45,250 nt of DNA. Source: a virus. The position numbers and the translations under genes are program-made. The stretch lies in the IMG/VR virus record IMGVR_UViG_3300033151_000232, positions 1 to 45,250 of that record. The stretch is one strand, 5' to 3'. Within the stretch, counting starts at the first letter, position 1. Each line of letters begins with the position of its first letter. The notes under the pieces were generated by a model, which was not told the DNA's origin, did not search any database, and saw nothing but the letters and a program-made list of their open reading frames with translations. Positions 1 through 45,250 of this stretch are shown here, piece by piece.

Positions 1-89
1 CTCCTCAACTGGAAACCCAACACTTCGAATGGTCCAACTCCCTGGAAGTATGGGAAGTAGACCACGTAGCCGAATTAATTAAATACTAG
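1..89 (+). CDS. C-terminal end of an unrecognised protein (partial)
   Basis: The frame whose codons begin at position 3 is open from the window edge to a TAG at 87-89. It gives a 28-residue tail ending in DHVAELIKY. The other two plus frames look less protein-like and also stop early. The stop lies 5 nt before the next ATG, which fits the tightly packed plus-strand genes that follow. Nothing can be said about function. Confidence 0.4.
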   Translation, partial: PQLETQHFEWSNSLEVWEVDHVAELIKY

Positions 90-94
90 GTATT

Positions 95-451
95 ATGAAG
101 GTAAGATCAAAGAGATTAATATTTGACCCTATGGGGTGGTGTTATCCTATCCCGTTGGCCATTATTATCCAATTCGATGATGGGTCTGAATTACGGGGGG
201 AAGTCCATAAACTTAATAAGGTTAATATGGTCCAATTCTATATCACCCAACCCCAGGAATCAAAGAATCTTGAAGAGTATTATGATAAGCTATCCCAGTT
301 TAGTATAGAGTTAAGGAAGATTGCAGCTCTTGCTGATTTCTTAAGAGCGGGAGACGTTGACCACAGTTTCAAATGGTACATGGGTACCAATGGAGTGGTA
401 TTCTTGGAACCCATCCCCATAAAATCTCTTCCTTACCTCCCACATTTTTAA
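95..451 (+). CDS. Unrecognised 118-aa protein
   Basis: I do not recognise this protein. It begins with a basic stretch (MKVRSKR), has no signal peptide or obvious membrane segment, and ends in YLPHF. The gene at 770-1018 also ends in LPHF, and in both cases the stop codon lies within the first bases of a 50-bp promoter-like repeat. The ATG is preceded by AATTAATTAAATA, the same sequence that closes those repeats, so this gene may have a related leader. It is the first complete gene of a co-directional run of small genes, likely early or host-takeover genes by inference from size and position. Confidence 0.75.
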   Translation: MKVRSKRLIFDPMGWCYPIPLAIIIQFDDGSELRGEVHKLNKVNMVQFYITQPQESKNLEEYYDKLSQFSIELRKIAALADFLRAGDVDHSFKWYMGTNGVVFLEPIPIKSLPYLPHF

Positions 452-492
452 CTATGGAACCCCTTTATTATATTGCAATAATTAATTAAATA
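443..492 (+). promoter_or_regulatory. 50-bp promoter-like repeat, copy 1
   Basis: This is the first of three near-identical 50-bp elements, each ending 11-19 nt before an ATG. The shared parts are CATTT..AACT at the 5' end, then TTATTATATTGCAATA, then TTAATTAAATA. It overlaps the stop codon of the upstream gene and lies 11 nt before the ATG at 504. It does not match the Bacteroidota TAnnTTTG -7 box exactly (TATATTG is the closest), so it may be a phage-specific promoter. The promoter role is inferred from conservation and position. Confidence 0.6.
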
Positions 493-503
493 TAAGGATA
501 AAG

Positions 504-767
504 ATGAAAGACGAATTATTATTCAAAGAAAGATTAAAAACTATACTAAGGCAATTGAGTAGTGACCAAGCAGATGAATTGTTTGAATCCATACTAAAGG
601 ATGACAGATTCTCTTACTTGGACTCATGCCCTAGCTTTGAGGATTTAAAACCCAAAGAAGTTAGATTCTTACACGACCAATTCATTGTAATCCAATACTC
701 AGACGACCACCGATTACAGGGGGAAGATATTAGGGGAGTATTAATATACCCATATAAAAGTGATTAA
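504..767 (+). CDS. Unrecognised 87-aa acidic protein
   Basis: I do not recognise this family. It is a small soluble protein with a helical, charged N-terminus (DELLFKERLKTILRQLSSDQADELFESIL) and no Cys cluster or membrane segment. A purine-rich stretch (AAGGATAAAG) directly precedes the ATG. It follows promoter-like repeat copy 1, and the next gene starts 3 nt after its stop, so the two form a short operon. Function is unknown. Confidence 0.72.
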   Translation: MKDELLFKERLKTILRQLSSDQADELFESILKDDRFSYLDSCPSFEDLKPKEVRFLHDQFIVIQYSDDHRLQGEDIRGVLIYPYKSD

Positions 768-769
768 TT

Positions 770-1018
770 ATGATATCGAAATCAGTATTAAAGTTTTTTC
801 CAAAAGCAAAGTATGTATTCGCAGAGGTCCCGGGATTAGTGGATGACATAATCCAAGTCGCCCCCTCTGCCCATATCCAGATATGTGGAGCTAACGCATT
901 CATGGGAGTAATTGAGAGAACAGAATCAATTATCTTCTCCAATGTCTTACCCACCCAGCAGGCTGCTGCTATGTACATACTTCATAAGATGGATAAATTA
1001 AACCTTCCTCATTTTTAA
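770..1018 (+). CDS. Unrecognised 82-aa protein
   Basis: The ATG is separated from the upstream stop by only two bases, so translation is probably coupled. The protein has an alternating hydrophobic pattern (VPGLVDDIIQVAPSAHIQIC) consistent with a compact alpha/beta domain, and it ends in NLPHF. The final codons run into promoter-like repeat copy 2. There is also an open minus frame over the same stretch (730-978), but the plus frame has the operon context. No function can be assigned. Confidence 0.65.
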   Translation: MISKSVLKFFPKAKYVFAEVPGLVDDIIQVAPSAHIQICGANAFMGVIERTESIIFSNVLPTQQAAAMYILHKMDKLNLPHF

Positions 1019-1058
1019 CTGTAGATCCTTTTTATTATATTGCAATATTAATTAAATA
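1010..1058 (+). promoter_or_regulatory. 50-bp promoter-like repeat, copy 2
   Basis: This second copy of the element is one base shorter (AATA-TTAATTAAATA). It overlaps the last codons of the upstream gene and lies 17 nt before the ATG at 1076. The 5' block CATTTTTAACT is identical to copy 1, and the middle block TTATTATATTGCAATA is identical in all three copies. Confidence 0.6.
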
Positions 1059-1075
1059 ATATAAATAAGGAAAAT

Positions 1076-1510
1076 ATGGAAAATATTAAAAAGATGACAG
1101 AATTCGTGAATCACGGATTAGGATTTAGCTTATTAAGAACTGAGTGGGATTTCACTCAGTGGGATGAGGATAAGCCAGCAGCAGTTAGTAGATTTGAATA
1201 TGCGGTTGCATTACAGAAAACTCTAGACGCAGCGGATGCTTTAGGTAGTATAGAACACACCTGCGACTGGGATCCGATTATAATGATAGATATGAGGGAC
1301 GGTACAAGGTTAGAATCCAGTTCACATTATTATCAATTGGTGGATGTTCAGGAAGAGTTTATAAAAATAGAAACTCCAGATAAAGAAGCCTTAGAGGATG
1401 TTTACTCGGGTGACATGGATATGGAGATCTACAAATTTTATGATGCAGAAGAAGGAGTTATTACTATTCCGATGGAGAAAATTAAGAGTATAACTATTGA
1501 CCCGCAATAA
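1076..1510 (+). CDS. Unrecognised 144-aa acidic protein
   Basis: This is a strongly acidic soluble protein with a helical N-terminal third and a beta-rich, acidic C-terminus (MEKIKSITIDPQ). I see no catalytic motif. It is the first gene after promoter-like repeat copy 2 and probably heads an operon that runs through 1523, 1944, 2266, 2476 and 2838, all in the same direction with gaps of 3-16 nt. Function is unknown; an acidic DNA mimic is possible but not shown. Confidence 0.75.
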   Translation: MENIKKMTEFVNHGLGFSLLRTEWDFTQWDEDKPAAVSRFEYAVALQKTLDAADALGSIEHTCDWDPIIMIDMRDGTRLESSSHYYQLVDVQEEFIKIETPDKEALEDVYSGDMDMEIYKFYDAEEGVITIPMEKIKSITIDPQ

Positions 1511-1522
1511 AGGAAGAAAATT

Positions 1523-1927
1523 ATGAAGAAATTAACTTACAAAGAGGCAAAGGGAGAATTACTAGATAATTTCTCGAATATGCGAGATACAGGGGCAGCC
1601 CTGGACGAGGTATTGGATGATTTCCAAGACCCAGATTCAATCGATTTAATAAACCAAGCCCACCAGGACTTAATAAGGTATAAAGCTTATGAAGAGCTTG
1701 AAGATGAGATCGAGACCACTATTAAGGAACTTGTAGGAAAAACCCCAACTGTGAACATCCAAGTTTTTGAAGACGAACTTATTCAATTTATCAAAGATCA
1801 CCAGTATGTTAAGGAACAGGACGCAGACCCTGGAGTTATTAGAGAAAATGACGGAATCACGGTAAACCTACATACTGTAAATGGAGAATTCGAAAGGGTA
1901 GTTATTAGAATGGATTACATTGGATAA
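1523..1927 (+). CDS. Unrecognised 134-aa acidic helical protein
   Basis: The gene has a purine-rich ribosome-binding region (AGGAAGAAAATT) before its ATG. The product is rich in Asp and Glu, with a helical segment around residues 50-70 (EELEDEIETTIKELVG) and a C-terminal beta pattern (GITVNLHTVNGEFERVVIRM). No Cys, signal peptide or membrane segment is present. It sits 12 nt after the previous stop. Function is unknown. Confidence 0.75.
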   Translation: MKKLTYKEAKGELLDNFSNMRDTGAALDEVLDDFQDPDSIDLINQAHQDLIRYKAYEELEDEIETTIKELVGKTPTVNIQVFEDELIQFIKDHQYVKEQDADPGVIRENDGITVNLHTVNGEFERVVIRMDYIG

Positions 1928-1943
1928 AACGAAAGGAAAAGAT

Positions 1944-2255
1944 ATGTTTTTAGATGATCAATTAATAGAGATAGTAGAGAACGCTGTAATCAACAGTGCC
2001 CAGGATATATCAGTAGTCCGAGTGGGGGTGGTGGATGCCTGTCTCAATAATATTAGAAAAAAAGTAGAAAAATATAACGATAAAGATGTCCCTAAATCAA
2101 TACTCAGGATATGGGTAAGTCAAGTAGAATGTTTATATAACTCGTTTTTACAACGAGGGACAAAGCATAAGTCTCATACTGTGAACACCTTGGTTAAGTA
2201 TTTTAAGCAGCACCCTTTCTCATATTGGGTTGAGGGAACTATATTAGATTTTTAA
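1944..2255 (+). CDS. Unrecognised 103-aa protein
   Basis: The frame is open from a TTG at 1920 that overlaps the upstream gene, but the ATG at 1944 has a good purine-rich leader (AAAGGAAAAGAT) and is chosen here. The protein is helical with a basic middle (NNIRKKVEKYNDKDVPKSI) and an aromatic C-terminus. It is possibly nucleic-acid binding, but no named fold is recognisable. Confidence 0.68.
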   Translation: MFLDDQLIEIVENAVINSAQDISVVRVGVVDACLNNIRKKVEKYNDKDVPKSILRIWVSQVECLYNSFLQRGTKHKSHTVNTLVKYFKQHPFSYWVEGTILDF

Positions 2256-2265
2256 AGGAAGAATT

Positions 2266-2472
2266 ATGAAAACACTACACGTTATAAGATTTACCCGAGA
2301 AGAAGTCGGCAAGGAGTGGGGATTAGAATTACCCACTAGGGACAAAGGGGATGTATATGCCCGATGTAACAAGGATGGCATAGTAAACTGGGATTCAACC
2401 CTAGTCTACGAGGCCCACGAATTAGTAGGAAGAGATAATGTTAAATTAATTAAATATAAAGGAAAGGAATAA
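2266..2472 (+). CDS. Unrecognised 68-aa protein
   Basis: This small protein follows AAAGGAAGAATT, a good ribosome-binding region, 10 nt after the previous stop. It begins with a beta-like strand (KTLHVIRF) and carries a mixed charged body without Cys clusters. The gene ends 3 nt before the next ATG. I do not recognise it. Confidence 0.68.
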   Translation: MKTLHVIRFTREEVGKEWGLELPTRDKGDVYARCNKDGIVNWDSTLVYEAHELVGRDNVKLIKYKGKE

Positions 2473-2475
2473 GTT

Positions 2476-2826
2476 ATGAACGCGACATTTAGAGTATTTA
2501 ACAATGTAATGCAAGACCAGGCAGAAGTCCAGGCTAAGGCCATTATGGTTATGGTTAAAGACCTATTATCAGAATACGATCTAACGTCAGAGGTCCAGTT
2601 AGAGACAACAGAGGAGGAGCCCATGAACCAGTATAAAATCCGCCTTAGTGGGTTTTCGAAAACTTACCAACCCACATACAAGGTCGAGTTGGACAGAGGA
2701 GATTGGAGTCTAAGGTTATCTACTATGTATTTAGAGTTATCAGAATTCTCTGCTAGAGACAAAGGAATACTCCTATTGATCCAGGCGGACATAGAGCAAT
2801 ACCTTGAAATGTTTAATAACGACTAA
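2476..2826 (+). CDS. Unrecognised 116-aa protein
   Basis: The predicted pattern is helix (residues 1-35), then a beta-rich centre (YKIRLSGF, YKVELDRGDWSLRLS), then a C-terminal helix ending in FNND. It is soluble, acidic and without known motifs. The gene lies between two small genes of the same operon with spacers of 3 and 11 nt. Function is unknown. Confidence 0.72.
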   Translation: MNATFRVFNNVMQDQAEVQAKAIMVMVKDLLSEYDLTSEVQLETTEEEPMNQYKIRLSGFSKTYQPTYKVELDRGDWSLRLSTMYLELSEFSARDKGILLLIQADIEQYLEMFNND

Positions 2827-2837
2827 AGGAGAAAGAC

Positions 2838-3125
2838 ATGGAATCTATATTTATGGAATACAAGAAAGCAAAGGTCCTGGTTGTCCTAACAAGGTCCGCA
2901 ATAATGGGTTGGATAGGACATCGGGAAGCTCTCGATGGCATAGGGCTAGAACGGGATTTAAGGAACATAACTAAGGAGTTATGTTTAGAGGCCAAGAAGT
3001 GGCCCTACAAGACATACCAACCGAATCGCCCTACTGACGATATCAAGCTAACAGACCGGGAGGATATCCTAGTACAAATGTTTATGGATAGCCAAAAGGT
3101 TATAGAAGCATTCGAAGGAAGATAA
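2838..3125 (+). CDS. Unrecognised 95-aa protein
   Basis: A strong Shine-Dalgarno-like AAAGGAGAAAGAC precedes the ATG. The product has an amphipathic N-terminal half and a polar C-terminal half with a helical end (DSQKVIEAFEGR). It is the last gene of the first operon; a stem-loop follows at 3150-3178. No function can be assigned. Confidence 0.72.
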   Translation: MESIFMEYKKAKVLVVLTRSAIMGWIGHREALDGIGLERDLRNITKELCLEAKKWPYKTYQPNRPTDDIKLTDREDILVQMFMDSQKVIEAFEGR

Positions 3126-3149
3126 GAATACAGGGGAATACCCCGCTAG

Positions 3150-3178
3150 AACAGCAATGTTATCACAATATTGCTGTT
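3150..3178 (+). terminator. Stem-loop after the first operon
   Basis: AACAGCAAT (3150-3158) pairs perfectly with ATTGCTGTT (3170-3178) around an 11-nt loop. The sequence after the stem is T-rich but broken by G (TGTTTGTGTG), so termination strength is uncertain. A small GGGG-AATA-CCCC hairpin sits just upstream at 3133-3144. Confidence 0.5.
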
Positions 3179-3191
3179 TGTTTGTGTGTAC

Positions 3192-3223
3192 CTTGCAACC
3201 AGTCAAATAATGTATTATATTTG
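3192..3223 (+). promoter_or_regulatory. Bacteroidota-type promoter upstream of 3315
   Basis: A -33 element CTTG (3192-3195) and a -7 element TATATTTG (3216-3223) fit the Bacteroidota consensus TTTG / TAnnTTTG with a 20-base spacer. This would start transcription near 3230 and give a leader of about 85 nt. The leader contains a small CCGCT/AGCGG hairpin just after the start site. It also argues against the longer upstream starts of the 3315 gene, which would overlap the promoter. Confidence 0.6.
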
Positions 3224-3314
3224 TACTGCCGCTTTTATAGCGGTTAAGGGGTGGTGTACTAATCCTCAAGCGGGTAAACCAAGTGGGGAAGGAATAACTA
3301 ACAAATACCAATCG

Positions 3315-4055
3315 ATGGAGAAGAAGAATAGACAGGTGATTATAATAAGGAAAGCCCGACCAAGGGGTTTTACGAATGTTTGCAGGTCGCAATCTAGAGA
3401 TACGATATTTGATACTGCGATCAAGGAGTTCCTAGCCGGGAATTTACCAGATGCAGTAGCCTTATCCGCCATGGAGTTCTCCACGCTGTACAGAATACCC
3501 TATCAGATGGTAGCTGCTAGAATCAAAGATGGGCTTGCTTCCGAACTGTTACAAGGAGGGGATATAAAGAAGACACTAGAAGAAGAAAGGTTAAAGCTCC
3601 TCTCGTCATCCCTTTATAGAATAGGCGATTCCGACCTACAGCTTCAACGTCTCGTTTCCCACCTCGCCCGCCGAGTCGCCCAGAACCCGAAGGCCTGGCC
3701 CGATCTAATCAAGGAACTCAACTCAGCGATAGGCAACCAGATCAAGCTTACCGAAACCGGCTTCAAGGCTATAACCCTACTCAACCAAGCCCTAGCCACT
3801 GTCCCAGAGGATTCCCTAGAGATCACCGAGAAGGATCTAACCAGGGACCAAATCCTAACCGTGATAGACAAAGCTCACCCGGAACAGGACTTCTCCCAAT
3901 ACCTAGAACAGACACCAATCATCTCTCCCCATAACCTAGGGACCGGGAAGAGGACCACCAAGTCCCTAAAGATTGCAGAGAGCCACGAATTCAATAAGGC
4001 CCAGGAGATCGATCCCGTTAAAATCCACCAAGAGATCACAGTTACCCCACGTTAA
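3315..4055 (+). CDS. Possible DNA-binding protein, candidate terminase small subunit
   Basis: The frame is open from a TTG at 3171, but that region contains a stem-loop and a promoter, so the ATG at 3315 is preferred (246 aa). The N-terminus is basic. Around residues 35-65 a segment with the rhythm of a helix-turn-helix appears (AVALSAMEFSTLYRIPYQMVAARI). A long helical region, probably an oligomerisation domain, follows at about 75-150, then a polar C-terminus. This order resembles terminase small subunits, but the gene is about 10 kb upstream of terL, so the assignment is only a suggestion. The 3600-4050 part is clearly richer in GC than its neighbours. A DNA-binding regulator is an equal alternative. 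Confidence 0.55.
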   Translation: MEKKNRQVIIIRKARPRGFTNVCRSQSRDTIFDTAIKEFLAGNLPDAVALSAMEFSTLYRIPYQMVAARIKDGLASELLQGGDIKKTLEEERLKLLSSSLYRIGDSDLQLQRLVSHLARRVAQNPKAWPDLIKELNSAIGNQIKLTETGFKAITLLNQALATVPEDSLEITEKDLTRDQILTVIDKAHPEQDFSQYLEQTPIISPHNLGTGKRTTKSLKIAESHEFNKAQEIDPVKIHQEITVTPR

Positions 4056-4215
4056 GCAGGAAATAAATTACTGCTTACGTCGAGCTATGTACTGAGGAAC
4101 GATCGTTCGAAGAAACGCTTAATAGGGAAACGCTTTAGTGAGGAGACGAGGAAGTGAAGAAACGGCCACCAAGGATTTCCATCCCTTCTTTTTATCTCAA
4201 AAGGTTTATCCTATT
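4056..4215 (+). other. Structured non-coding region
   Basis: No gene is supported here. The first 25 bases form a hairpin that overlaps the 3315 gene's stop (TTAAGCAG / CTGCTTA). A perfect 12-bp palindrome GAACGATCGTTC lies at 4097-4108, GAAACGCTT occurs twice close together, and a 16-base block (4147-4162, CGAGGAAGTGAAGAAA) is identical to one at 5999-6014. AAGGAT / ATCCCTT followed by CTTTTT near 4172-4194 looks like a terminator. A small RNA or a protein-binding site is possible. Confidence 0.4.
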
Positions 4216-4265
4216 TCATTTGCAACTTAAGATCCCTTTTATTATATTGCAATAATTAATTAAAT
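4216..4265 (+). promoter_or_regulatory. 50-bp promoter-like repeat, copy 3
   Basis: This third copy matches copies 1 and 2 across TTATTATATTGCAATA and AATTAATTAAATA, with small changes in the 5' part (CATTTGCAACT). It lies 19 nt before the ATG at 4285, more than 3 kb from the other copies, so the similarity is unlikely to be simple local duplication. Confidence 0.6.
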
Positions 4266-4284
4266 AATAATAAAAAGGGAAATT

Positions 4285-4764
4285 ATGGAAGTACAAGGAA
4301 CAGGTTTTAAATTCGTTTTTAACAAGTCGGAAGCACTTACAACAAACGAACCTGCCAAGCGGGGCAGAAGAAAAGGAACTAAAGCTAAGAAGCAGAAGTC
4401 ACCAGGAGATTACTCTAAGGAGATATTCGATGCACTTAAAGAATCGGAGATGGGAGACTCAGTATTTCTCAACCAGTACATTCGATCAAGGGTTGCAACT
4501 AAGGCCCGGAGGCAATTAAATACACTGGAAAAAATCAATCGGAACCAAGCTATTGAGAAGGCTAAAAAGGCAGAGTTAAATAAGAAGGAGATCATCGCTA
4601 GATTCAATACAAAGGACTTTATCATGGTATTCTGGGAACTGAATAACGGGACGATTTACAAGGAAGTACACTGCAGGCCAGGGCTTAAAATAGGCTTGGA
4701 TGATAAACTCCAAGAAATAGAGGTAGGGTTTAAGGTTAACAACGATAAATACTCGGTATCATGA
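4285..4764 (+). CDS. Basic protein with AT-hook-like segment, unrecognised family
   Basis: The 159-aa product has a basic stretch at residues 25-38 (KRGRRKGTKAKKQK) resembling an AT-hook or nuclear-type basic patch, then a helical region rich in Lys and Arg (KARRQLNTLEKINRNQAIEKAKKAEL), then a beta-like C-terminal domain. Nucleic-acid binding is the most economical inference. It is driven by promoter-like repeat copy 3, and its TGA overlaps the ATG of the next gene (ATGA), so the operon continues. Confidence 0.72.
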   Translation: MEVQGTGFKFVFNKSEALTTNEPAKRGRRKGTKAKKQKSPGDYSKEIFDALKESEMGDSVFLNQYIRSRVATKARRQLNTLEKINRNQAIEKAKKAELNKKEIIARFNTKDFIMVFWELNNGTIYKEVHCRPGLKIGLDDKLQEIEVGFKVNNDKYSVS

Positions 4765-4967
4765 TGCAGGGTTTCACAGAATTCTTAAGGGAGATGAGGA
4801 TATTAGAAGCTCTCTCTAAGATCCGGCAATCACAAGATAAGATAAGGGATAGAACCCTCCAAGCTTCCCCAAAGAAGCTAAAGGATCCAGTAGTACCAAA
4901 GTACAGAACCTTCCCCAGGAAGGGATCAGAGAACAGGATAAACCAAAATAGGAAGGATAAGTTATGA
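4761..4967 (+). CDS. Unrecognised 68-aa basic protein
   Basis: It starts within the stop of the preceding gene (ATGA overlap) and ends with another ATGA overlap with the 31-aa gene that follows. The product is short, basic and low in hydrophobic residues in its C-terminal half (RTFPRKGSENRINQNRKDKL), so that part may be disordered or bind nucleic acid. Function is unknown. Confidence 0.55.
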   Translation: MMQGFTEFLREMRILEALSKIRQSQDKIRDRTLQASPKKLKDPVVPKYRTFPRKGSENRINQNRKDKL

Positions 4968-5059
4968 ACATCACATGTATAATTATTCTAGGATCATTTG
5001 TAATCCTAGTAGCAGCAGGTCCGCTATTCCAATCGATACTAAAACAGTGGAGAGGATAG
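4964..5059 (+). CDS. 31-aa single-span membrane peptide
   Basis: This short frame starts at the ATG that overlaps the upstream TGA and stops 1 nt before the next ATG at 5061. It encodes one hydrophobic segment (IIILGSFVILVAAGPLF) followed by a basic tail (SILKQWRG), typical of a tiny inner-membrane peptide with the tail in the cytoplasm. Its perfect fit between two genes in overlapping or abutting arrangement supports it. A role in membrane effects or superinfection control is possible but only inferred. Confidence 0.55.
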   Translation: MNITCIIILGSFVILVAAGPLFQSILKQWRG

Positions 5060-5060
5060 G

Positions 5061-5498
5061 ATGGAACTAACAATTAAGAAAAGAAAAACCCAAGAATGGT
5101 ACCTCAAGGCAATAACATCTGCAGAGGTAACCATCCATAGGTACCAATACGCAATAGAACTAATAGAGTCAGACATCAACATAAAGCATGTATTTAACGA
5201 ACTGAACCTACTATCTAGAAGGGGATGTAAGTACTGTACGGTATTCTATGAAGACTCTACTATCAAGAACAGCCTTCACCTATGCACCCTCTGCCCAATG
5301 TACCAACCGCCCAAGGTAGTAGGTCCCAGCTGGAACCGGGCAGTATCCCCTGTCACCACTTGCTCTAACCATATCACATTCCAGAGGATCTCTCATGCCC
5401 CAACGGTAGGAGATCCCTTACCCATGATCCAAGCCATTAAGGCAAGGATATCATATCACAAAGGATTAATAACAAGGATGAAAAAGAAACTATTATGA
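5061..5498 (+). CDS. Putative zinc-binding 145-aa protein
   Basis: The product carries CKYC (C56, C59), CTLC (C75, C78) and C101-x2-H104, a spacing typical of a structural zinc site. The N-terminal 50 residues are helical and the C-terminus ends in a basic helix (YHKGLITRMKKKLL). I do not recognise the family. The gene abuts the preceding peptide gene (1 nt) and overlaps the following one by 4 nt (ATGA), so it is an inner gene of the 4285-5689 operon. DNA or RNA binding is plausible. Confidence 0.68.
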   Translation: MELTIKKRKTQEWYLKAITSAEVTIHRYQYAIELIESDINIKHVFNELNLLSRRGCKYCTVFYEDSTIKNSLHLCTLCPMYQPPKVVGPSWNRAVSPVTTCSNHITFQRISHAPTVGDPLPMIQAIKARISYHKGLITRMKKKLL

Positions 5499-5689
5499 AA
5501 AACAGAACTACAGATGAGCTAGGACTAATAATCGGGGGATTATTAACGATAGAAGAGGATGGGAAGCTAAGGGATCCTGCCCATGCCCAATCCCTGGATA
5601 ACCTCATTAAGGAGATCCAAGACGAATTAACATCAAGAGGTAAAGAAGGGTATGATTTATATTCCAATCAGTACTACGAGTTCCATTAA
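5495..5689 (+). CDS. Unrecognised 64-aa acidic protein
   Basis: This is the last gene of the 4285-5689 operon, translationally coupled by an ATGA overlap. The product is acidic and helical (AQSLDNLIKEIQDELTSRGKEG) with an aromatic C-terminus. A small AGGGTT-CCAT-AACCCT hairpin follows the stop at 5695-5710 and may end transcription. Function is unknown. Confidence 0.62.
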   Translation: MKNRTTDELGLIIGGLLTIEEDGKLRDPAHAQSLDNLIKEIQDELTSRGKEGYDLYSNQYYEFH

Positions 5690-6050
5690 GAGATAGGGTT
5701 CCATAACCCTTCCTTAGATAAGGCAACAGGTTAAGGGCATCCCATCCTTATCCTGGCCTTGTCGTGTTTACGGAAGGCCATAGCTATAGACCGCTATATT
5801 ATACTATAAGTATTTGTGCTATGTATATGCAGTAAGTAAGCATACTTAAGCTAACCATGGCTATCCCTACATATATCCCTAAGCATTCTGGTAGTGCATT
5901 AGTTGTATCATAAAAGCAGAGAGGTTCATGGCGGTAGTCAGAGCTAAGCACCCTGGTCACGTAGGCTCGAAGTTATGTATTTAAAGGGACGGATGTAGCG
6001 AGGAAGTGAAGAAAGCGCCACTGATGGAGGTTACTCCGATTAGTAGAGCC
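5690..6050 (+). other. Non-coding stretch with several stem-loops
   Basis: No convincing gene is present. Visible structures are AGGGTT/AACCCT at 5695-5710 and TGGCCTT/AAGGCCA at 5754-5780. The block CGAGGAAGTGAAGAAA at 5999-6014 is identical to 4147-4162. I looked for a tRNA T-arm and found no match. The length and structure suggest an untranslated RNA, a packaging or replication site, or decayed sequence; none can be chosen from sequence alone. Confidence 0.4.
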
Positions 6051-6182
6051 ATGTGGGGAGGCTACCGATGTCGGGAAGAATCGCCGACCGGGCGAGCTAT
6101 CAGAACTAAGGACGTAATGTGGGGAGGCTACCGATGTCGGGAAGAATCGCCGACCGGGCGAGCTATCAGAACTAAGGACGTA
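6051..6182 (+). repeat. Exact 66-bp tandem duplication
   Basis: Two directly adjacent copies, 6051-6116 and 6117-6182, are identical across 66 bp. The unit is GC-rich compared with the sequence that follows and contains small inverted repeats such as TCGCC/GGCGA. Since 66 is a multiple of three, the duplication keeps a GTG-started frame (6006-6215) open, but that frame has no gene-like context. A perfect match implies a recent duplication or an active repeat-binding site. Confidence 0.9.
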
Positions 6183-6411
6183 AGGGCGGAAATGCGGAAA
6201 TTAATAAATTTTTAATATATACATAACGGTTAAACGAGTATATTAATAAAAATAATTTATTTTGCTTTTAAGATACTTTTTTTATTAATTAATATAATGT
6301 ACTAAAATAATAATTGAGTAGCTTAAAAGTAAATTAAAAGCTATTCTAATCTAAATTAATACATTTGTTCAGTTAGTTATTTATTTATTTAATCAAAAGT
6401 TTTTTTATTTA
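6183..6411. other. AT-rich non-coding start of the low-GC island
   Basis: Composition changes abruptly near 6200 to very AT-rich sequence, and no gene is seen until 6613. A hairpin based on AGCTT / AAGCT lies near 6330. I found no flanking direct repeat or integrase that would define an insertion. Confidence 0.5.
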
Positions 6412-6444
6412 TTTGTTATTTGTATTAAAATTTTATTATCTTTG
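6412..6444 (+). promoter_or_regulatory. Bacteroidota-type promoter of the AT-rich island
   Basis: A -33 TTTG (6412-6415) and a -7 TATCTTTG (6437-6444) with a 21-base spacer match the Bacteroidota housekeeping promoter. The leader is about 165 nt and includes a small GAGT / ACTC hairpin around 6450-6475. The promoter type differs from the 50-bp phage-like repeats, in line with a separate origin of this island. Confidence 0.6.
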
Positions 6445-6612
6445 TAAAAGTAGCGAGTGAAAAATTTACTCACAGTTCTTTAAATCCTTGAATATCAAAA
6501 CTTTAGAGATTAAAGTGTAAAATTTGACAAATAGAAAAATAGTTTTATAAGTATTTTTTGACTATATATTAATAAAAAGTACATTTTATTTATTTATTCT
6601 AAAATTATAATT

Positions 6613-6879
6613 ATGAAAAATTTTAAATTTAACAAGACAGAAAAATTAGTTGAAGTGAGTGACGAAAATCTAACTTTCAAAAAACTATATGCTTATCTAA
6701 AAAAAGAAAAAATTTCTTTTAATGGCAATAGTTTAAGAAAAAATTTTCGTAAACTAAAATACACTAATAATTTAGTTGCTATGTGCTTAAATAGTGGGTT
6801 TTATGAAGATAATAAAAATAAAACTAAGTTTGAGCCGCACAAAGATAAATTTGATGCTTTCTTAAAAGCGAATAAATAA
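6613..6879 (+). CDS. Unrecognised 88-aa basic protein of the AT-rich island
   Basis: This is a Lys- and Asn-rich soluble protein with helical segments (FKKLYAYLKKEKISFNGNSLRKNFRKLK). Base composition is far more AT-rich than in the neighbouring phage genes. It has its own promoter and is followed directly by a strong terminator, so it is a single-gene transcript. The pattern is loosely that of a small DNA-binding protein, but I do not recognise a family. Confidence 0.65.
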   Translation: MKNFKFNKTEKLVEVSDENLTFKKLYAYLKKEKISFNGNSLRKNFRKLKYTNNLVAMCLNSGFYEDNKNKTKFEPHKDKFDAFLKANK

Positions 6880-6891
6880 ATTTTCTTTAAG

Positions 6892-6928
6892 AAGTAAGCT
6901 ATTAATTTAGCTTACTTTCTTTTTTTAT
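6892..6928 (+). terminator. Rho-independent terminator
   Basis: AAGTAAGCTA (6892-6901) pairs with TAGCTTACTT (6908-6917), followed by TCTTTTTTT. It closes the 6613-6879 gene and may reduce read-through into the next two genes. Confidence 0.8.
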
Positions 6929-6951
6929 AAATTATTCAAATATTATAAATT

Positions 6952-7311
6952 ATGAAAACATTAATTTTATTAAATAGATTACAAATTAAAGTTTTGTATA
7001 ATAAACTTTTTTCTTTACAAGAGTATTCAAAAAAAGAAAAAAAAAGTATTAAAATTTTTATCCGAACTAATTTTACAAAGTTTAGTATTATTAGTCTAAG
7101 TAATAATACTAATAATTTTAATATTTTTTTATTTATGAATATTTTACAAATTATCAAAATAGAAAAAACTTTTATTATTCAGTATTTAGAATTACTAAAA
7201 AAAATAAGTAATTCTAAAATAAAAAAGCTACAAAAAAATCTTAATTATAGAGATAATTTAGATTTACAGGAAGCACAAAAAAGATTCTTACAAACATTAC
7301 AAACATTTTAA
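6952..7311 (+). CDS. Unrecognised 119-aa protein of the AT-rich island
   Basis: The product is Lys-, Ile- and Asn-rich, largely helical, with a hydrophobic centre (FNIFLFMNILQIIKI) that could be a buried helix or a weak membrane segment. The extreme AT bias inflates Lys, Asn and Ile and makes pattern reading unreliable. The following gene starts 4 nt after its stop, so the two form an operon. Function is unknown. Confidence 0.55.
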   Translation: MKTLILLNRLQIKVLYNKLFSLQEYSKKEKKSIKIFIRTNFTKFSIISLSNNTNNFNIFLFMNILQIIKIEKTFIIQYLELLKKISNSKIKKLQKNLNYRDNLDLQEAQKRFLQTLQTF

Positions 7312-7314
7312 GTT

Positions 7315-7725
7315 ATGGAAACAAAACAAAAAAACATTATCGCAAAGTTTGAAGATTTAAACGAATGGAAAAAAGACATGTTATTTTATTTTAACGTATC
7401 AAAAGACAGTTTAAAAGTTAAAGACAGTCTGAATTTGCACGTTCAGGCTATTGATAATATAAAAGATGAGCATGGAGACACTAATTTTTATAATGAGTGT
7501 ACTCAACTACCCGAATTACTAGCACAAATTAAAAATTTTAATTCAGGTACATTTATGTTTATTAATCCAAGTGATTTAGCAAAAAATAATTGGAATACAG
7601 ACTATATTTTGCAAGTAAATGAATTAAAAATGTATGCCAGTAGCTTGTTTAATCAAATACAAGAACTTAACAGAAATATGAATAATTTAGAAAGTTTTTT
7701 AAACGATTTAAATTATTCATTATAG
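7315..7725 (+). CDS. Unrecognised 136-aa protein of the AT-rich island
   Basis: This soluble protein has helical N- and C-terminal parts; the C-terminus (LFNQIQELNRNMNNLESFLNDLN) looks like a short coiled coil. No catalytic motif is visible. The gene follows 6952-7311 directly and is closed by the terminator at 7756-7790. A two-gene cargo unit, for example of a defence or toxin-antitoxin type, is conceivable but unsupported. Confidence 0.62.
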   Translation: METKQKNIIAKFEDLNEWKKDMLFYFNVSKDSLKVKDSLNLHVQAIDNIKDEHGDTNFYNECTQLPELLAQIKNFNSGTFMFINPSDLAKNNWNTDYILQVNELKMYASSLFNQIQELNRNMNNLESFLNDLNYSL

Positions 7726-7755
7726 TTTAATTAAAAGCAAATTATTAATTAAATT

Positions 7756-7790
7756 AAAAGCAAACTATTTATTTAGTTTGCTTTTTTTTG
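7756..7790 (+). terminator. Rho-independent terminator at the end of the AT-rich island
   Basis: AAAAGCAAACTA (7756-7767) pairs with TAGTTTGCTTTT (7774-7785) and continues into a T run. A related half-site AAAAGCAAATTA lies just upstream. Composition returns to normal GC within about 40 bases, so the terminator marks the island edge. Confidence 0.82.
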
Positions 7791-8094
7791 TACCCTATTT
7801 TTTTATTTAGATTCATTCCAAATATAGCCACCGCCTCCCCCGCCGCCAGCCCCATCCTTATACGCGACGAGAAACCAGGTCCTTATACGCGACGAGAGAT
7901 CGGATCCTTGACCAGGAGACAACTGACAAGGTCCCCGTCCCAAATATATATACACAAAAAATCCCCTATACGAGGAACGCAGAGAGATTAACAGCTATTC
8001 CGATCATAACCACCCACTCATAGCGGTTCTCCCTTACGGGATCACCAGCTACAGAGAAAGGGTAAAGCTATCAGGTAATATAACTAAGAAGGGA
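7791..8094. other. Non-coding convergence zone
   Basis: The rightward island and the leftward accessory operon meet here. No gene is convincing; the short plus frame 7788-7991 is Arg/Ser/Pro-rich and covers the repeats. The only clear structure is the 25-bp repeat array at 7855-7929. Confidence 0.45.
7855..7929. repeat. Three tandem 25-bp units, two well conserved
   Basis: Units start at 7855, 7880 and 7905. The first 18 bases of units 1 and 2 (TCCTTATACGCGACGAGA) are identical; unit 3 keeps only TCCTT and a purine-rich part. With three decaying copies and no spacer structure this is not a CRISPR. It may be an iteron-like protein-binding array or a slipped duplication. Confidence 0.7.
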
Positions 8095-8442
8095 TTAATG
8101 ATATGGGGTTCGGATAGTATCTAAGGAAAAGGATTTTAAGGTTGCCTTTAGAGCGTTGGATCCATGACGGGAAATCTGATACTGGTAAGTGATAAGGACA
8201 GAGAAAGGTTCCTCGGGGAAGTTAACTATCCTTGAGAGGTAGAGGATATTACCATCCTTGAGGAAGGATCGGTTTAGGAATAGGTTGCGGTTAAGTAGCT
8301 TATGGGTTATCCTGTTGTCCTTGATATTGATGGATGAGTTGGTTGCTGGGAAGACGGGATACTCCCATGGGTTAAGGATGTTGTTGTCGAGGAAGGTTAG
8401 TAATCCTTCTGGCATTACGATGTACTCATTATCTTTGTTCAT
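8095..8442 (-). CDS. Unrecognised 115-aa protein
   Basis: This is the last gene of the leftward accessory operon. The product is soluble, with a mixed alpha/beta pattern (NILYLSRIVNFPEEPFSVLITYQYQIS). No motif is recognised. It starts 12 nt after the stop of the upstream gene. An overlapping plus frame is shorter and has no context. Confidence 0.65.
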   Translation of the reverse strand: MNKDNEYIVMPEGLLTFLDNNILNPWEYPVFPATNSSINIKDNRITHKLLNRNLFLNRSFLKDGNILYLSRIVNFPEEPFSVLITYQYQISRHGSNALKATLKSFSLDTIRTPYH

Positions 8443-8454
8443 AAGGGTTTTTAT

Positions 8455-8742
8455 TTAAGGGTTAATACTGTTAGGATCCCACATGTGATATATCCCAGCG
8501 GAATCTATCTTCCATAGGGAATCAGAATACGTGTTATTGGTCAAGGCTCTAAAGGTCCCCTGAAGGTAACCATTCTCGTACACAGCCATAATAGACTCCA
8601 TATCCGTAGGCCAAGTATCCACTACAGGATCATCGGCCACAGGATTAATGTCTTGGCACATAAGGACGAATGCTATAAAGAAGGATAATCCCGACATGTA
8701 TATAAGGATCTTAAATGGGTCTGTTCTTTTCTTTTCTATCAT
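8455..8742 (-). CDS. Membrane-anchored or exported 95-aa protein
   Basis: The N-terminus is basic (IEKKR) and is followed by a hydrophobic stretch at residues 11-29 (FKILIYMSGLSFFIAFVLMC) ending in Cys, which could be a membrane anchor or an imperfect lipobox. The rest is acidic and polar and probably extracytoplasmic. It starts 1 nt after the stop of the 8744-9352 gene, which also has an N-terminal membrane helix. Phage-encoded membrane proteins of this type often affect lysis or superinfection, but that is inference. Confidence 0.65.
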   Translation of the reverse strand: MIEKKRTDPFKILIYMSGLSFFIAFVLMCQDINPVADDPVVDTWPTDMESIMAVYENGYLQGTFRALTNNTYSDSLWKIDSAGIYHMWDPNSINP

Positions 8743-8743
8743 A

Positions 8744-9352
8744 TTAAGGGTTTATAAAGTTAAAAATCATATCGAAATAATGAGGGCATTTGATGTTAGG
8801 ACCACACTCCGTTATAGGCCACCTCCACCCCCTAGGTGCTGGGAAGAACCGGATTACCCGATAAATCCTCTCCATTGCATATACATCAAGGGTCATCACC
8901 ACCAGGTCGGGGGTATCAAAGTTAATGGTCATCATTAGCTTATCCCCTTGTTTTACTCTTTCTACTAGACCAAAACTCAGTTTGAGTCTCGGGTTTTCTT
9001 GTGGCGATTGCCCGCCTACGTAAGCGTATCCCCAAACAGATAATTTTCCTTTTATAATTCGAAACGTAAACCGGTAGGAGTTGTTCCAGTGGAGGTGACC
9101 GAGGGCTACTCCCCATATCTTACTGAGGCCCGAATCACATACATCGTTATTCTGCATCATAGAGTAGGAGATCTCTATCTCTTGAACGTATTCTCCCTTA
9201 CTCTTTAGGAATTTTGGGAAGTGACATATTCCAGTCTTCCCTTTCTTAATTACTTTCCTTTTCATATTAATCATATTAATTGTTTTTAATAAAAACGCTA
9301 TATATCCAAGCGCAATTCCCATTATTATATAAAGTGGTATATATTCCATCAT
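8744..9352 (-). CDS. 202-aa protein with N-terminal membrane helix
   Basis: A hydrophobic helix at about residues 5-24 (IPLYIIMGIALGYIAFLL) is followed by a basic turn (NMKRKVIKKGK) and a beta-rich domain of about 165 residues. The positive-inside rule would place that domain in the cytoplasm. No catalytic motif is recognised. The ATG overlaps the TGA of the upstream secreted-protein gene, and the 8455-8742 gene follows at 1 nt, so three envelope-directed proteins are co-translated. Confidence 0.7.
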   Translation of the reverse strand: MMEYIPLYIIMGIALGYIAFLLKTINMINMKRKVIKKGKTGICHFPKFLKSKGEYVQEIEISYSMMQNNDVCDSGLSKIWGVALGHLHWNNSYRFTFRIIKGKLSVWGYAYVGGQSPQENPRLKLSFGLVERVKQGDKLMMTINFDTPDLVVMTLDVYAMERIYRVIRFFPAPRGWRWPITECGPNIKCPHYFDMIFNFINP

Positions 9353-9771
9353 TCCCTATATCCTTTCTCCTCTAGCCATAGCCAGAAATTTACGAAAGTA
9401 GGTTCCCTAAGTTTCATGGTACATATTTTCTCTCTTGTTACTTTAAAATATAAGTTTTCTTGTCTAAACTCTAAAGTCTGATACTCACGGACATAAGATG
9501 TAACATATAAATCGCCTATACTGTAGATTAAATTCTCTTCTTTATATTTTTGGCATTCGACTTCTTCCCAAGCTGTATCAGATTGGGAAACTTTTAATAC
9601 GTCATCTTCTAAAGCTAGTGAATAATGCACCCAACCCTCTTCCATTAAAGTGTCTGTAACTGTCTGGGAACACTCATTATGGTATTCTTCCCAATAGGAA
9701 AGAAACGTGCTTTCTTGTCCTATTGCTACGTTAAGAAGTAACGTAAAACTTATCAGTAATAATTTTTTCAT
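9349..9771 (-). CDS. Secreted 140-aa protein
   Basis: The start is set at the ATG at 9771, not the upstream TTG at 9807, since it lies 1 nt after the upstream stop and begins directly with a signal peptide: MKKLLLISFTLLLNVAIGQ, cleavage expected before Gln-Glu-Ser. The mature part is acidic, with two Cys at about 100 and 125 of the preprotein and no known motif. It overlaps the next gene by ATGA. An exported protein in a phage accessory operon suggests periplasmic or surface modification of the host, by inference. Confidence 0.72.
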   Translation of the reverse strand: MKKLLLISFTLLLNVAIGQESTFLSYWEEYHNECSQTVTDTLMEEGWVHYSLALEDDVLKVSQSDTAWEEVECQKYKEENLIYSIGDLYVTSYVREYQTLEFRQENLYFKVTREKICTMKLREPTFVNFWLWLEEKGYRE

Positions 9772-9772
9772 A

Positions 9773-10018
9773 TCAATCGTGTTTATATATGCTTCTTTGT
9801 TCTTCAAACTCCGAAAATGTAATCTCTTTAAATTGTAAATTCAATTCTCGTAAGATAGCCTTGTGCTTTATTATTTTATTAAATGCTATCTCACGATGGA
9901 ATTCACTGCGTCCACCCTGAATCTTAATGAAGTGTTCAATTTTTGCTATTTCCTTTTCTTTACTCTGGATAAGTTTTGCTAGGTGGTCTCTCATAGTTTT
10001 TATTTTATCGCGTAACAT
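9773..10018 (-). CDS. 81-aa helical protein, probable coiled coil
   Basis: An upstream GTG at 10066 would overlap the preceding gene by 62 nt, so the ATG at 10018, with 14 nt overlap, is preferred. The product is almost entirely helical and highly charged (DHLAKLIQSKEKEIAKIEHFIKIQ), consistent with a coiled coil. Its stop lies 1 nt before the secreted-protein ATG. Function is unknown. Confidence 0.62.
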   Translation of the reverse strand: MLRDKIKTMRDHLAKLIQSKEKEIAKIEHFIKIQGGRSEFHREIAFNKIIKHKAILRELNLQFKEITFSEFEEQRSIYKHD

Positions 10019-10424
10019 ACAAATTTTCTCGATAGTCCCAAGATTCTCCTTTAGAATATCCCACACATTGCTTTTTCTTTCTACCTACAATATAAGGACT
10101 TATCCATTCCAAGAATTTAGAGATTTCTGAATCATAGTTCTTAAATTCTGAATATAGATCTAAAACCCATCTCCCATCTTTTTCATAGAATTTACCCCCT
10201 TGCATGTCTGGATCCCAATTCGTAGAAAGGAAAAGCATGTACCATCGGGGACACTTAAAAAAGGAATGATCTAAATCGGGTTTAAATACATCTTCACTTT
10301 TAAAGAATACTTTATCATGTCCTAGATCTCGTTCATTAATAACTCGGTTTAGAAGATTGATTACATCGTCTGGTGTATCTTTTTTAAGTTTGGCTTTAAA
10401 TTTTAATTCTGTATAAAATCCCAT
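10005..10424 (-). CDS. Unrecognised 139-aa protein of a phage/bacterial hypothetical family
   Basis: The N-terminus MGFYTELKFKAKLKKDTPDDVINLL resembles, from memory, a widespread uncharacterised family that starts MGxYTEL.....LKKDTP and occurs in bacteria and phages; I cannot attach a function. The body contains FKCPRWYMLFLS and RWVLDLYSEFKNYDSEISKFLEWI, and there is no export signal. It starts 3 nt after the stop of the small Cys-rich gene and overlaps the next gene. Confidence 0.7.
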   Translation of the reverse strand: MGFYTELKFKAKLKKDTPDDVINLLNRVINERDLGHDKVFFKSEDVFKPDLDHSFFKCPRWYMLFLSTNWDPDMQGGKFYEKDGRWVLDLYSEFKNYDSEISKFLEWISPYIVGRKKKQCVGYSKGESWDYRENLYVTR

Positions 10425-10427
10425 AAT

Positions 10428-10607
10428 TTAAAAATTTGATAATTTAGATGTTAAGTAAGCATATATCCCATAAGGAGGCTTCTCTAGCTTGCAGAGATCA
10501 GGAATGATTTTAAGGCCTCCAGGTGTCTTCTTGTCGGCTATCTTGCACTTGTCTAATTTGCAACAAGTCTTACAGCTTGTGACTATTATCATTCTTTTAT
10601 TGCTCAT
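10428..10607 (-). CDS. 59-aa Cys-rich protein
   Basis: An ATG at 10607 with a purine-rich leader (AAGAGAAAAGAAA) opens a 59-codon frame that ends 3 nt before the next start. Cys residues lie at 12, 15, 16, 21 and 39 (SCKTCCKLDKCK, then LCKL), which suggests metal binding. It fills what would otherwise be an unexplained 180-bp gap, in step with the operon. I do not recognise the family; small metal-binding regulators or Fe-S carriers are options. Confidence 0.6.
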   Translation of the reverse strand: MSNKRMIIVTSCKTCCKLDKCKIADKKTPGGLKIIPDLCKLEKPPYGIYAYLTSKLSNF

Positions 10608-10628
10608 TTTCTTTTCTCTTTATAATTC

Positions 10629-10719
10629 CGACCATTAAAACGGTCGTTAACACTAAGCTAAGAAACATTAAAACGTTTCTTAGCTTAGTGTTATAAACAA
10701 TAAAAATTACTATTGTTTC
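10629..10719 (-). other. Cluster of three stem-loops
   Basis: The main one is a perfect 18-bp inverted repeat, 10649-10666 with 10675-10692, around the 8-base loop ATTAAAAC. A smaller one (10629-10646, CGACC/GGTCG) has the identical 8-base loop. A third (AAACAATA/TATTGTTT, about 10696-10719) ends at the stop of the minus-strand 10720-10923 gene. No clear U-run follows on either strand. It could terminate the 10923 gene, process mRNA, or be a recombination-type palindrome; see the attC-like feature. Confidence 0.65.
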
Positions 10720-10923
10720 TTAACTTTGTTCAAGTATCTCTTTTATATACTTTTCAGCAAGCACTACCTCTCTATCCCAAGCCGTTTCAGCACCGATAAA
10801 TCCACCTCGTTCATCGCTAATTTGCTTACCTTTCTTGTTTCTGCAATTATAAATATTAGCAGTCAATCTCAAAGCGTTTGCTATTGTTTCCGCTTTATAC
10901 TTCGGTATTTGTAATTCTTCCAT
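10720..10923 (-). CDS. Unrecognised 67-aa protein, possible mobile cassette gene
   Basis: This is a small soluble, largely helical protein (AETIANALRLTANIY, then REVVLAEKYIKEILEQS) with a GG-rich turn. The gene stands alone between two palindromic regions and is flanked by inverted copies of GTGTTATAAAC (10688-10698) and GTTTATAACAC (10942-10952). That is the layout expected of an integron-type gene cassette: the cassette start and its own downstream R'' box are complementary. No function is recognised. Confidence 0.55.
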   Translation of the reverse strand: MEELQIPKYKAETIANALRLTANIYNCRNKKGKQISDERGGFIGAETAWDREVVLAEKYIKEILEQS

Positions 10924-10941
10924 ATTTCCGTAATTTTAAAA

Positions 10942-11042
10942 GTTTATAACACGCTGTCATAAATAATTTGCTATTCATTTAATTAGCGTGTTTGGTTATT
11001 TAAGTTTTTACTCATTTATTTAATTTATGCTCAACGTTAGGC
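10942..11042. other. Integron attC-like sequence
   Basis: On the plus strand the order is GTTTATAAC (R''-like), spacer, CATAAAT at 10958-10964 (L''-like), about 58 bases, ATTTATG at 11023-11029 (L'-like), CTCAA, CGTTAGGC (R'-like, 11035-11042). R' fits the integron core GTTRRRY exactly, and the ending CTCAACGTTAGGC is very close to the 3' ends of known attC sites (CTCAA-N-CGTTAGGC). R'' is imperfect (TTATAAC against RYYYAAC). A second nested inverted repeat, AACACGCT/AGCGTGTT, is present. No integron integrase is visible in the window. Confidence 0.4.
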
Positions 11043-11043
11043 T

Positions 11044-11364
11044 TCATTTACCGAACCTGTAATTCATAACTCTAAAAATTTCTTCTTTTGTAGCTGGTCT
11101 GTAATTTTGACCTTTATTTAATTCATCTGCAAATGTTTTTCGAGAATGAATAAAAGACACCATACCATCATTTGTAGATATTAGACAATAATCATCTTTT
11201 TCTTTTAATTTAGATGTTTCGATTATACCACTATGCCACCCTATAATCGACATTACAGATGCTAAAAAACCATCTTTTTTTATATCGTTACTATCAGTTC
11301 TTACAACAAATAAACCCCCTGTTATATCTGATTCTTCCCATACTGTTTTTATTAGATTTTGCAT
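11044..11364 (-). CDS. Unrecognised 106-aa protein
   Basis: An upstream TTG at 11382 is possible, but the ATG at 11364 with a short 13-nt overlap is better. The protein has a central hydrophobic beta/alpha part (GLFVVRTDSN, GFLASVMSIIGWHSGIIETSKL) and ends in a basic helix. The DNA is AT-rich like the neighbouring small genes. It may be part of the cassette whose end is the attC-like site directly downstream. No function is recognised. Confidence 0.62.
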   Translation of the reverse strand: MQNLIKTVWEESDITGGLFVVRTDSNDIKKDGFLASVMSIIGWHSGIIETSKLKEKDDYCLISTNDGMVSFIHSRKTFADELNKGQNYRPATKEEIFRVMNYRFGK

Positions 11365-11585
11365 TTTTCTAAGTTTTTCCAACTTATAGTATAATATTTA
11401 AGTTCTTTTGAAACTTTATAACCATCATGAGAAAGTATAAATAATATATCACTATTGAGAACTAAATTTGTTCTTATGGAATAATCACCTAATCCTGCTG
11501 CTTGTGCTATTCTATGATATACATGTCTTAATTCTATAGCTATATTGTTTGAATCCGATACTATTTTTGCTTCAATTGCTTTCAT
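11352..11585 (-). CDS. Unrecognised 77-aa protein
   Basis: This is a small soluble protein with an N-terminal helix containing RHVYHRIAQAAGLG and a beta-like C-terminal half (DILFILSHDGYKVSKELKYYTISW). It starts inside the TGA of the membrane-protein gene (ATGA) and overlaps the following gene by 13 nt, so three minus-strand genes are co-translated. No family is recognised. Confidence 0.6.
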   Translation of the reverse strand: MKAIEAKIVSDSNNIAIELRHVYHRIAQAAGLGDYSIRTNLVLNSDILFILSHDGYKVSKELKYYTISWKNLEKCKI

Positions 11586-11779
11586 AATTTATCCTTTCTT
11601 ATTTTATCCATTATAACCCGATATATTAAACTACTTATGGGTGGATATTTAGCGAACAAACTTTTGTGCTTGGGCGACCATATTAAGCTTGGTAGATAGA
11701 TAATGGCTTGAATAACAGTTATTGGTGCAAATAACACGTACAGGAAATTCGCAAGTAATATTAGTAAAGGAGTTCTCAT
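11582..11779 (-). CDS. 65-aa membrane protein
   Basis: An upstream TTG at 11806 exists, but the ATG at 11779 lies 1 nt after the previous stop and is preferred. The first 33 residues are strongly hydrophobic (PLLILLANFLYVLFAPITVI), long enough for one or two membrane spans. The C-terminus is basic (YRVIMDKIRKDKL) and probably cytoplasmic. A role in envelope modification or superinfection exclusion is possible, by inference. Confidence 0.62.
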   Translation of the reverse strand: MRTPLLILLANFLYVLFAPITVIQAIIYLPSLIWSPKHKSLFAKYPPISSLIYRVIMDKIRKDKL

Positions 11780-11780
11780 A

Positions 11781-12035
11781 TTAACTAAGTTTATAGTTTG
11801 TACCAACGAAATGAGTACCCACTTGGCCTAACATGCCCTCTAAAACCTTTACCCCATCGTTATCACTTAACTCTGTTACTTCATCTCTTAGAAGAATTAT
11901 AATTTGCCCACATCCTGCCATGAATGCTGACCTTGTCTCGGCCTTCTGAATTGGGTGCATTTGTACTTCGGCCAAGTTAACTCTTTTTAAATAGAGTTGG
12001 TATTGGAATTCCAAATCGAATTGTTTATTTACCAT
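11781..12035 (-). CDS. Unrecognised 84-aa protein
   Basis: A GTG at 12059 would overlap the upstream gene by 35 nt; the ATG at 12035, nested in the last codons of that gene (11-nt overlap), is favoured. The protein is helical (FDLEFQYQLYLKRVNLAEVQ, then GQIIILLRDEVTELSDNDGVKVLEGM) and ends with a Gly-rich tail. No motif is recognised. It contains one GCCTAAC sequence on the plus strand that resembles an integron R box, probably by chance. Confidence 0.6.
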   Translation of the reverse strand: MVNKQFDLEFQYQLYLKRVNLAEVQMHPIQKAETRSAFMAGCGQIIILLRDEVTELSDNDGVKVLEGMLGQVGTHFVGTNYKLS

Positions 12036-12321
12036 CTGTTCTTGCTTTATAATACCCACAACTAAACGTTACGGGGGTTTTTGTGAATATTGCGTGCCTG
12101 TTATTACATACCCCATTATGAACCGTCTCATCCCAGAAAGCACAATTACCACAGGATTCTTGAGACCCCAATATCTCTGGAGAGTCGGAGGGGGGAGTGT
12201 TATTTCCCCTAATCGTCTTACCCCTGTGAAAACTTACGGTTATTAAGTTTTCTATGTACACCCGTTGGCTTCCCACTACTAATTTTGGGATAGCAGCGAT
12301 AAGGTCATCTATATTTTCCAT
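12025..12321 (-). CDS. 98-aa protein with C-terminal Cys4 site
   Basis: The second half holds C57-x2-C60-x11-C72-x15-C88 (CGNC, VCNN, SCGYY), a spacing that suits a structural zinc or an Fe-S cluster. The N-terminal half is helical and then beta-like (RVYIENLITVSF). It follows the 12363-12557 gene after 41 nt. The arrangement recalls small Cys4 phage proteins of unknown role; no enzyme motif is seen. Confidence 0.68.
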   Translation of the reverse strand: MENIDDLIAAIPKLVVGSQRVYIENLITVSFHRGKTIRGNNTPPSDSPEILGSQESCGNCAFWDETVHNGVCNNRHAIFTKTPVTFSCGYYKARTDGK

Positions 12322-12362
12322 CTTAAGAGTTAAGAAGCCGGGTAAGATATTGGGTGGAATAC

Positions 12363-12557
12363 TTAAGATGTTCCATGGTCTCTAGTAGCATGGATCTCCA
12401 TGATTCTATCTATCTGGGGCTTATACTCTCTTCCCAGATCCTTGAATATTAGAATCTCTATGTAGGAATTTATGCTGTTCACTTTCATTTCGATAGCTCT
12501 TTGTTTGAGGAGGTCGATAGTATGTGAATCTAAGTTAAGATTGGATTGGAAGCTCAT
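12363..12557 (-). CDS. Ribbon-helix-helix-like small regulator (possible)
   Basis: The 64-aa product has the order short strand (NLNLDSHTI), helix A (DLLKQRAIEMK), turn (VNSI), helix B (NSYIEILIFKDLGRE), which resembles the Arc/MetJ ribbon-helix-helix fold. As the first gene of the leftward operon next to a 318-bp divergent intergenic region, it is well placed to regulate both sides. The fold call is by eye, so an unrelated helical protein remains possible. Confidence 0.55.
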   Translation of the reverse strand: MSFQSNLNLDSHTIDLLKQRAIEMKVNSINSYIEILIFKDLGREYKPQIDRIMEIHATRDHGTS

Positions 12558-12875
12558 AATATATAAATTTTGGGTGTTTATTAAAAAAGCAGTGGATTAT
12601 GCAAATTGCTTTAAGTAAGGAAACTTAGAAAATCTTAAGACTAATCCGCCCGAGATAGAGGTCCCTTGCGCGCGCGTTAATATATAGAATAAAATATATA
12701 ACTACCTAAAGGTAGTATATTTTAATCATATATTTAGGGATGGTATGTATAGATATTTTGATAAGATAACAAACTAACCTGCGGTTAGTATAATAGGACT
12801 GAAGTCCTATTATTATAAGATTATGAGTTAAGTGGTATTTCAAGTATCGAGGATCTTTTATATAAAATAACAAAT
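12558..12875. promoter_or_regulatory. Divergent intergenic region with three hairpins
   Basis: This region separates the leftward accessory operon from the rightward virion operon and holds no gene. Three short-loop hairpins lie in series: ACTACC-TAAA-GGTAGT (12701-12716), ACTAACC-TGC-GGTTAGT (12773-12789) and ATAATAGGACT-GA-AGTCCTATTAT (12790-12813). A GC run (GCGCGCGCG) lies near 12669. No exact TTTG / TAnnTTTG pair was found. Late promoters, operators or leader structures are all possible. Confidence 0.55.
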
Positions 12876-13895
12876 ATGACTGTATTAGGAATTTCAGCCG
12901 GTAATGGAGTAAACCTCTTCCCCTTTAAAGATCTCGTAGTAGGAAACTTAGAGTTACGATCAGATTATACTATCCGGGGAGAAGCTGACCAATTCTACCT
13001 GAATTTCCCTCAAGCTTTCTTTCAAAAACGTCTCTTATCAAAACAGGAGCTATTTCAAATGCCCGACATAATCATTGGGAATCCCAAGTGTGGGAATAGT
13101 TCCAAGTTAGCTTTATCAAGGGGGAAGAAGTTTAAATCTCACAAAGACGAACCCTCCTTAGACTTATTCATTGAAGGAGTAAACCTATATCAACCCAAAG
13201 TTTTTATGATGGAGAATCTCCCTAAACTCTTAGAGACTTATGACCTACAGGATAATAACAATATCTTTCCTAACTATTCCTTACAAACTTGGATTGGTAG
13301 TATGGCTGAGTTAGGTAATTCTCAACAAAACCGTCAGAGACTTATAGTAACCGGGGTTCATAAGCAATACTTCACTTTTAAACAGCGGATTCGATTAGTA
13401 TCTCAATTAAAGAAAAAATTCAGAATTAGTGGGAGGGCTCCCAAGAATACATCAGAACTCTTGATTGATCTACCAGAAAATGGGTCTTTCCGTCCTCCCC
13501 TTTCTGAAGTTATAGCTTTATATGGTGGGACTAAGTCTTCTTACAGTGGAATTCAAAAACTATGGGAATCTTTAGGCCCTACAGTATCTCGGATTAAAAC
13601 TCCAAAAGAATCTTTTAATACTGCTCCAGGAGTATACAGAGATTTAAACAGTAAACTCCCCAATACTATCCGGAAATCAAATCGATGTTTTAACCCCACG
13701 GGGTTATCTTATACTCCAAGAGAACGATGTAGGATTCAGGGAATTCCCGATAATTTTCTAATCTTGGATGATGAAGACTATTCGGATAAGACTTTATTTA
13801 ACAAAGGGTGTACTACTGCAGGGTCTTCCCCCTCTTATGAAGTAGGGCTTTGGTTTTATGAAGCTTTAAAGAGAGCCAATATAATTACAAGTTAA
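12876..13895 (+). CDS. Divergent DNA cytosine-C5 methyltransferase
   Basis: The 339-aa protein has the motif order of C5 methyltransferases: SAM-binding motif I (VLGISAGNGVN, 3-13), motif IV with the catalytic Cys (GNPKCGNSS, C72), motif VI (MENL, E113, in place of ENV), motif VIII (QNRQR, 151-155), a target-recognition stretch, and late motifs (YTPRERCRIQGIPDNF, then GCTTAGSSPS). Motif IV reads PKC instead of the usual PPC and motif X is altered, so activity or specificity may be unusual. It sits 26 nt before terL and would modify phage DNA before packaging, probably to evade restriction, by inference. Confidence 0.8.
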   Translation: MTVLGISAGNGVNLFPFKDLVVGNLELRSDYTIRGEADQFYLNFPQAFFQKRLLSKQELFQMPDIIIGNPKCGNSSKLALSRGKKFKSHKDEPSLDLFIEGVNLYQPKVFMMENLPKLLETYDLQDNNNIFPNYSLQTWIGSMAELGNSQQNRQRLIVTGVHKQYFTFKQRIRLVSQLKKKFRISGRAPKNTSELLIDLPENGSFRPPLSEVIALYGGTKSSYSGIQKLWESLGPTVSRIKTPKESFNTAPGVYRDLNSKLPNTIRKSNRCFNPTGLSYTPRERCRIQGIPDNFLILDDEDYSDKTLFNKGCTTAGSSPSYEVGLWFYEALKRANIITS

Positions 13896-13923
13896 CTTTA
13901 TCTATTACTGAAACCCAATATTG

Positions 13924-15387
13924 ATGATCAAGAGTGATTTAGAAGTATTAATAAAAGCCGCATCTGACCCATGGTATTTTTCTACATTCGCTAGAATCAT
14001 TCACCCCATACATGGTAAAGTTCCATTTGACCTTTACCCATTCCAACGTAGAGTTTTATGGGACTTCATGCATCACCAGTTTAACATAGTAGTTAAATGT
14101 AGGCAGATGGGTTTAACCGAGATTTTAGGATTTTATGTTCTTTGGTTAGCAATGTTTCACCCATATAAGAATATCGTAATGATATCCTTAAAAGATAGGG
14201 TAGCTAAGAAATTATTAAGGAGAGTAAAACATATTTATATGAATCTCCCAAAAATCTTACAGACTCCCATTATAAACGGGAGAAAGGGAGATTATGGAAC
14301 TGCTTCTGAAATGTTATTCGATAATAACAGTTCAATAACTAGTATTCCAACTACAGAAGATGCGGGACGTTCTGAAGCGGTATCTTTATTAGTAATGGAT
14401 GAAGCGGCTATTATGCAATACGCCGAAGTTATATGGACTGCTGCTTTTCCAACTCTTGCCACGGGAGGGTCTGCAATAGTAAACAGCACTCCGTATGGAG
14501 TTGGTGGATTTTTCTACAATACTTGGGAGGAATCAATAATAGGAACCAATGGGTTCAACCCAATTAAGTTAACCTGGGATATGCACCCGGACAGGGATGA
14601 AGCCTGGTATATAAAGATGCGTAATGCCCTTGGGCTTAAAAGAACTGCTCAAGAAATAGACGGAGACTTCCTAGCTTCAGGAGATACGGTATTTGATCTC
14701 TCAGATATTAAAGCTCTAGAAGATGAATTACCTTATATAGAGATTATAGAGAAGAAATTAAATGGAACTTTATTAATATTCCATAGGGCAGAACCCAATG
14801 AAGAATACTTCATAGGAGCTGATATTTCAACAGGTAGAGCTAAAGATTATTCATCCTTTTCTGTTATGAATAAAAGTGGGGTAGAAATGGCTTGCTTTAA
14901 AGGAAGAATTGCTACTAACCGATTTAGAGACGTCTTATTCAATACTGGTAAAGATTATAACTGGGCTTTACTTGCTCCAGAAGCTAATGATATTGGGGAA
15001 GCAGTAGTTGGGGGACTCCAAGAAAGGGGTTATCCAAATTTATACTACACTACCCAAACCGTTAGAGAAAAAAATAACAGTAAACCAGTAGTTAAGAAGG
15101 TTCCAGGATGGTACACTACCTCAAAAAATAGAGGGACCATGCTATCTGTTCTTGAAGAAGATATTAGAGAAGACGTATTGGATATAGGTAGCCCCTATTT
15201 TATAATGGAAGCTTATACATTTATATACGATAATTCCAACAGGCCAGTGGCTATGAATAAAGGAGAATACATTGGAGACGGTTCTGAAACCTATTCTGAT
15301 GATTCAATAATTGGTACAGCTATTACTAATTTTATCAGGAGGGGGAAGTTTAACCACTCCGGTTCTATAACAACAACACCTAGATAG
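13924..15387 (+). CDS. terL: Terminase large subunit
   Basis: This packaging motor pumps DNA into the prohead and cuts concatemers. The 487-aa protein has an N-terminal ATPase with a Walker A-like CRQMGLTE (59-66, lacking the usual Lys as in several RQxGLT terminases), Walker B LLVMDE (D159-E160) and coupling motif NSTPYG (188-192). The C-terminal nuclease shows D300 (FIGADIS), E353 (APEAND) and D459/D460 (YSDDS), as in the RNase H-like fold. A TTG one codon upstream exists, but the ATG at 13924 is used. The gene abuts portal with no gap. Confidence 0.93.
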   Translation: MIKSDLEVLIKAASDPWYFSTFARIIHPIHGKVPFDLYPFQRRVLWDFMHHQFNIVVKCRQMGLTEILGFYVLWLAMFHPYKNIVMISLKDRVAKKLLRRVKHIYMNLPKILQTPIINGRKGDYGTASEMLFDNNSSITSIPTTEDAGRSEAVSLLVMDEAAIMQYAEVIWTAAFPTLATGGSAIVNSTPYGVGGFFYNTWEESIIGTNGFNPIKLTWDMHPDRDEAWYIKMRNALGLKRTAQEIDGDFLASGDTVFDLSDIKALEDELPYIEIIEKKLNGTLLIFHRAEPNEEYFIGADISTGRAKDYSSFSVMNKSGVEMACFKGRIATNRFRDVLFNTGKDYNWALLAPEANDIGEAVVGGLQERGYPNLYYTTQTVREKNNSKPVVKKVPGWYTTSKNRGTMLSVLEEDIREDVLDIGSPYFIMEAYTFIYDNSNRPVAMNKGEYIGDGSETYSDDSIIGTAITNFIRRGKFNHSGSITTTPR

Positions 15388-16848
15388 ATGGATAACACAT
15401 ATAATATATTTAGATTTATAAAAGCCCCAATTGAAAAATCTGATATTACAGTTCGGCCTGCAACTGGGCGAAAATCAGTACCCACTATAAATCAGTCTTT
15501 TCTTGATATTAGGGAAGCTATAAATTTTATAGTTCCCGAATTTGAGTACGAGTATATCCCCGTAATTCGTAAACTTTTTAGGGGAAACAGCAGTGTAAGT
15601 CTTGGAATAAACAGTATCGTAGAATTAGCTAATACTGGGATAAAAATAGACTTTGATTCTGGTGTATCTACCGAGAAAGCTATTGCTATGAGGGCAGAGA
15701 TTAAATTAGCCACTAAAAGGTGGGGGCAAGGTATTCCAGGCCTTCATGGGATAATTAATAAACTAATTGCTCAGGTATATATTGGGGGCGCAGCCTCTGG
15801 AGAGTGGGTTATAAATAAAGACCTAGCCCAGGGGATAGATAAGATGGCTTTTGTAAACCCCGAATCTATACGAGTTAAATATAAAGTATCTACATCAAAT
15901 TACGAATTTTTCCAAGTCCCAAAACACCTACTATTTCAGACCCATAAGAACCCGGATCATTTTATAACCCTGAATCCATTGACTTATATGTATTGTGCAA
16001 TGATGGGGGACGAAGATTCTCCCATTGGGTTACCTCCTTTACTATCTGCTATTGAGGATATAAATGCCCAACTTAAAATGTTGAAGAACATAGGGTATGT
16101 ATCAGATCAACTTGGGTTGATGGGATTTATGGATGTTCTACTTCAGAAGCCTACTCAAAAAACGGGAGAGGGAGATGCAGCTTATGAAACCCGATTAGTT
16201 AAATTACTTGATGACACAAAGGCTGCCGTAGTTGGTGGACTTAAAGATGGTATAATGACTGGGTATAAGGATGACCATGAATTTACTTTTAATTCTACTA
16301 CCAAGGACACCTCAGGCGTTGCCTCTATATTTGATATAAATAGTAGGATGGTTGCTAATGGGGTATTTTCTCATACAGCATTTCTAGGGGGACTTTCCTC
16401 TGGGTCAGAGACTATGGTTAACGTAATATTCACAAAGATGTTAGCCCAATTAAATAACGTACAGAAAACCGTATCGGCTGTCCTTGAGAGAGGGTTAACC
16501 CTCCACCTTTTACTAAAGGGTTACAAATTTAAAAACATCTCTATATCATTTAAACCTTCCACTATTACGGATGAGTTAAAAATAGAACAAGCCCAAGAAA
16601 TCCGTATTAGGAACCAACATGTCTTATATTACGACGGTATTGTAGGTATAGATGAATATGCTAGGGGAGTTGGTAAAGAGAAAGCAGACCAAAGAAAGCC
16701 CAGAGATTCGGAACAATCAAAAGGGACCATCGGTAGTTCAAAAGAAAAAAATGATCGAGAAAAATCCAAAGATTCATCTGATCGTAAAGTTAGAGATAAG
16801 AATAAACCCCAACCATCTCGTAAAGATCAACAAACAAAGAAACGATAA
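15388..16848 (+). CDS. Portal protein
   Basis: The portal ring at the unique capsid vertex binds terminase and later the neck. The 486-aa length, position right after terL and sequence pattern fit: an N-terminal arm, a core with YIGGAASGEWVINK and YMYCAMMGDEDSPIGLPPL, a long helical stem region around ALSA-like residues 220-250, and a crown/wing with LNNVQKTVSAVLERGLTLHLLLKG. The last 60 residues are highly charged and low-complexity (Lys, Ser, Asp, Gln), perhaps disordered inside the head. The stop shares its last base with the next ATG. Confidence 0.9.
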   Translation: MDNTYNIFRFIKAPIEKSDITVRPATGRKSVPTINQSFLDIREAINFIVPEFEYEYIPVIRKLFRGNSSVSLGINSIVELANTGIKIDFDSGVSTEKAIAMRAEIKLATKRWGQGIPGLHGIINKLIAQVYIGGAASGEWVINKDLAQGIDKMAFVNPESIRVKYKVSTSNYEFFQVPKHLLFQTHKNPDHFITLNPLTYMYCAMMGDEDSPIGLPPLLSAIEDINAQLKMLKNIGYVSDQLGLMGFMDVLLQKPTQKTGEGDAAYETRLVKLLDDTKAAVVGGLKDGIMTGYKDDHEFTFNSTTKDTSGVASIFDINSRMVANGVFSHTAFLGGLSSGSETMVNVIFTKMLAQLNNVQKTVSAVLERGLTLHLLLKGYKFKNISISFKPSTITDELKIEQAQEIRIRNQHVLYYDGIVGIDEYARGVGKEKADQRKPRDSEQSKGTIGSSKEKNDREKSKDSSDRKVRDKNKPQPSRKDQQTKKR

Positions 16849-18296
16849 TGAAGAAAATTCCAAAAATATTTGAGATCACATTCTCATCTTCCCATTCTAT
16901 TATCCTAGGTCATAAGCCGACCCAGGTATGTGCAGATGGCCTTTGTAAAAACATTGCTACTGTTTTAACAGAAGATAGTTTAGCATCCTTCGGATTATTT
17001 GGGGGTAGTTCAGACCCCAATAAATTTTATCCTGATCTAGCATCTTCCAACTGGGCCCCCGCAGAGGGGGATTTTATTCAACCTGTATTTAGGGGGTTAT
17101 CCGAGACGACTGTAATATTCCAGGGTATGCCCATTAGTTTTGCAAAGCCCGGAGTATTAAAGGCTTCGCTAGCTTTAGTAAAAGGTATTACAATAAATAC
17201 TAATCACGATACAGAGGTAGAGAATGCTATTGGGGCCGTAGTTAATGCTCACTGGCAGGGGTCTTATTCTGTAGGTAAACACACTATCCCCGCTGGGATT
17301 AATCTAGTACTAAAGATCGATGCTAAGAGTAATCCCCGAATTGCTCGGGCAATTACTATGGAGCCCCCCGCTATTCACAGTAACTCCATGACTGTTAGAT
17401 TCAACTGGGAACAATCCCACACTGACTTATCAGACGATGACTTCTTCAGTAGACTGGGATCTTATGGGAAAGATGGAGAGCTTATCCAACTAGTAGTTAC
17501 TAAGATAAAGAGTTATTCTGAAACTTCCCTAGTAGCACATGGGGCAGATCCCTATGCACAAGTGATGGATGGAAAATCCATCTTAGACCCTGAACACGCA
17601 AGTTCAGTATATAATTTTTCACTAGACAATTCATTTAATAATAATACAAAAACCTCAATCATGGAAATGAAAGAAATCCTATTGGCTTTGGGTTTAGACC
17701 CGGAGAAATACAAAGACATGGAAGCTATAAAACTTCACGTTGGAAATTTAGAAAGCAACCAAGTTCCAGAGGGTGTTATCATAGAAGACCTTCAAACAGC
17801 TTCTACTGAGTTAACTGCTCTTAAGGACGTTTATCCCGAAATTACTCCAGAATTAGTTACGACTTTACAGAGTAACCAATTGGAAGACGGAAAAGAAATT
17901 GTTACAGAAGAACAAACCACAATCCTAACAGCAGTAGCTGACTTAGGAGGAATGGAAGTTGTATCTGCATCAATCGCATCCACCCAAGAATTTTTAGCAA
18001 CTATTCGGTTAGAGGCAGCGAATGCTTATAAACTAACAAAAGGGGATAAAGCTCAGGCCGATATCATAACTCTTATTGAAGGAGCTAATATGAAAACAGC
18101 TACCGCCCTACGTGACGAACACGTTGGAAATCTTGAAGAGCAAGTTCCTCTCACATGTATCAGTTGCGGTTCTACAGAAGTTTCCAGAGCTACTGCTAAT
18201 TCTAAGAAAGAAGCTACCCATTCCTACAAGGATGATGTTAAAGTCTTCCATTCTAAACATGGTCGTAAACCTTCTTCTATGCACCCTTCCGAGTAA
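16848..18296 (+). CDS. Prohead protease fused to scaffold-like C-terminus
   Basis: The first 250 residues look like a serine prohead protease: a beta-rich domain with VKGITINTNHDTEVENAIGAV (H120 as candidate catalytic His) and PPAIHSNSMTVRFNW (S178 or S180 as candidate nucleophile). Residues from about 272 are helical and acidic, as in scaffolds, and an internal ATG at 17661 could start a nested scaffold, as lambda Nu3 does within C. Near the C-terminus a CISC pair (LTCISCGSTE) suggests a small metal site. Position between portal and decoration/capsid supports the role. Exact catalytic residues are inferred. Confidence 0.78.
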   Translation: MKKIPKIFEITFSSSHSIILGHKPTQVCADGLCKNIATVLTEDSLASFGLFGGSSDPNKFYPDLASSNWAPAEGDFIQPVFRGLSETTVIFQGMPISFAKPGVLKASLALVKGITINTNHDTEVENAIGAVVNAHWQGSYSVGKHTIPAGINLVLKIDAKSNPRIARAITMEPPAIHSNSMTVRFNWEQSHTDLSDDDFFSRLGSYGKDGELIQLVVTKIKSYSETSLVAHGADPYAQVMDGKSILDPEHASSVYNFSLDNSFNNNTKTSIMEMKEILLALGLDPEKYKDMEAIKLHVGNLESNQVPEGVIIEDLQTASTELTALKDVYPEITPELVTTLQSNQLEDGKEIVTEEQTTILTAVADLGGMEVVSASIASTQEFLATIRLEAANAYKLTKGDKAQADIITLIEGANMKTATALRDEHVGNLEEQVPLTCISCGSTEVSRATANSKKEATHSYKDDVKVFHSKHGRKPSSMHPSE

Positions 18297-18358
18297 TCTA
18301 CAAGTAAGTAGGTTCTAATTATAAATAACATCGTTGAAATACTAAAAACATACAAGAT

Positions 18359-19117
18359 ATGACAACACAAATTGGAAATAAGACCCTGTCTATATTTGAA
18401 CAAGGTCCAGAATCTCACAAATTATTTGTAGAGTTTCAAGTAGACGGAGACATTCATAAGGGGCAACCAGTAGTGTTGCACTCTGATGGAGATAAAGTTA
18501 CAGCGGCCTCCGCTTCTTCAACAGCTGATCAAATCATTGGTATATCCATTCATAATGGTTACTCTGCTTATGGTGATAACGTAGTGATAGCCATGAAAGC
18601 TTTTGCCGTGATCAATTGTAAAGCAGCTGAAACTTTTACACCGGGTCCCGTTGTATATAATGGGTTCGATACTACAGATGCTTATCCGGGAACTCAGAAA
18701 GAATTTGAGGGTTATAATCTAGTGGGTAATATTGCTGGTAATAACGTAGCCCAAGTAGAAACTGTTACTTTAACCGGAACCGGTGGAACTGCTAATGTTA
18801 CAATGGGCGGATTAACTAAAGTTGCTACTTTTGATACTAACTTAGCCGATACCCATGCTGCCTTCGTAGCCGCTCATGCTGCTGCTTATGCTCTCGTAGG
18901 AATAACCTTAACTGGTACTACTACACTTATCTTTACTGCTGCTGTAGCTGGAACATCGTTCATTGCAGGCGTAGTAGAAAACTTAACTGATGACTTAGCT
19001 GGTACTGTAGCTCACACTACTCCCAACCAAGTTGCTGGTGCTTCTGCTAATCGTTTCGGTTGGGCCCTTGATGCAGGAACTGTAGGGGTTATCGTAAGAG
19101 TTGCCGTATCTGCTTAA
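18359..19117 (+). CDS. Capsid decoration protein with inserted beta domain
   Basis: Residues 1-130 resemble the small head-decoration/stabilising fold (DGDIHKGQPVVLHSDGDKVTAA, IIGISIHNG), which caps capsid three-fold sites. A Thr/Ala/Gly-rich insert of about 95 residues (133-226; VTLTGTGGTANVTMGG, then TLIFTAAVAGTSF) belongs to a repeat-type beta domain often seen inserted in phage structural proteins. The decoration fold then closes with RFGWALDAGTVGVIVRVAVSA. The insert is probably exposed on the capsid surface. It lies between protease and major capsid, the usual place. Confidence 0.78.
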   Translation: MTTQIGNKTLSIFEQGPESHKLFVEFQVDGDIHKGQPVVLHSDGDKVTAASASSTADQIIGISIHNGYSAYGDNVVIAMKAFAVINCKAAETFTPGPVVYNGFDTTDAYPGTQKEFEGYNLVGNIAGNNVAQVETVTLTGTGGTANVTMGGLTKVATFDTNLADTHAAFVAAHAAAYALVGITLTGTTTLIFTAAVAGTSFIAGVVENLTDDLAGTVAHTTPNQVAGASANRFGWALDAGTVGVIVRVAVSA

Positions 19118-19180
19118 CAACTTGTTTAAACGGATCTAAATAACTATTAATCATTAATAAAACAGAAAAAATATAGCCTT

Positions 19181-20296
19181 ATGGATATAGAGAAATTCGA
19201 AGCTTTTAGAGCTAAAGATAAAAATAACTCTGTTAAAAGCCTTGTAAAATTGGCCGAAAGCATCCGACTAGACAAAGATACTCCTACGGACGTATCCTTA
19301 GCCGCAGTTGTAGAGCAGAAACTAGAGTTAGACAGTATGGACAAGTTCTATGCTGTGTTGGGTATCGACCCATCATTTGACACCATCCAAAACCTGTTTA
19401 CTCAGGTAGATGAGGATGTTCGCTGGTTAGTTCCAGAGATCTTCCGTGATGCCTTACGCTTGGGTTATCGTCAAGCTCCAATTTGGGGTGCTTTAACCGC
19501 AATCGAAGAGAATACTAATCAGCTATCTCAGATTTTACCATCTGTGAATATGTCTGATGCTACTCCAAGAAGAGTAGGTGAGGGAGAGACCATCCCTCTA
19601 GGAGATCTTTCTTACCAGTCTAAGAAATTCTCTATCACTAAATTTGGTCGTGGTATTAAACTTACTGACGAAGTTCTTCGTTATGTAAATTTATCAGTTA
19701 TATCTTATTATCTCCAAGATTTTGGTATGAAGATGGGCTTAGGAATAGACACCTTAGCTATCCAGACTCTTATCAATGGAGAACAATCAGATGGTTCTGC
19801 AGCAGCTCCTGTTGTAGGAATTAATGCTGCCAATACTCTTAAATATCGTGATATCCTGAAAATCTGGATTAGGATGGCTAAGATTGGACGTACTCCTTCC
19901 CTATTCGTAGGTGGAGAAGATATGGCCCTTGAGACTATGGATCTCGAAGAATTTAAGAAGTCTGCTAATGTTACTCCGGCTAAGGTTAATTTAAATGTTA
20001 AAATGCCTATGCCATCATCTGCTGATTATTATGTTCATGCAGGTATCCCAACTAATCAACACTTAATCGTTGATCCTACAGCAGCTCTTATAAAACTTAA
20101 TGCTGTTCCCATGTCAGTTGAATCTGAAAGAATTGTTAGCAACCAGACACAAGCATTTTATGCTACCTTTACAACTGGTTTTGCCAAGTTATTCCATGAT
20201 TCTGCAGTTCTACAAGATCAGTCTAAGGCAATTGCTGATCATCCAATGCCTGCGTCCTTTGATTGGGAAGCTGAGCAAATGGTTACTATGTCGTAA
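19181..20296 (+). CDS. Major capsid protein (HK97 fold)
   Basis: This 371-aa protein has the length and order expected for an HK97-type shell protein: a helical N-terminal arm, then an E-loop region (TPRRVGEGETIPLGDLSYQSKKFSITKFGRGIKLTDEVL), then the A and P domains (LGIDTLAIQTLINGEQ, PTNQHLIVDPTAALIKL). The expected cleavage of the N-terminal part by the upstream protease cannot be seen directly. A strong terminator follows, so it is the last gene of the head transcript and can be made in excess. Confidence 0.9.
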   Translation: MDIEKFEAFRAKDKNNSVKSLVKLAESIRLDKDTPTDVSLAAVVEQKLELDSMDKFYAVLGIDPSFDTIQNLFTQVDEDVRWLVPEIFRDALRLGYRQAPIWGALTAIEENTNQLSQILPSVNMSDATPRRVGEGETIPLGDLSYQSKKFSITKFGRGIKLTDEVLRYVNLSVISYYLQDFGMKMGLGIDTLAIQTLINGEQSDGSAAAPVVGINAANTLKYRDILKIWIRMAKIGRTPSLFVGGEDMALETMDLEEFKKSANVTPAKVNLNVKMPMPSSADYYVHAGIPTNQHLIVDPTAALIKLNAVPMSVESERIVSNQTQAFYATFTTGFAKLFHDSAVLQDQSKAIADHPMPASFDWEAEQMVTMS

Positions 20297-20320
20297 TCAC
20301 TTCTTATATATCATAACTAC

Positions 20321-20356
20321 AAAAGGGGAGGACATTCAAACGCCCTCCCCTTTTTT
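20321..20356 (+). terminator. Strong rho-independent terminator after the capsid gene
   Basis: AAAAGGGGAGG (20321-20331) pairs with CCTCCCCTTTT (20344-20354) and runs into a T tract. It lies 24 nt after the capsid stop. GC-rich stem and T run are textbook. Confidence 0.92.
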
Positions 20357-20408
20357 CATAGTTAAGAGTATCTACTATTTTAGACTATTAAACTTTAATA
20401 CTTAAGTT

Positions 20409-20450
20409 GCCTAGGGCTTCTCTTAGGCATACCAGTAAGTATACTGGTAT
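20409..20450 (+). promoter_or_regulatory. Two leader hairpins before the neck operon
   Basis: GCCTA/TAGGC (20409-20428) and ATACCAGTA-AGTA-TACTGGTAT (20429-20450) stand back to back 30 nt before the ATG at 20481 and after the capsid terminator. The second has the same short-loop style as the hairpins at 12701-12813. They mark the start of a new transcription or processing unit; a promoter is likely nearby, but no consensus box is clear. Confidence 0.5.
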
Positions 20451-20480
20451 AATATTAATCTTAAAACTAAATTAGAACTA

Positions 20481-20837
20481 ATGGTAAAAGTTAAATTAGG
20501 AAAACACGCATACAGTTTTCATGACCCCGTATCTGGCTTACAGTTAGCTCCAGGTGAAGTTAAAGAATTACCTGCAGGAAGACAATCCTGGGTATTAAAA
20601 AATGCCTTAAGAGGAGGCCACATAGTTAAAGTGGCCCTCAGTATTAAAGCCCCAGAAAAGAAGATTGATCCTCCAGTATTGAGTAGAGCAGAAAAACTTG
20701 AATCCCTAACCCGAGATAATATCATGGCTGAGTTTGATTTTCTTGATGAAGATCACGTAGTGGAAGCTAAAAAATTGGGTACTAAAAAACTCCTAGTAGA
20801 ATTCCTCTTAGAAATCGAGAAAGAATACGGAGAATAA
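20481..20837 (+). CDS. Head or neck-associated 118-aa protein, unrecognised
   Basis: It lies between capsid and head-tail connector genes, so a virion or head-assembly role is likely. The N-terminal half is beta-like (VKVKLGKHAYSFHDP, then LAPGEVKELPAGRQSWVLKNALRGGHIVKV), resembling small capsid-associated proteins coded after the MCP in Mu-like and other phages; the C-terminal half is helical and acidic. No definite family is recognised. Confidence 0.65.
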   Translation: MVKVKLGKHAYSFHDPVSGLQLAPGEVKELPAGRQSWVLKNALRGGHIVKVALSIKAPEKKIDPPVLSRAEKLESLTRDNIMAEFDFLDEDHVVEAKKLGTKKLLVEFLLEIEKEYGE

Positions 20838-20844
20838 ATAAGTC

Positions 20845-21387
20845 ATGGCTTCAACTACTAGAGAGATCATAGATGGGATTTTATTACCCTTAACTGTAGA
20901 TAATACTAAATATGGTATTTACATTGAGAAATGGCAAAACCTCTTGTACGAAGCAGCTGAGCTGGAAGAAGCAGATTTTGAAGATGATGCTAATTGGAGC
21001 TACCTGTGGAGACTACTTAAAGCCTATCTCATAGTTAGAGACCTTGTATATGATTCTGTAAATCGTCAGATGCTCGATAACTCTGCCGGGACTATAGGAA
21101 CCGGCGCTTCGAGTTCTGGAGGAATTAAGAAAATAGAAACAGGAGTAGTTAATATCGAGAGATATGATGTTTCAACGGGAGCATCCACTCTTTACAATTC
21201 CGTATTTAATAAGTCGGGTTTATGGGAAGACATGCAAGTCCAGATATGTACACTAGCTAGGCGCTTGAAAGTCCATGTCTCAGGTTGTAAAGATATTGCT
21301 CCGGGACCCATAAGGATAATACGGGGAAGTGATTATTCCTATGAAGACCAATACCCTCAAACCCCTGCTTCAACCCTTAAACCATGA
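20845..21387 (+). CDS. Head-tail connector (adaptor-like) protein
   Basis: The 180-aa protein has a helical N-terminal half (IYIEKWQNLLYEAAELEEADFEDDANWSYL, split by short turns) typical of gp6/gp15-like adaptors that sit below the portal, followed by a Gly-rich loop and a beta/helix C-terminus. Its stop overlaps the following gene's ATG (4 nt). The assignment rests on order after the capsid gene and helical pattern. Confidence 0.62.
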   Translation: MASTTREIIDGILLPLTVDNTKYGIYIEKWQNLLYEAAELEEADFEDDANWSYLWRLLKAYLIVRDLVYDSVNRQMLDNSAGTIGTGASSSGGIKKIETGVVNIERYDVSTGASTLYNSVFNKSGLWEDMQVQICTLARRLKVHVSGCKDIAPGPIRIIRGSDYSYEDQYPQTPASTLKP

Positions 21388-21839
21388 TAAGCCAAGCCGA
21401 ATGGGATCAGTTCGCTAATGACCTCAAAGCTTTCAATGATGAAGTAGCTAACCAAGAAGTAACTTGGAAAGTTCCTATTATTAAGTTACCCAGGTTTAAC
21501 GAAGACCCTACTCCCACGTATGAATCCCGATCTTTACGGTGTTTAGTTTCTTACAACGCTTTCCGAGTATGGCCCATGGATCGAGAGACGGAACCAGGTG
21601 CTGTTGATAAGCAATACCTTTACTTACTTTTAAACCACCAATACCTGGCAGATAACGGGTGGTTAACTGCTAATAAGAATTTCGATTTTAACCCAAACCA
21701 AGACATATTCATAGTAAATGGGATGGAACATACTTCTTCTGGAGATACCCCCGTATCCGCTGAGAAATCATTTCCCCTATATTCCATTGTAGTCTTAGAA
21801 CGTAAAACCACAGCAACAAGTAGTAAATCACGACCTTAA
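21384..21839 (+). CDS. Head completion / stopper-like protein
   Basis: The 151-aa product is beta-rich (RSLRCLVSYNAFRVWPM, DIFIVNGMEHT, FPLYSIVVLERK), as are stopper proteins that close the portal channel and bind the tail. It overlaps the adaptor gene by ATGA and precedes the membrane-anchored/receiver pair by 10 nt. The family cannot be named with certainty; the position supports a neck role. Confidence 0.55.
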   Translation: MISQAEWDQFANDLKAFNDEVANQEVTWKVPIIKLPRFNEDPTPTYESRSLRCLVSYNAFRVWPMDRETEPGAVDKQYLYLLLNHQYLADNGWLTANKNFDFNPNQDIFIVNGMEHTSSGDTPVSAEKSFPLYSIVVLERKTTATSSKSRP

Positions 21840-21849
21840 AAAGATAGCA

Positions 21850-22455
21850 ATGGAAGAAACTCTTATTAGTGGTAGTTATGATACCATAGCAACCATTTTC
21901 GCCTTAATTCTGTTTTATCTTGTTAAATACACCATAGAATGGTGGAATAAAAAGAAAGCCCAACCCCTAGCTCTTCAAGAAATGGACCATGACCGTAGAA
22001 TGCACCAAGATATTGCAGATAATTTAATAAGGATTGAGAGCTTTCTATCCATAGCTTCAAACGAGTATAGTAGAACCCCTCCCCTTGATACGATAAAAGC
22101 TATATCCGAGAGGATGTTTCGATTAGCCCGTTATGCCATATACATGGGAGTAACGGATCTTCTAACAGAAGAACTCAATTGGGGAAATCAACATGTTAGA
22201 GAAAGATTTTTCCAACAGGTGGATGACATGGTAGAAAACATATACAATAACGACTGTAATTTCATGAAGCAGTTTGAATATGAGAGTTTACCTTTATCGG
22301 ATCTAATGAATGAGAGTTGGAAAGGTACAGTAATTACTACTTGCCGTACTTTCGTAGCTAACCATTATGACCATGGGAATAATTATATAGTTTTTGCAAG
22401 GAATTTGAAGAATGATTTTGAAAGGATAAGTTATGAATTTAAGTCTAAGTTATGA
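21850..22455 (+). CDS. Membrane-anchored helical protein with HisKA_3-like segment
   Basis: The 201-aa protein has one hydrophobic helix (residues 12-31, TIATIFALILFYLVKYTIEW) and a long helical remainder. Residues 49-62 (RRMHQDIADNLIRI) resemble the phospho-accepting H-box of HisKA_3 kinases, R-x-L-H-D-x-L-x-Q-x-L-x-x-I, with His52 in the right place; no ATPase domain follows. The stop overlaps the ATG of the receiver-domain gene (ATGA), so both are made together. It could be a His-phosphotransfer-like partner or scaffold of that receiver. The H-box match is by eye and may be chance; a neck/tail membrane protein is the alternative. Confidence 0.5.
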   Translation: MEETLISGSYDTIATIFALILFYLVKYTIEWWNKKKAQPLALQEMDHDRRMHQDIADNLIRIESFLSIASNEYSRTPPLDTIKAISERMFRLARYAIYMGVTDLLTEELNWGNQHVRERFFQQVDDMVENIYNNDCNFMKQFEYESLPLSDLMNESWKGTVITTCRTFVANHYDHGNNYIVFARNLKNDFERISYEFKSKL

Positions 22456-22823
22456 ATAAGACCGTTTTAATAGTAGAGGATGAACCTATAACCCAGAAAT
22501 TACTATCTACTATTTGCGAAAGAAAGGGCTTTAAAGTTGTTATCGTTGATAATGCTAAAGACGCAGTTAGAGAAGCGAAGGCCCGAAAGCCTTTCCTATC
22601 TATAGTAGATATGGAATTAAAGTGTAGTCGAGGGATAGATTTTATAAACAAGATAAAAGTTGGCCTAGGACTAGATACAAAAATTATTGTCCATTCCGGT
22701 AACCTAGAGATATTTAGGTATTGGAAGGATCTTAGTTATGAAGCAGAATTAGAACTAGAAAAGGGAGTTCCCTCTAACTATCGAGTACTAAACTCATTCC
22801 TAGCTAAAGCCCAAGCCCTATAA
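22452..22823 (+). CDS. Stand-alone CheY-like response-regulator receiver domain
   Basis: The 123-aa protein shows the receiver pattern in full: beta1 with acidic pair (VLIVEDEP, E9-D10), beta3 with phospho-acceptor D53 (LSIVDMEL), beta4 with S82 (KIIVHSGN) and conserved K104 (LEKGVP). There is no output domain. Receivers of this type normally accept a phosphate from a His kinase and switch a partner. It is most unusual inside a phage neck module, coupled to a membrane-anchored protein. It could intercept host signalling or serve as a structural fold. Confidence 0.85.
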   Translation: MNKTVLIVEDEPITQKLLSTICERKGFKVVIVDNAKDAVREAKARKPFLSIVDMELKCSRGIDFINKIKVGLGLDTKIIVHSGNLEIFRYWKDLSYEAELELEKGVPSNYRVLNSFLAKAQAL

Positions 22824-22826
22824 GTT

Positions 22827-23396
22827 GTGGAATCTCTACGTAGTACCCTAGGGAATATCCCTAATCCACTAGACTCTCTAGAAGTATCTCAAGATGGAGA
22901 ATGGAGAAAATTAAGGAAGGTTATAAACTATATGTCCGGTTCGGGTTTCGGTCAGGGCATAAAAAGAGACATAGCAAAAGCTCAAAGAGATTGGTTGACT
23001 AAGATGAAAGGGTTATTAGTAAAAACCTTACTATCAAAAGGAGCATCATCCGGTAAATCCTTCCCCCCTCTTAGTTCTGGGTATTCCCGAAGGAGGGAAA
23101 TGGGAGTACACTCAGGCCATTACCTAAACTCTCTCCAAGCTATAAAAATAATACAAAAGAACTACAATGTATCCTTATTCATTCCTCGAGGGATGGTTTT
23201 AGCTAAACCTCAAGGGGGGTATACTCTTGGACAGTATGCTGCGATCTTTGAAGCAGGATCTTCTCGTCAACCACCAAGACCTTTATGGAATCAGACCTAC
23301 GCTAAGATGGGGGGACCTAAGGGAGTTTTAAAAGTAATGAACGGGGCGATCGGTAAACGTTTAAGAAGTATGGGAGTTAAAATAAGAGTTAGATAA
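22827..23396 (+). CDS. Tail completion / neck protein (Mu gpG or HK97 gp10-like)
   Basis: It starts with GTG 4 nt after the receiver gene. The 189-aa product contains an RDIAKAQRDWLTKMKG-like helix, then SSGKSFPPLSSGYSRRREMG and GSSRQPPRPLWNQTY, a pattern found in phage virion-morphogenesis proteins that join head and tail. The following gene starts 1 nt from its stop. The assignment rests on the FPPLSSGYSRR and PPRPLW elements and on position. Confidence 0.7.
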   Translation: MESLRSTLGNIPNPLDSLEVSQDGEWRKLRKVINYMSGSGFGQGIKRDIAKAQRDWLTKMKGLLVKTLLSKGASSGKSFPPLSSGYSRRREMGVHSGHYLNSLQAIKIIQKNYNVSLFIPRGMVLAKPQGGYTLGQYAAIFEAGSSRQPPRPLWNQTYAKMGGPKGVLKVMNGAIGKRLRSMGVKIRVR

Positions 23397-24076
23397 TGTT
23401 ATCATTTATAGAAGAAAAAATAGAAAGATCCCTATATGTACACCTTTTAAATAGGAGTGTATTAGAGGGTTATTCTCCAGATATTCGTAATGAAGTCTTA
23501 TATCCAGATACACCCGCGGGATACACAGCATACTTAGCTGCCCTAGAGCAGGTAGCCACAGATAAGGGTTTTGCTGTAGAGATATTTGGTTCGGCTAACC
23601 CCACAGCAAGGAATGATAAGAAATTACCACGTATATCCTTCCAAACTGGGCCTTTTGTTCCGGGAGATGTAGGGGTATCCACTAAACCCCAACTGGAGTA
23701 CGACCAAGAAAATGACAAGTTCGATTCTTATATATATGAAGGCTTAACAAGCAACCTGTTTATGGATTGTACAATTTCAGCAAAGACCCAGGCTCAGTAT
23801 CGGATCTTGGCAGCTTTAGTTAATCACTCAATCCCCCGGTTAAATTATTTACCATACTGGGACGATCCTTCACAATTTTTTCTAGTAGAATTAACTGGTT
23901 TTCTCGATGATACGTCCTCTTCTGATGGCGTTTTAGAGGGAACTTTTCGGTTTGAGATCCCAGACCTAACTTGGGTAGAAAAGATAAAAACGGATGAAGT
24001 AACAGCTGTTATGAGGAATATAACTGTTAATCAAGAAATCAATGGTAGTCTCGGCCTATCCTTTACTGTCAATTAA
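23396..24076 (+). CDS. Tail terminator-like protein
   Basis: The 226-aa protein lies directly before the sheath gene, the usual place for the protein that caps the tail tube. It has a mixed alpha/beta pattern with a central PRISFQTGPFVPGDVG, a beta part (LFMDCTISAKTQAQYRILAALV) and a beta-rich C-terminus (GVLEGTFRFEIPDLTW). It could also be a neck protein; the family is not certain. Confidence 0.58.
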   Translation: MLSFIEEKIERSLYVHLLNRSVLEGYSPDIRNEVLYPDTPAGYTAYLAALEQVATDKGFAVEIFGSANPTARNDKKLPRISFQTGPFVPGDVGVSTKPQLEYDQENDKFDSYIYEGLTSNLFMDCTISAKTQAQYRILAALVNHSIPRLNYLPYWDDPSQFFLVELTGFLDDTSSSDGVLEGTFRFEIPDLTWVEKIKTDEVTAVMRNITVNQEINGSLGLSFTVN

Positions 24077-24100
24077 ATAGAAACTTAAAAATATAAAACC

Positions 24101-25618
24101 ATGTCAAAGATAACAGGACAAGTTAATATTAATATACTTAACGAAGCTCAATCAGCAGATGCTCCCGGTCTAGGTGTTATGTATGTTATAGGCGAAACGG
24201 AATTTGGTATTCCAAATAACCCAGAAGACCTAATCACTAGTTGGACCAAGTTTACTAAATTATATGGTAGTCACTTACCCAATAACGATTTCCCCTTGAA
24301 CTGTCAGTTAGCCATTAATGCTGGGGCAGTCTTAAGAGTATCTAAGGTTGTTGGAGTAGGAGCTTTAGCTGCCTCTAGTGATTTATTCCAAGACGGTACA
24401 GATGATCTCTTTGGATTTATCTCTAAGGGCTTTGGGGCATATTATAATGCCTTTACAGCGGACGTAGAAGCGGCCAGTGATGCAGTATCCAATCATTTCA
24501 ACTTGGTTATCACGGATGTCACAAGTGGCAAAGTAGAAACTTATGAAAACTTAGAAGTAAGTGAAGTAGCAGGTACTGCTCCCTACACTTATCTAAAAAC
24601 GGTAGTTGATGCTTCCAATTTAGTAGATGTAGTATACGAGGATATCTCGGCCCTCACTGGGGACAAGAGACCGGGTAATGGAACTAAGACTTTCTCTGCG
24701 GGAGCTGACGGAGTCGCCCCAGTATTAGCCCAGTATACGGGAGATGCCCCAACCAAAACGGGGATTAGAGCTTTTGATGATTACACTGATGGTTGGATAC
24801 TAGCAGTTCCTCATAAGAATGAAACTTTACTTCCTGGGCTATACGCTATAGGCAAAGCCTATGCCGCTCTCAGAGAAGATATAGTATACCTACAACACGT
24901 TACTAATGCTAACGATTCTGATACAGAGATCTTAGCAGAGATTAGTGGTTTTACTGCTTCTAAATTTGCAGGTATTATTGGTGGCGGAACTAAACAATCC
25001 GATCCCATATCGTACGGTGCAAAAGATATGCAGGCATTGGGTGAACTCTTAGGAGTAATTGCTAAGTCCCATGCTTTATATGGGCCTTGGTATGAACCAA
25101 CAAATTATAAGAGGGGAAATTTCGTACAAGCTATGGGGGTAGTAAATAACTTCGGATCTCCCGCTATGCTAGCAGATAGAAATAACCTATCCAACGGGGG
25201 AGTTAATATGGTAGTTAATTCTAACAATCGCGTAATGCTTTGGGATTTCTATTCTATGGCTGAAGCAAATTCCCCAGAAAAATTCTTATCCATAGTATTT
25301 CTAGAGATTTACATGATGAGAACTCTTAAACCCATATTAGAGGGGTTCTTAGGTTCTCCCAATACCTTCCCTACATTTAAGCAGATTTATTTTGAAGTGC
25401 TTCCTTTCCTGGATTCTCTAGTAGAACGTTCAGCTATCTACGGATACAAATGGGATGGAGACCAATTCGTTACTAGCTTAGATGGGTTAATCATTAATGA
25501 TGCAGACGCTTTACAAGCTGGGGAATATAAAATCCAGTTACAAATTAAGACTGTATCTCCAATGAAGAACATCATCTTAAATATCACCCTCACTAAGAAC
25601 TCAGTAGATTTTAAGTAG
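24101..25618 (+). CDS. Tail sheath protein
   Basis: This protein forms the contractile outer tail that drives the tube through the host envelope. The 505-aa length, location before a 162-aa tube gene, and pattern fit: N-terminal insertion/arm, central domain with [24 protein letters not shown], and the conserved C-terminal domain ([15 protein letters not shown], then [34 protein letters not shown]) that links subunits through the extended arm. The presence of sheath sets the phage as a myovirus type. Confidence 0.9.
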
Positions 25619-25664
25619 GCCTTAGTGTTCAATAAATAAATAAAAATCATAAAAATTATATATC

Positions 25665-26153
25665 ATGGCATTAAATCCAAGAAAGAAGTTTAAGTTCGCA
25701 ATAACTTTCCCATCATCCCCCGAGATACCCACTTTCCATGTCCAGAGTGTAACATTACCTGATCTTACTATTGAGCAAGATGAACATGGGGAAGGTAATA
25801 CTATCAGTAAGACCGCTGGGATGGCTAAAGTTGGTAATTGTACTGTAGAAAGAATTCTCCCCGCGGGAGGCGGTGGCGGCGTAAGCGCAGCTATATGGGA
25901 ATGGGCTAATTCCGCTCAGAACAATCTCGATGGAACCGGGTCTGACCCATCCGTCTATAAGAGAATAGTTTTAGTAGAAGAGCTAGACCATGACGGTGTA
26001 CTTGCTCTAAACTCCTGGTTTTTACTTGGAGCTTGGCCTACTACTATTAATGGTAGAGAATTTAATCGTACAGAGTCGGGCAATCGAGTAGAGAGCTTTG
26101 AACTATCCGTTGATAGAGTTTCTCTGGATACAAATCCGGGAGCTCCCATATAA
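25665..26153 (+). CDS. Tail tube protein
   Basis: The 162-aa protein forms the inner tube under the sheath. It is beta-rich with KFKFAITFPSSPEIPTFHVQSV and VERILPAGGGG, then a loop and VESFELSVDRVSLD, consistent with the tube fold shared by phages and injection systems. It lies directly after the sheath and before the chaperone. Confidence 0.87.
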   Translation: MALNPRKKFKFAITFPSSPEIPTFHVQSVTLPDLTIEQDEHGEGNTISKTAGMAKVGNCTVERILPAGGGGGVSAAIWEWANSAQNNLDGTGSDPSVYKRIVLVEELDHDGVLALNSWFLLGAWPTTINGREFNRTESGNRVESFELSVDRVSLDTNPGAPI

Positions 26154-26182
26154 GAATATAACAGTAACCCAAAATACACAAT

Positions 26183-26920
26183 ATGAGAACAACTAGTATT
26201 ACAGTACCTTCTGGAGACGTATACATTATACGAGAACAGACTGGTGCTGACGATGACATCGTTTCTAACATGTCCAATGGAGAAGCCGATGCAATAAATC
26301 TTTTTATAGCCGGGATAATATCTGCCGGGCCTGACGGTAAACGTTTAACTAAAGGGGACGTAGAAGACATGTTACTTAGAGATAAGTACTCTATCTTGAT
26401 CCATTCAAGGATCTTTTCCCTCAGTGATAGCCTTTCTTTCGATTACGATTGGGGAGACGGAGATATCCACAGTTATACAGAAGATATAGCCCGGTTTGTA
26501 TGGGATTATTCAAAACCTGCTCCAGAGAAAGGGGATGCTAATTACTCCCCCGTTCGGTTTAAGAAATACCCAAACAACGTTAAGGATTTTGTATTAACCC
26601 TAAAATCTGGTAAAGAGATTAGGTTTAAATTCCTGGATGGTAAAGGAGAATTATACCTATTAAAGCTAAAAGAGAACGAGAGAACTATTAATAAACAACT
26701 GATAGCTCGGGGATTCTCTGTAAAGAAAGATGATAAATTTGTAGTTGTTAAGAATTTCTCTTTCTTCAATGCCCGAGAGATGGCTGAAATAAGGGGTTAT
26801 ATGGATGAGCAAGATGCTCCTCCCGTAGCCGATGTAGTTATAGAAAATCCTTTTAATGGGGAGTCTATAAACTTACCTTTAATTGCTCTTAAGGATTTTT
26901 TCTTTCCCGTGAAGTTTTAG
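26183..26920 (+). CDS. Tail assembly chaperone, zero-frame product
   Basis: The 245-aa zero-frame product lies between tube and tape measure, the standard place for the chaperone that loads the tape measure. The N-terminus is like baseplate-hub/tail chaperones of the gp26 type (VYIIREQTGADDDIVS, RLTKGDVEDMLLRDKYSILIHSRIF). Near its end a slippery heptamer at 26896-26902 allows a -1 shift into an extra 54 codons. The zero-frame stop at 26918-26920 would be used by most ribosomes, so short and long forms are made. Confidence 0.82.
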   Translation: MRTTSITVPSGDVYIIREQTGADDDIVSNMSNGEADAINLFIAGIISAGPDGKRLTKGDVEDMLLRDKYSILIHSRIFSLSDSLSFDYDWGDGDIHSYTEDIARFVWDYSKPAPEKGDANYSPVRFKKYPNNVKDFVLTLKSGKEIRFKFLDGKGELYLLKLKENERTINKQLIARGFSVKKDDKFVVVKNFSFFNAREMAEIRGYMDEQDAPPVADVVIENPFNGESINLPLIALKDFFFPVKF

Positions 26921-27066
26921 ATTGGGATTATTTTTATCTTTGCCAATTTAAACTTCAATTAACCTGGTCAGAATTTCTGGCCTTACCTGCGTCTTCACGG
27001 GAACGTTTTAAATCTTACTGCAAATTCCAGGAAGAAGAGAATAAAAAATTACTGGCTAAAAAATAA
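26183..27066 (+). CDS. Tail assembly chaperone, -1 frameshift product (GT-type)
   Basis: After a -1 slip at T TTT TTC (26896-26902) translation runs through 54 further codons to TAA at 27064-27066, giving about 294 aa. The extension reads LSREVLDWDYFYLCQFKLQ at its start and ends in EEENKKLLAKK. The -1 frame is closed by TAA at 26890-26892 just before the site, and it has no ATG, GTG or TTG, so frameshifting is the only simple way to express it. This mirrors lambda G/GT and many myovirus chaperones. Exact efficiency cannot be seen. Confidence 0.85.
26896..26902 (+). other. Slippery heptamer T TTT TTC for -1 ribosomal frameshift
   Basis: In the zero frame the bases read gaT TTT TTC, a classic X XXY YYZ heptamer with X=T, Y=T, Z=C. 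The zero-frame stop follows 15 nt downstream. A stem-loop directly after it was not obvious; the nearest strong stem is 27070-27091. Confidence 0.82.
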
Positions 27067-27069
27067 TGA

Positions 27070-27091
27070 TCTGGGGCTTTACAGCCCCAGA
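27070..27091 (+). other. GC-rich stem-loop after the chaperone
   Basis: TCTGGGGCT (27070-27078) pairs with AGCCCCAGA (27083-27091) around TTAC, just after the frameshift-frame stop. No T run follows, so it is probably an mRNA boundary, stability or attenuation element rather than a standard terminator. Confidence 0.7.
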
Positions 27092-27131
27092 CCTGTATTA
27101 ATGGATTAAAACTTGTTTTTTATAAAGAATT

Positions 27132-29177
27132 ATGCTTTTAGGAAGTGGAAATAGTACTCAGATAAGTTTAGGAGTTAGGTTTTATTTAAAAGACCAATTC
27201 TCGGGACCCGTTCAAAACATGAAGTCATCCCTCAAGGGGATGGGTGATGAGTTCAAATCTTTCCAAGAAAATTTAAGAGTTGGCCGTAATGCTGCCATAG
27301 GGATAGCTGCAGCGGGATTAGCCGCTACTACAGGAATGTACACAGCGGCTATGGAGGGGGCAGAGTTCCTCAATATCATGAAAGGTGTTGAGGCAATAGC
27401 CGAAGGTACTGTTTTCCAAATGGAGCGACTAAATGCTACTGCTCTTAAACTGGGCCGTAACACCATGTTCATGCCCGAGGATATCGCTTCAGGTATGAGA
27501 TTCATGGCGATGGCGGGACAGGACGTCGATACCATTGACAAGACTATTACTGCCTTTACAAACCTTGCTGGAGCGACCATGACTACCTTAGGGGGTAAGA
27601 TGGGAGCAGCAGATATTGGAACTAATGCTTTAAAAGCCTTCGGGTGGGAAGCTGAACGCTCTGCTCAGATGTCTGACATATTGGTAGCCGCAACTACTAA
27701 TGCGAATGTATCATTAATAGATTTAGGTAATTCTATTAGGTATGTTGCTGCTACTTCAAGGAACTTAAAGATCCCGGTCCAGGAGACCGTGGGTTTATTA
27801 ATGTCTTTGGGTAATGCGGGTATACAGAGTTCGATGGCTGGTACAGCTTTAGAGAATATGTACAGGTATCTCGCCCGTTCCTTAACGGACAATGCCTCAA
27901 AGAAAGCTAAGGAAGCTTGGTCTACTCTGGGGATGTCCCGCCAAGATGTAACGGATCAAGAGGGTAATTTTATAGCTATGACCGACATCTTAGAGAAGAT
28001 GAATATGGCTATGAAAGGGATGGATCCTATTGGAGTACAGGCTATATTTAAAAATATATTTGGAGTTAGAGGATTAAGAGCTGCTGCAACCTTAGCAAGG
28101 AACGTTGACCAAGCTAGAGGCTTCATCGGTATGTTATCAGATGAGGGTACTATTGGTGGGATAGCTCAAACAAAGATGGATCTAATGATGTCATCTTTAA
28201 CAAACCAAGCAAATAGACTAACATCGGCTTGGAGAGGGATGAAAGCTCAATTTGCATCTGCTTTAGGGCCAACGTTAATCCCCATATTGGGGGGTTTACG
28301 AAAGCTAGTTGAAGTAATAAGCAGTTTACTTCAATCTCCCGTAGGTAAATTCCTAGCCCCTCTAGTCCTGGGATTCACTACCTTTGTAACTGTTATAGCA
28401 GCAAGTAAAGCAGCCGTACTAGGATTAGGGTATGCTTTAAAGACTCTCACTGTATCAATGGGTACCGTGGGGGCTTCAATGAAAATAATTACGGGGTTTA
28501 TGGGAGTTGGGGGATTTAACTTAGCTCAAAAGGGTGCTGCCTTAGCCTTGGGGGCTTCCGCTGCCCCCATGCTACGTAAGACTAGTGCTGATCCAACCTT
28601 CTATTCTGGGGGTACTGTTTTTCACCAAGGTGGTAAGATGCGCTCTACTTCTGGGATCTCTATGATGTCCAAGTCTAATCCTCAGTACGCTTCTATGACT
28701 AGAAACAGTAAAAACCTTGCTCTAGTAACTGCGGGTTTACGAAAAAATACTCGTTTACTTGGAGCAGTCGGTGGCTCTCTGGGTATGTTGAAAAGAGGGG
28801 TTGGTTTATTGGGAGGACTAATGGGAGGTCCCTGGGGATTAGCTATATTTGCTATTGTATCCATCCTACCCAGTATAATATCCGCTTTTACATCCAACAC
28901 CGAAGAGGTAGCTAAAAATACTATTGCTTTACAACCTGAGAAAGCCCCCTTATCTGCTGAAACCTTTGCTTTAATTGAGAACCGGAGAGTGGGAGATTTA
29001 ATTGAACACCTTATCAATGTAGCAGTTCAAGCTAGAGAAGACGGTTTAATAACTCATGCAAGATTAGAAGAAATAATAGAATCGGGGGATATTAATAAGA
29101 TTTTACAATATTTCTATTCCATAGAGGGAATAGCTGCTATAGGTTTAGAAGGTGGAAATAAAGAAGTAAACGAATAA
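27132..29177 (+). CDS. Tail tape measure protein
   Basis: This 681-aa protein sets tail length. It has the features of TP901-type tape measures: an Ala/Gly-rich N-terminal helical domain (GRNAAIGIAAAGLAATTGMYTAAMEGAEFLN split), repeated helix-turn segments (ALKLGRNTMFMPEDIASGMRF; ILVAATTNANVSLIDLGNSI), hydrophobic stretches at about 400-450 and 560-590, and a C-terminal acidic tail. At roughly 1.5 A per residue a tail of about 100 nm would be expected (family rule, not measured). It follows the chaperone. Confidence 0.9.
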   Translation: MLLGSGNSTQISLGVRFYLKDQFSGPVQNMKSSLKGMGDEFKSFQENLRVGRNAAIGIAAAGLAATTGMYTAAMEGAEFLNIMKGVEAIAEGTVFQMERLNATALKLGRNTMFMPEDIASGMRFMAMAGQDVDTIDKTITAFTNLAGATMTTLGGKMGAADIGTNALKAFGWEAERSAQMSDILVAATTNANVSLIDLGNSIRYVAATSRNLKIPVQETVGLLMSLGNAGIQSSMAGTALENMYRYLARSLTDNASKKAKEAWSTLGMSRQDVTDQEGNFIAMTDILEKMNMAMKGMDPIGVQAIFKNIFGVRGLRAAATLARNVDQARGFIGMLSDEGTIGGIAQTKMDLMMSSLTNQANRLTSAWRGMKAQFASALGPTLIPILGGLRKLVEVISSLLQSPVGKFLAPLVLGFTTFVTVIAASKAAVLGLGYALKTLTVSMGTVGASMKIITGFMGVGGFNLAQKGAALALGASAAPMLRKTSADPTFYSGGTVFHQGGKMRSTSGISMMSKSNPQYASMTRNSKNLALVTAGLRKNTRLLGAVGGSLGMLKRGVGLLGGLMGGPWGLAIFAIVSILPSIISAFTSNTEEVAKNTIALQPEKAPLSAETFALIENRRVGDLIEHLINVAVQAREDGLITHARLEEIIESGDINKILQYFYSIEGIAAIGLEGGNKEVNE

Positions 29178-29179
29178 TT

Positions 29180-29983
29180 ATGCAGATAGAAGGAAGTATA
29201 GGGATTTTCCCACAACGAGTACATAGACCGTTTTTATTTATAAACCCGGTATTAGCTAAGACTAACGCTAATGTACCACCGTACCGATTTTTCCCCTCGT
29301 GGATTCCCAAACGCTCTAGTAATATCTCGGATAGTAAATTTGTAGATATTAGACCGGACTCCCAAGAATTAGTATTATCAGGGATGGATTACAGAAAGGC
29401 CGTAAACTCAGATATCCCAAATCCTTTCCCAAAAGCTAAGATTGGGTTTTACGTATCTGACATCCCTTGGCTTATAAATCATCAAGGCTCCGACAATAAC
29501 CTGGACAGTGAGATTGTTCTCGATTTTATACCCACCGAGATTAAGTTTTCCCAGGATTCTACGTTTACTCCCATAAAAGTAGTGGGTAGTAATAACCGCC
29601 CATTACACTACGGTGGTTCCGAGGATACCGTAACCATTAAGATAGATTGGTATGGGTATAAAGAAGGCCCCGTAGTAAAGAAATGCCGCTTCTTCGAACT
29701 TCTAACTAAAGCAGACGGTTGGAGAGCTTCTCCCCCCGTAGTAAAGATTGCTTGGGGAGTATCTCCCGTATTCCAAGGGAGAGCTTTTGTAGTAGTAAAG
29801 GCTCCTTATGTTCTTAGTTTATTCCAGAGGTCCCGTATCTATAAGGAGGATCTGAGTAATCTTTTAACCCGACATAGCTACGACCTTATGCCCATTCGAG
29901 CATCTCAAACCCTCACTCTAAAAGAAGTAACGGGATCACAGAAAACTCACAAAGAAATCGGGGATTTCCCCACTTTTTACTAA
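29180..29983 (+). CDS. Contractile-injection-system tube/initiator-like protein
   Basis: The 267-aa protein contains LDFIPTEIKFSQDSTFTP and GGSEDTVTIKIDWYGY, then PPVVKIAWGVSPVFQGRAFVV and RASQTLTLKEVTGSQ, which follow the sequence rhythm of the CIS_tube (Afp7-like) family. Such proteins join the tail tube to the hub and often carry a LysM domain; here the LysM is encoded separately by the next gene, 2 nt downstream. Known family membership is inferred by eye. Confidence 0.65.
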   Translation: MQIEGSIGIFPQRVHRPFLFINPVLAKTNANVPPYRFFPSWIPKRSSNISDSKFVDIRPDSQELVLSGMDYRKAVNSDIPNPFPKAKIGFYVSDIPWLINHQGSDNNLDSEIVLDFIPTEIKFSQDSTFTPIKVVGSNNRPLHYGGSEDTVTIKIDWYGYKEGPVVKKCRFFELLTKADGWRASPPVVKIAWGVSPVFQGRAFVVVKAPYVLSLFQRSRIYKEDLSNLLTRHSYDLMPIRASQTLTLKEVTGSQKTHKEIGDFPTFY

Positions 29984-29985
29984 TC

Positions 29986-30243
29986 ATGATATATAACAAA
30001 GACATCCGTATTATACGCTTTAAGGACTCTACAGAGTTTATTGAAGATACTTCTTTAGATTCTTTATCTGTAAAGACGCAAGAAATATATAGGGTTAGAG
30101 AAGATGATACTTTGTTATCCATATCTACCCAGTTTTTTCAGACTACCACTAACTGGTATCGTATAGCTAATCATAATGACCTGGTGGACCCCTTTGAGTT
30201 AACCATTGGCCAACTCTTAAATATCCCGGATATTGAAAATTAA
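29986..30243 (+). CDS. LysM-domain baseplate protein
   Basis: The 85-aa protein is mainly a LysM domain (residues 40-82: YRVREDDTLLSISTQFF, then NWYRIANHND and LTIGQLLNIPD). In phage and injection-system tails such small LysM proteins (like P2 gpX or Mu gp44-adjacent proteins) stabilise the tube-hub junction. The last bases overlap the TTG of the hub gene. Confidence 0.88.
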   Translation: MIYNKDIRIIRFKDSTEFIEDTSLDSLSVKTQEIYRVREDDTLLSISTQFFQTTTNWYRIANHNDLVDPFELTIGQLLNIPDIEN

Positions 30244-32179
30244 TACTCCCATAGTAAAGATTTACCATAGTAATGGTGCTGAGTTTATGGTGGGTGGTGT
30301 AAACATTGGGCAGTTAGGTTTAATAAACTTCTCCTATGAGTACTCTGAAGATAAAGCTGACAAGGGTAAAATAACCCTAAGATTTAATCACGGGATACCC
30401 CTTAGGTTGAGGAGTATAAGCCCGGGTACTTATCTAAAACTTCGTTGGGGATACATTGGTAAACTCTCAAATTTTCGTAGTATAGCTGTTGAAGGACTTT
30501 CTACTGCCTACGATGATTCCGGATTCACTTTAAACATAAAGTATGTCTCTGCTGCTGATTACGTTCTAGATACAGAACCCGCTAGTATGAAGGATCTTAT
30601 GGATAGAGGTATAACCGTTTCCTATACATACGAAGATAAAGCTGGGTTAACCCAGACCATAATTATAAACCAGAAAAAGGATGGAACCCAGACTACCTCA
30701 TCTGTAGTTAATCAAGTAGTTCTTACTCCCCAGGCATTTCCAAAACCCGAGGGGGAAGATTGGGATGCCGGATATACAGACCCAAACCAGGGTTTCTATG
30801 CAGCTGCCCCTCCTGGCTCAGCCCGAGCGGGGAGAGCTGCTCTTAATAGCTCGGGTATTATAGAGGGTGAAAGTATCCGGGATATAACCACTGAGACAAT
30901 GAGGGACAAGCTACAACTTATGTTAGCAGAATACCTTAAGACAGCCTTCGATAATAATTCTAAGCTCCAGACTCGTGACGGGAACATAGCTATATCTCCA
31001 AGTGGTCTTACTCAACCCCCCTCCTTTGGGATTCGAGTAGGTAACCATCTTACTAAGAAGAATTCCTTAGGCCTGATTTCTATTTCCATAGGGGAATCAT
31101 CTGGCGCTGTAAAAGGGATAGGTTTCAATGGGCGACTATTTAACCCCCTAGTCAAGAGAGAACATAATATATATTCATACATAACAGACGGTACTGTCCC
31201 TGCCACCGTTTATGCTTACACAGTAGATGGAAAACTTCTCACTAAGGTACGTATCGGGTCTGAAGAAGAAGCTAACATAGGTAACTGGGAACAGGGAGAA
31301 GCAGAAGTATTGGGGACTTTAGTAGTAACTCCCGAAGGCCTAGCTTTACGTACAGCCTCGGGTAAAGAGAAGTTACTCTCTTCTAAAGAGGCCGAGAAAT
31401 ATGAACAGCAAATAGTCCAGATAAAAGAAGCCCAAGATTACAAGCAGAAACAAGATTTATTAAGACTTGCTCCAGGGCCGGGTTTTCAACGAGATGCTGA
31501 TGGAAACTTATATTATAATCGACACGACGAGTATTATAGGGCTAACCCCAACACTGCTATCCCCGTTCCCAATGTTGACCAAGATGACGTTATGCTAGAC
31601 ATAGCTGAGAACGAAGGGTTTAACACTGAGAATCTTGATTACGTTACTAGGCGAGAAGTTGGGGCATTTGGAAGTAGAGAAGCTTTTAACCGAGCAGCTA
31701 ACAGTGCCCTAGAGTCTTATTTCAATAAAACCAAAGCTAAAGTAGTTTTAGAGGGGATCCCCAGCATAGAGGTTGGCTTTTCATTCAATATCTATGGATT
31801 AGCGGACCTCCACAGTGGGCGTTATTACTGTAAGAAGACCACCCACACTATTCAAGCGGGGAGATATGTTACATCTTTAGAAGCTTTTAAAATCCCCACT
31901 GCTTTCTCGGGTAGGAAAGCGGGTAGTGCCATAGACCCTGAAAAAGCCACAGCCTGGGTAGACTACGATAAAATCGAAGCAGCCGCCGTTGATGCTTTGA
32001 ATGAGAACTTTAATGTTCCTGAGTTACAGTTAGTCCGAGAAGAGAACCGAATTATAACTGACGGGTATTCCATTCCCATGACTGAAGAAAACTTTGATAT
32101 ACAAAATAAAGTAGAGCCTATTGGCCCAAGTAATTACATCAATGCCGATGGAGATTATATAAAGGATAAGAATGAGTAG
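30233..32179 (+). CDS. Baseplate hub protein (gp27/late-control-like)
   Basis: Translation most likely starts at the TTG at 30233, overlapping the LysM gene, since it gives the expected N-terminus (INTPIVKIYHSNGAEFMVG) with a downstream beta-rich hub domain (KLRWGYIGKLSNFRSIAVEGL, YVSAADYVLD). The middle (about 150-480) is long and polar, a probable insertion relative to smaller hubs. The C-terminal part (VEVGFSFNIYGLADLHSGRYYCKKTTHTI split at short motifs) closes the hub fold. It overlaps the spike gene by 8 nt. Confidence 0.8.
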   Translation: MKINTPIVKIYHSNGAEFMVGGVNIGQLGLINFSYEYSEDKADKGKITLRFNHGIPLRLRSISPGTYLKLRWGYIGKLSNFRSIAVEGLSTAYDDSGFTLNIKYVSAADYVLDTEPASMKDLMDRGITVSYTYEDKAGLTQTIIINQKKDGTQTTSSVVNQVVLTPQAFPKPEGEDWDAGYTDPNQGFYAAAPPGSARAGRAALNSSGIIEGESIRDITTETMRDKLQLMLAEYLKTAFDNNSKLQTRDGNIAISPSGLTQPPSFGIRVGNHLTKKNSLGLISISIGESSGAVKGIGFNGRLFNPLVKREHNIYSYITDGTVPATVYAYTVDGKLLTKVRIGSEEEANIGNWEQGEAEVLGTLVVTPEGLALRTASGKEKLLSSKEAEKYEQQIVQIKEAQDYKQKQDLLRLAPGPGFQRDADGNLYYNRHDEYYRANPNTAIPVPNVDQDDVMLDIAENEGFNTENLDYVTRREVGAFGSREAFNRAANSALESYFNKTKAKVVLEGIPSIEVGFSFNIYGLADLHSGRYYCKKTTHTIQAGRYVTSLEAFKIPTAFSGRKAGSAIDPEKATAWVDYDKIEAAAVDALNENFNVPELQLVREENRIITDGYSIPMTEENFDIQNKVEPIGPSNYINADGDYIKDKNE

Positions 32180-32876
32180 CTCAATATCAGATACTATACG
32201 ATTTAGGGGCGTTGAACATCTAAACCGCTTTTACAGTACTTACTACGGTATAGTTCGGGATATACGTGATAGCCTCCACCTAAACCGGATACTAGTAACC
32301 GTCCCCGAAGTATTCAGTGCGGATTTTACTATGTGGGCTTTACCCTTTAACCAGTTTTCGGGCAACGGGTATGGTATGCAGATTATGCCTCAGATGGGGG
32401 ATACAGTAGTTATATCTTTCCGTTTTGGGGATCCTCGGTTTCCCCTCTGGGTTCACTCAAACTTTCACAAGGACGAGAAACCTCCAGAATTTGAAGAATT
32501 AGATACCTACGGCTTTATTACTCCAAAGGGGGTTAAGGTTTTAATACGGGATAAAGATGGATCTGTAGAAATAATAACTAAGAGTGGGAACCGAGTTTTT
32601 ATGGAAGATAAAGACAAAATCTCCATAACCAATACCTCAAATCTAAATTTGGTTCTAGATAAGAATGAACTCAAGATGGGTAAAGATTCTTTAAAACACT
32701 TTACGATTGGAGAAGAGATTAAATCTTTACTTACCGATTTACATACCCATATTACTGCTTGGAGCACCTTACTAGTCTCTCCAACTCAGATACCCCCCAT
32801 TGGGACGTCCACGGGCGACCCAAGTTTAGTAAAATGGCTAGGATCCTTATCAAAGATCTTATCCAAGTTTACTTAA
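32172..32876 (+). CDS. Baseplate spike / OB-fold protein (gp5/gpV-like)
   Basis: The 234-aa protein starts with a disordered segment, then an OB-like domain (YYGIVRDIRDSLHLNRILVTVPEV, then MPQMGDTVVISFRFGDPRFPLWV) characteristic of central spikes, followed by a beta-helix-like part (GVKVLIRDKDGSVEIITKSG). No lysozyme domain is present, unlike T4 gp5. It is co-transcribed with the hub, as in P2 (gpD-gpV context) and injection systems. Confidence 0.82.
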   Translation: MSSSISDTIRFRGVEHLNRFYSTYYGIVRDIRDSLHLNRILVTVPEVFSADFTMWALPFNQFSGNGYGMQIMPQMGDTVVISFRFGDPRFPLWVHSNFHKDEKPPEFEELDTYGFITPKGVKVLIRDKDGSVEIITKSGNRVFMEDKDKISITNTSNLNLVLDKNELKMGKDSLKHFTIGEEIKSLLTDLHTHITAWSTLLVSPTQIPPIGTSTGDPSLVKWLGSLSKILSKFT

Positions 32877-33035
32877 GTATTTAGTTGCTTTATACTTTAT
32901 GGGGTGTACTACTTAAGTATCTTAGGGATTACCATGGGTATCGCTATAAATTAACTGGTTGCACTTTTATTATATAGAAATATAATAATAACTAAGGGAC
33001 CTTATAAAACACAATTCATCTTATTATATAATTAA
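32877..33035 (+). promoter_or_regulatory. Leader with AT hairpin before the gp25 gene
   Basis: The 159-bp gap contains TTATTATAT-AGAA-ATATAATAA (32967-32988), whose left arm repeats the CTTTTATTATAT core of the 50-bp promoter-like repeats. A promoter for the distal baseplate genes is therefore likely, although the rest of the repeat is not conserved. Confidence 0.45.
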
Positions 33036-33407
33036 ATGGACATACCTAATTATCAATTTGGTTTATACTTTCCTATCGTTTTAGATAATGGAGCACCCGT
33101 AAACCCCGGCTTATCGGATTCCATCGATTCTTCGATCAGGAATATCCTAGCGTTTAGCTATACTAAGAGGTCCTTTCGTTATACTTTTGGAACTATACTG
33201 GAGACTCTCTTAGGAGACCCCTTTACTCAGGCCTTATTGGTAGCTATGGAACATTTCCTTGAGGAAGCCATTAAAAAATGGGAATTACGAATCATACTTA
33301 AGACGCTGGTCCTTACTCCCGATTATGAAAACAATACTCTAACTATAGATATAACCGCTTCCGTAAAAGATCGCGAGGAGCCATACCAATATTCTAGCCT
33401 ACTATGA
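33036..33407 (+). CDS. Baseplate wedge protein gp25-like
   Basis: The 123-aa protein is the small wedge component that connects the sheath to the baseplate. Pattern: IRNILAFSYTKRSFRYTFGTILETLLGDP (split by short segments), then a helix and beta-rich C-terminus (ITASVKDREEPYQYSS), as in the gp25/gpW family; the EPR-like element of gp25 appears as KRSFRYTFG. It overlaps the gpJ gene by ATGA. Confidence 0.85.
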   Translation: MDIPNYQFGLYFPIVLDNGAPVNPGLSDSIDSSIRNILAFSYTKRSFRYTFGTILETLLGDPFTQALLVAMEHFLEEAIKKWELRIILKTLVLTPDYENNTLTIDITASVKDREEPYQYSSLL

Positions 33408-35092
33408 ACAAATGGATAAAATACATAGACAGAAACTTTTCATCCATCGTAGCATCTGTACAAAGACAACTGGATGTTAATACTCCAGAATTAACTGATC
33501 GGAGTACCAGTAACCTATTGATGGTGATAGTAGATATCTTTGCTGGTGTCGGAGAGATGATCAATTATTATATAGACACAACTGCAAGAGAACTATACCT
33601 CTCAACTGCTCGAAGGTTTTCATCTTTATTAAAACTTGCAACCTTAGCTAATTATCAAGGTAAGGCCCGCTCTGCCAGCTACTCAACAGTAGTATTCACG
33701 GCTAAAGATGGGTCAGATGAAATATTAGAAGCTCCTACAGAGTTTACTATCCCACTAGGGACTATTCTCAACGATGAGAGAGGTTTCTCTTGGTTAACCC
33801 TACAAGCCCAAGTTTTTAGAAAGGGTTATAGGTCTATTCAAGTAGACGTAGTTCAGGTAGACCCCAGTAGTGCATACTCTATGGGTATATCAGATGGTTC
33901 TATTGATCAGATGTTTGTATTACCAACTAACTATAGACATGGGTCTTCTTCTATATCTGTAGCTGCAAGTCCTTGGGCATTTAGAGAATCTATGGGTTTC
34001 TCCAGTCCCACTGAACAACACTTCACAATTACTATGGAGTTAGACGGGGCTATATACGTAAGATTTGGGGATGGTGTTAATGGGAAAATCCCAACATCTG
34101 GTTTAGAAATTACTGCCTACATACAAACCACAGAAGGAGTTAATGGTAATGCGGATAAGGGTACTATAAAAACCATAGTATCAGCATTAACCACACCCGG
34201 CGTTGATCACCTAGATGTTACTAATAACAACAGAGCATCGGGAGGCCGAGCCATTGAAGGTATAGAAGAACTTCGTCGAGCTATCCCCTTATCGCTTAGA
34301 ACTCTTAGTAGAGCCGTAACAAAACAAGATTATGAAGATACAGCAATTTTAAACTCAGATGTAAGAGCTGCCCGAGCATCCTTCGATTGTGGGATTGGTG
34401 TAGACTTGTTTATAGTATCACATGGAGGGGGTAACGTTCCTCAAGCTATTTTGGATGAGATAAAAGTATACGTTGAAAATAGAGCTATGATGAATGTCCC
34501 AGTTAGAACTTTTCCATCGGGAGAAACTATAGTAAAGGGGTACGCATCCATCACTAGTAGATTTAGGGTTCCCTTGGATGTATTAAACCTTTTAGTGGAA
34601 GAGGCCTTAGTTGAATTATATAACCCGTTTGTATCCAAGATTAACCAAGCAGTAAGGTTATCAGATATTATAGCAGCTATAGACGGAATAGACGAAGTAG
34701 ATTTCTTAACTATCGATTGGATTTATGCTATGCCTTTCCTAAGACCTTCTAACCCTGCTTACACTTTGGATTATTCTATTACTGTTTTAGAAGCATCCTC
34801 TACCCGAACAGAGTGGACTATGGTATACGACCAAGTAACGGACCCAGCTAAACCCTTTATAATAAGTAAAGGAAGTATATTCCAAGTTAAAATGGCCCAT
34901 AGCTCAACAGAGAGCGACGTGGGTGGTTTACTGGATATAACTATAGGGGATCTCCCCGGCTCAATCGCCCAAGGAGATTCATGGGCTTTTATTGTATACC
35001 CTTTTAATAAAGATATAGAGTTGGATGACCTATCTATACCCATAATTAACCCCGGCGATTTTGTTCTAGACATAACTCAGAAATATTTATAA
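33404..35092 (+). CDS. Baseplate protein J
   Basis: The 562-aa protein matches baseplate J: N-terminal helical part (ELTDRSTSNLLMVIVDIFAGVGEMINYYI split), beta domain (YVRFGDGVNGKIPTSG), the conserved ASGGRAIEGIEELRRAIPLSLRTLSRAVTKQDYE region (long; residues about 280-315), and a helical/beta end. It forms the wedge scaffold with gpI. Its stop overlaps the next ATG by 1 nt. Length is larger than P2 gpJ, more like that of injection systems. Confidence 0.9.
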   Translation: MNKWIKYIDRNFSSIVASVQRQLDVNTPELTDRSTSNLLMVIVDIFAGVGEMINYYIDTTARELYLSTARRFSSLLKLATLANYQGKARSASYSTVVFTAKDGSDEILEAPTEFTIPLGTILNDERGFSWLTLQAQVFRKGYRSIQVDVVQVDPSSAYSMGISDGSIDQMFVLPTNYRHGSSSISVAASPWAFRESMGFSSPTEQHFTITMELDGAIYVRFGDGVNGKIPTSGLEITAYIQTTEGVNGNADKGTIKTIVSALTTPGVDHLDVTNNNRASGGRAIEGIEELRRAIPLSLRTLSRAVTKQDYEDTAILNSDVRAARASFDCGIGVDLFIVSHGGGNVPQAILDEIKVYVENRAMMNVPVRTFPSGETIVKGYASITSRFRVPLDVLNLLVEEALVELYNPFVSKINQAVRLSDIIAAIDGIDEVDFLTIDWIYAMPFLRPSNPAYTLDYSITVLEASSTRTEWTMVYDQVTDPAKPFIISKGSIFQVKMAHSSTESDVGGLLDITIGDLPGSIAQGDSWAFIVYPFNKDIELDDLSIPIINPGDFVLDITQKYL

Positions 35093-35865
35093 TGGCTAAT
35101 CAAAATCCCCCTTTAGAACCGGCCCCAGTAGCAACGGGTAAACTAGACCCATTTTTCTTTAAGAGTCTTCCTGTATATTTTAAGGAGAATGATTCATATA
35201 AGAATGTGGATAATGAGGGGCTTCTAGAACGATACCTAAATTCTTTACAGACCATAAATGAGCAATTTGTTACGGATGTAGATAATCTAGCTTCCCAGAT
35301 TTTTCCCAAGACAGCTGGGTATAAGTTCTTGGATTACATAGCGGCCCAATACGGGTACCCACCAGATACTTTCGGATACGATGACATCTTCTCATTATTA
35401 TTAGAGAACATTACTATCCTAAACAAATCAAAGGGAACCATCCATGGCTTAACAAATTACTTTAAGTTATTAGGAGTAACCATTACTGTAACTATCTTCC
35501 CAAGAGAAACTTATTATCACGATGTAGATGAGGTTCTCCATGATGAAGTAACCTTCCATGATTCAGCCTGTTACTTGTGTACTAGGTATGCTATAAATAT
35601 TGAAGATGTATCGACTGCTATGTCTCAACACTTTGAATTACCTTTAACTGATAACGAGAAAAGGGCAATACAAAGTATGTTTCTATATTTTTTACCACTA
35701 AATATGGTAATGACCGACTTCCAGTACAATGGAGTTACTCAAGATATACGCTTATTAGTAAACCTTATCTTAATGGATTGGGGTGCTGGAACTGGTAGTG
35801 GGTTTATAATTGGTCACGATACAGCAGACGTAGGTCACGACACTAGTGTAATAGGAGTAGATTAA
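35092..35865 (+). CDS. Baseplate/tail protein I
   Basis: The 257-aa protein matches tail protein I, which links the wedge to the fibre: N-terminal LDPFFFKSLPVYFKEND, then YLNSLQTINEQFVTDVDNLASQIF, then ILNKSKGTIHGLTNYFKLLGVTI, all in family order. Residues beyond about 215 are variable (ending GHDTSVIGVD) and probably meet the fibre. It directly precedes the first fibre gene (19 nt). Confidence 0.87.
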   Translation: MANQNPPLEPAPVATGKLDPFFFKSLPVYFKENDSYKNVDNEGLLERYLNSLQTINEQFVTDVDNLASQIFPKTAGYKFLDYIAAQYGYPPDTFGYDDIFSLLLENITILNKSKGTIHGLTNYFKLLGVTITVTIFPRETYYHDVDEVLHDEVTFHDSACYLCTRYAINIEDVSTAMSQHFELPLTDNEKRAIQSMFLYFLPLNMVMTDFQYNGVTQDIRLLVNLILMDWGAGTGSGFIIGHDTADVGHDTSVIGVD

Positions 35866-35884
35866 ATAAGAAAAACATAAAGAT

Positions 35885-38800
35885 ATGAAAAAAATACTAT
35901 TAATACTTCTGATATTCTGTATGGGTATCTCAGTATTTTCCCAAACTCGAGTTCGCCCCCGAGAATTATCTACAGAGAGTACTATAACGGGTGCAGAGGT
36001 TTTCTTGTTGGACCGTTCGGACTATGGCTCATCAACCTTTAAGAAGATGTCTATTGAGGCTATTACTACTTATGTTTTATCTAATTCTGACTATAGTGGG
36101 GTAACCCTGGAGTTTGTAAGGCAAAATGGTAATACCCTGGATGGCCCTGTTATATTTAACGATAACATTACAATACCAACAGGTGCTGCCGATGGCATGT
36201 TTTGGCGTTCCAATGGTTCAGGATTGGGATCTTGGGCTTACCCGTTTTATATACAGGACGGTGATGGGTTTTCTATAACGAGTGGAGGTACATCTTATCA
36301 GAAAAAAGGAGAATTTACTCCTTGGACTATCCCGACTCAGTCAAACCCACAGGCTAATCTTATTAGCTTTCCGGTAGATTATAACAGTAGTGCTAAGCTC
36401 TTAACCTTTCAACAAGTATTTACCTTATTAAACACTGAACAGGCCTTTATGGAATTGTTTCCTGAGACTTCAATTCTTATGTGGCAAACGGGGGGTTGGA
36501 GTGGTACTACTCTCCCATCCATCGGAGTAAAATTATTTGATGGTGGAAGTATCCCCATAACCCTAGTTCCTGGTGATGAGAGCGATTTCGAATATGGAGA
36601 AGCTAATTCCACTAATTGTACTATGGCCTTTGTATCAATATCCGACAATACTTTATTCCTTGAGCCCACTATTACAACTTCCAATCAAGATCCGATATCC
36701 GTAATAATAACCCACACACCTTCGGGAGTGTCCAAGACCTGGTATGTTCAGTGGAGTAATACGGGACCCGGTGGCGGTGAACCGGGGATTAGGACAGAGA
36801 ACCTAGAAGATTTAGCAGTAGAAACTATTAAGATTGATAATGATGCTATAACCGAAATGAAGATATGGGGATTAGAAGCGGGTATTAGTGGGGATATAGT
36901 AATGTCCAATGGGGGTGGGGCTTTTATGTACGGCTCTGAATCTGATCCTGTTTATACAGCTTGGGATAAGGATTATGATGATCTTACTAACACTCCCACT
37001 ATCCCTAGTGGAGATCAGATTATCGACTGGACTATAAGTCAAGCTATCTCCCATATCCATGAAGATAATTATACTGATAACATTGGAACAGACGACCAAA
37101 CAGCAGAAGAAGTTTACTTAGACGGTTACGTAATTCCTGAGGCTACGGGGGCTATCGGAACAGACGATGCTGTACAAGTAGCTATTGGAAAGTTAGAAAA
37201 GGGCTTAGAAGATGCTACACAGGGGGGCGGAGATGTAAACGTACAATCGGATTGGGATCAGTCCGATACAGGTTCGGATGATTTTATTAAGAATAAACCA
37301 ACTATCCCAAGCGGTAATGCTATTCTGGATTGGACTACTGATCAAGGGGCTACTGATATCCATGCCGGAAACTACACTGATACGGACACTCAACTATCGG
37401 ATGGGGACGTTGGAGCTTTTGGTTACATAAAAAATGCAGATGAAACAGATCAAGTATGGGTAAGTGATAGTGTTACTTATGCTGCTAAGTCTTGGGTTAA
37501 GGAAAGAATAAAAGACAGCTTGGAAGGTAGAGTATGGGGTAATCCAGTTCTTGTAGATGTTACAGGAACAGATACTACTAATTGGGGGGTGCAATCTTCT
37601 GGACTTTATCAAATAACAGAAGATGGTAAAACAGGCTGGGTTCCTATTGGTGATGATAGAACTATGAAAGGGAATACCGGGGAAAAGGCTTGGGATTTAA
37701 GTTATTCTGATTTTTCTGGTGATACTTGGGGTGCTAAAGGACTTCATTCTTTTGCAACAGGATATCTTACATCAGCTACAGGAATAGCTTCTTTTGCAGA
37801 GGGTAGTACAACAGTAGCATCTGGCGCTTCATCACACGCAGAGGGTTCTTGGGGAGAAGCTATAGGTGCTTCATCACACGCAGAAGGATATTGGGGATTT
37901 GCAATTGGTCATTATTCTCACGTAGAGGGACAACAAAACTATGCTTATGGTATAACATCTCACGCAGAGGGATACTTCACGATAGCAAGAAATGACAATT
38001 CACATTCTGGAGGAAAGAATACAATAGCAAATAATGATAATCAAAGAACTATAGGACAGTTTAATGATACTACTAATACTCTTTCTATTTTTGACATAGG
38101 AATAGGTACCGCTAATGATGCCAGACTAGATGCTCTTGAAATAGAAACTAATGGTAAAATTTATGCCTGGGGATTAGATGTTGGGGAAATAACAGACGAT
38201 AAACAATTAATCACAAAAGAATATGCAGAAGCTAACTTTGGGGGACTATCCGATGCTCCCAGTAATGGGTCATTATATGGAAGGCAAGATGCTGCTTGGG
38301 CGTTAATCCCGGCAGGTACGAATTGGGAAAATGATTTGTCTCCCGCGGTTATCCACGCAAATAATTATGTAGATAATAATACTCAACTTTCTGATGGGGA
38401 TGTAGGAGCTTTTGGTTACATTAAAAATGCAGATGAGACGGATCAAGTATTTGTAGCTTGGGATAAGGATTACGATGATCTTACTAACACTCCCACCATT
38501 CCTTCAGGTAACCAAATTATTGATTGGACTACAGACCAAGGAGGGACGGATATCCATGCTGGTAATTATACAGACAATAATACAACATACTCGGAAGCCC
38601 AACTGGACCAGGACGATGTCACCCTATTGGATATCCAAACTGCCACTATCAGTGATTTCCATAACATAGGAGGGACAGATGATATCCTGACTGATGGAGA
38701 GATCGGAGCTATGGGTTATATTAAATCCTATACTGACGACCAAGATTTAATAATGACCGGGGATGTCCTCTCTATCGAAGGAGGGCAGGGCTCAGTAGAT

Positions 38801-39337
38801 CTCGCTACTTATGTAGATGATGCGGATGCGGATGCTTCAAATGAACTACAGAATATCGACGGCTCAGTATTAACAGGAACGGTATTAACTATAGGAATAG
38901 CAAACGGTACTAATGAAGATGTAGAGCTAAGCAGTTTAGTTGGTTCAGACGATCAGACTGGTAGTGAAGTATCCCTAGTGGTAACAGAGTTTAACGGTAA
39001 TCTTTCTAGTGCTGATACTGATGTTCAAAAGGCTTTAGAAACTTTAGATAACATGGCAGGGGGTGGTAGTGTACCAGAAGCTCCTATCGATGGTTCAACC
39101 TACGGAAGGAAAGATGCAGATTGGGAAGCCATCGTTATTCCTTTAGCAGAGATTTTTGAAAAGACCTTAACGGATGCAGAAAATGATATCCCAATAGGCT
39201 TCACACTTAAAACTACTTCCTTAGTCTTCTTTAATGGGGATTTGATAAGGAGTTCTTCATGGAGCGGGGTGGGAACGTCTACCATAAACTTAAGCTTAGA
39301 TACTAAGATATACGATAAAATAACAATTAAAAATTAA
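35885..39337 (+). CDS. Large tail fibre with signal peptide and YadA-like beta-roll
   Basis: The 1150-aa protein begins with a signal peptide (KKILLILLIFCMGISVFSQ, cleavage before or at Gln). It has internal repeats such as AWDKDYDDLTNTPTIPSG (DNA near 36959 and 38456) and QLSDGDVGAFGYIKNADETD (near 37390 and 38383), typical of modular fibres. A YadA-like roll (GASSHAEGSWGEAIGASSHAEG, about residues 630-710) and two copies of the common fibre element APxxGSxYGRxDA (near 38246 and 39075) are present. It probably contacts the host surface. A Sec signal on a phage fibre is unusual. Confidence 0.85.
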   Translation: MKKILLILLIFCMGISVFSQTRVRPRELSTESTITGAEVFLLDRSDYGSSTFKKMSIEAITTYVLSNSDYSGVTLEFVRQNGNTLDGPVIFNDNITIPTGAADGMFWRSNGSGLGSWAYPFYIQDGDGFSITSGGTSYQKKGEFTPWTIPTQSNPQANLISFPVDYNSSAKLLTFQQVFTLLNTEQAFMELFPETSILMWQTGGWSGTTLPSIGVKLFDGGSIPITLVPGDESDFEYGEANSTNCTMAFVSISDNTLFLEPTITTSNQDPISVIITHTPSGVSKTWYVQWSNTGPGGGEPGIRTENLEDLAVETIKIDNDAITEMKIWGLEAGISGDIVMSNGGGAFMYGSESDPVYTAWDKDYDDLTNTPTIPSGDQIIDWTISQAISHIHEDNYTDNIGTDDQTAEEVYLDGYVIPEATGAIGTDDAVQVAIGKLEKGLEDATQGGGDVNVQSDWDQSDTGSDDFIKNKPTIPSGNAILDWTTDQGATDIHAGNYTDTDTQLSDGDVGAFGYIKNADETDQVWVSDSVTYAAKSWVKERIKDSLEGRVWGNPVLVDVTGTDTTNWGVQSSGLYQITEDGKTGWVPIGDDRTMKGNTGEKAWDLSYSDFSGDTWGAKGLHSFATGYLTSATGIASFAEGSTTVASGASSHAEGSWGEAIGASSHAEGYWGFAIGHYSHVEGQQNYAYGITSHAEGYFTIARNDNSHSGGKNTIANNDNQRTIGQFNDTTNTLSIFDIGIGTANDARLDALEIETNGKIYAWGLDVGEITDDKQLITKEYAEANFGGLSDAPSNGSLYGRQDAAWALIPAGTNWENDLSPAVIHANNYVDNNTQLSDGDVGAFGYIKNADETDQVFVAWDKDYDDLTNTPTIPSGNQIIDWTTDQGGTDIHAGNYTDNNTTYSEAQLDQDDVTLLDIQTATISDFHNIGGTDDILTDGEIGAMGYIKSYTDDQDLIMTGDVLSIEGGQGSVDLATYVDDADADASNELQNIDGSVLTGTVLTIGIANGTNEDVELSSLVGSDDQTGSEVSLVVTEFNGNLSSADTDVQKALETLDNMAGGGSVPEAPIDGSTYGRKDADWEAIVIPLAEIFEKTLTDAENDIPIGFTLKTTSLVFFNGDLIRSSSWSGVGTSTINLSLDTKIYDKITIKN

Positions 39338-39341
39338 AACT

Positions 39342-40313
39342 ATGAAAAGGATACTGATTACTATGGGTATTATCTTAATGAGTGTATTAGGGTATTCTCA
39401 AGCAACAAACGTTGCAGACTTCCGTATTACGAACGCCATTACGGCATTCGGGGTTAATCTTCCAATTGGGACAAAGGTTTATAACATTGATACAGAAGAA
39501 TACTGGGTTGCCACTGCGGGAGTAGCTAATAACCTTACTCTGACCACGGGTAGTGCTTCTTTTACCCTTGTTGGAAAACAGGTTATTGATGTTCTCAACT
39601 TGAACGGGACGGATTTAGAAATAAGTCTATCGAATGATGGGGTTGCAACAGAAACTCTAGACCTATCTTCATTACAAGATGGAACCGGAACGGATGATCA
39701 AACTATTGATGTATCGAATTTGACAGGAACGGTATTACATCTAAGTTTAGAGAATGATGGAGAAGCAGATATAGAAATCGAATTATCTTCATTGCAGGAT
39801 GGAACTGGGACAGATAACCAGACTGCTTCAGAAGTTCCCGTTACAGCTACGGGATTTGGCGGTAATCTGACAACAGGTGCAACAGATGTACAAACAGCAT
39901 TACAGGAGATAAACGATCTATCCCTAGCGGGAGCCCCAACTACTTTAGATATCACTACTAAGACAGCAAATACATTTGACATAGAGTCTGACGGTACGGA
40001 CATTACTTTACCCGCTTCTACTACTGATGATGCCGGTTTAATGACTGCCAGTCAATACGATAAGTTGGATGGAATAGAGGCTCTGGCTGAGGTTAACTAC
40101 ACTTCATTTACTCAGTTATTTGAAGAAGACGACCCCACTCCCACTCCTCATACTCTAACCTACACAGCCACTGATCTAACCGGTGCCCGAGTATCTGTAA
40201 ATGGGGCAACACTAGATCCCAGTTTATATACATTATCAACTACTGAGTTAACCCTAGATGGTCCAGTTTACCAATGGGACCAAGTAATTATCACCTATAC
40301 TCACGCTGAATAA
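39342..40313 (+). CDS. Fibre/adhesin-like protein with signal peptide
   Basis: The 323-aa protein begins MKRILITMGIILMSVLGYSQ. Residues 25-80 (FRITNAITAFGVNLPIGTKVYN) match the N-terminal module of the genes at 40325 and 44511. The middle has SSLQDGTGTDDQT repeats and a TGFGGNLTTGATDVQTALQEIN element also found in the 35885 fibre. The C-terminus is a small beta domain (GARVSVNGATLDPSLYTLS). It starts 4 nt after the previous stop. Confidence 0.75.
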   Translation: MKRILITMGIILMSVLGYSQATNVADFRITNAITAFGVNLPIGTKVYNIDTEEYWVATAGVANNLTLTTGSASFTLVGKQVIDVLNLNGTDLEISLSNDGVATETLDLSSLQDGTGTDDQTIDVSNLTGTVLHLSLENDGEADIEIELSSLQDGTGTDNQTASEVPVTATGFGGNLTTGATDVQTALQEINDLSLAGAPTTLDITTKTANTFDIESDGTDITLPASTTDDAGLMTASQYDKLDGIEALAEVNYTSFTQLFEEDDPTPTPHTLTYTATDLTGARVSVNGATLDPSLYTLSTTELTLDGPVYQWDQVIITYTHAE

Positions 40314-40324
40314 ACAAGAATAAG

Positions 40325-43045
40325 ATGAAAAAGTTATTTATAATACTCATATTCCTTATACCGGCAGTCCTCCATGCTCAATTGTCGAGGGTCCCCGTTA
40401 AGAGAGTAACTAACGCAACTACAGTATTCTCTGAAAGTATCGCAGTAGGAACTCAGATATACGATATGAATGCAGAGAGGTTATACATAGCTACAGAGGG
40501 AGTAGTTTCTACTGGGACTCTATCTAATAATTCTTCTTCTTTCTTATACCTAGAGGACATTGACTGGGATCTTATGGATAATTCTTATCTTGATCGCAGT
40601 GCTTGGAATGGTACTTTTCAGGAGTCCTTTAATGCTTACGTATCCAGTAACGGTACAGTTCTTACTATGAGTTTACAAAGTGTCTTAAGCGGGGATTTAA
40701 CTATGCAATTTAGTGATGGGCTTCTAGTGTTGGACTGCGACCCTGCTAAAACTATAGAATTAACTGAAGGAACAGCAACGAGTCCCCAATCTAACTACGT
40801 ATACATCCCTCGTTCATCTAAGGTTTTAACCCTAAGTACTACTGGCTGGCCATCCACAGAACACATCAAGGTATCTTACTTCCTTGTTCAGGATGCTACT
40901 ACAGTACAGAATTCTGGTGCCCTAATTAATCAGAACTGGAACGATGAACTTTCCAACCCCATTGATAATATGGGTCACATTACTCACATAGGGCAATGGG
41001 TAAGAAGTAGGGGAGCTAATTGGTTTAGTGGTTGTGATGGAGGAGGAACGGGAGGTGAATACATTAATCTCTACGCTGGCGGCGGTACGTTCCATGTAAA
41101 TGCAGGAGTAATAATGCAAATGCACAAACACAGCTACACTGCTAAGAATACATCCACTACAGATGAAGCCCACTGTGCTAACTACCCTAGCGAAGCATTT
41201 AAAACAGTAACCGACCTTAATGAGATGCTGATAGATGCGCTAGGGGGAAGTTTAACAGGAAGATATTATAATATTATCATTGCGGGCGTTGCGAATAAGG
41301 GGGGTGAATATTCTCCACTAATGATCAAGCTTCCTCAAGGAAGCTATAACAGTAGCGAAAATGCGATTAAAGATATTGATGGTTACGATAATTACCAAAT
41401 GCCGAGAGAATTTAATAAAGAAAGTTCCACAGGGTTTTTGATTGCGAGAATCACTATAAGGAATCAGGGTGATGCTACGTTTACTATAGAGAACACCCAG
41501 GATTTAAGAGGGTTGATTGGGGCAACGGCTAGTGGAAGTACAGGCGGTACTACCTTAATGGAGTATTCGGATTCCCAATTTAGGATATATAATAATATAA
41601 ATGCCACTAAGGTTGTTTCTTTCGATGTAAGTGGAGTTACAGCAGGTAATACCCGGGCCATGGGAATTCCCGATGAGGATGGGACCCTAGCTTTAGAAGA
41701 AAACATAATTGATTGGGAAGTAAACCAGGAGACAGCCCACGTTATACATGTTGGGAATTATGTTGATAATGTAGATGATGCAGATGCTAGTATCACTAAC
41801 GAGATCCAGGATATCTCGGGCTCAGTATTAACGGGAACTCTTTTAACCATAGGGATCGATGGGGGATCAAATGAAGATGTAGAACTATCTTCCTTACAAG
41901 ATGGGACAGGGTCAGATACCCAGGACCTAAGTTGGAATAGTGGTACTCACTCAGTAGACATAACTACTGGATCAGATGCGGTTATACCCATTGCTTCAAC
42001 ATCAGTAATAGGATTATTGCCTACGGCTAAGTGGGATGAGATAGTGGTTAATAACGGTAAAATAAGCTATACTGATGCTTCCGATGTAGGTTCAAATACT
42101 TCCTTTAGGACTACTCCTAGTACTATTATTACTGCAGGATCAAATCTTACTTGGGATGGGAATATTCTTAATGCTACGGGGGATGGAACAGGAACAGATT
42201 CTCAAACTTTAACTTGGACTGACGGAACAGACAACCTAGCTATTAGTGGAGGGAATAATGTTACTATAGATGGTTTTGCCCCAAGTCTAGGAGCCGACGA
42301 TAACTACGTTACCGATTCGGAACTTACCATAGTACAAGCAACATCTGGAGCAAATTCAGGCGATAACGCTACCAATACTCAATACTCTGGACTTGTAACA
42401 AACGCTAATCATACTGACGAAGTAACCGGAAGTGGAGCTTTAACAATTACAGACAATGTAGTTGATGAGGCCAATTTAAAAATAAGTAATACTCCATCTA
42501 ACGGAGACTATTTACAGTATGCGGATGGCACAGACCAATTAACATGGGATGCTATTACTGGCGGAGGTAATGTATCAAATACTGGAACACCAGTAAATAA
42601 CCAAGTTGCTATATGGACTGATGCTACTACTTTAGAGGGTGATGCTGATCTAACTTTTGATGGAACAGATTTACTTATTGGTGGAGATATAAAAGCTAAG
42701 ACACAAACGAATACGGTACTTAATGGAAGTCAGACAGCAGATTTTTCACATGATGCTGCTAGTGGGGATATAGGAGCTTATCAAGTAAATAAAGGATCAT
42801 TAACACTTAGTATTCATAATCTTTCAAGCGGTATGCAAGGGACTATCTTTTTAGATTTTCATACTACTACTGTAACGGGATTAACCGTTAATACATTTTC
42901 TGATGCTGGTTCTACTGGATTAACAGAAATTGTTTTGGGAAGTGCAAGTGCCCCTGCCATTAATTTAATGACATCTGTAACATATACTTGCGCCTATGAT
43001 GGTACGAATACATACGTTGCTTTGGTTTACGGACAAGAAGAATAA
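40325..43045 (+). CDS. Large fibre/adhesin-like protein with signal peptide
   Basis: The 906-aa protein starts MKKLFIILIFLIPAVLHAQ and shares the N-terminal module (VTNATTVFSESIAVGTQIYD) with 39342 and 44511. The first half contains GGGTFHVNAGVIMQMHKHSYT and a Gly-rich beta segment typical of receptor-binding fibres; the second half has ISGSVLTGTLLTIGIDGGSNEDVELSSLQDG-type fibre repeats and a beta C-terminus (GTIFLDFHTTTVTGLTVN). It probably forms a secondary fibre or surface adhesin. The family is not certain. Confidence 0.75.
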   Translation: MKKLFIILIFLIPAVLHAQLSRVPVKRVTNATTVFSESIAVGTQIYDMNAERLYIATEGVVSTGTLSNNSSSFLYLEDIDWDLMDNSYLDRSAWNGTFQESFNAYVSSNGTVLTMSLQSVLSGDLTMQFSDGLLVLDCDPAKTIELTEGTATSPQSNYVYIPRSSKVLTLSTTGWPSTEHIKVSYFLVQDATTVQNSGALINQNWNDELSNPIDNMGHITHIGQWVRSRGANWFSGCDGGGTGGEYINLYAGGGTFHVNAGVIMQMHKHSYTAKNTSTTDEAHCANYPSEAFKTVTDLNEMLIDALGGSLTGRYYNIIIAGVANKGGEYSPLMIKLPQGSYNSSENAIKDIDGYDNYQMPREFNKESSTGFLIARITIRNQGDATFTIENTQDLRGLIGATASGSTGGTTLMEYSDSQFRIYNNINATKVVSFDVSGVTAGNTRAMGIPDEDGTLALEENIIDWEVNQETAHVIHVGNYVDNVDDADASITNEIQDISGSVLTGTLLTIGIDGGSNEDVELSSLQDGTGSDTQDLSWNSGTHSVDITTGSDAVIPIASTSVIGLLPTAKWDEIVVNNGKISYTDASDVGSNTSFRTTPSTIITAGSNLTWDGNILNATGDGTGTDSQTLTWTDGTDNLAISGGNNVTIDGFAPSLGADDNYVTDSELTIVQATSGANSGDNATNTQYSGLVTNANHTDEVTGSGALTITDNVVDEANLKISNTPSNGDYLQYADGTDQLTWDAITGGGNVSNTGTPVNNQVAIWTDATTLEGDADLTFDGTDLLIGGDIKAKTQTNTVLNGSQTADFSHDAASGDIGAYQVNKGSLTLSIHNLSSGMQGTIFLDFHTTTVTGLTVNTFSDAGSTGLTEIVLGSASAPAINLMTSVTYTCAYDGTNTYVALVYGQEE

Positions 43046-43056
43046 AATTTAGAGAT

Positions 43057-43533
43057 ATGAAAAAGTTTATAATAATCGCATTGGTTTTGATTTCTATGGC
43101 TAGCTATTCTCAATTAGTTATGGAGCCTAAAATAGTTTTAAGATCCGTTGGAAGCGAATGGAAGTTCATAAAGATATATGAGAATTTTGTAACAGAGCCT
43201 GTCCCTGTAGAACAGGATTCTGTTATATACTCTTTTGATGCTATTCCTTACGGGATATCAGAAAGGATTTTAAAAGATGGATATGAACAGATAGGAGATA
43301 CTGTATATAAGTATTCGAAGAGAGTTCGTATTGACCTTTCTTATGGTAGGAGATTAGTTCTTTACCAATATGTAAATAAAATGGTATATTTAAATGAATC
43401 CCGATCTGACGAAGAGAAGATGTATTTTTATGTAGAGAAGGCTTACGAATTTGATGTCAGTAATGATTTCTTTTATAACTATCCTGCTGTAGATAGTTTA
43501 TTACACCCAATAATTGAGGAGGAAGTAGAATGA
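43057..43533 (+). CDS. Secreted 158-aa protein, unrecognised
   Basis: Signal peptide MKKFIIIALVLISMASYSQ is followed by an acidic mixed domain without recognised motifs (ends IIEEEVE). It overlaps the next gene by ATGA, so the two are co-translated. It could be a small accessory or chaperone of the adjacent leucine-rich protein, but that is inference. Confidence 0.68.
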   Translation: MKKFIIIALVLISMASYSQLVMEPKIVLRSVGSEWKFIKIYENFVTEPVPVEQDSVIYSFDAIPYGISERILKDGYEQIGDTVYKYSKRVRIDLSYGRRLVLYQYVNKMVYLNESRSDEEKMYFYVEKAYEFDVSNDFFYNYPAVDSLLHPIIEEEVE

Positions 43534-44495
43534 AGAAGTTAATACTATCCATATTTATTTTATTAATGAGTATAGTAAGTTTTTCTCAACACCATACTAT
43601 GCACACTTTAGCTGGTCAAGGATCGAGCGAAGCAGAAAGTGGTTTAGAAATAAAATGGGATTTAATGTCTGAGGCTGGATCATTAATTTCTATGAGCCAT
43701 GACGTTGAATACTCAAATGACGGCGGCGTTTCTTGGACGCCAATTGTTGCAGGATTAAATAAAAGCCTTACTTATAATTCAGAAGCTTCCGGAGATTTTC
43801 AATACATAGTTAAGACAGATGAAAGTATAACTTATTTTAAGTTTGGCAACTATAGTTCATATATGGTTGGTGACATGGTAATTACGGGCGGTTCAACTTT
43901 AAATACTTTATATAACAGTTTTTTGTATACATCCGAGATAACATCCATGGACTTATCAGGGATGGATGTATCTAATGTTACTAACATGGACGGTACATTT
44001 TGGGGCATGACTAATTTAACAACACTAAATTTATCAGGATGGAATATAACTAGCAGTCTTACTAATTTAGAATACGCATTTTATCTGTGCGTAAATTTAA
44101 CATCTTTGGACTTATCAGGTTGGGATGTATCAGGAGTAACTACTTTATATAATACATTTTCCGGCATGACTAATTTAGCAACACTAAATTTATCAGGATG
44201 GGAAACATCCAGTAATCTTGCTAATATGAATCGTGCCTTTGCTAGCATGAAAGAAATAACATCTTTAGATCTATCAGGGTGGGAAACAGCGTATGTTTCA
44301 GATTTTACATATACATTTGGTTACTCAACTAAATTAGTATGTATAACAAACATCAATACAACCCGTTCAGGAGCAATAAAAACAAATATGTTTACTGGTT
44401 CCACGGCATTTACTCAACCTAATGCAGCAGCAAGAACAGACATTACAGATACAGACGGAGCAGATTGGACTAATGCTGGGGATTGTCCTCCTTAA
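43530..44495 (+). CDS. BspA-like leucine-rich repeat protein with signal peptide
   Basis: The 321-aa protein has the signal peptide MKKLILSIFILLMSIVSFSQ and repeats of the BspA/DUF285 type (LTSLDLSGWDVSGVTTLYNT, LATLNLSGWETSSNLANMN) at about residues 135-270. Near-identical 39-bp DNA copies lie at 44004-44042 and 44163-44201. Such repeats occur in bacterial surface and host-contact proteins. Here they sit among fibre genes, which fits a binding role. Confidence 0.85.
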   Translation: MKKLILSIFILLMSIVSFSQHHTMHTLAGQGSSEAESGLEIKWDLMSEAGSLISMSHDVEYSNDGGVSWTPIVAGLNKSLTYNSEASGDFQYIVKTDESITYFKFGNYSSYMVGDMVITGGSTLNTLYNSFLYTSEITSMDLSGMDVSNVTNMDGTFWGMTNLTTLNLSGWNITSSLTNLEYAFYLCVNLTSLDLSGWDVSGVTTLYNTFSGMTNLATLNLSGWETSSNLANMNRAFASMKEITSLDLSGWETAYVSDFTYTFGYSTKLVCITNINTTRSGAIKTNMFTGSTAFTQPNAAARTDITDTDGADWTNAGDCPP

Positions 44496-44510
44496 AATAT
44501 AAATAACTAT

Positions 44511-45250
44511 ATGAAAACACTTCTTATATTACTTCTAACATTCCTTACTGTATCCCTTAGTGCCCAGGTTATGGACGTCAAGACTGTAAGAGTATTAAAT
44601 AGCACCACAGCTTTCGGTAGGGGGTTATCCGTGGGAAGCCAAGTATACGATATAACTGCTAGGAAATTATACATAGCTGTAGAAGCAGTAGTGGGTACAT
44701 CCGATTTAACATCAGCTACTACATCCTTTGATCTAGTTGGGGATGTATCTGGCCTAGAGTATAGATCAGACGATGGTGGCTCTACTTATGGTTGGGCTAT
44801 TATAGATAGGATAGATGCTAACTTTGGTCCTGTTGGGTCTAACGCTGTAGATTTAAGTTATAATTCCAGTGCGTCCACTACTAAAGGAGCAACCGGTGAT
44901 AGGTCTAACGCTATGGGTCAATCAACTACTGTCTCTGGGGGTTCTGGGGCTAATGTTAATGGGTATGGTAATAATGTAGTGGGTAGTAACGGTTCCAATT
45001 CTAATGGGTTTCAGAATTGGGTTAATGCTAGTACTGGGGCTAATGCTAATGGTAACGGTAATCAAGCTAATAATTCTTCTATGACCGCTATAGGTCAGTA
45101 TAATAACTACGGTACTGCAACAACCATACTAGAAGTGGGAGTTGGTACTGAAGATGCAGATAGAATAAATGGTTTTGAAGTACACACTACTGGGGTAATT
45201 TTATTTCCACATACAGAAATAGCAGATATAACCAACGATAAATCAGTTAT
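44511..45250 (+). CDS. Fibre/adhesin-like protein with signal peptide (partial, runs off the window)
   Basis: The ATG at 44511, 16 nt after the previous stop, opens a frame that stays open for 246 codons to the window end. It encodes signal peptide MKTLLILLLTFLTVSLSAQ, the shared N-terminal module (VRVLNSTTAFGRGLSVGSQ), an Asn/Gly-rich beta-roll like YadA heads (GANVNGYGNNVVGSNGSNSN) and, after it, EVGVGTEDADRINGFEVHTTG, which matches the segment after the beta-roll in the 35885 fibre (DIGIGTANDARLDALEIETNG). The C-terminus is not in the window. Confidence 0.8.
   Translation, partial: MKTLLILLLTFLTVSLSAQVMDVKTVRVLNSTTAFGRGLSVGSQVYDITARKLYIAVEAVVGTSDLTSATTSFDLVGDVSGLEYRSDDGGSTYGWAIIDRIDANFGPVGSNAVDLSYNSSASTTKGATGDRSNAMGQSTTVSGGSGANVNGYGNNVVGSNGSNSNGFQNWVNASTGANANGNGNQANNSSMTAIGQYNNYGTATTILEVGVGTEDADRINGFEVHTTGVILFPHTEIADITNDKSV

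What the first reader, a model, noticed from the sequence alone, without database searches (positions are those of the whole stretch)
21850..22823. Membrane-anchored protein plus stand-alone receiver domain inside the phage neck module
The 22452 product has all key receiver residues (E9-D10, D53, S82, K104) and nothing else. Its gene overlaps by ATGA with a one-span protein carrying RRMHQDIADNLIRI, which resembles a HisKA_3 H-box with His52, but without an ATPase. The pair lies between head-completion and tail-completion genes. That could be a phage phosphorelay that reads or hijacks host two-component signalling, or a virion or assembly role for the receiver fold. I know of no described phage system of this layout.
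Basis: partly seen in the sequence, partly recalled or inferred. Interest (0 to 1): 0.8.

Follow-up and report, generated by a model that had tools for sequence, protein, structure and literature searches.

The report
Phage signalling-type gene pair, late operon
A tailed phage, probably of a Bacteroidota host, carries two extra genes slotted between its head and tail genes, one for a stand-alone signal-receiver domain and one for a membrane-anchored helical protein; its relatives lack both, so the pair is probably cargo aimed at the host cell rather than part of the virus particle.

Summary
The receiver is real. ORF 22452-22823 (123 aa) matches Pfam Response_reg at E=1.6e-13 and has E9-D10, D53 and S82 in place; K104 fits by spacing, though the C-terminal third is divergent. 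The 201-aa partner (21850-22455, ATGA overlap) has one N-terminal span and is predicted all-helical. It has no detectable relative in any library or collection searched. Its 'H-box' is not supported: no HisKA, HisKA_3, Hpt or ATPase match in the window even at E<=10, and the acidic residue after His is Gln. New fact: in 19 related contigs (about 15 distinct phages) the two flanking genes touch (gap -14 to +3 bp); only this window has the 987-bp insert, and none of 44 related records has a receiver. So the pair is an accessory insertion with codon usage typical of the late genes, not a core neck component. Best reading: late-expressed cargo acting on host two-component signalling, by a receiver that competes for or inhibits a host kinase, with the membrane protein as tether or effector. 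That function is inferred, not shown. Rivals: a membrane or lysis-timing module, or a Spo0B/Spo0F-like relay. Orphan receivers occur in other viral contigs, so this is a new variant, not a new kind.

The parts
21850..22455 (+). 201-aa membrane-anchored, predicted all-helical protein (one N-terminal span at about residues 12-30, cytoplasmic C-terminal part inferred; His52 at the claimed H-box)
   Evidence: ORF; hydropathy; no relative in Pfam, PHROGs, NCBIfam, PADLOC, PDB, phages, plasmids, viral or genome contigs; AF2 all-helical but pLDDT 46
22452..22823 (+). 123-aa stand-alone receiver domain (E9, D10, D53, S82, probable K104)
   Evidence: PF00072 E=1.6e-13; PDB receivers; alignments; Foldseek
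21384..21839 (+). upstream flank: conserved head-completion/neck gene (called HC2 here), conserved in relatives
   Evidence: found in 21 related contigs; no Pfam or PHROG name
22827..23396 (+). downstream flank: tail-completion gene (called TC1 here, HK97-gp10-like), directly abuts the upstream flank gene in relatives
   Evidence: weak TIGR01725 HK97-gp10 match E=0.043; conserved in relatives
21840..22826 (+). 987-bp accessory insertion holding both genes; absent in 19 related contigs (gap -14 to +3 bp)
   Evidence: junction sequences

Best explanation
The two genes are an accessory (moron-type) cargo pair in the late operon of a contractile-tailed phage of a probable Bacteroidota host. Shown: a catalytically plausible stand-alone receiver, its gene overlapping (ATGA) that of a one-span helical protein, inserted between two genes that touch in relatives. 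Inferred: the pair is made late with the virion genes. The receiver is phosphorylated by, or binds and inhibits, a host sensor kinase, like host single-domain response regulators. The membrane protein tethers it at the inner membrane or is the effector that reads its state. The result would be to damp or redirect host envelope signalling late in infection, for example stress response or surface remodelling that limits superinfection.
For: Receiver family and residues. No output domain and no kinase, HisKA or Hpt match in the window, so any phosphodonor is likely external. Insertion restricted to this phage, so not needed for assembly. Codon usage matches the late genes for both genes (z -0.48 and -0.42), so resident rather than stray. 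ATGA coupling and 3-bp spacing to the next gene show it was kept in operon. [quoted passage not shown] phage protein PIT4, which binds host kinases (PMC10714779).
Against: No homologous pair exists to show conservation of D53 or of the pairing. The partner's function is unknown. The receiver's alpha4-beta5-alpha5 region is divergent (by the ungapped register E101 sits at the aromatic-switch position), so it may not switch normally. Late expression is assumed from position, and no host is known.
Confidence: 0.38

Rival explanations
1. Membrane or lysis-timing module: the one-span protein belongs to the lysis or host-membrane cargo that such phages keep at head/tail gene boundaries, and the receiver tunes it.
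For: Relatives carry small membrane proteins at nearby boundaries: L046 11410-11694 and L048 11802-12642 before the sheath gene; L013 3378-4091, L014 159-866 and a holin-like ORF in L012 1446-1700 upstream of the tail-completion gene. No holin or cell-wall hydrolase was recognised among the window proteins scanned.
Against: The predicted topology (large cytoplasmic helical part) is not that of a known holin or spanin. No lysis family matched it. The window may be an incomplete genome, so missing lysis genes mean little.
Confidence: 0.2
2. Genuine two-protein phosphorelay: the membrane protein is a membrane-tethered DHp/Hpt-like phosphotransferase (His52) passing phosphate to or from the receiver, like Spo0B-Spo0F.
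For: Similar sizes to Spo0B-Spo0F (from memory). The model puts His52 in the first of two about 30-residue helices after the span (pLDDT only 46). A loose H-box occurs in only 1.6% of shuffles.
Against: No HisKA, HisKA_3 or Hpt match even at E<=10. The acidic residue after His is Gln. The motif was picked post hoc, and no homologue exists to show His52 conserved.
Confidence: 0.12
3. Selectively neutral or decaying passenger genes picked up by recombination between head and tail modules.
For: Found in one phage only.
Against: Both frames are intact, catalytic residues are retained, the pair is tightly spaced in the operon, and codon usage fits the late genes.
Confidence: 0.15
4. Virion or assembly role: the receiver fold is used as a neck or assembly protein.
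For: Position among neck genes.
Against: About 15 distinct relatives build the same neck without it. A membrane anchor and phospho-site residues are not expected of a neck protein.
Confidence: 0.07

Closest known systems
Single-domain response regulators (DivK, Spo0F, CheY; Osp of Rhodobacter sphaeroides)
   Same: One receiver domain, no output domain, with D/D/S and probable K site; Foldseek top hit DivK. Osp shows such a protein can inhibit a kinase directly (PMC9430884).
   Different: Phage-encoded, late operon, gene overlapping that of a membrane protein; divergent C-terminal third; no cognate kinase.
Phage modulators of host two-component systems (PIT4 of Pseudomonas phage LSL4, PMC10714779)
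   Same: Phage protein thought to act on host kinases.
   Different: PIT4 is an early protein; no receiver domain is mentioned in its abstract, and its sequence was not compared here.
cREC domains of jumbo phages (PMC7824862)
   Same: Receiver-like domain encoded in phage genomes with conserved Asp.
   Different: cREC is tied to NAD/ADP-ribose enzymes and is never in kinase systems; this one matches the ordinary PF00072 family and has no such neighbour among the flanking genes scanned.
Orphan receivers in other IMG/VR contigs (L059 5001-5372; L060 892-1305 beside a terminase)
   Same: Stand-alone receivers of 123 and 137 aa in viral contigs.
   Different: Only 31-33% identical, other genome regions, no membrane-protein partner seen.
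Spo0B-Spo0F relay pair
   Same: Small helical partner plus single receiver (sizes from memory).
   Different: No detectable sequence similarity to a phosphotransferase; membrane anchor; His52 unsupported.

Membership tests
PF00072 receiver (response regulator) domain | Profile match above the curated cut-off | tested here: met
   51.2 bits vs 30.2, E=1.6e-13
PF00072 receiver (response regulator) domain | Five catalytic residues DD, D, T/S, K (definition in PMC12632262) | tested here: inconclusive
   E9, D10, D53 aligned and S82 aligned; K104 fits by spacing and the PF00072 match end but MAFFT shifts it by two
PF00072 receiver (response regulator) domain | (beta-alpha)5 fold | tested here: inconclusive
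   Single-sequence model gives b1-a1-b2-a2-b3 plus a5; pLDDT 47; Foldseek receivers over about 55 residues
Single-domain response regulator | No output domain | tested here: met
   123 aa in all; the receiver match covers 5-105 and no other domain is seen
Single-domain response regulator | Phosphorylation by or binding to a kinase | not testable with these tools
   Needs biochemistry
HisKA_3 / HisKA phosphoacceptor (DHp) domain | Profile match | tested here: not met
   None at E<=10 in the window
HisKA_3 / HisKA phosphoacceptor (DHp) domain | H-[DE] dyad of the H-box | tested here: not met
   H52-Q53
Hpt phosphotransferase | Profile match | tested here: not met
   None at E<=10
Phage neck / head-tail connector protein | Conserved at this place in related phages | tested here: not met
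   Absent from 19 related contigs, gap -14 to +3 bp
Moron / accessory cargo gene | Extra gene between two genes that are adjacent in relatives | tested here: met
Moron / accessory cargo gene | Own promoter and terminator | tested here: inconclusive
   The sigma70-type scan finds no more than chance, and Bacteroidota promoters are not covered by it

The most novel reading that the evidence does not exclude
A phage-encoded two-protein phospho-signalling device: a membrane-tethered partner with a dedicated receiver, made late with the virion genes, that reads or drains a host kinase pathway to time lysis or block superinfection. This would be a phage signalling layout not found in the literature searched.
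Probability: 0.2. Interest if true: 0.75.

Novelty: new variant of a known kind. Interest (0 to 1): 0.48.

Why it matters
Phages are known to hit host kinases with unrelated small proteins. A phage that carries a competent-looking receiver coupled to a membrane partner inside its late operon would show direct entry into host phospho-signalling at the assembly stage. It is testable with two small proteins. It also shows that the head/tail boundary of these little-studied phages is a place where extra cargo genes are inserted.

Tried and rejected
Virion role: rejected as leading reading because relatives lack the pair. HisKA_3/Hpt for the partner: no profile support. Holin, spanin or other named family for the partner: none in Pfam, PHROGs, NCBIfam or PADLOC. 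Relatives of the partner or the receiver: none from IMG/VR, GTDB contigs or plasmids or phages (one search gives only weak receiver hits). The one significant phage hit (Komp_PAO1_1, E=9e-5) is a NarL-type host-like regulator beside phage genes, not a relative. Host prophage search by capsid protein: nothing. Partner structure: AF2 from one sequence, pLDDT 46, and its Foldseek hits are meaningless. Recent foreign DNA: codon usage gives no sign. PADLOC weak hits (PD-T4-6, SduA) only reflect receiver-like stretches of those models.

Full report
What is there. On the + strand of this IMG/VR contig, two ORFs lie between conserved head and tail genes: 21850-22455 (201 aa) and 22452-22823 (123 aa), overlapping by ATGA. 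Ten bases separate the first from the upstream gene and three separate the second from the downstream gene. The surrounding late operon holds terminase, portal, maturation protease, capsid, sheath, tube, tape measure and baseplate genes, so this is a contractile-tailed phage. Signal peptides and a weak Por_Secre_tail match on distal tail proteins, and a BspA-like LRR gene, suggest a Bacteroidota host; this is an inference.

The receiver. Pfam Response_reg matches at E=1.6e-13 over residues 5-105, and 24 PDB receivers match at E<=1e-3. D10 and D53 align invariantly with four other receivers, with S82 in the Ser/Thr column. K104 has the canonical 22-residue spacing from S82, but alignment of the last third is ambiguous. 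The segment after residue 84 is divergent, and by the ungapped register E101 occupies the aromatic-switch position. A single-sequence AF2 model (pLDDT 47) still recovers the first half of the fold and finds DivK by Foldseek. It is a stand-alone receiver that by residues could take phosphate.

The partner. One hydrophobic span near residues 12-30 is followed by a Lys cluster, so the remaining 165 residues are probably cytoplasmic (positive-inside rule). Single-sequence AF2 gives helices only, at pLDDT 46, so its fold is unknown. It has no hit in Pfam, PHROGs, NCBIfam, PADLOC or PDB and no relative in phages, plasmids, IMG/VR or GTDB contigs. The last two collections (IMG/VR, GTDB) were scanned with exact short peptides, which finds close relatives only. 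The H-box claim was tested: no HisKA, HisKA_3, Hpt or HATPase_c match in the window at E<=10; His52 is followed by Gln rather than Asp or Glu; a loose pattern chosen after the fact occurs in 1.6% of shuffles. Not supported.

Comparison with relatives. Sheath, capsid and both flanking genes were used to pull related contigs. In 19 contigs (about 15 distinct by match scores) holding both flanking genes, these touch with gaps of -14 to +3 bp; in the window the gap is 987 bp (sequences). One relative (L039) has other cargo directly after the upstream flank gene. Across 44 related records no receiver match was found at E<=1, though many are fragments. More distant relatives keep membrane proteins and other cargo at nearby boundaries: upstream of the tail-completion gene in L012-L014, before the sheath gene in L046 and L048, and glycosyltransferase-like genes in L041 and L042 (names are my reading of the sequences). 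So the pair is an accessory insertion at a boundary where cargo recurs. Its codon usage does not stand out from the late genes, arguing for residence rather than accident.

Mechanism. No output domain and no recognised kinase in the window mean that any phosphodonor is likely external, i.e. host. Single-domain response regulators work by protein binding; Osp inhibits the kinase CckA directly (PMC9430884), and a phage protein, PIT4, already targets host kinases (PMC10714779). I therefore favour a late-made receiver that competes for or inhibits a host kinase, with the membrane protein as tether or effector (0.38). The chain from 'late-made' onward is inference. A membrane or lysis-timing module (0.20), neutral passengers (0.15), a true His-Asp relay (0.12) and a virion role (0.07) follow.

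Novelty. Receivers in viruses are not new: jumbo-phage cREC (PMC7824862) and two orphan receivers met here in other viral contigs. Gut-phage spo0A homologues lack the receiver (PMC10294663). A receiver coupled to a membrane protein inside the structural operon was not found in the literature searched. I rate it a new variant of a known kind.

Noticed in passing
window 35885-45250: Consecutive distal tail or fibre-region ORFs (35885, 39342, 40325, 43057, 43530, and one starting near 44514) begin with Sec-type signal peptides in Bacteroidota style, unusual for phage tail genes.
   Followed up: partly
window 43530-44495: BspA/DUF285-type leucine-rich repeat protein at the end of the tail module; relatives L038 and L039 carry LRR-like genes right after the neck genes.
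   Followed up: no
window 2476-5498: Early-region genes have much higher GC3 (44-52%) than late genes (about 30%), with codon-usage z down to -7.4 for 3171-4055: perhaps two parts of different origin.
   Followed up: partly
window 5700-8000: Very AT-rich (23.5% GC at 6001-7500), gene-poor stretch with a perfect 66-bp tandem repeat at 6051-6183; possible origin or assembly oddity.
   Followed up: no
L041 11422-12957, L042 11441-12981: Relatives carry glycosyltransferase / ATP-grasp-like genes inserted between the tail-completion and sheath genes.
   Followed up: no
L059 5001-5372; L060 892-1305: Other stand-alone receivers in viral contigs, one beside a terminase gene: orphan receivers in phages may be commoner than described.
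   Followed up: partly
L011 5043-5624: Komp_PAO1_1 phage record: a NarL-type regulator lies on the + strand although the record annotates a hypothetical CDS on the - strand; the stretch looks like host DNA.
   Followed up: partly
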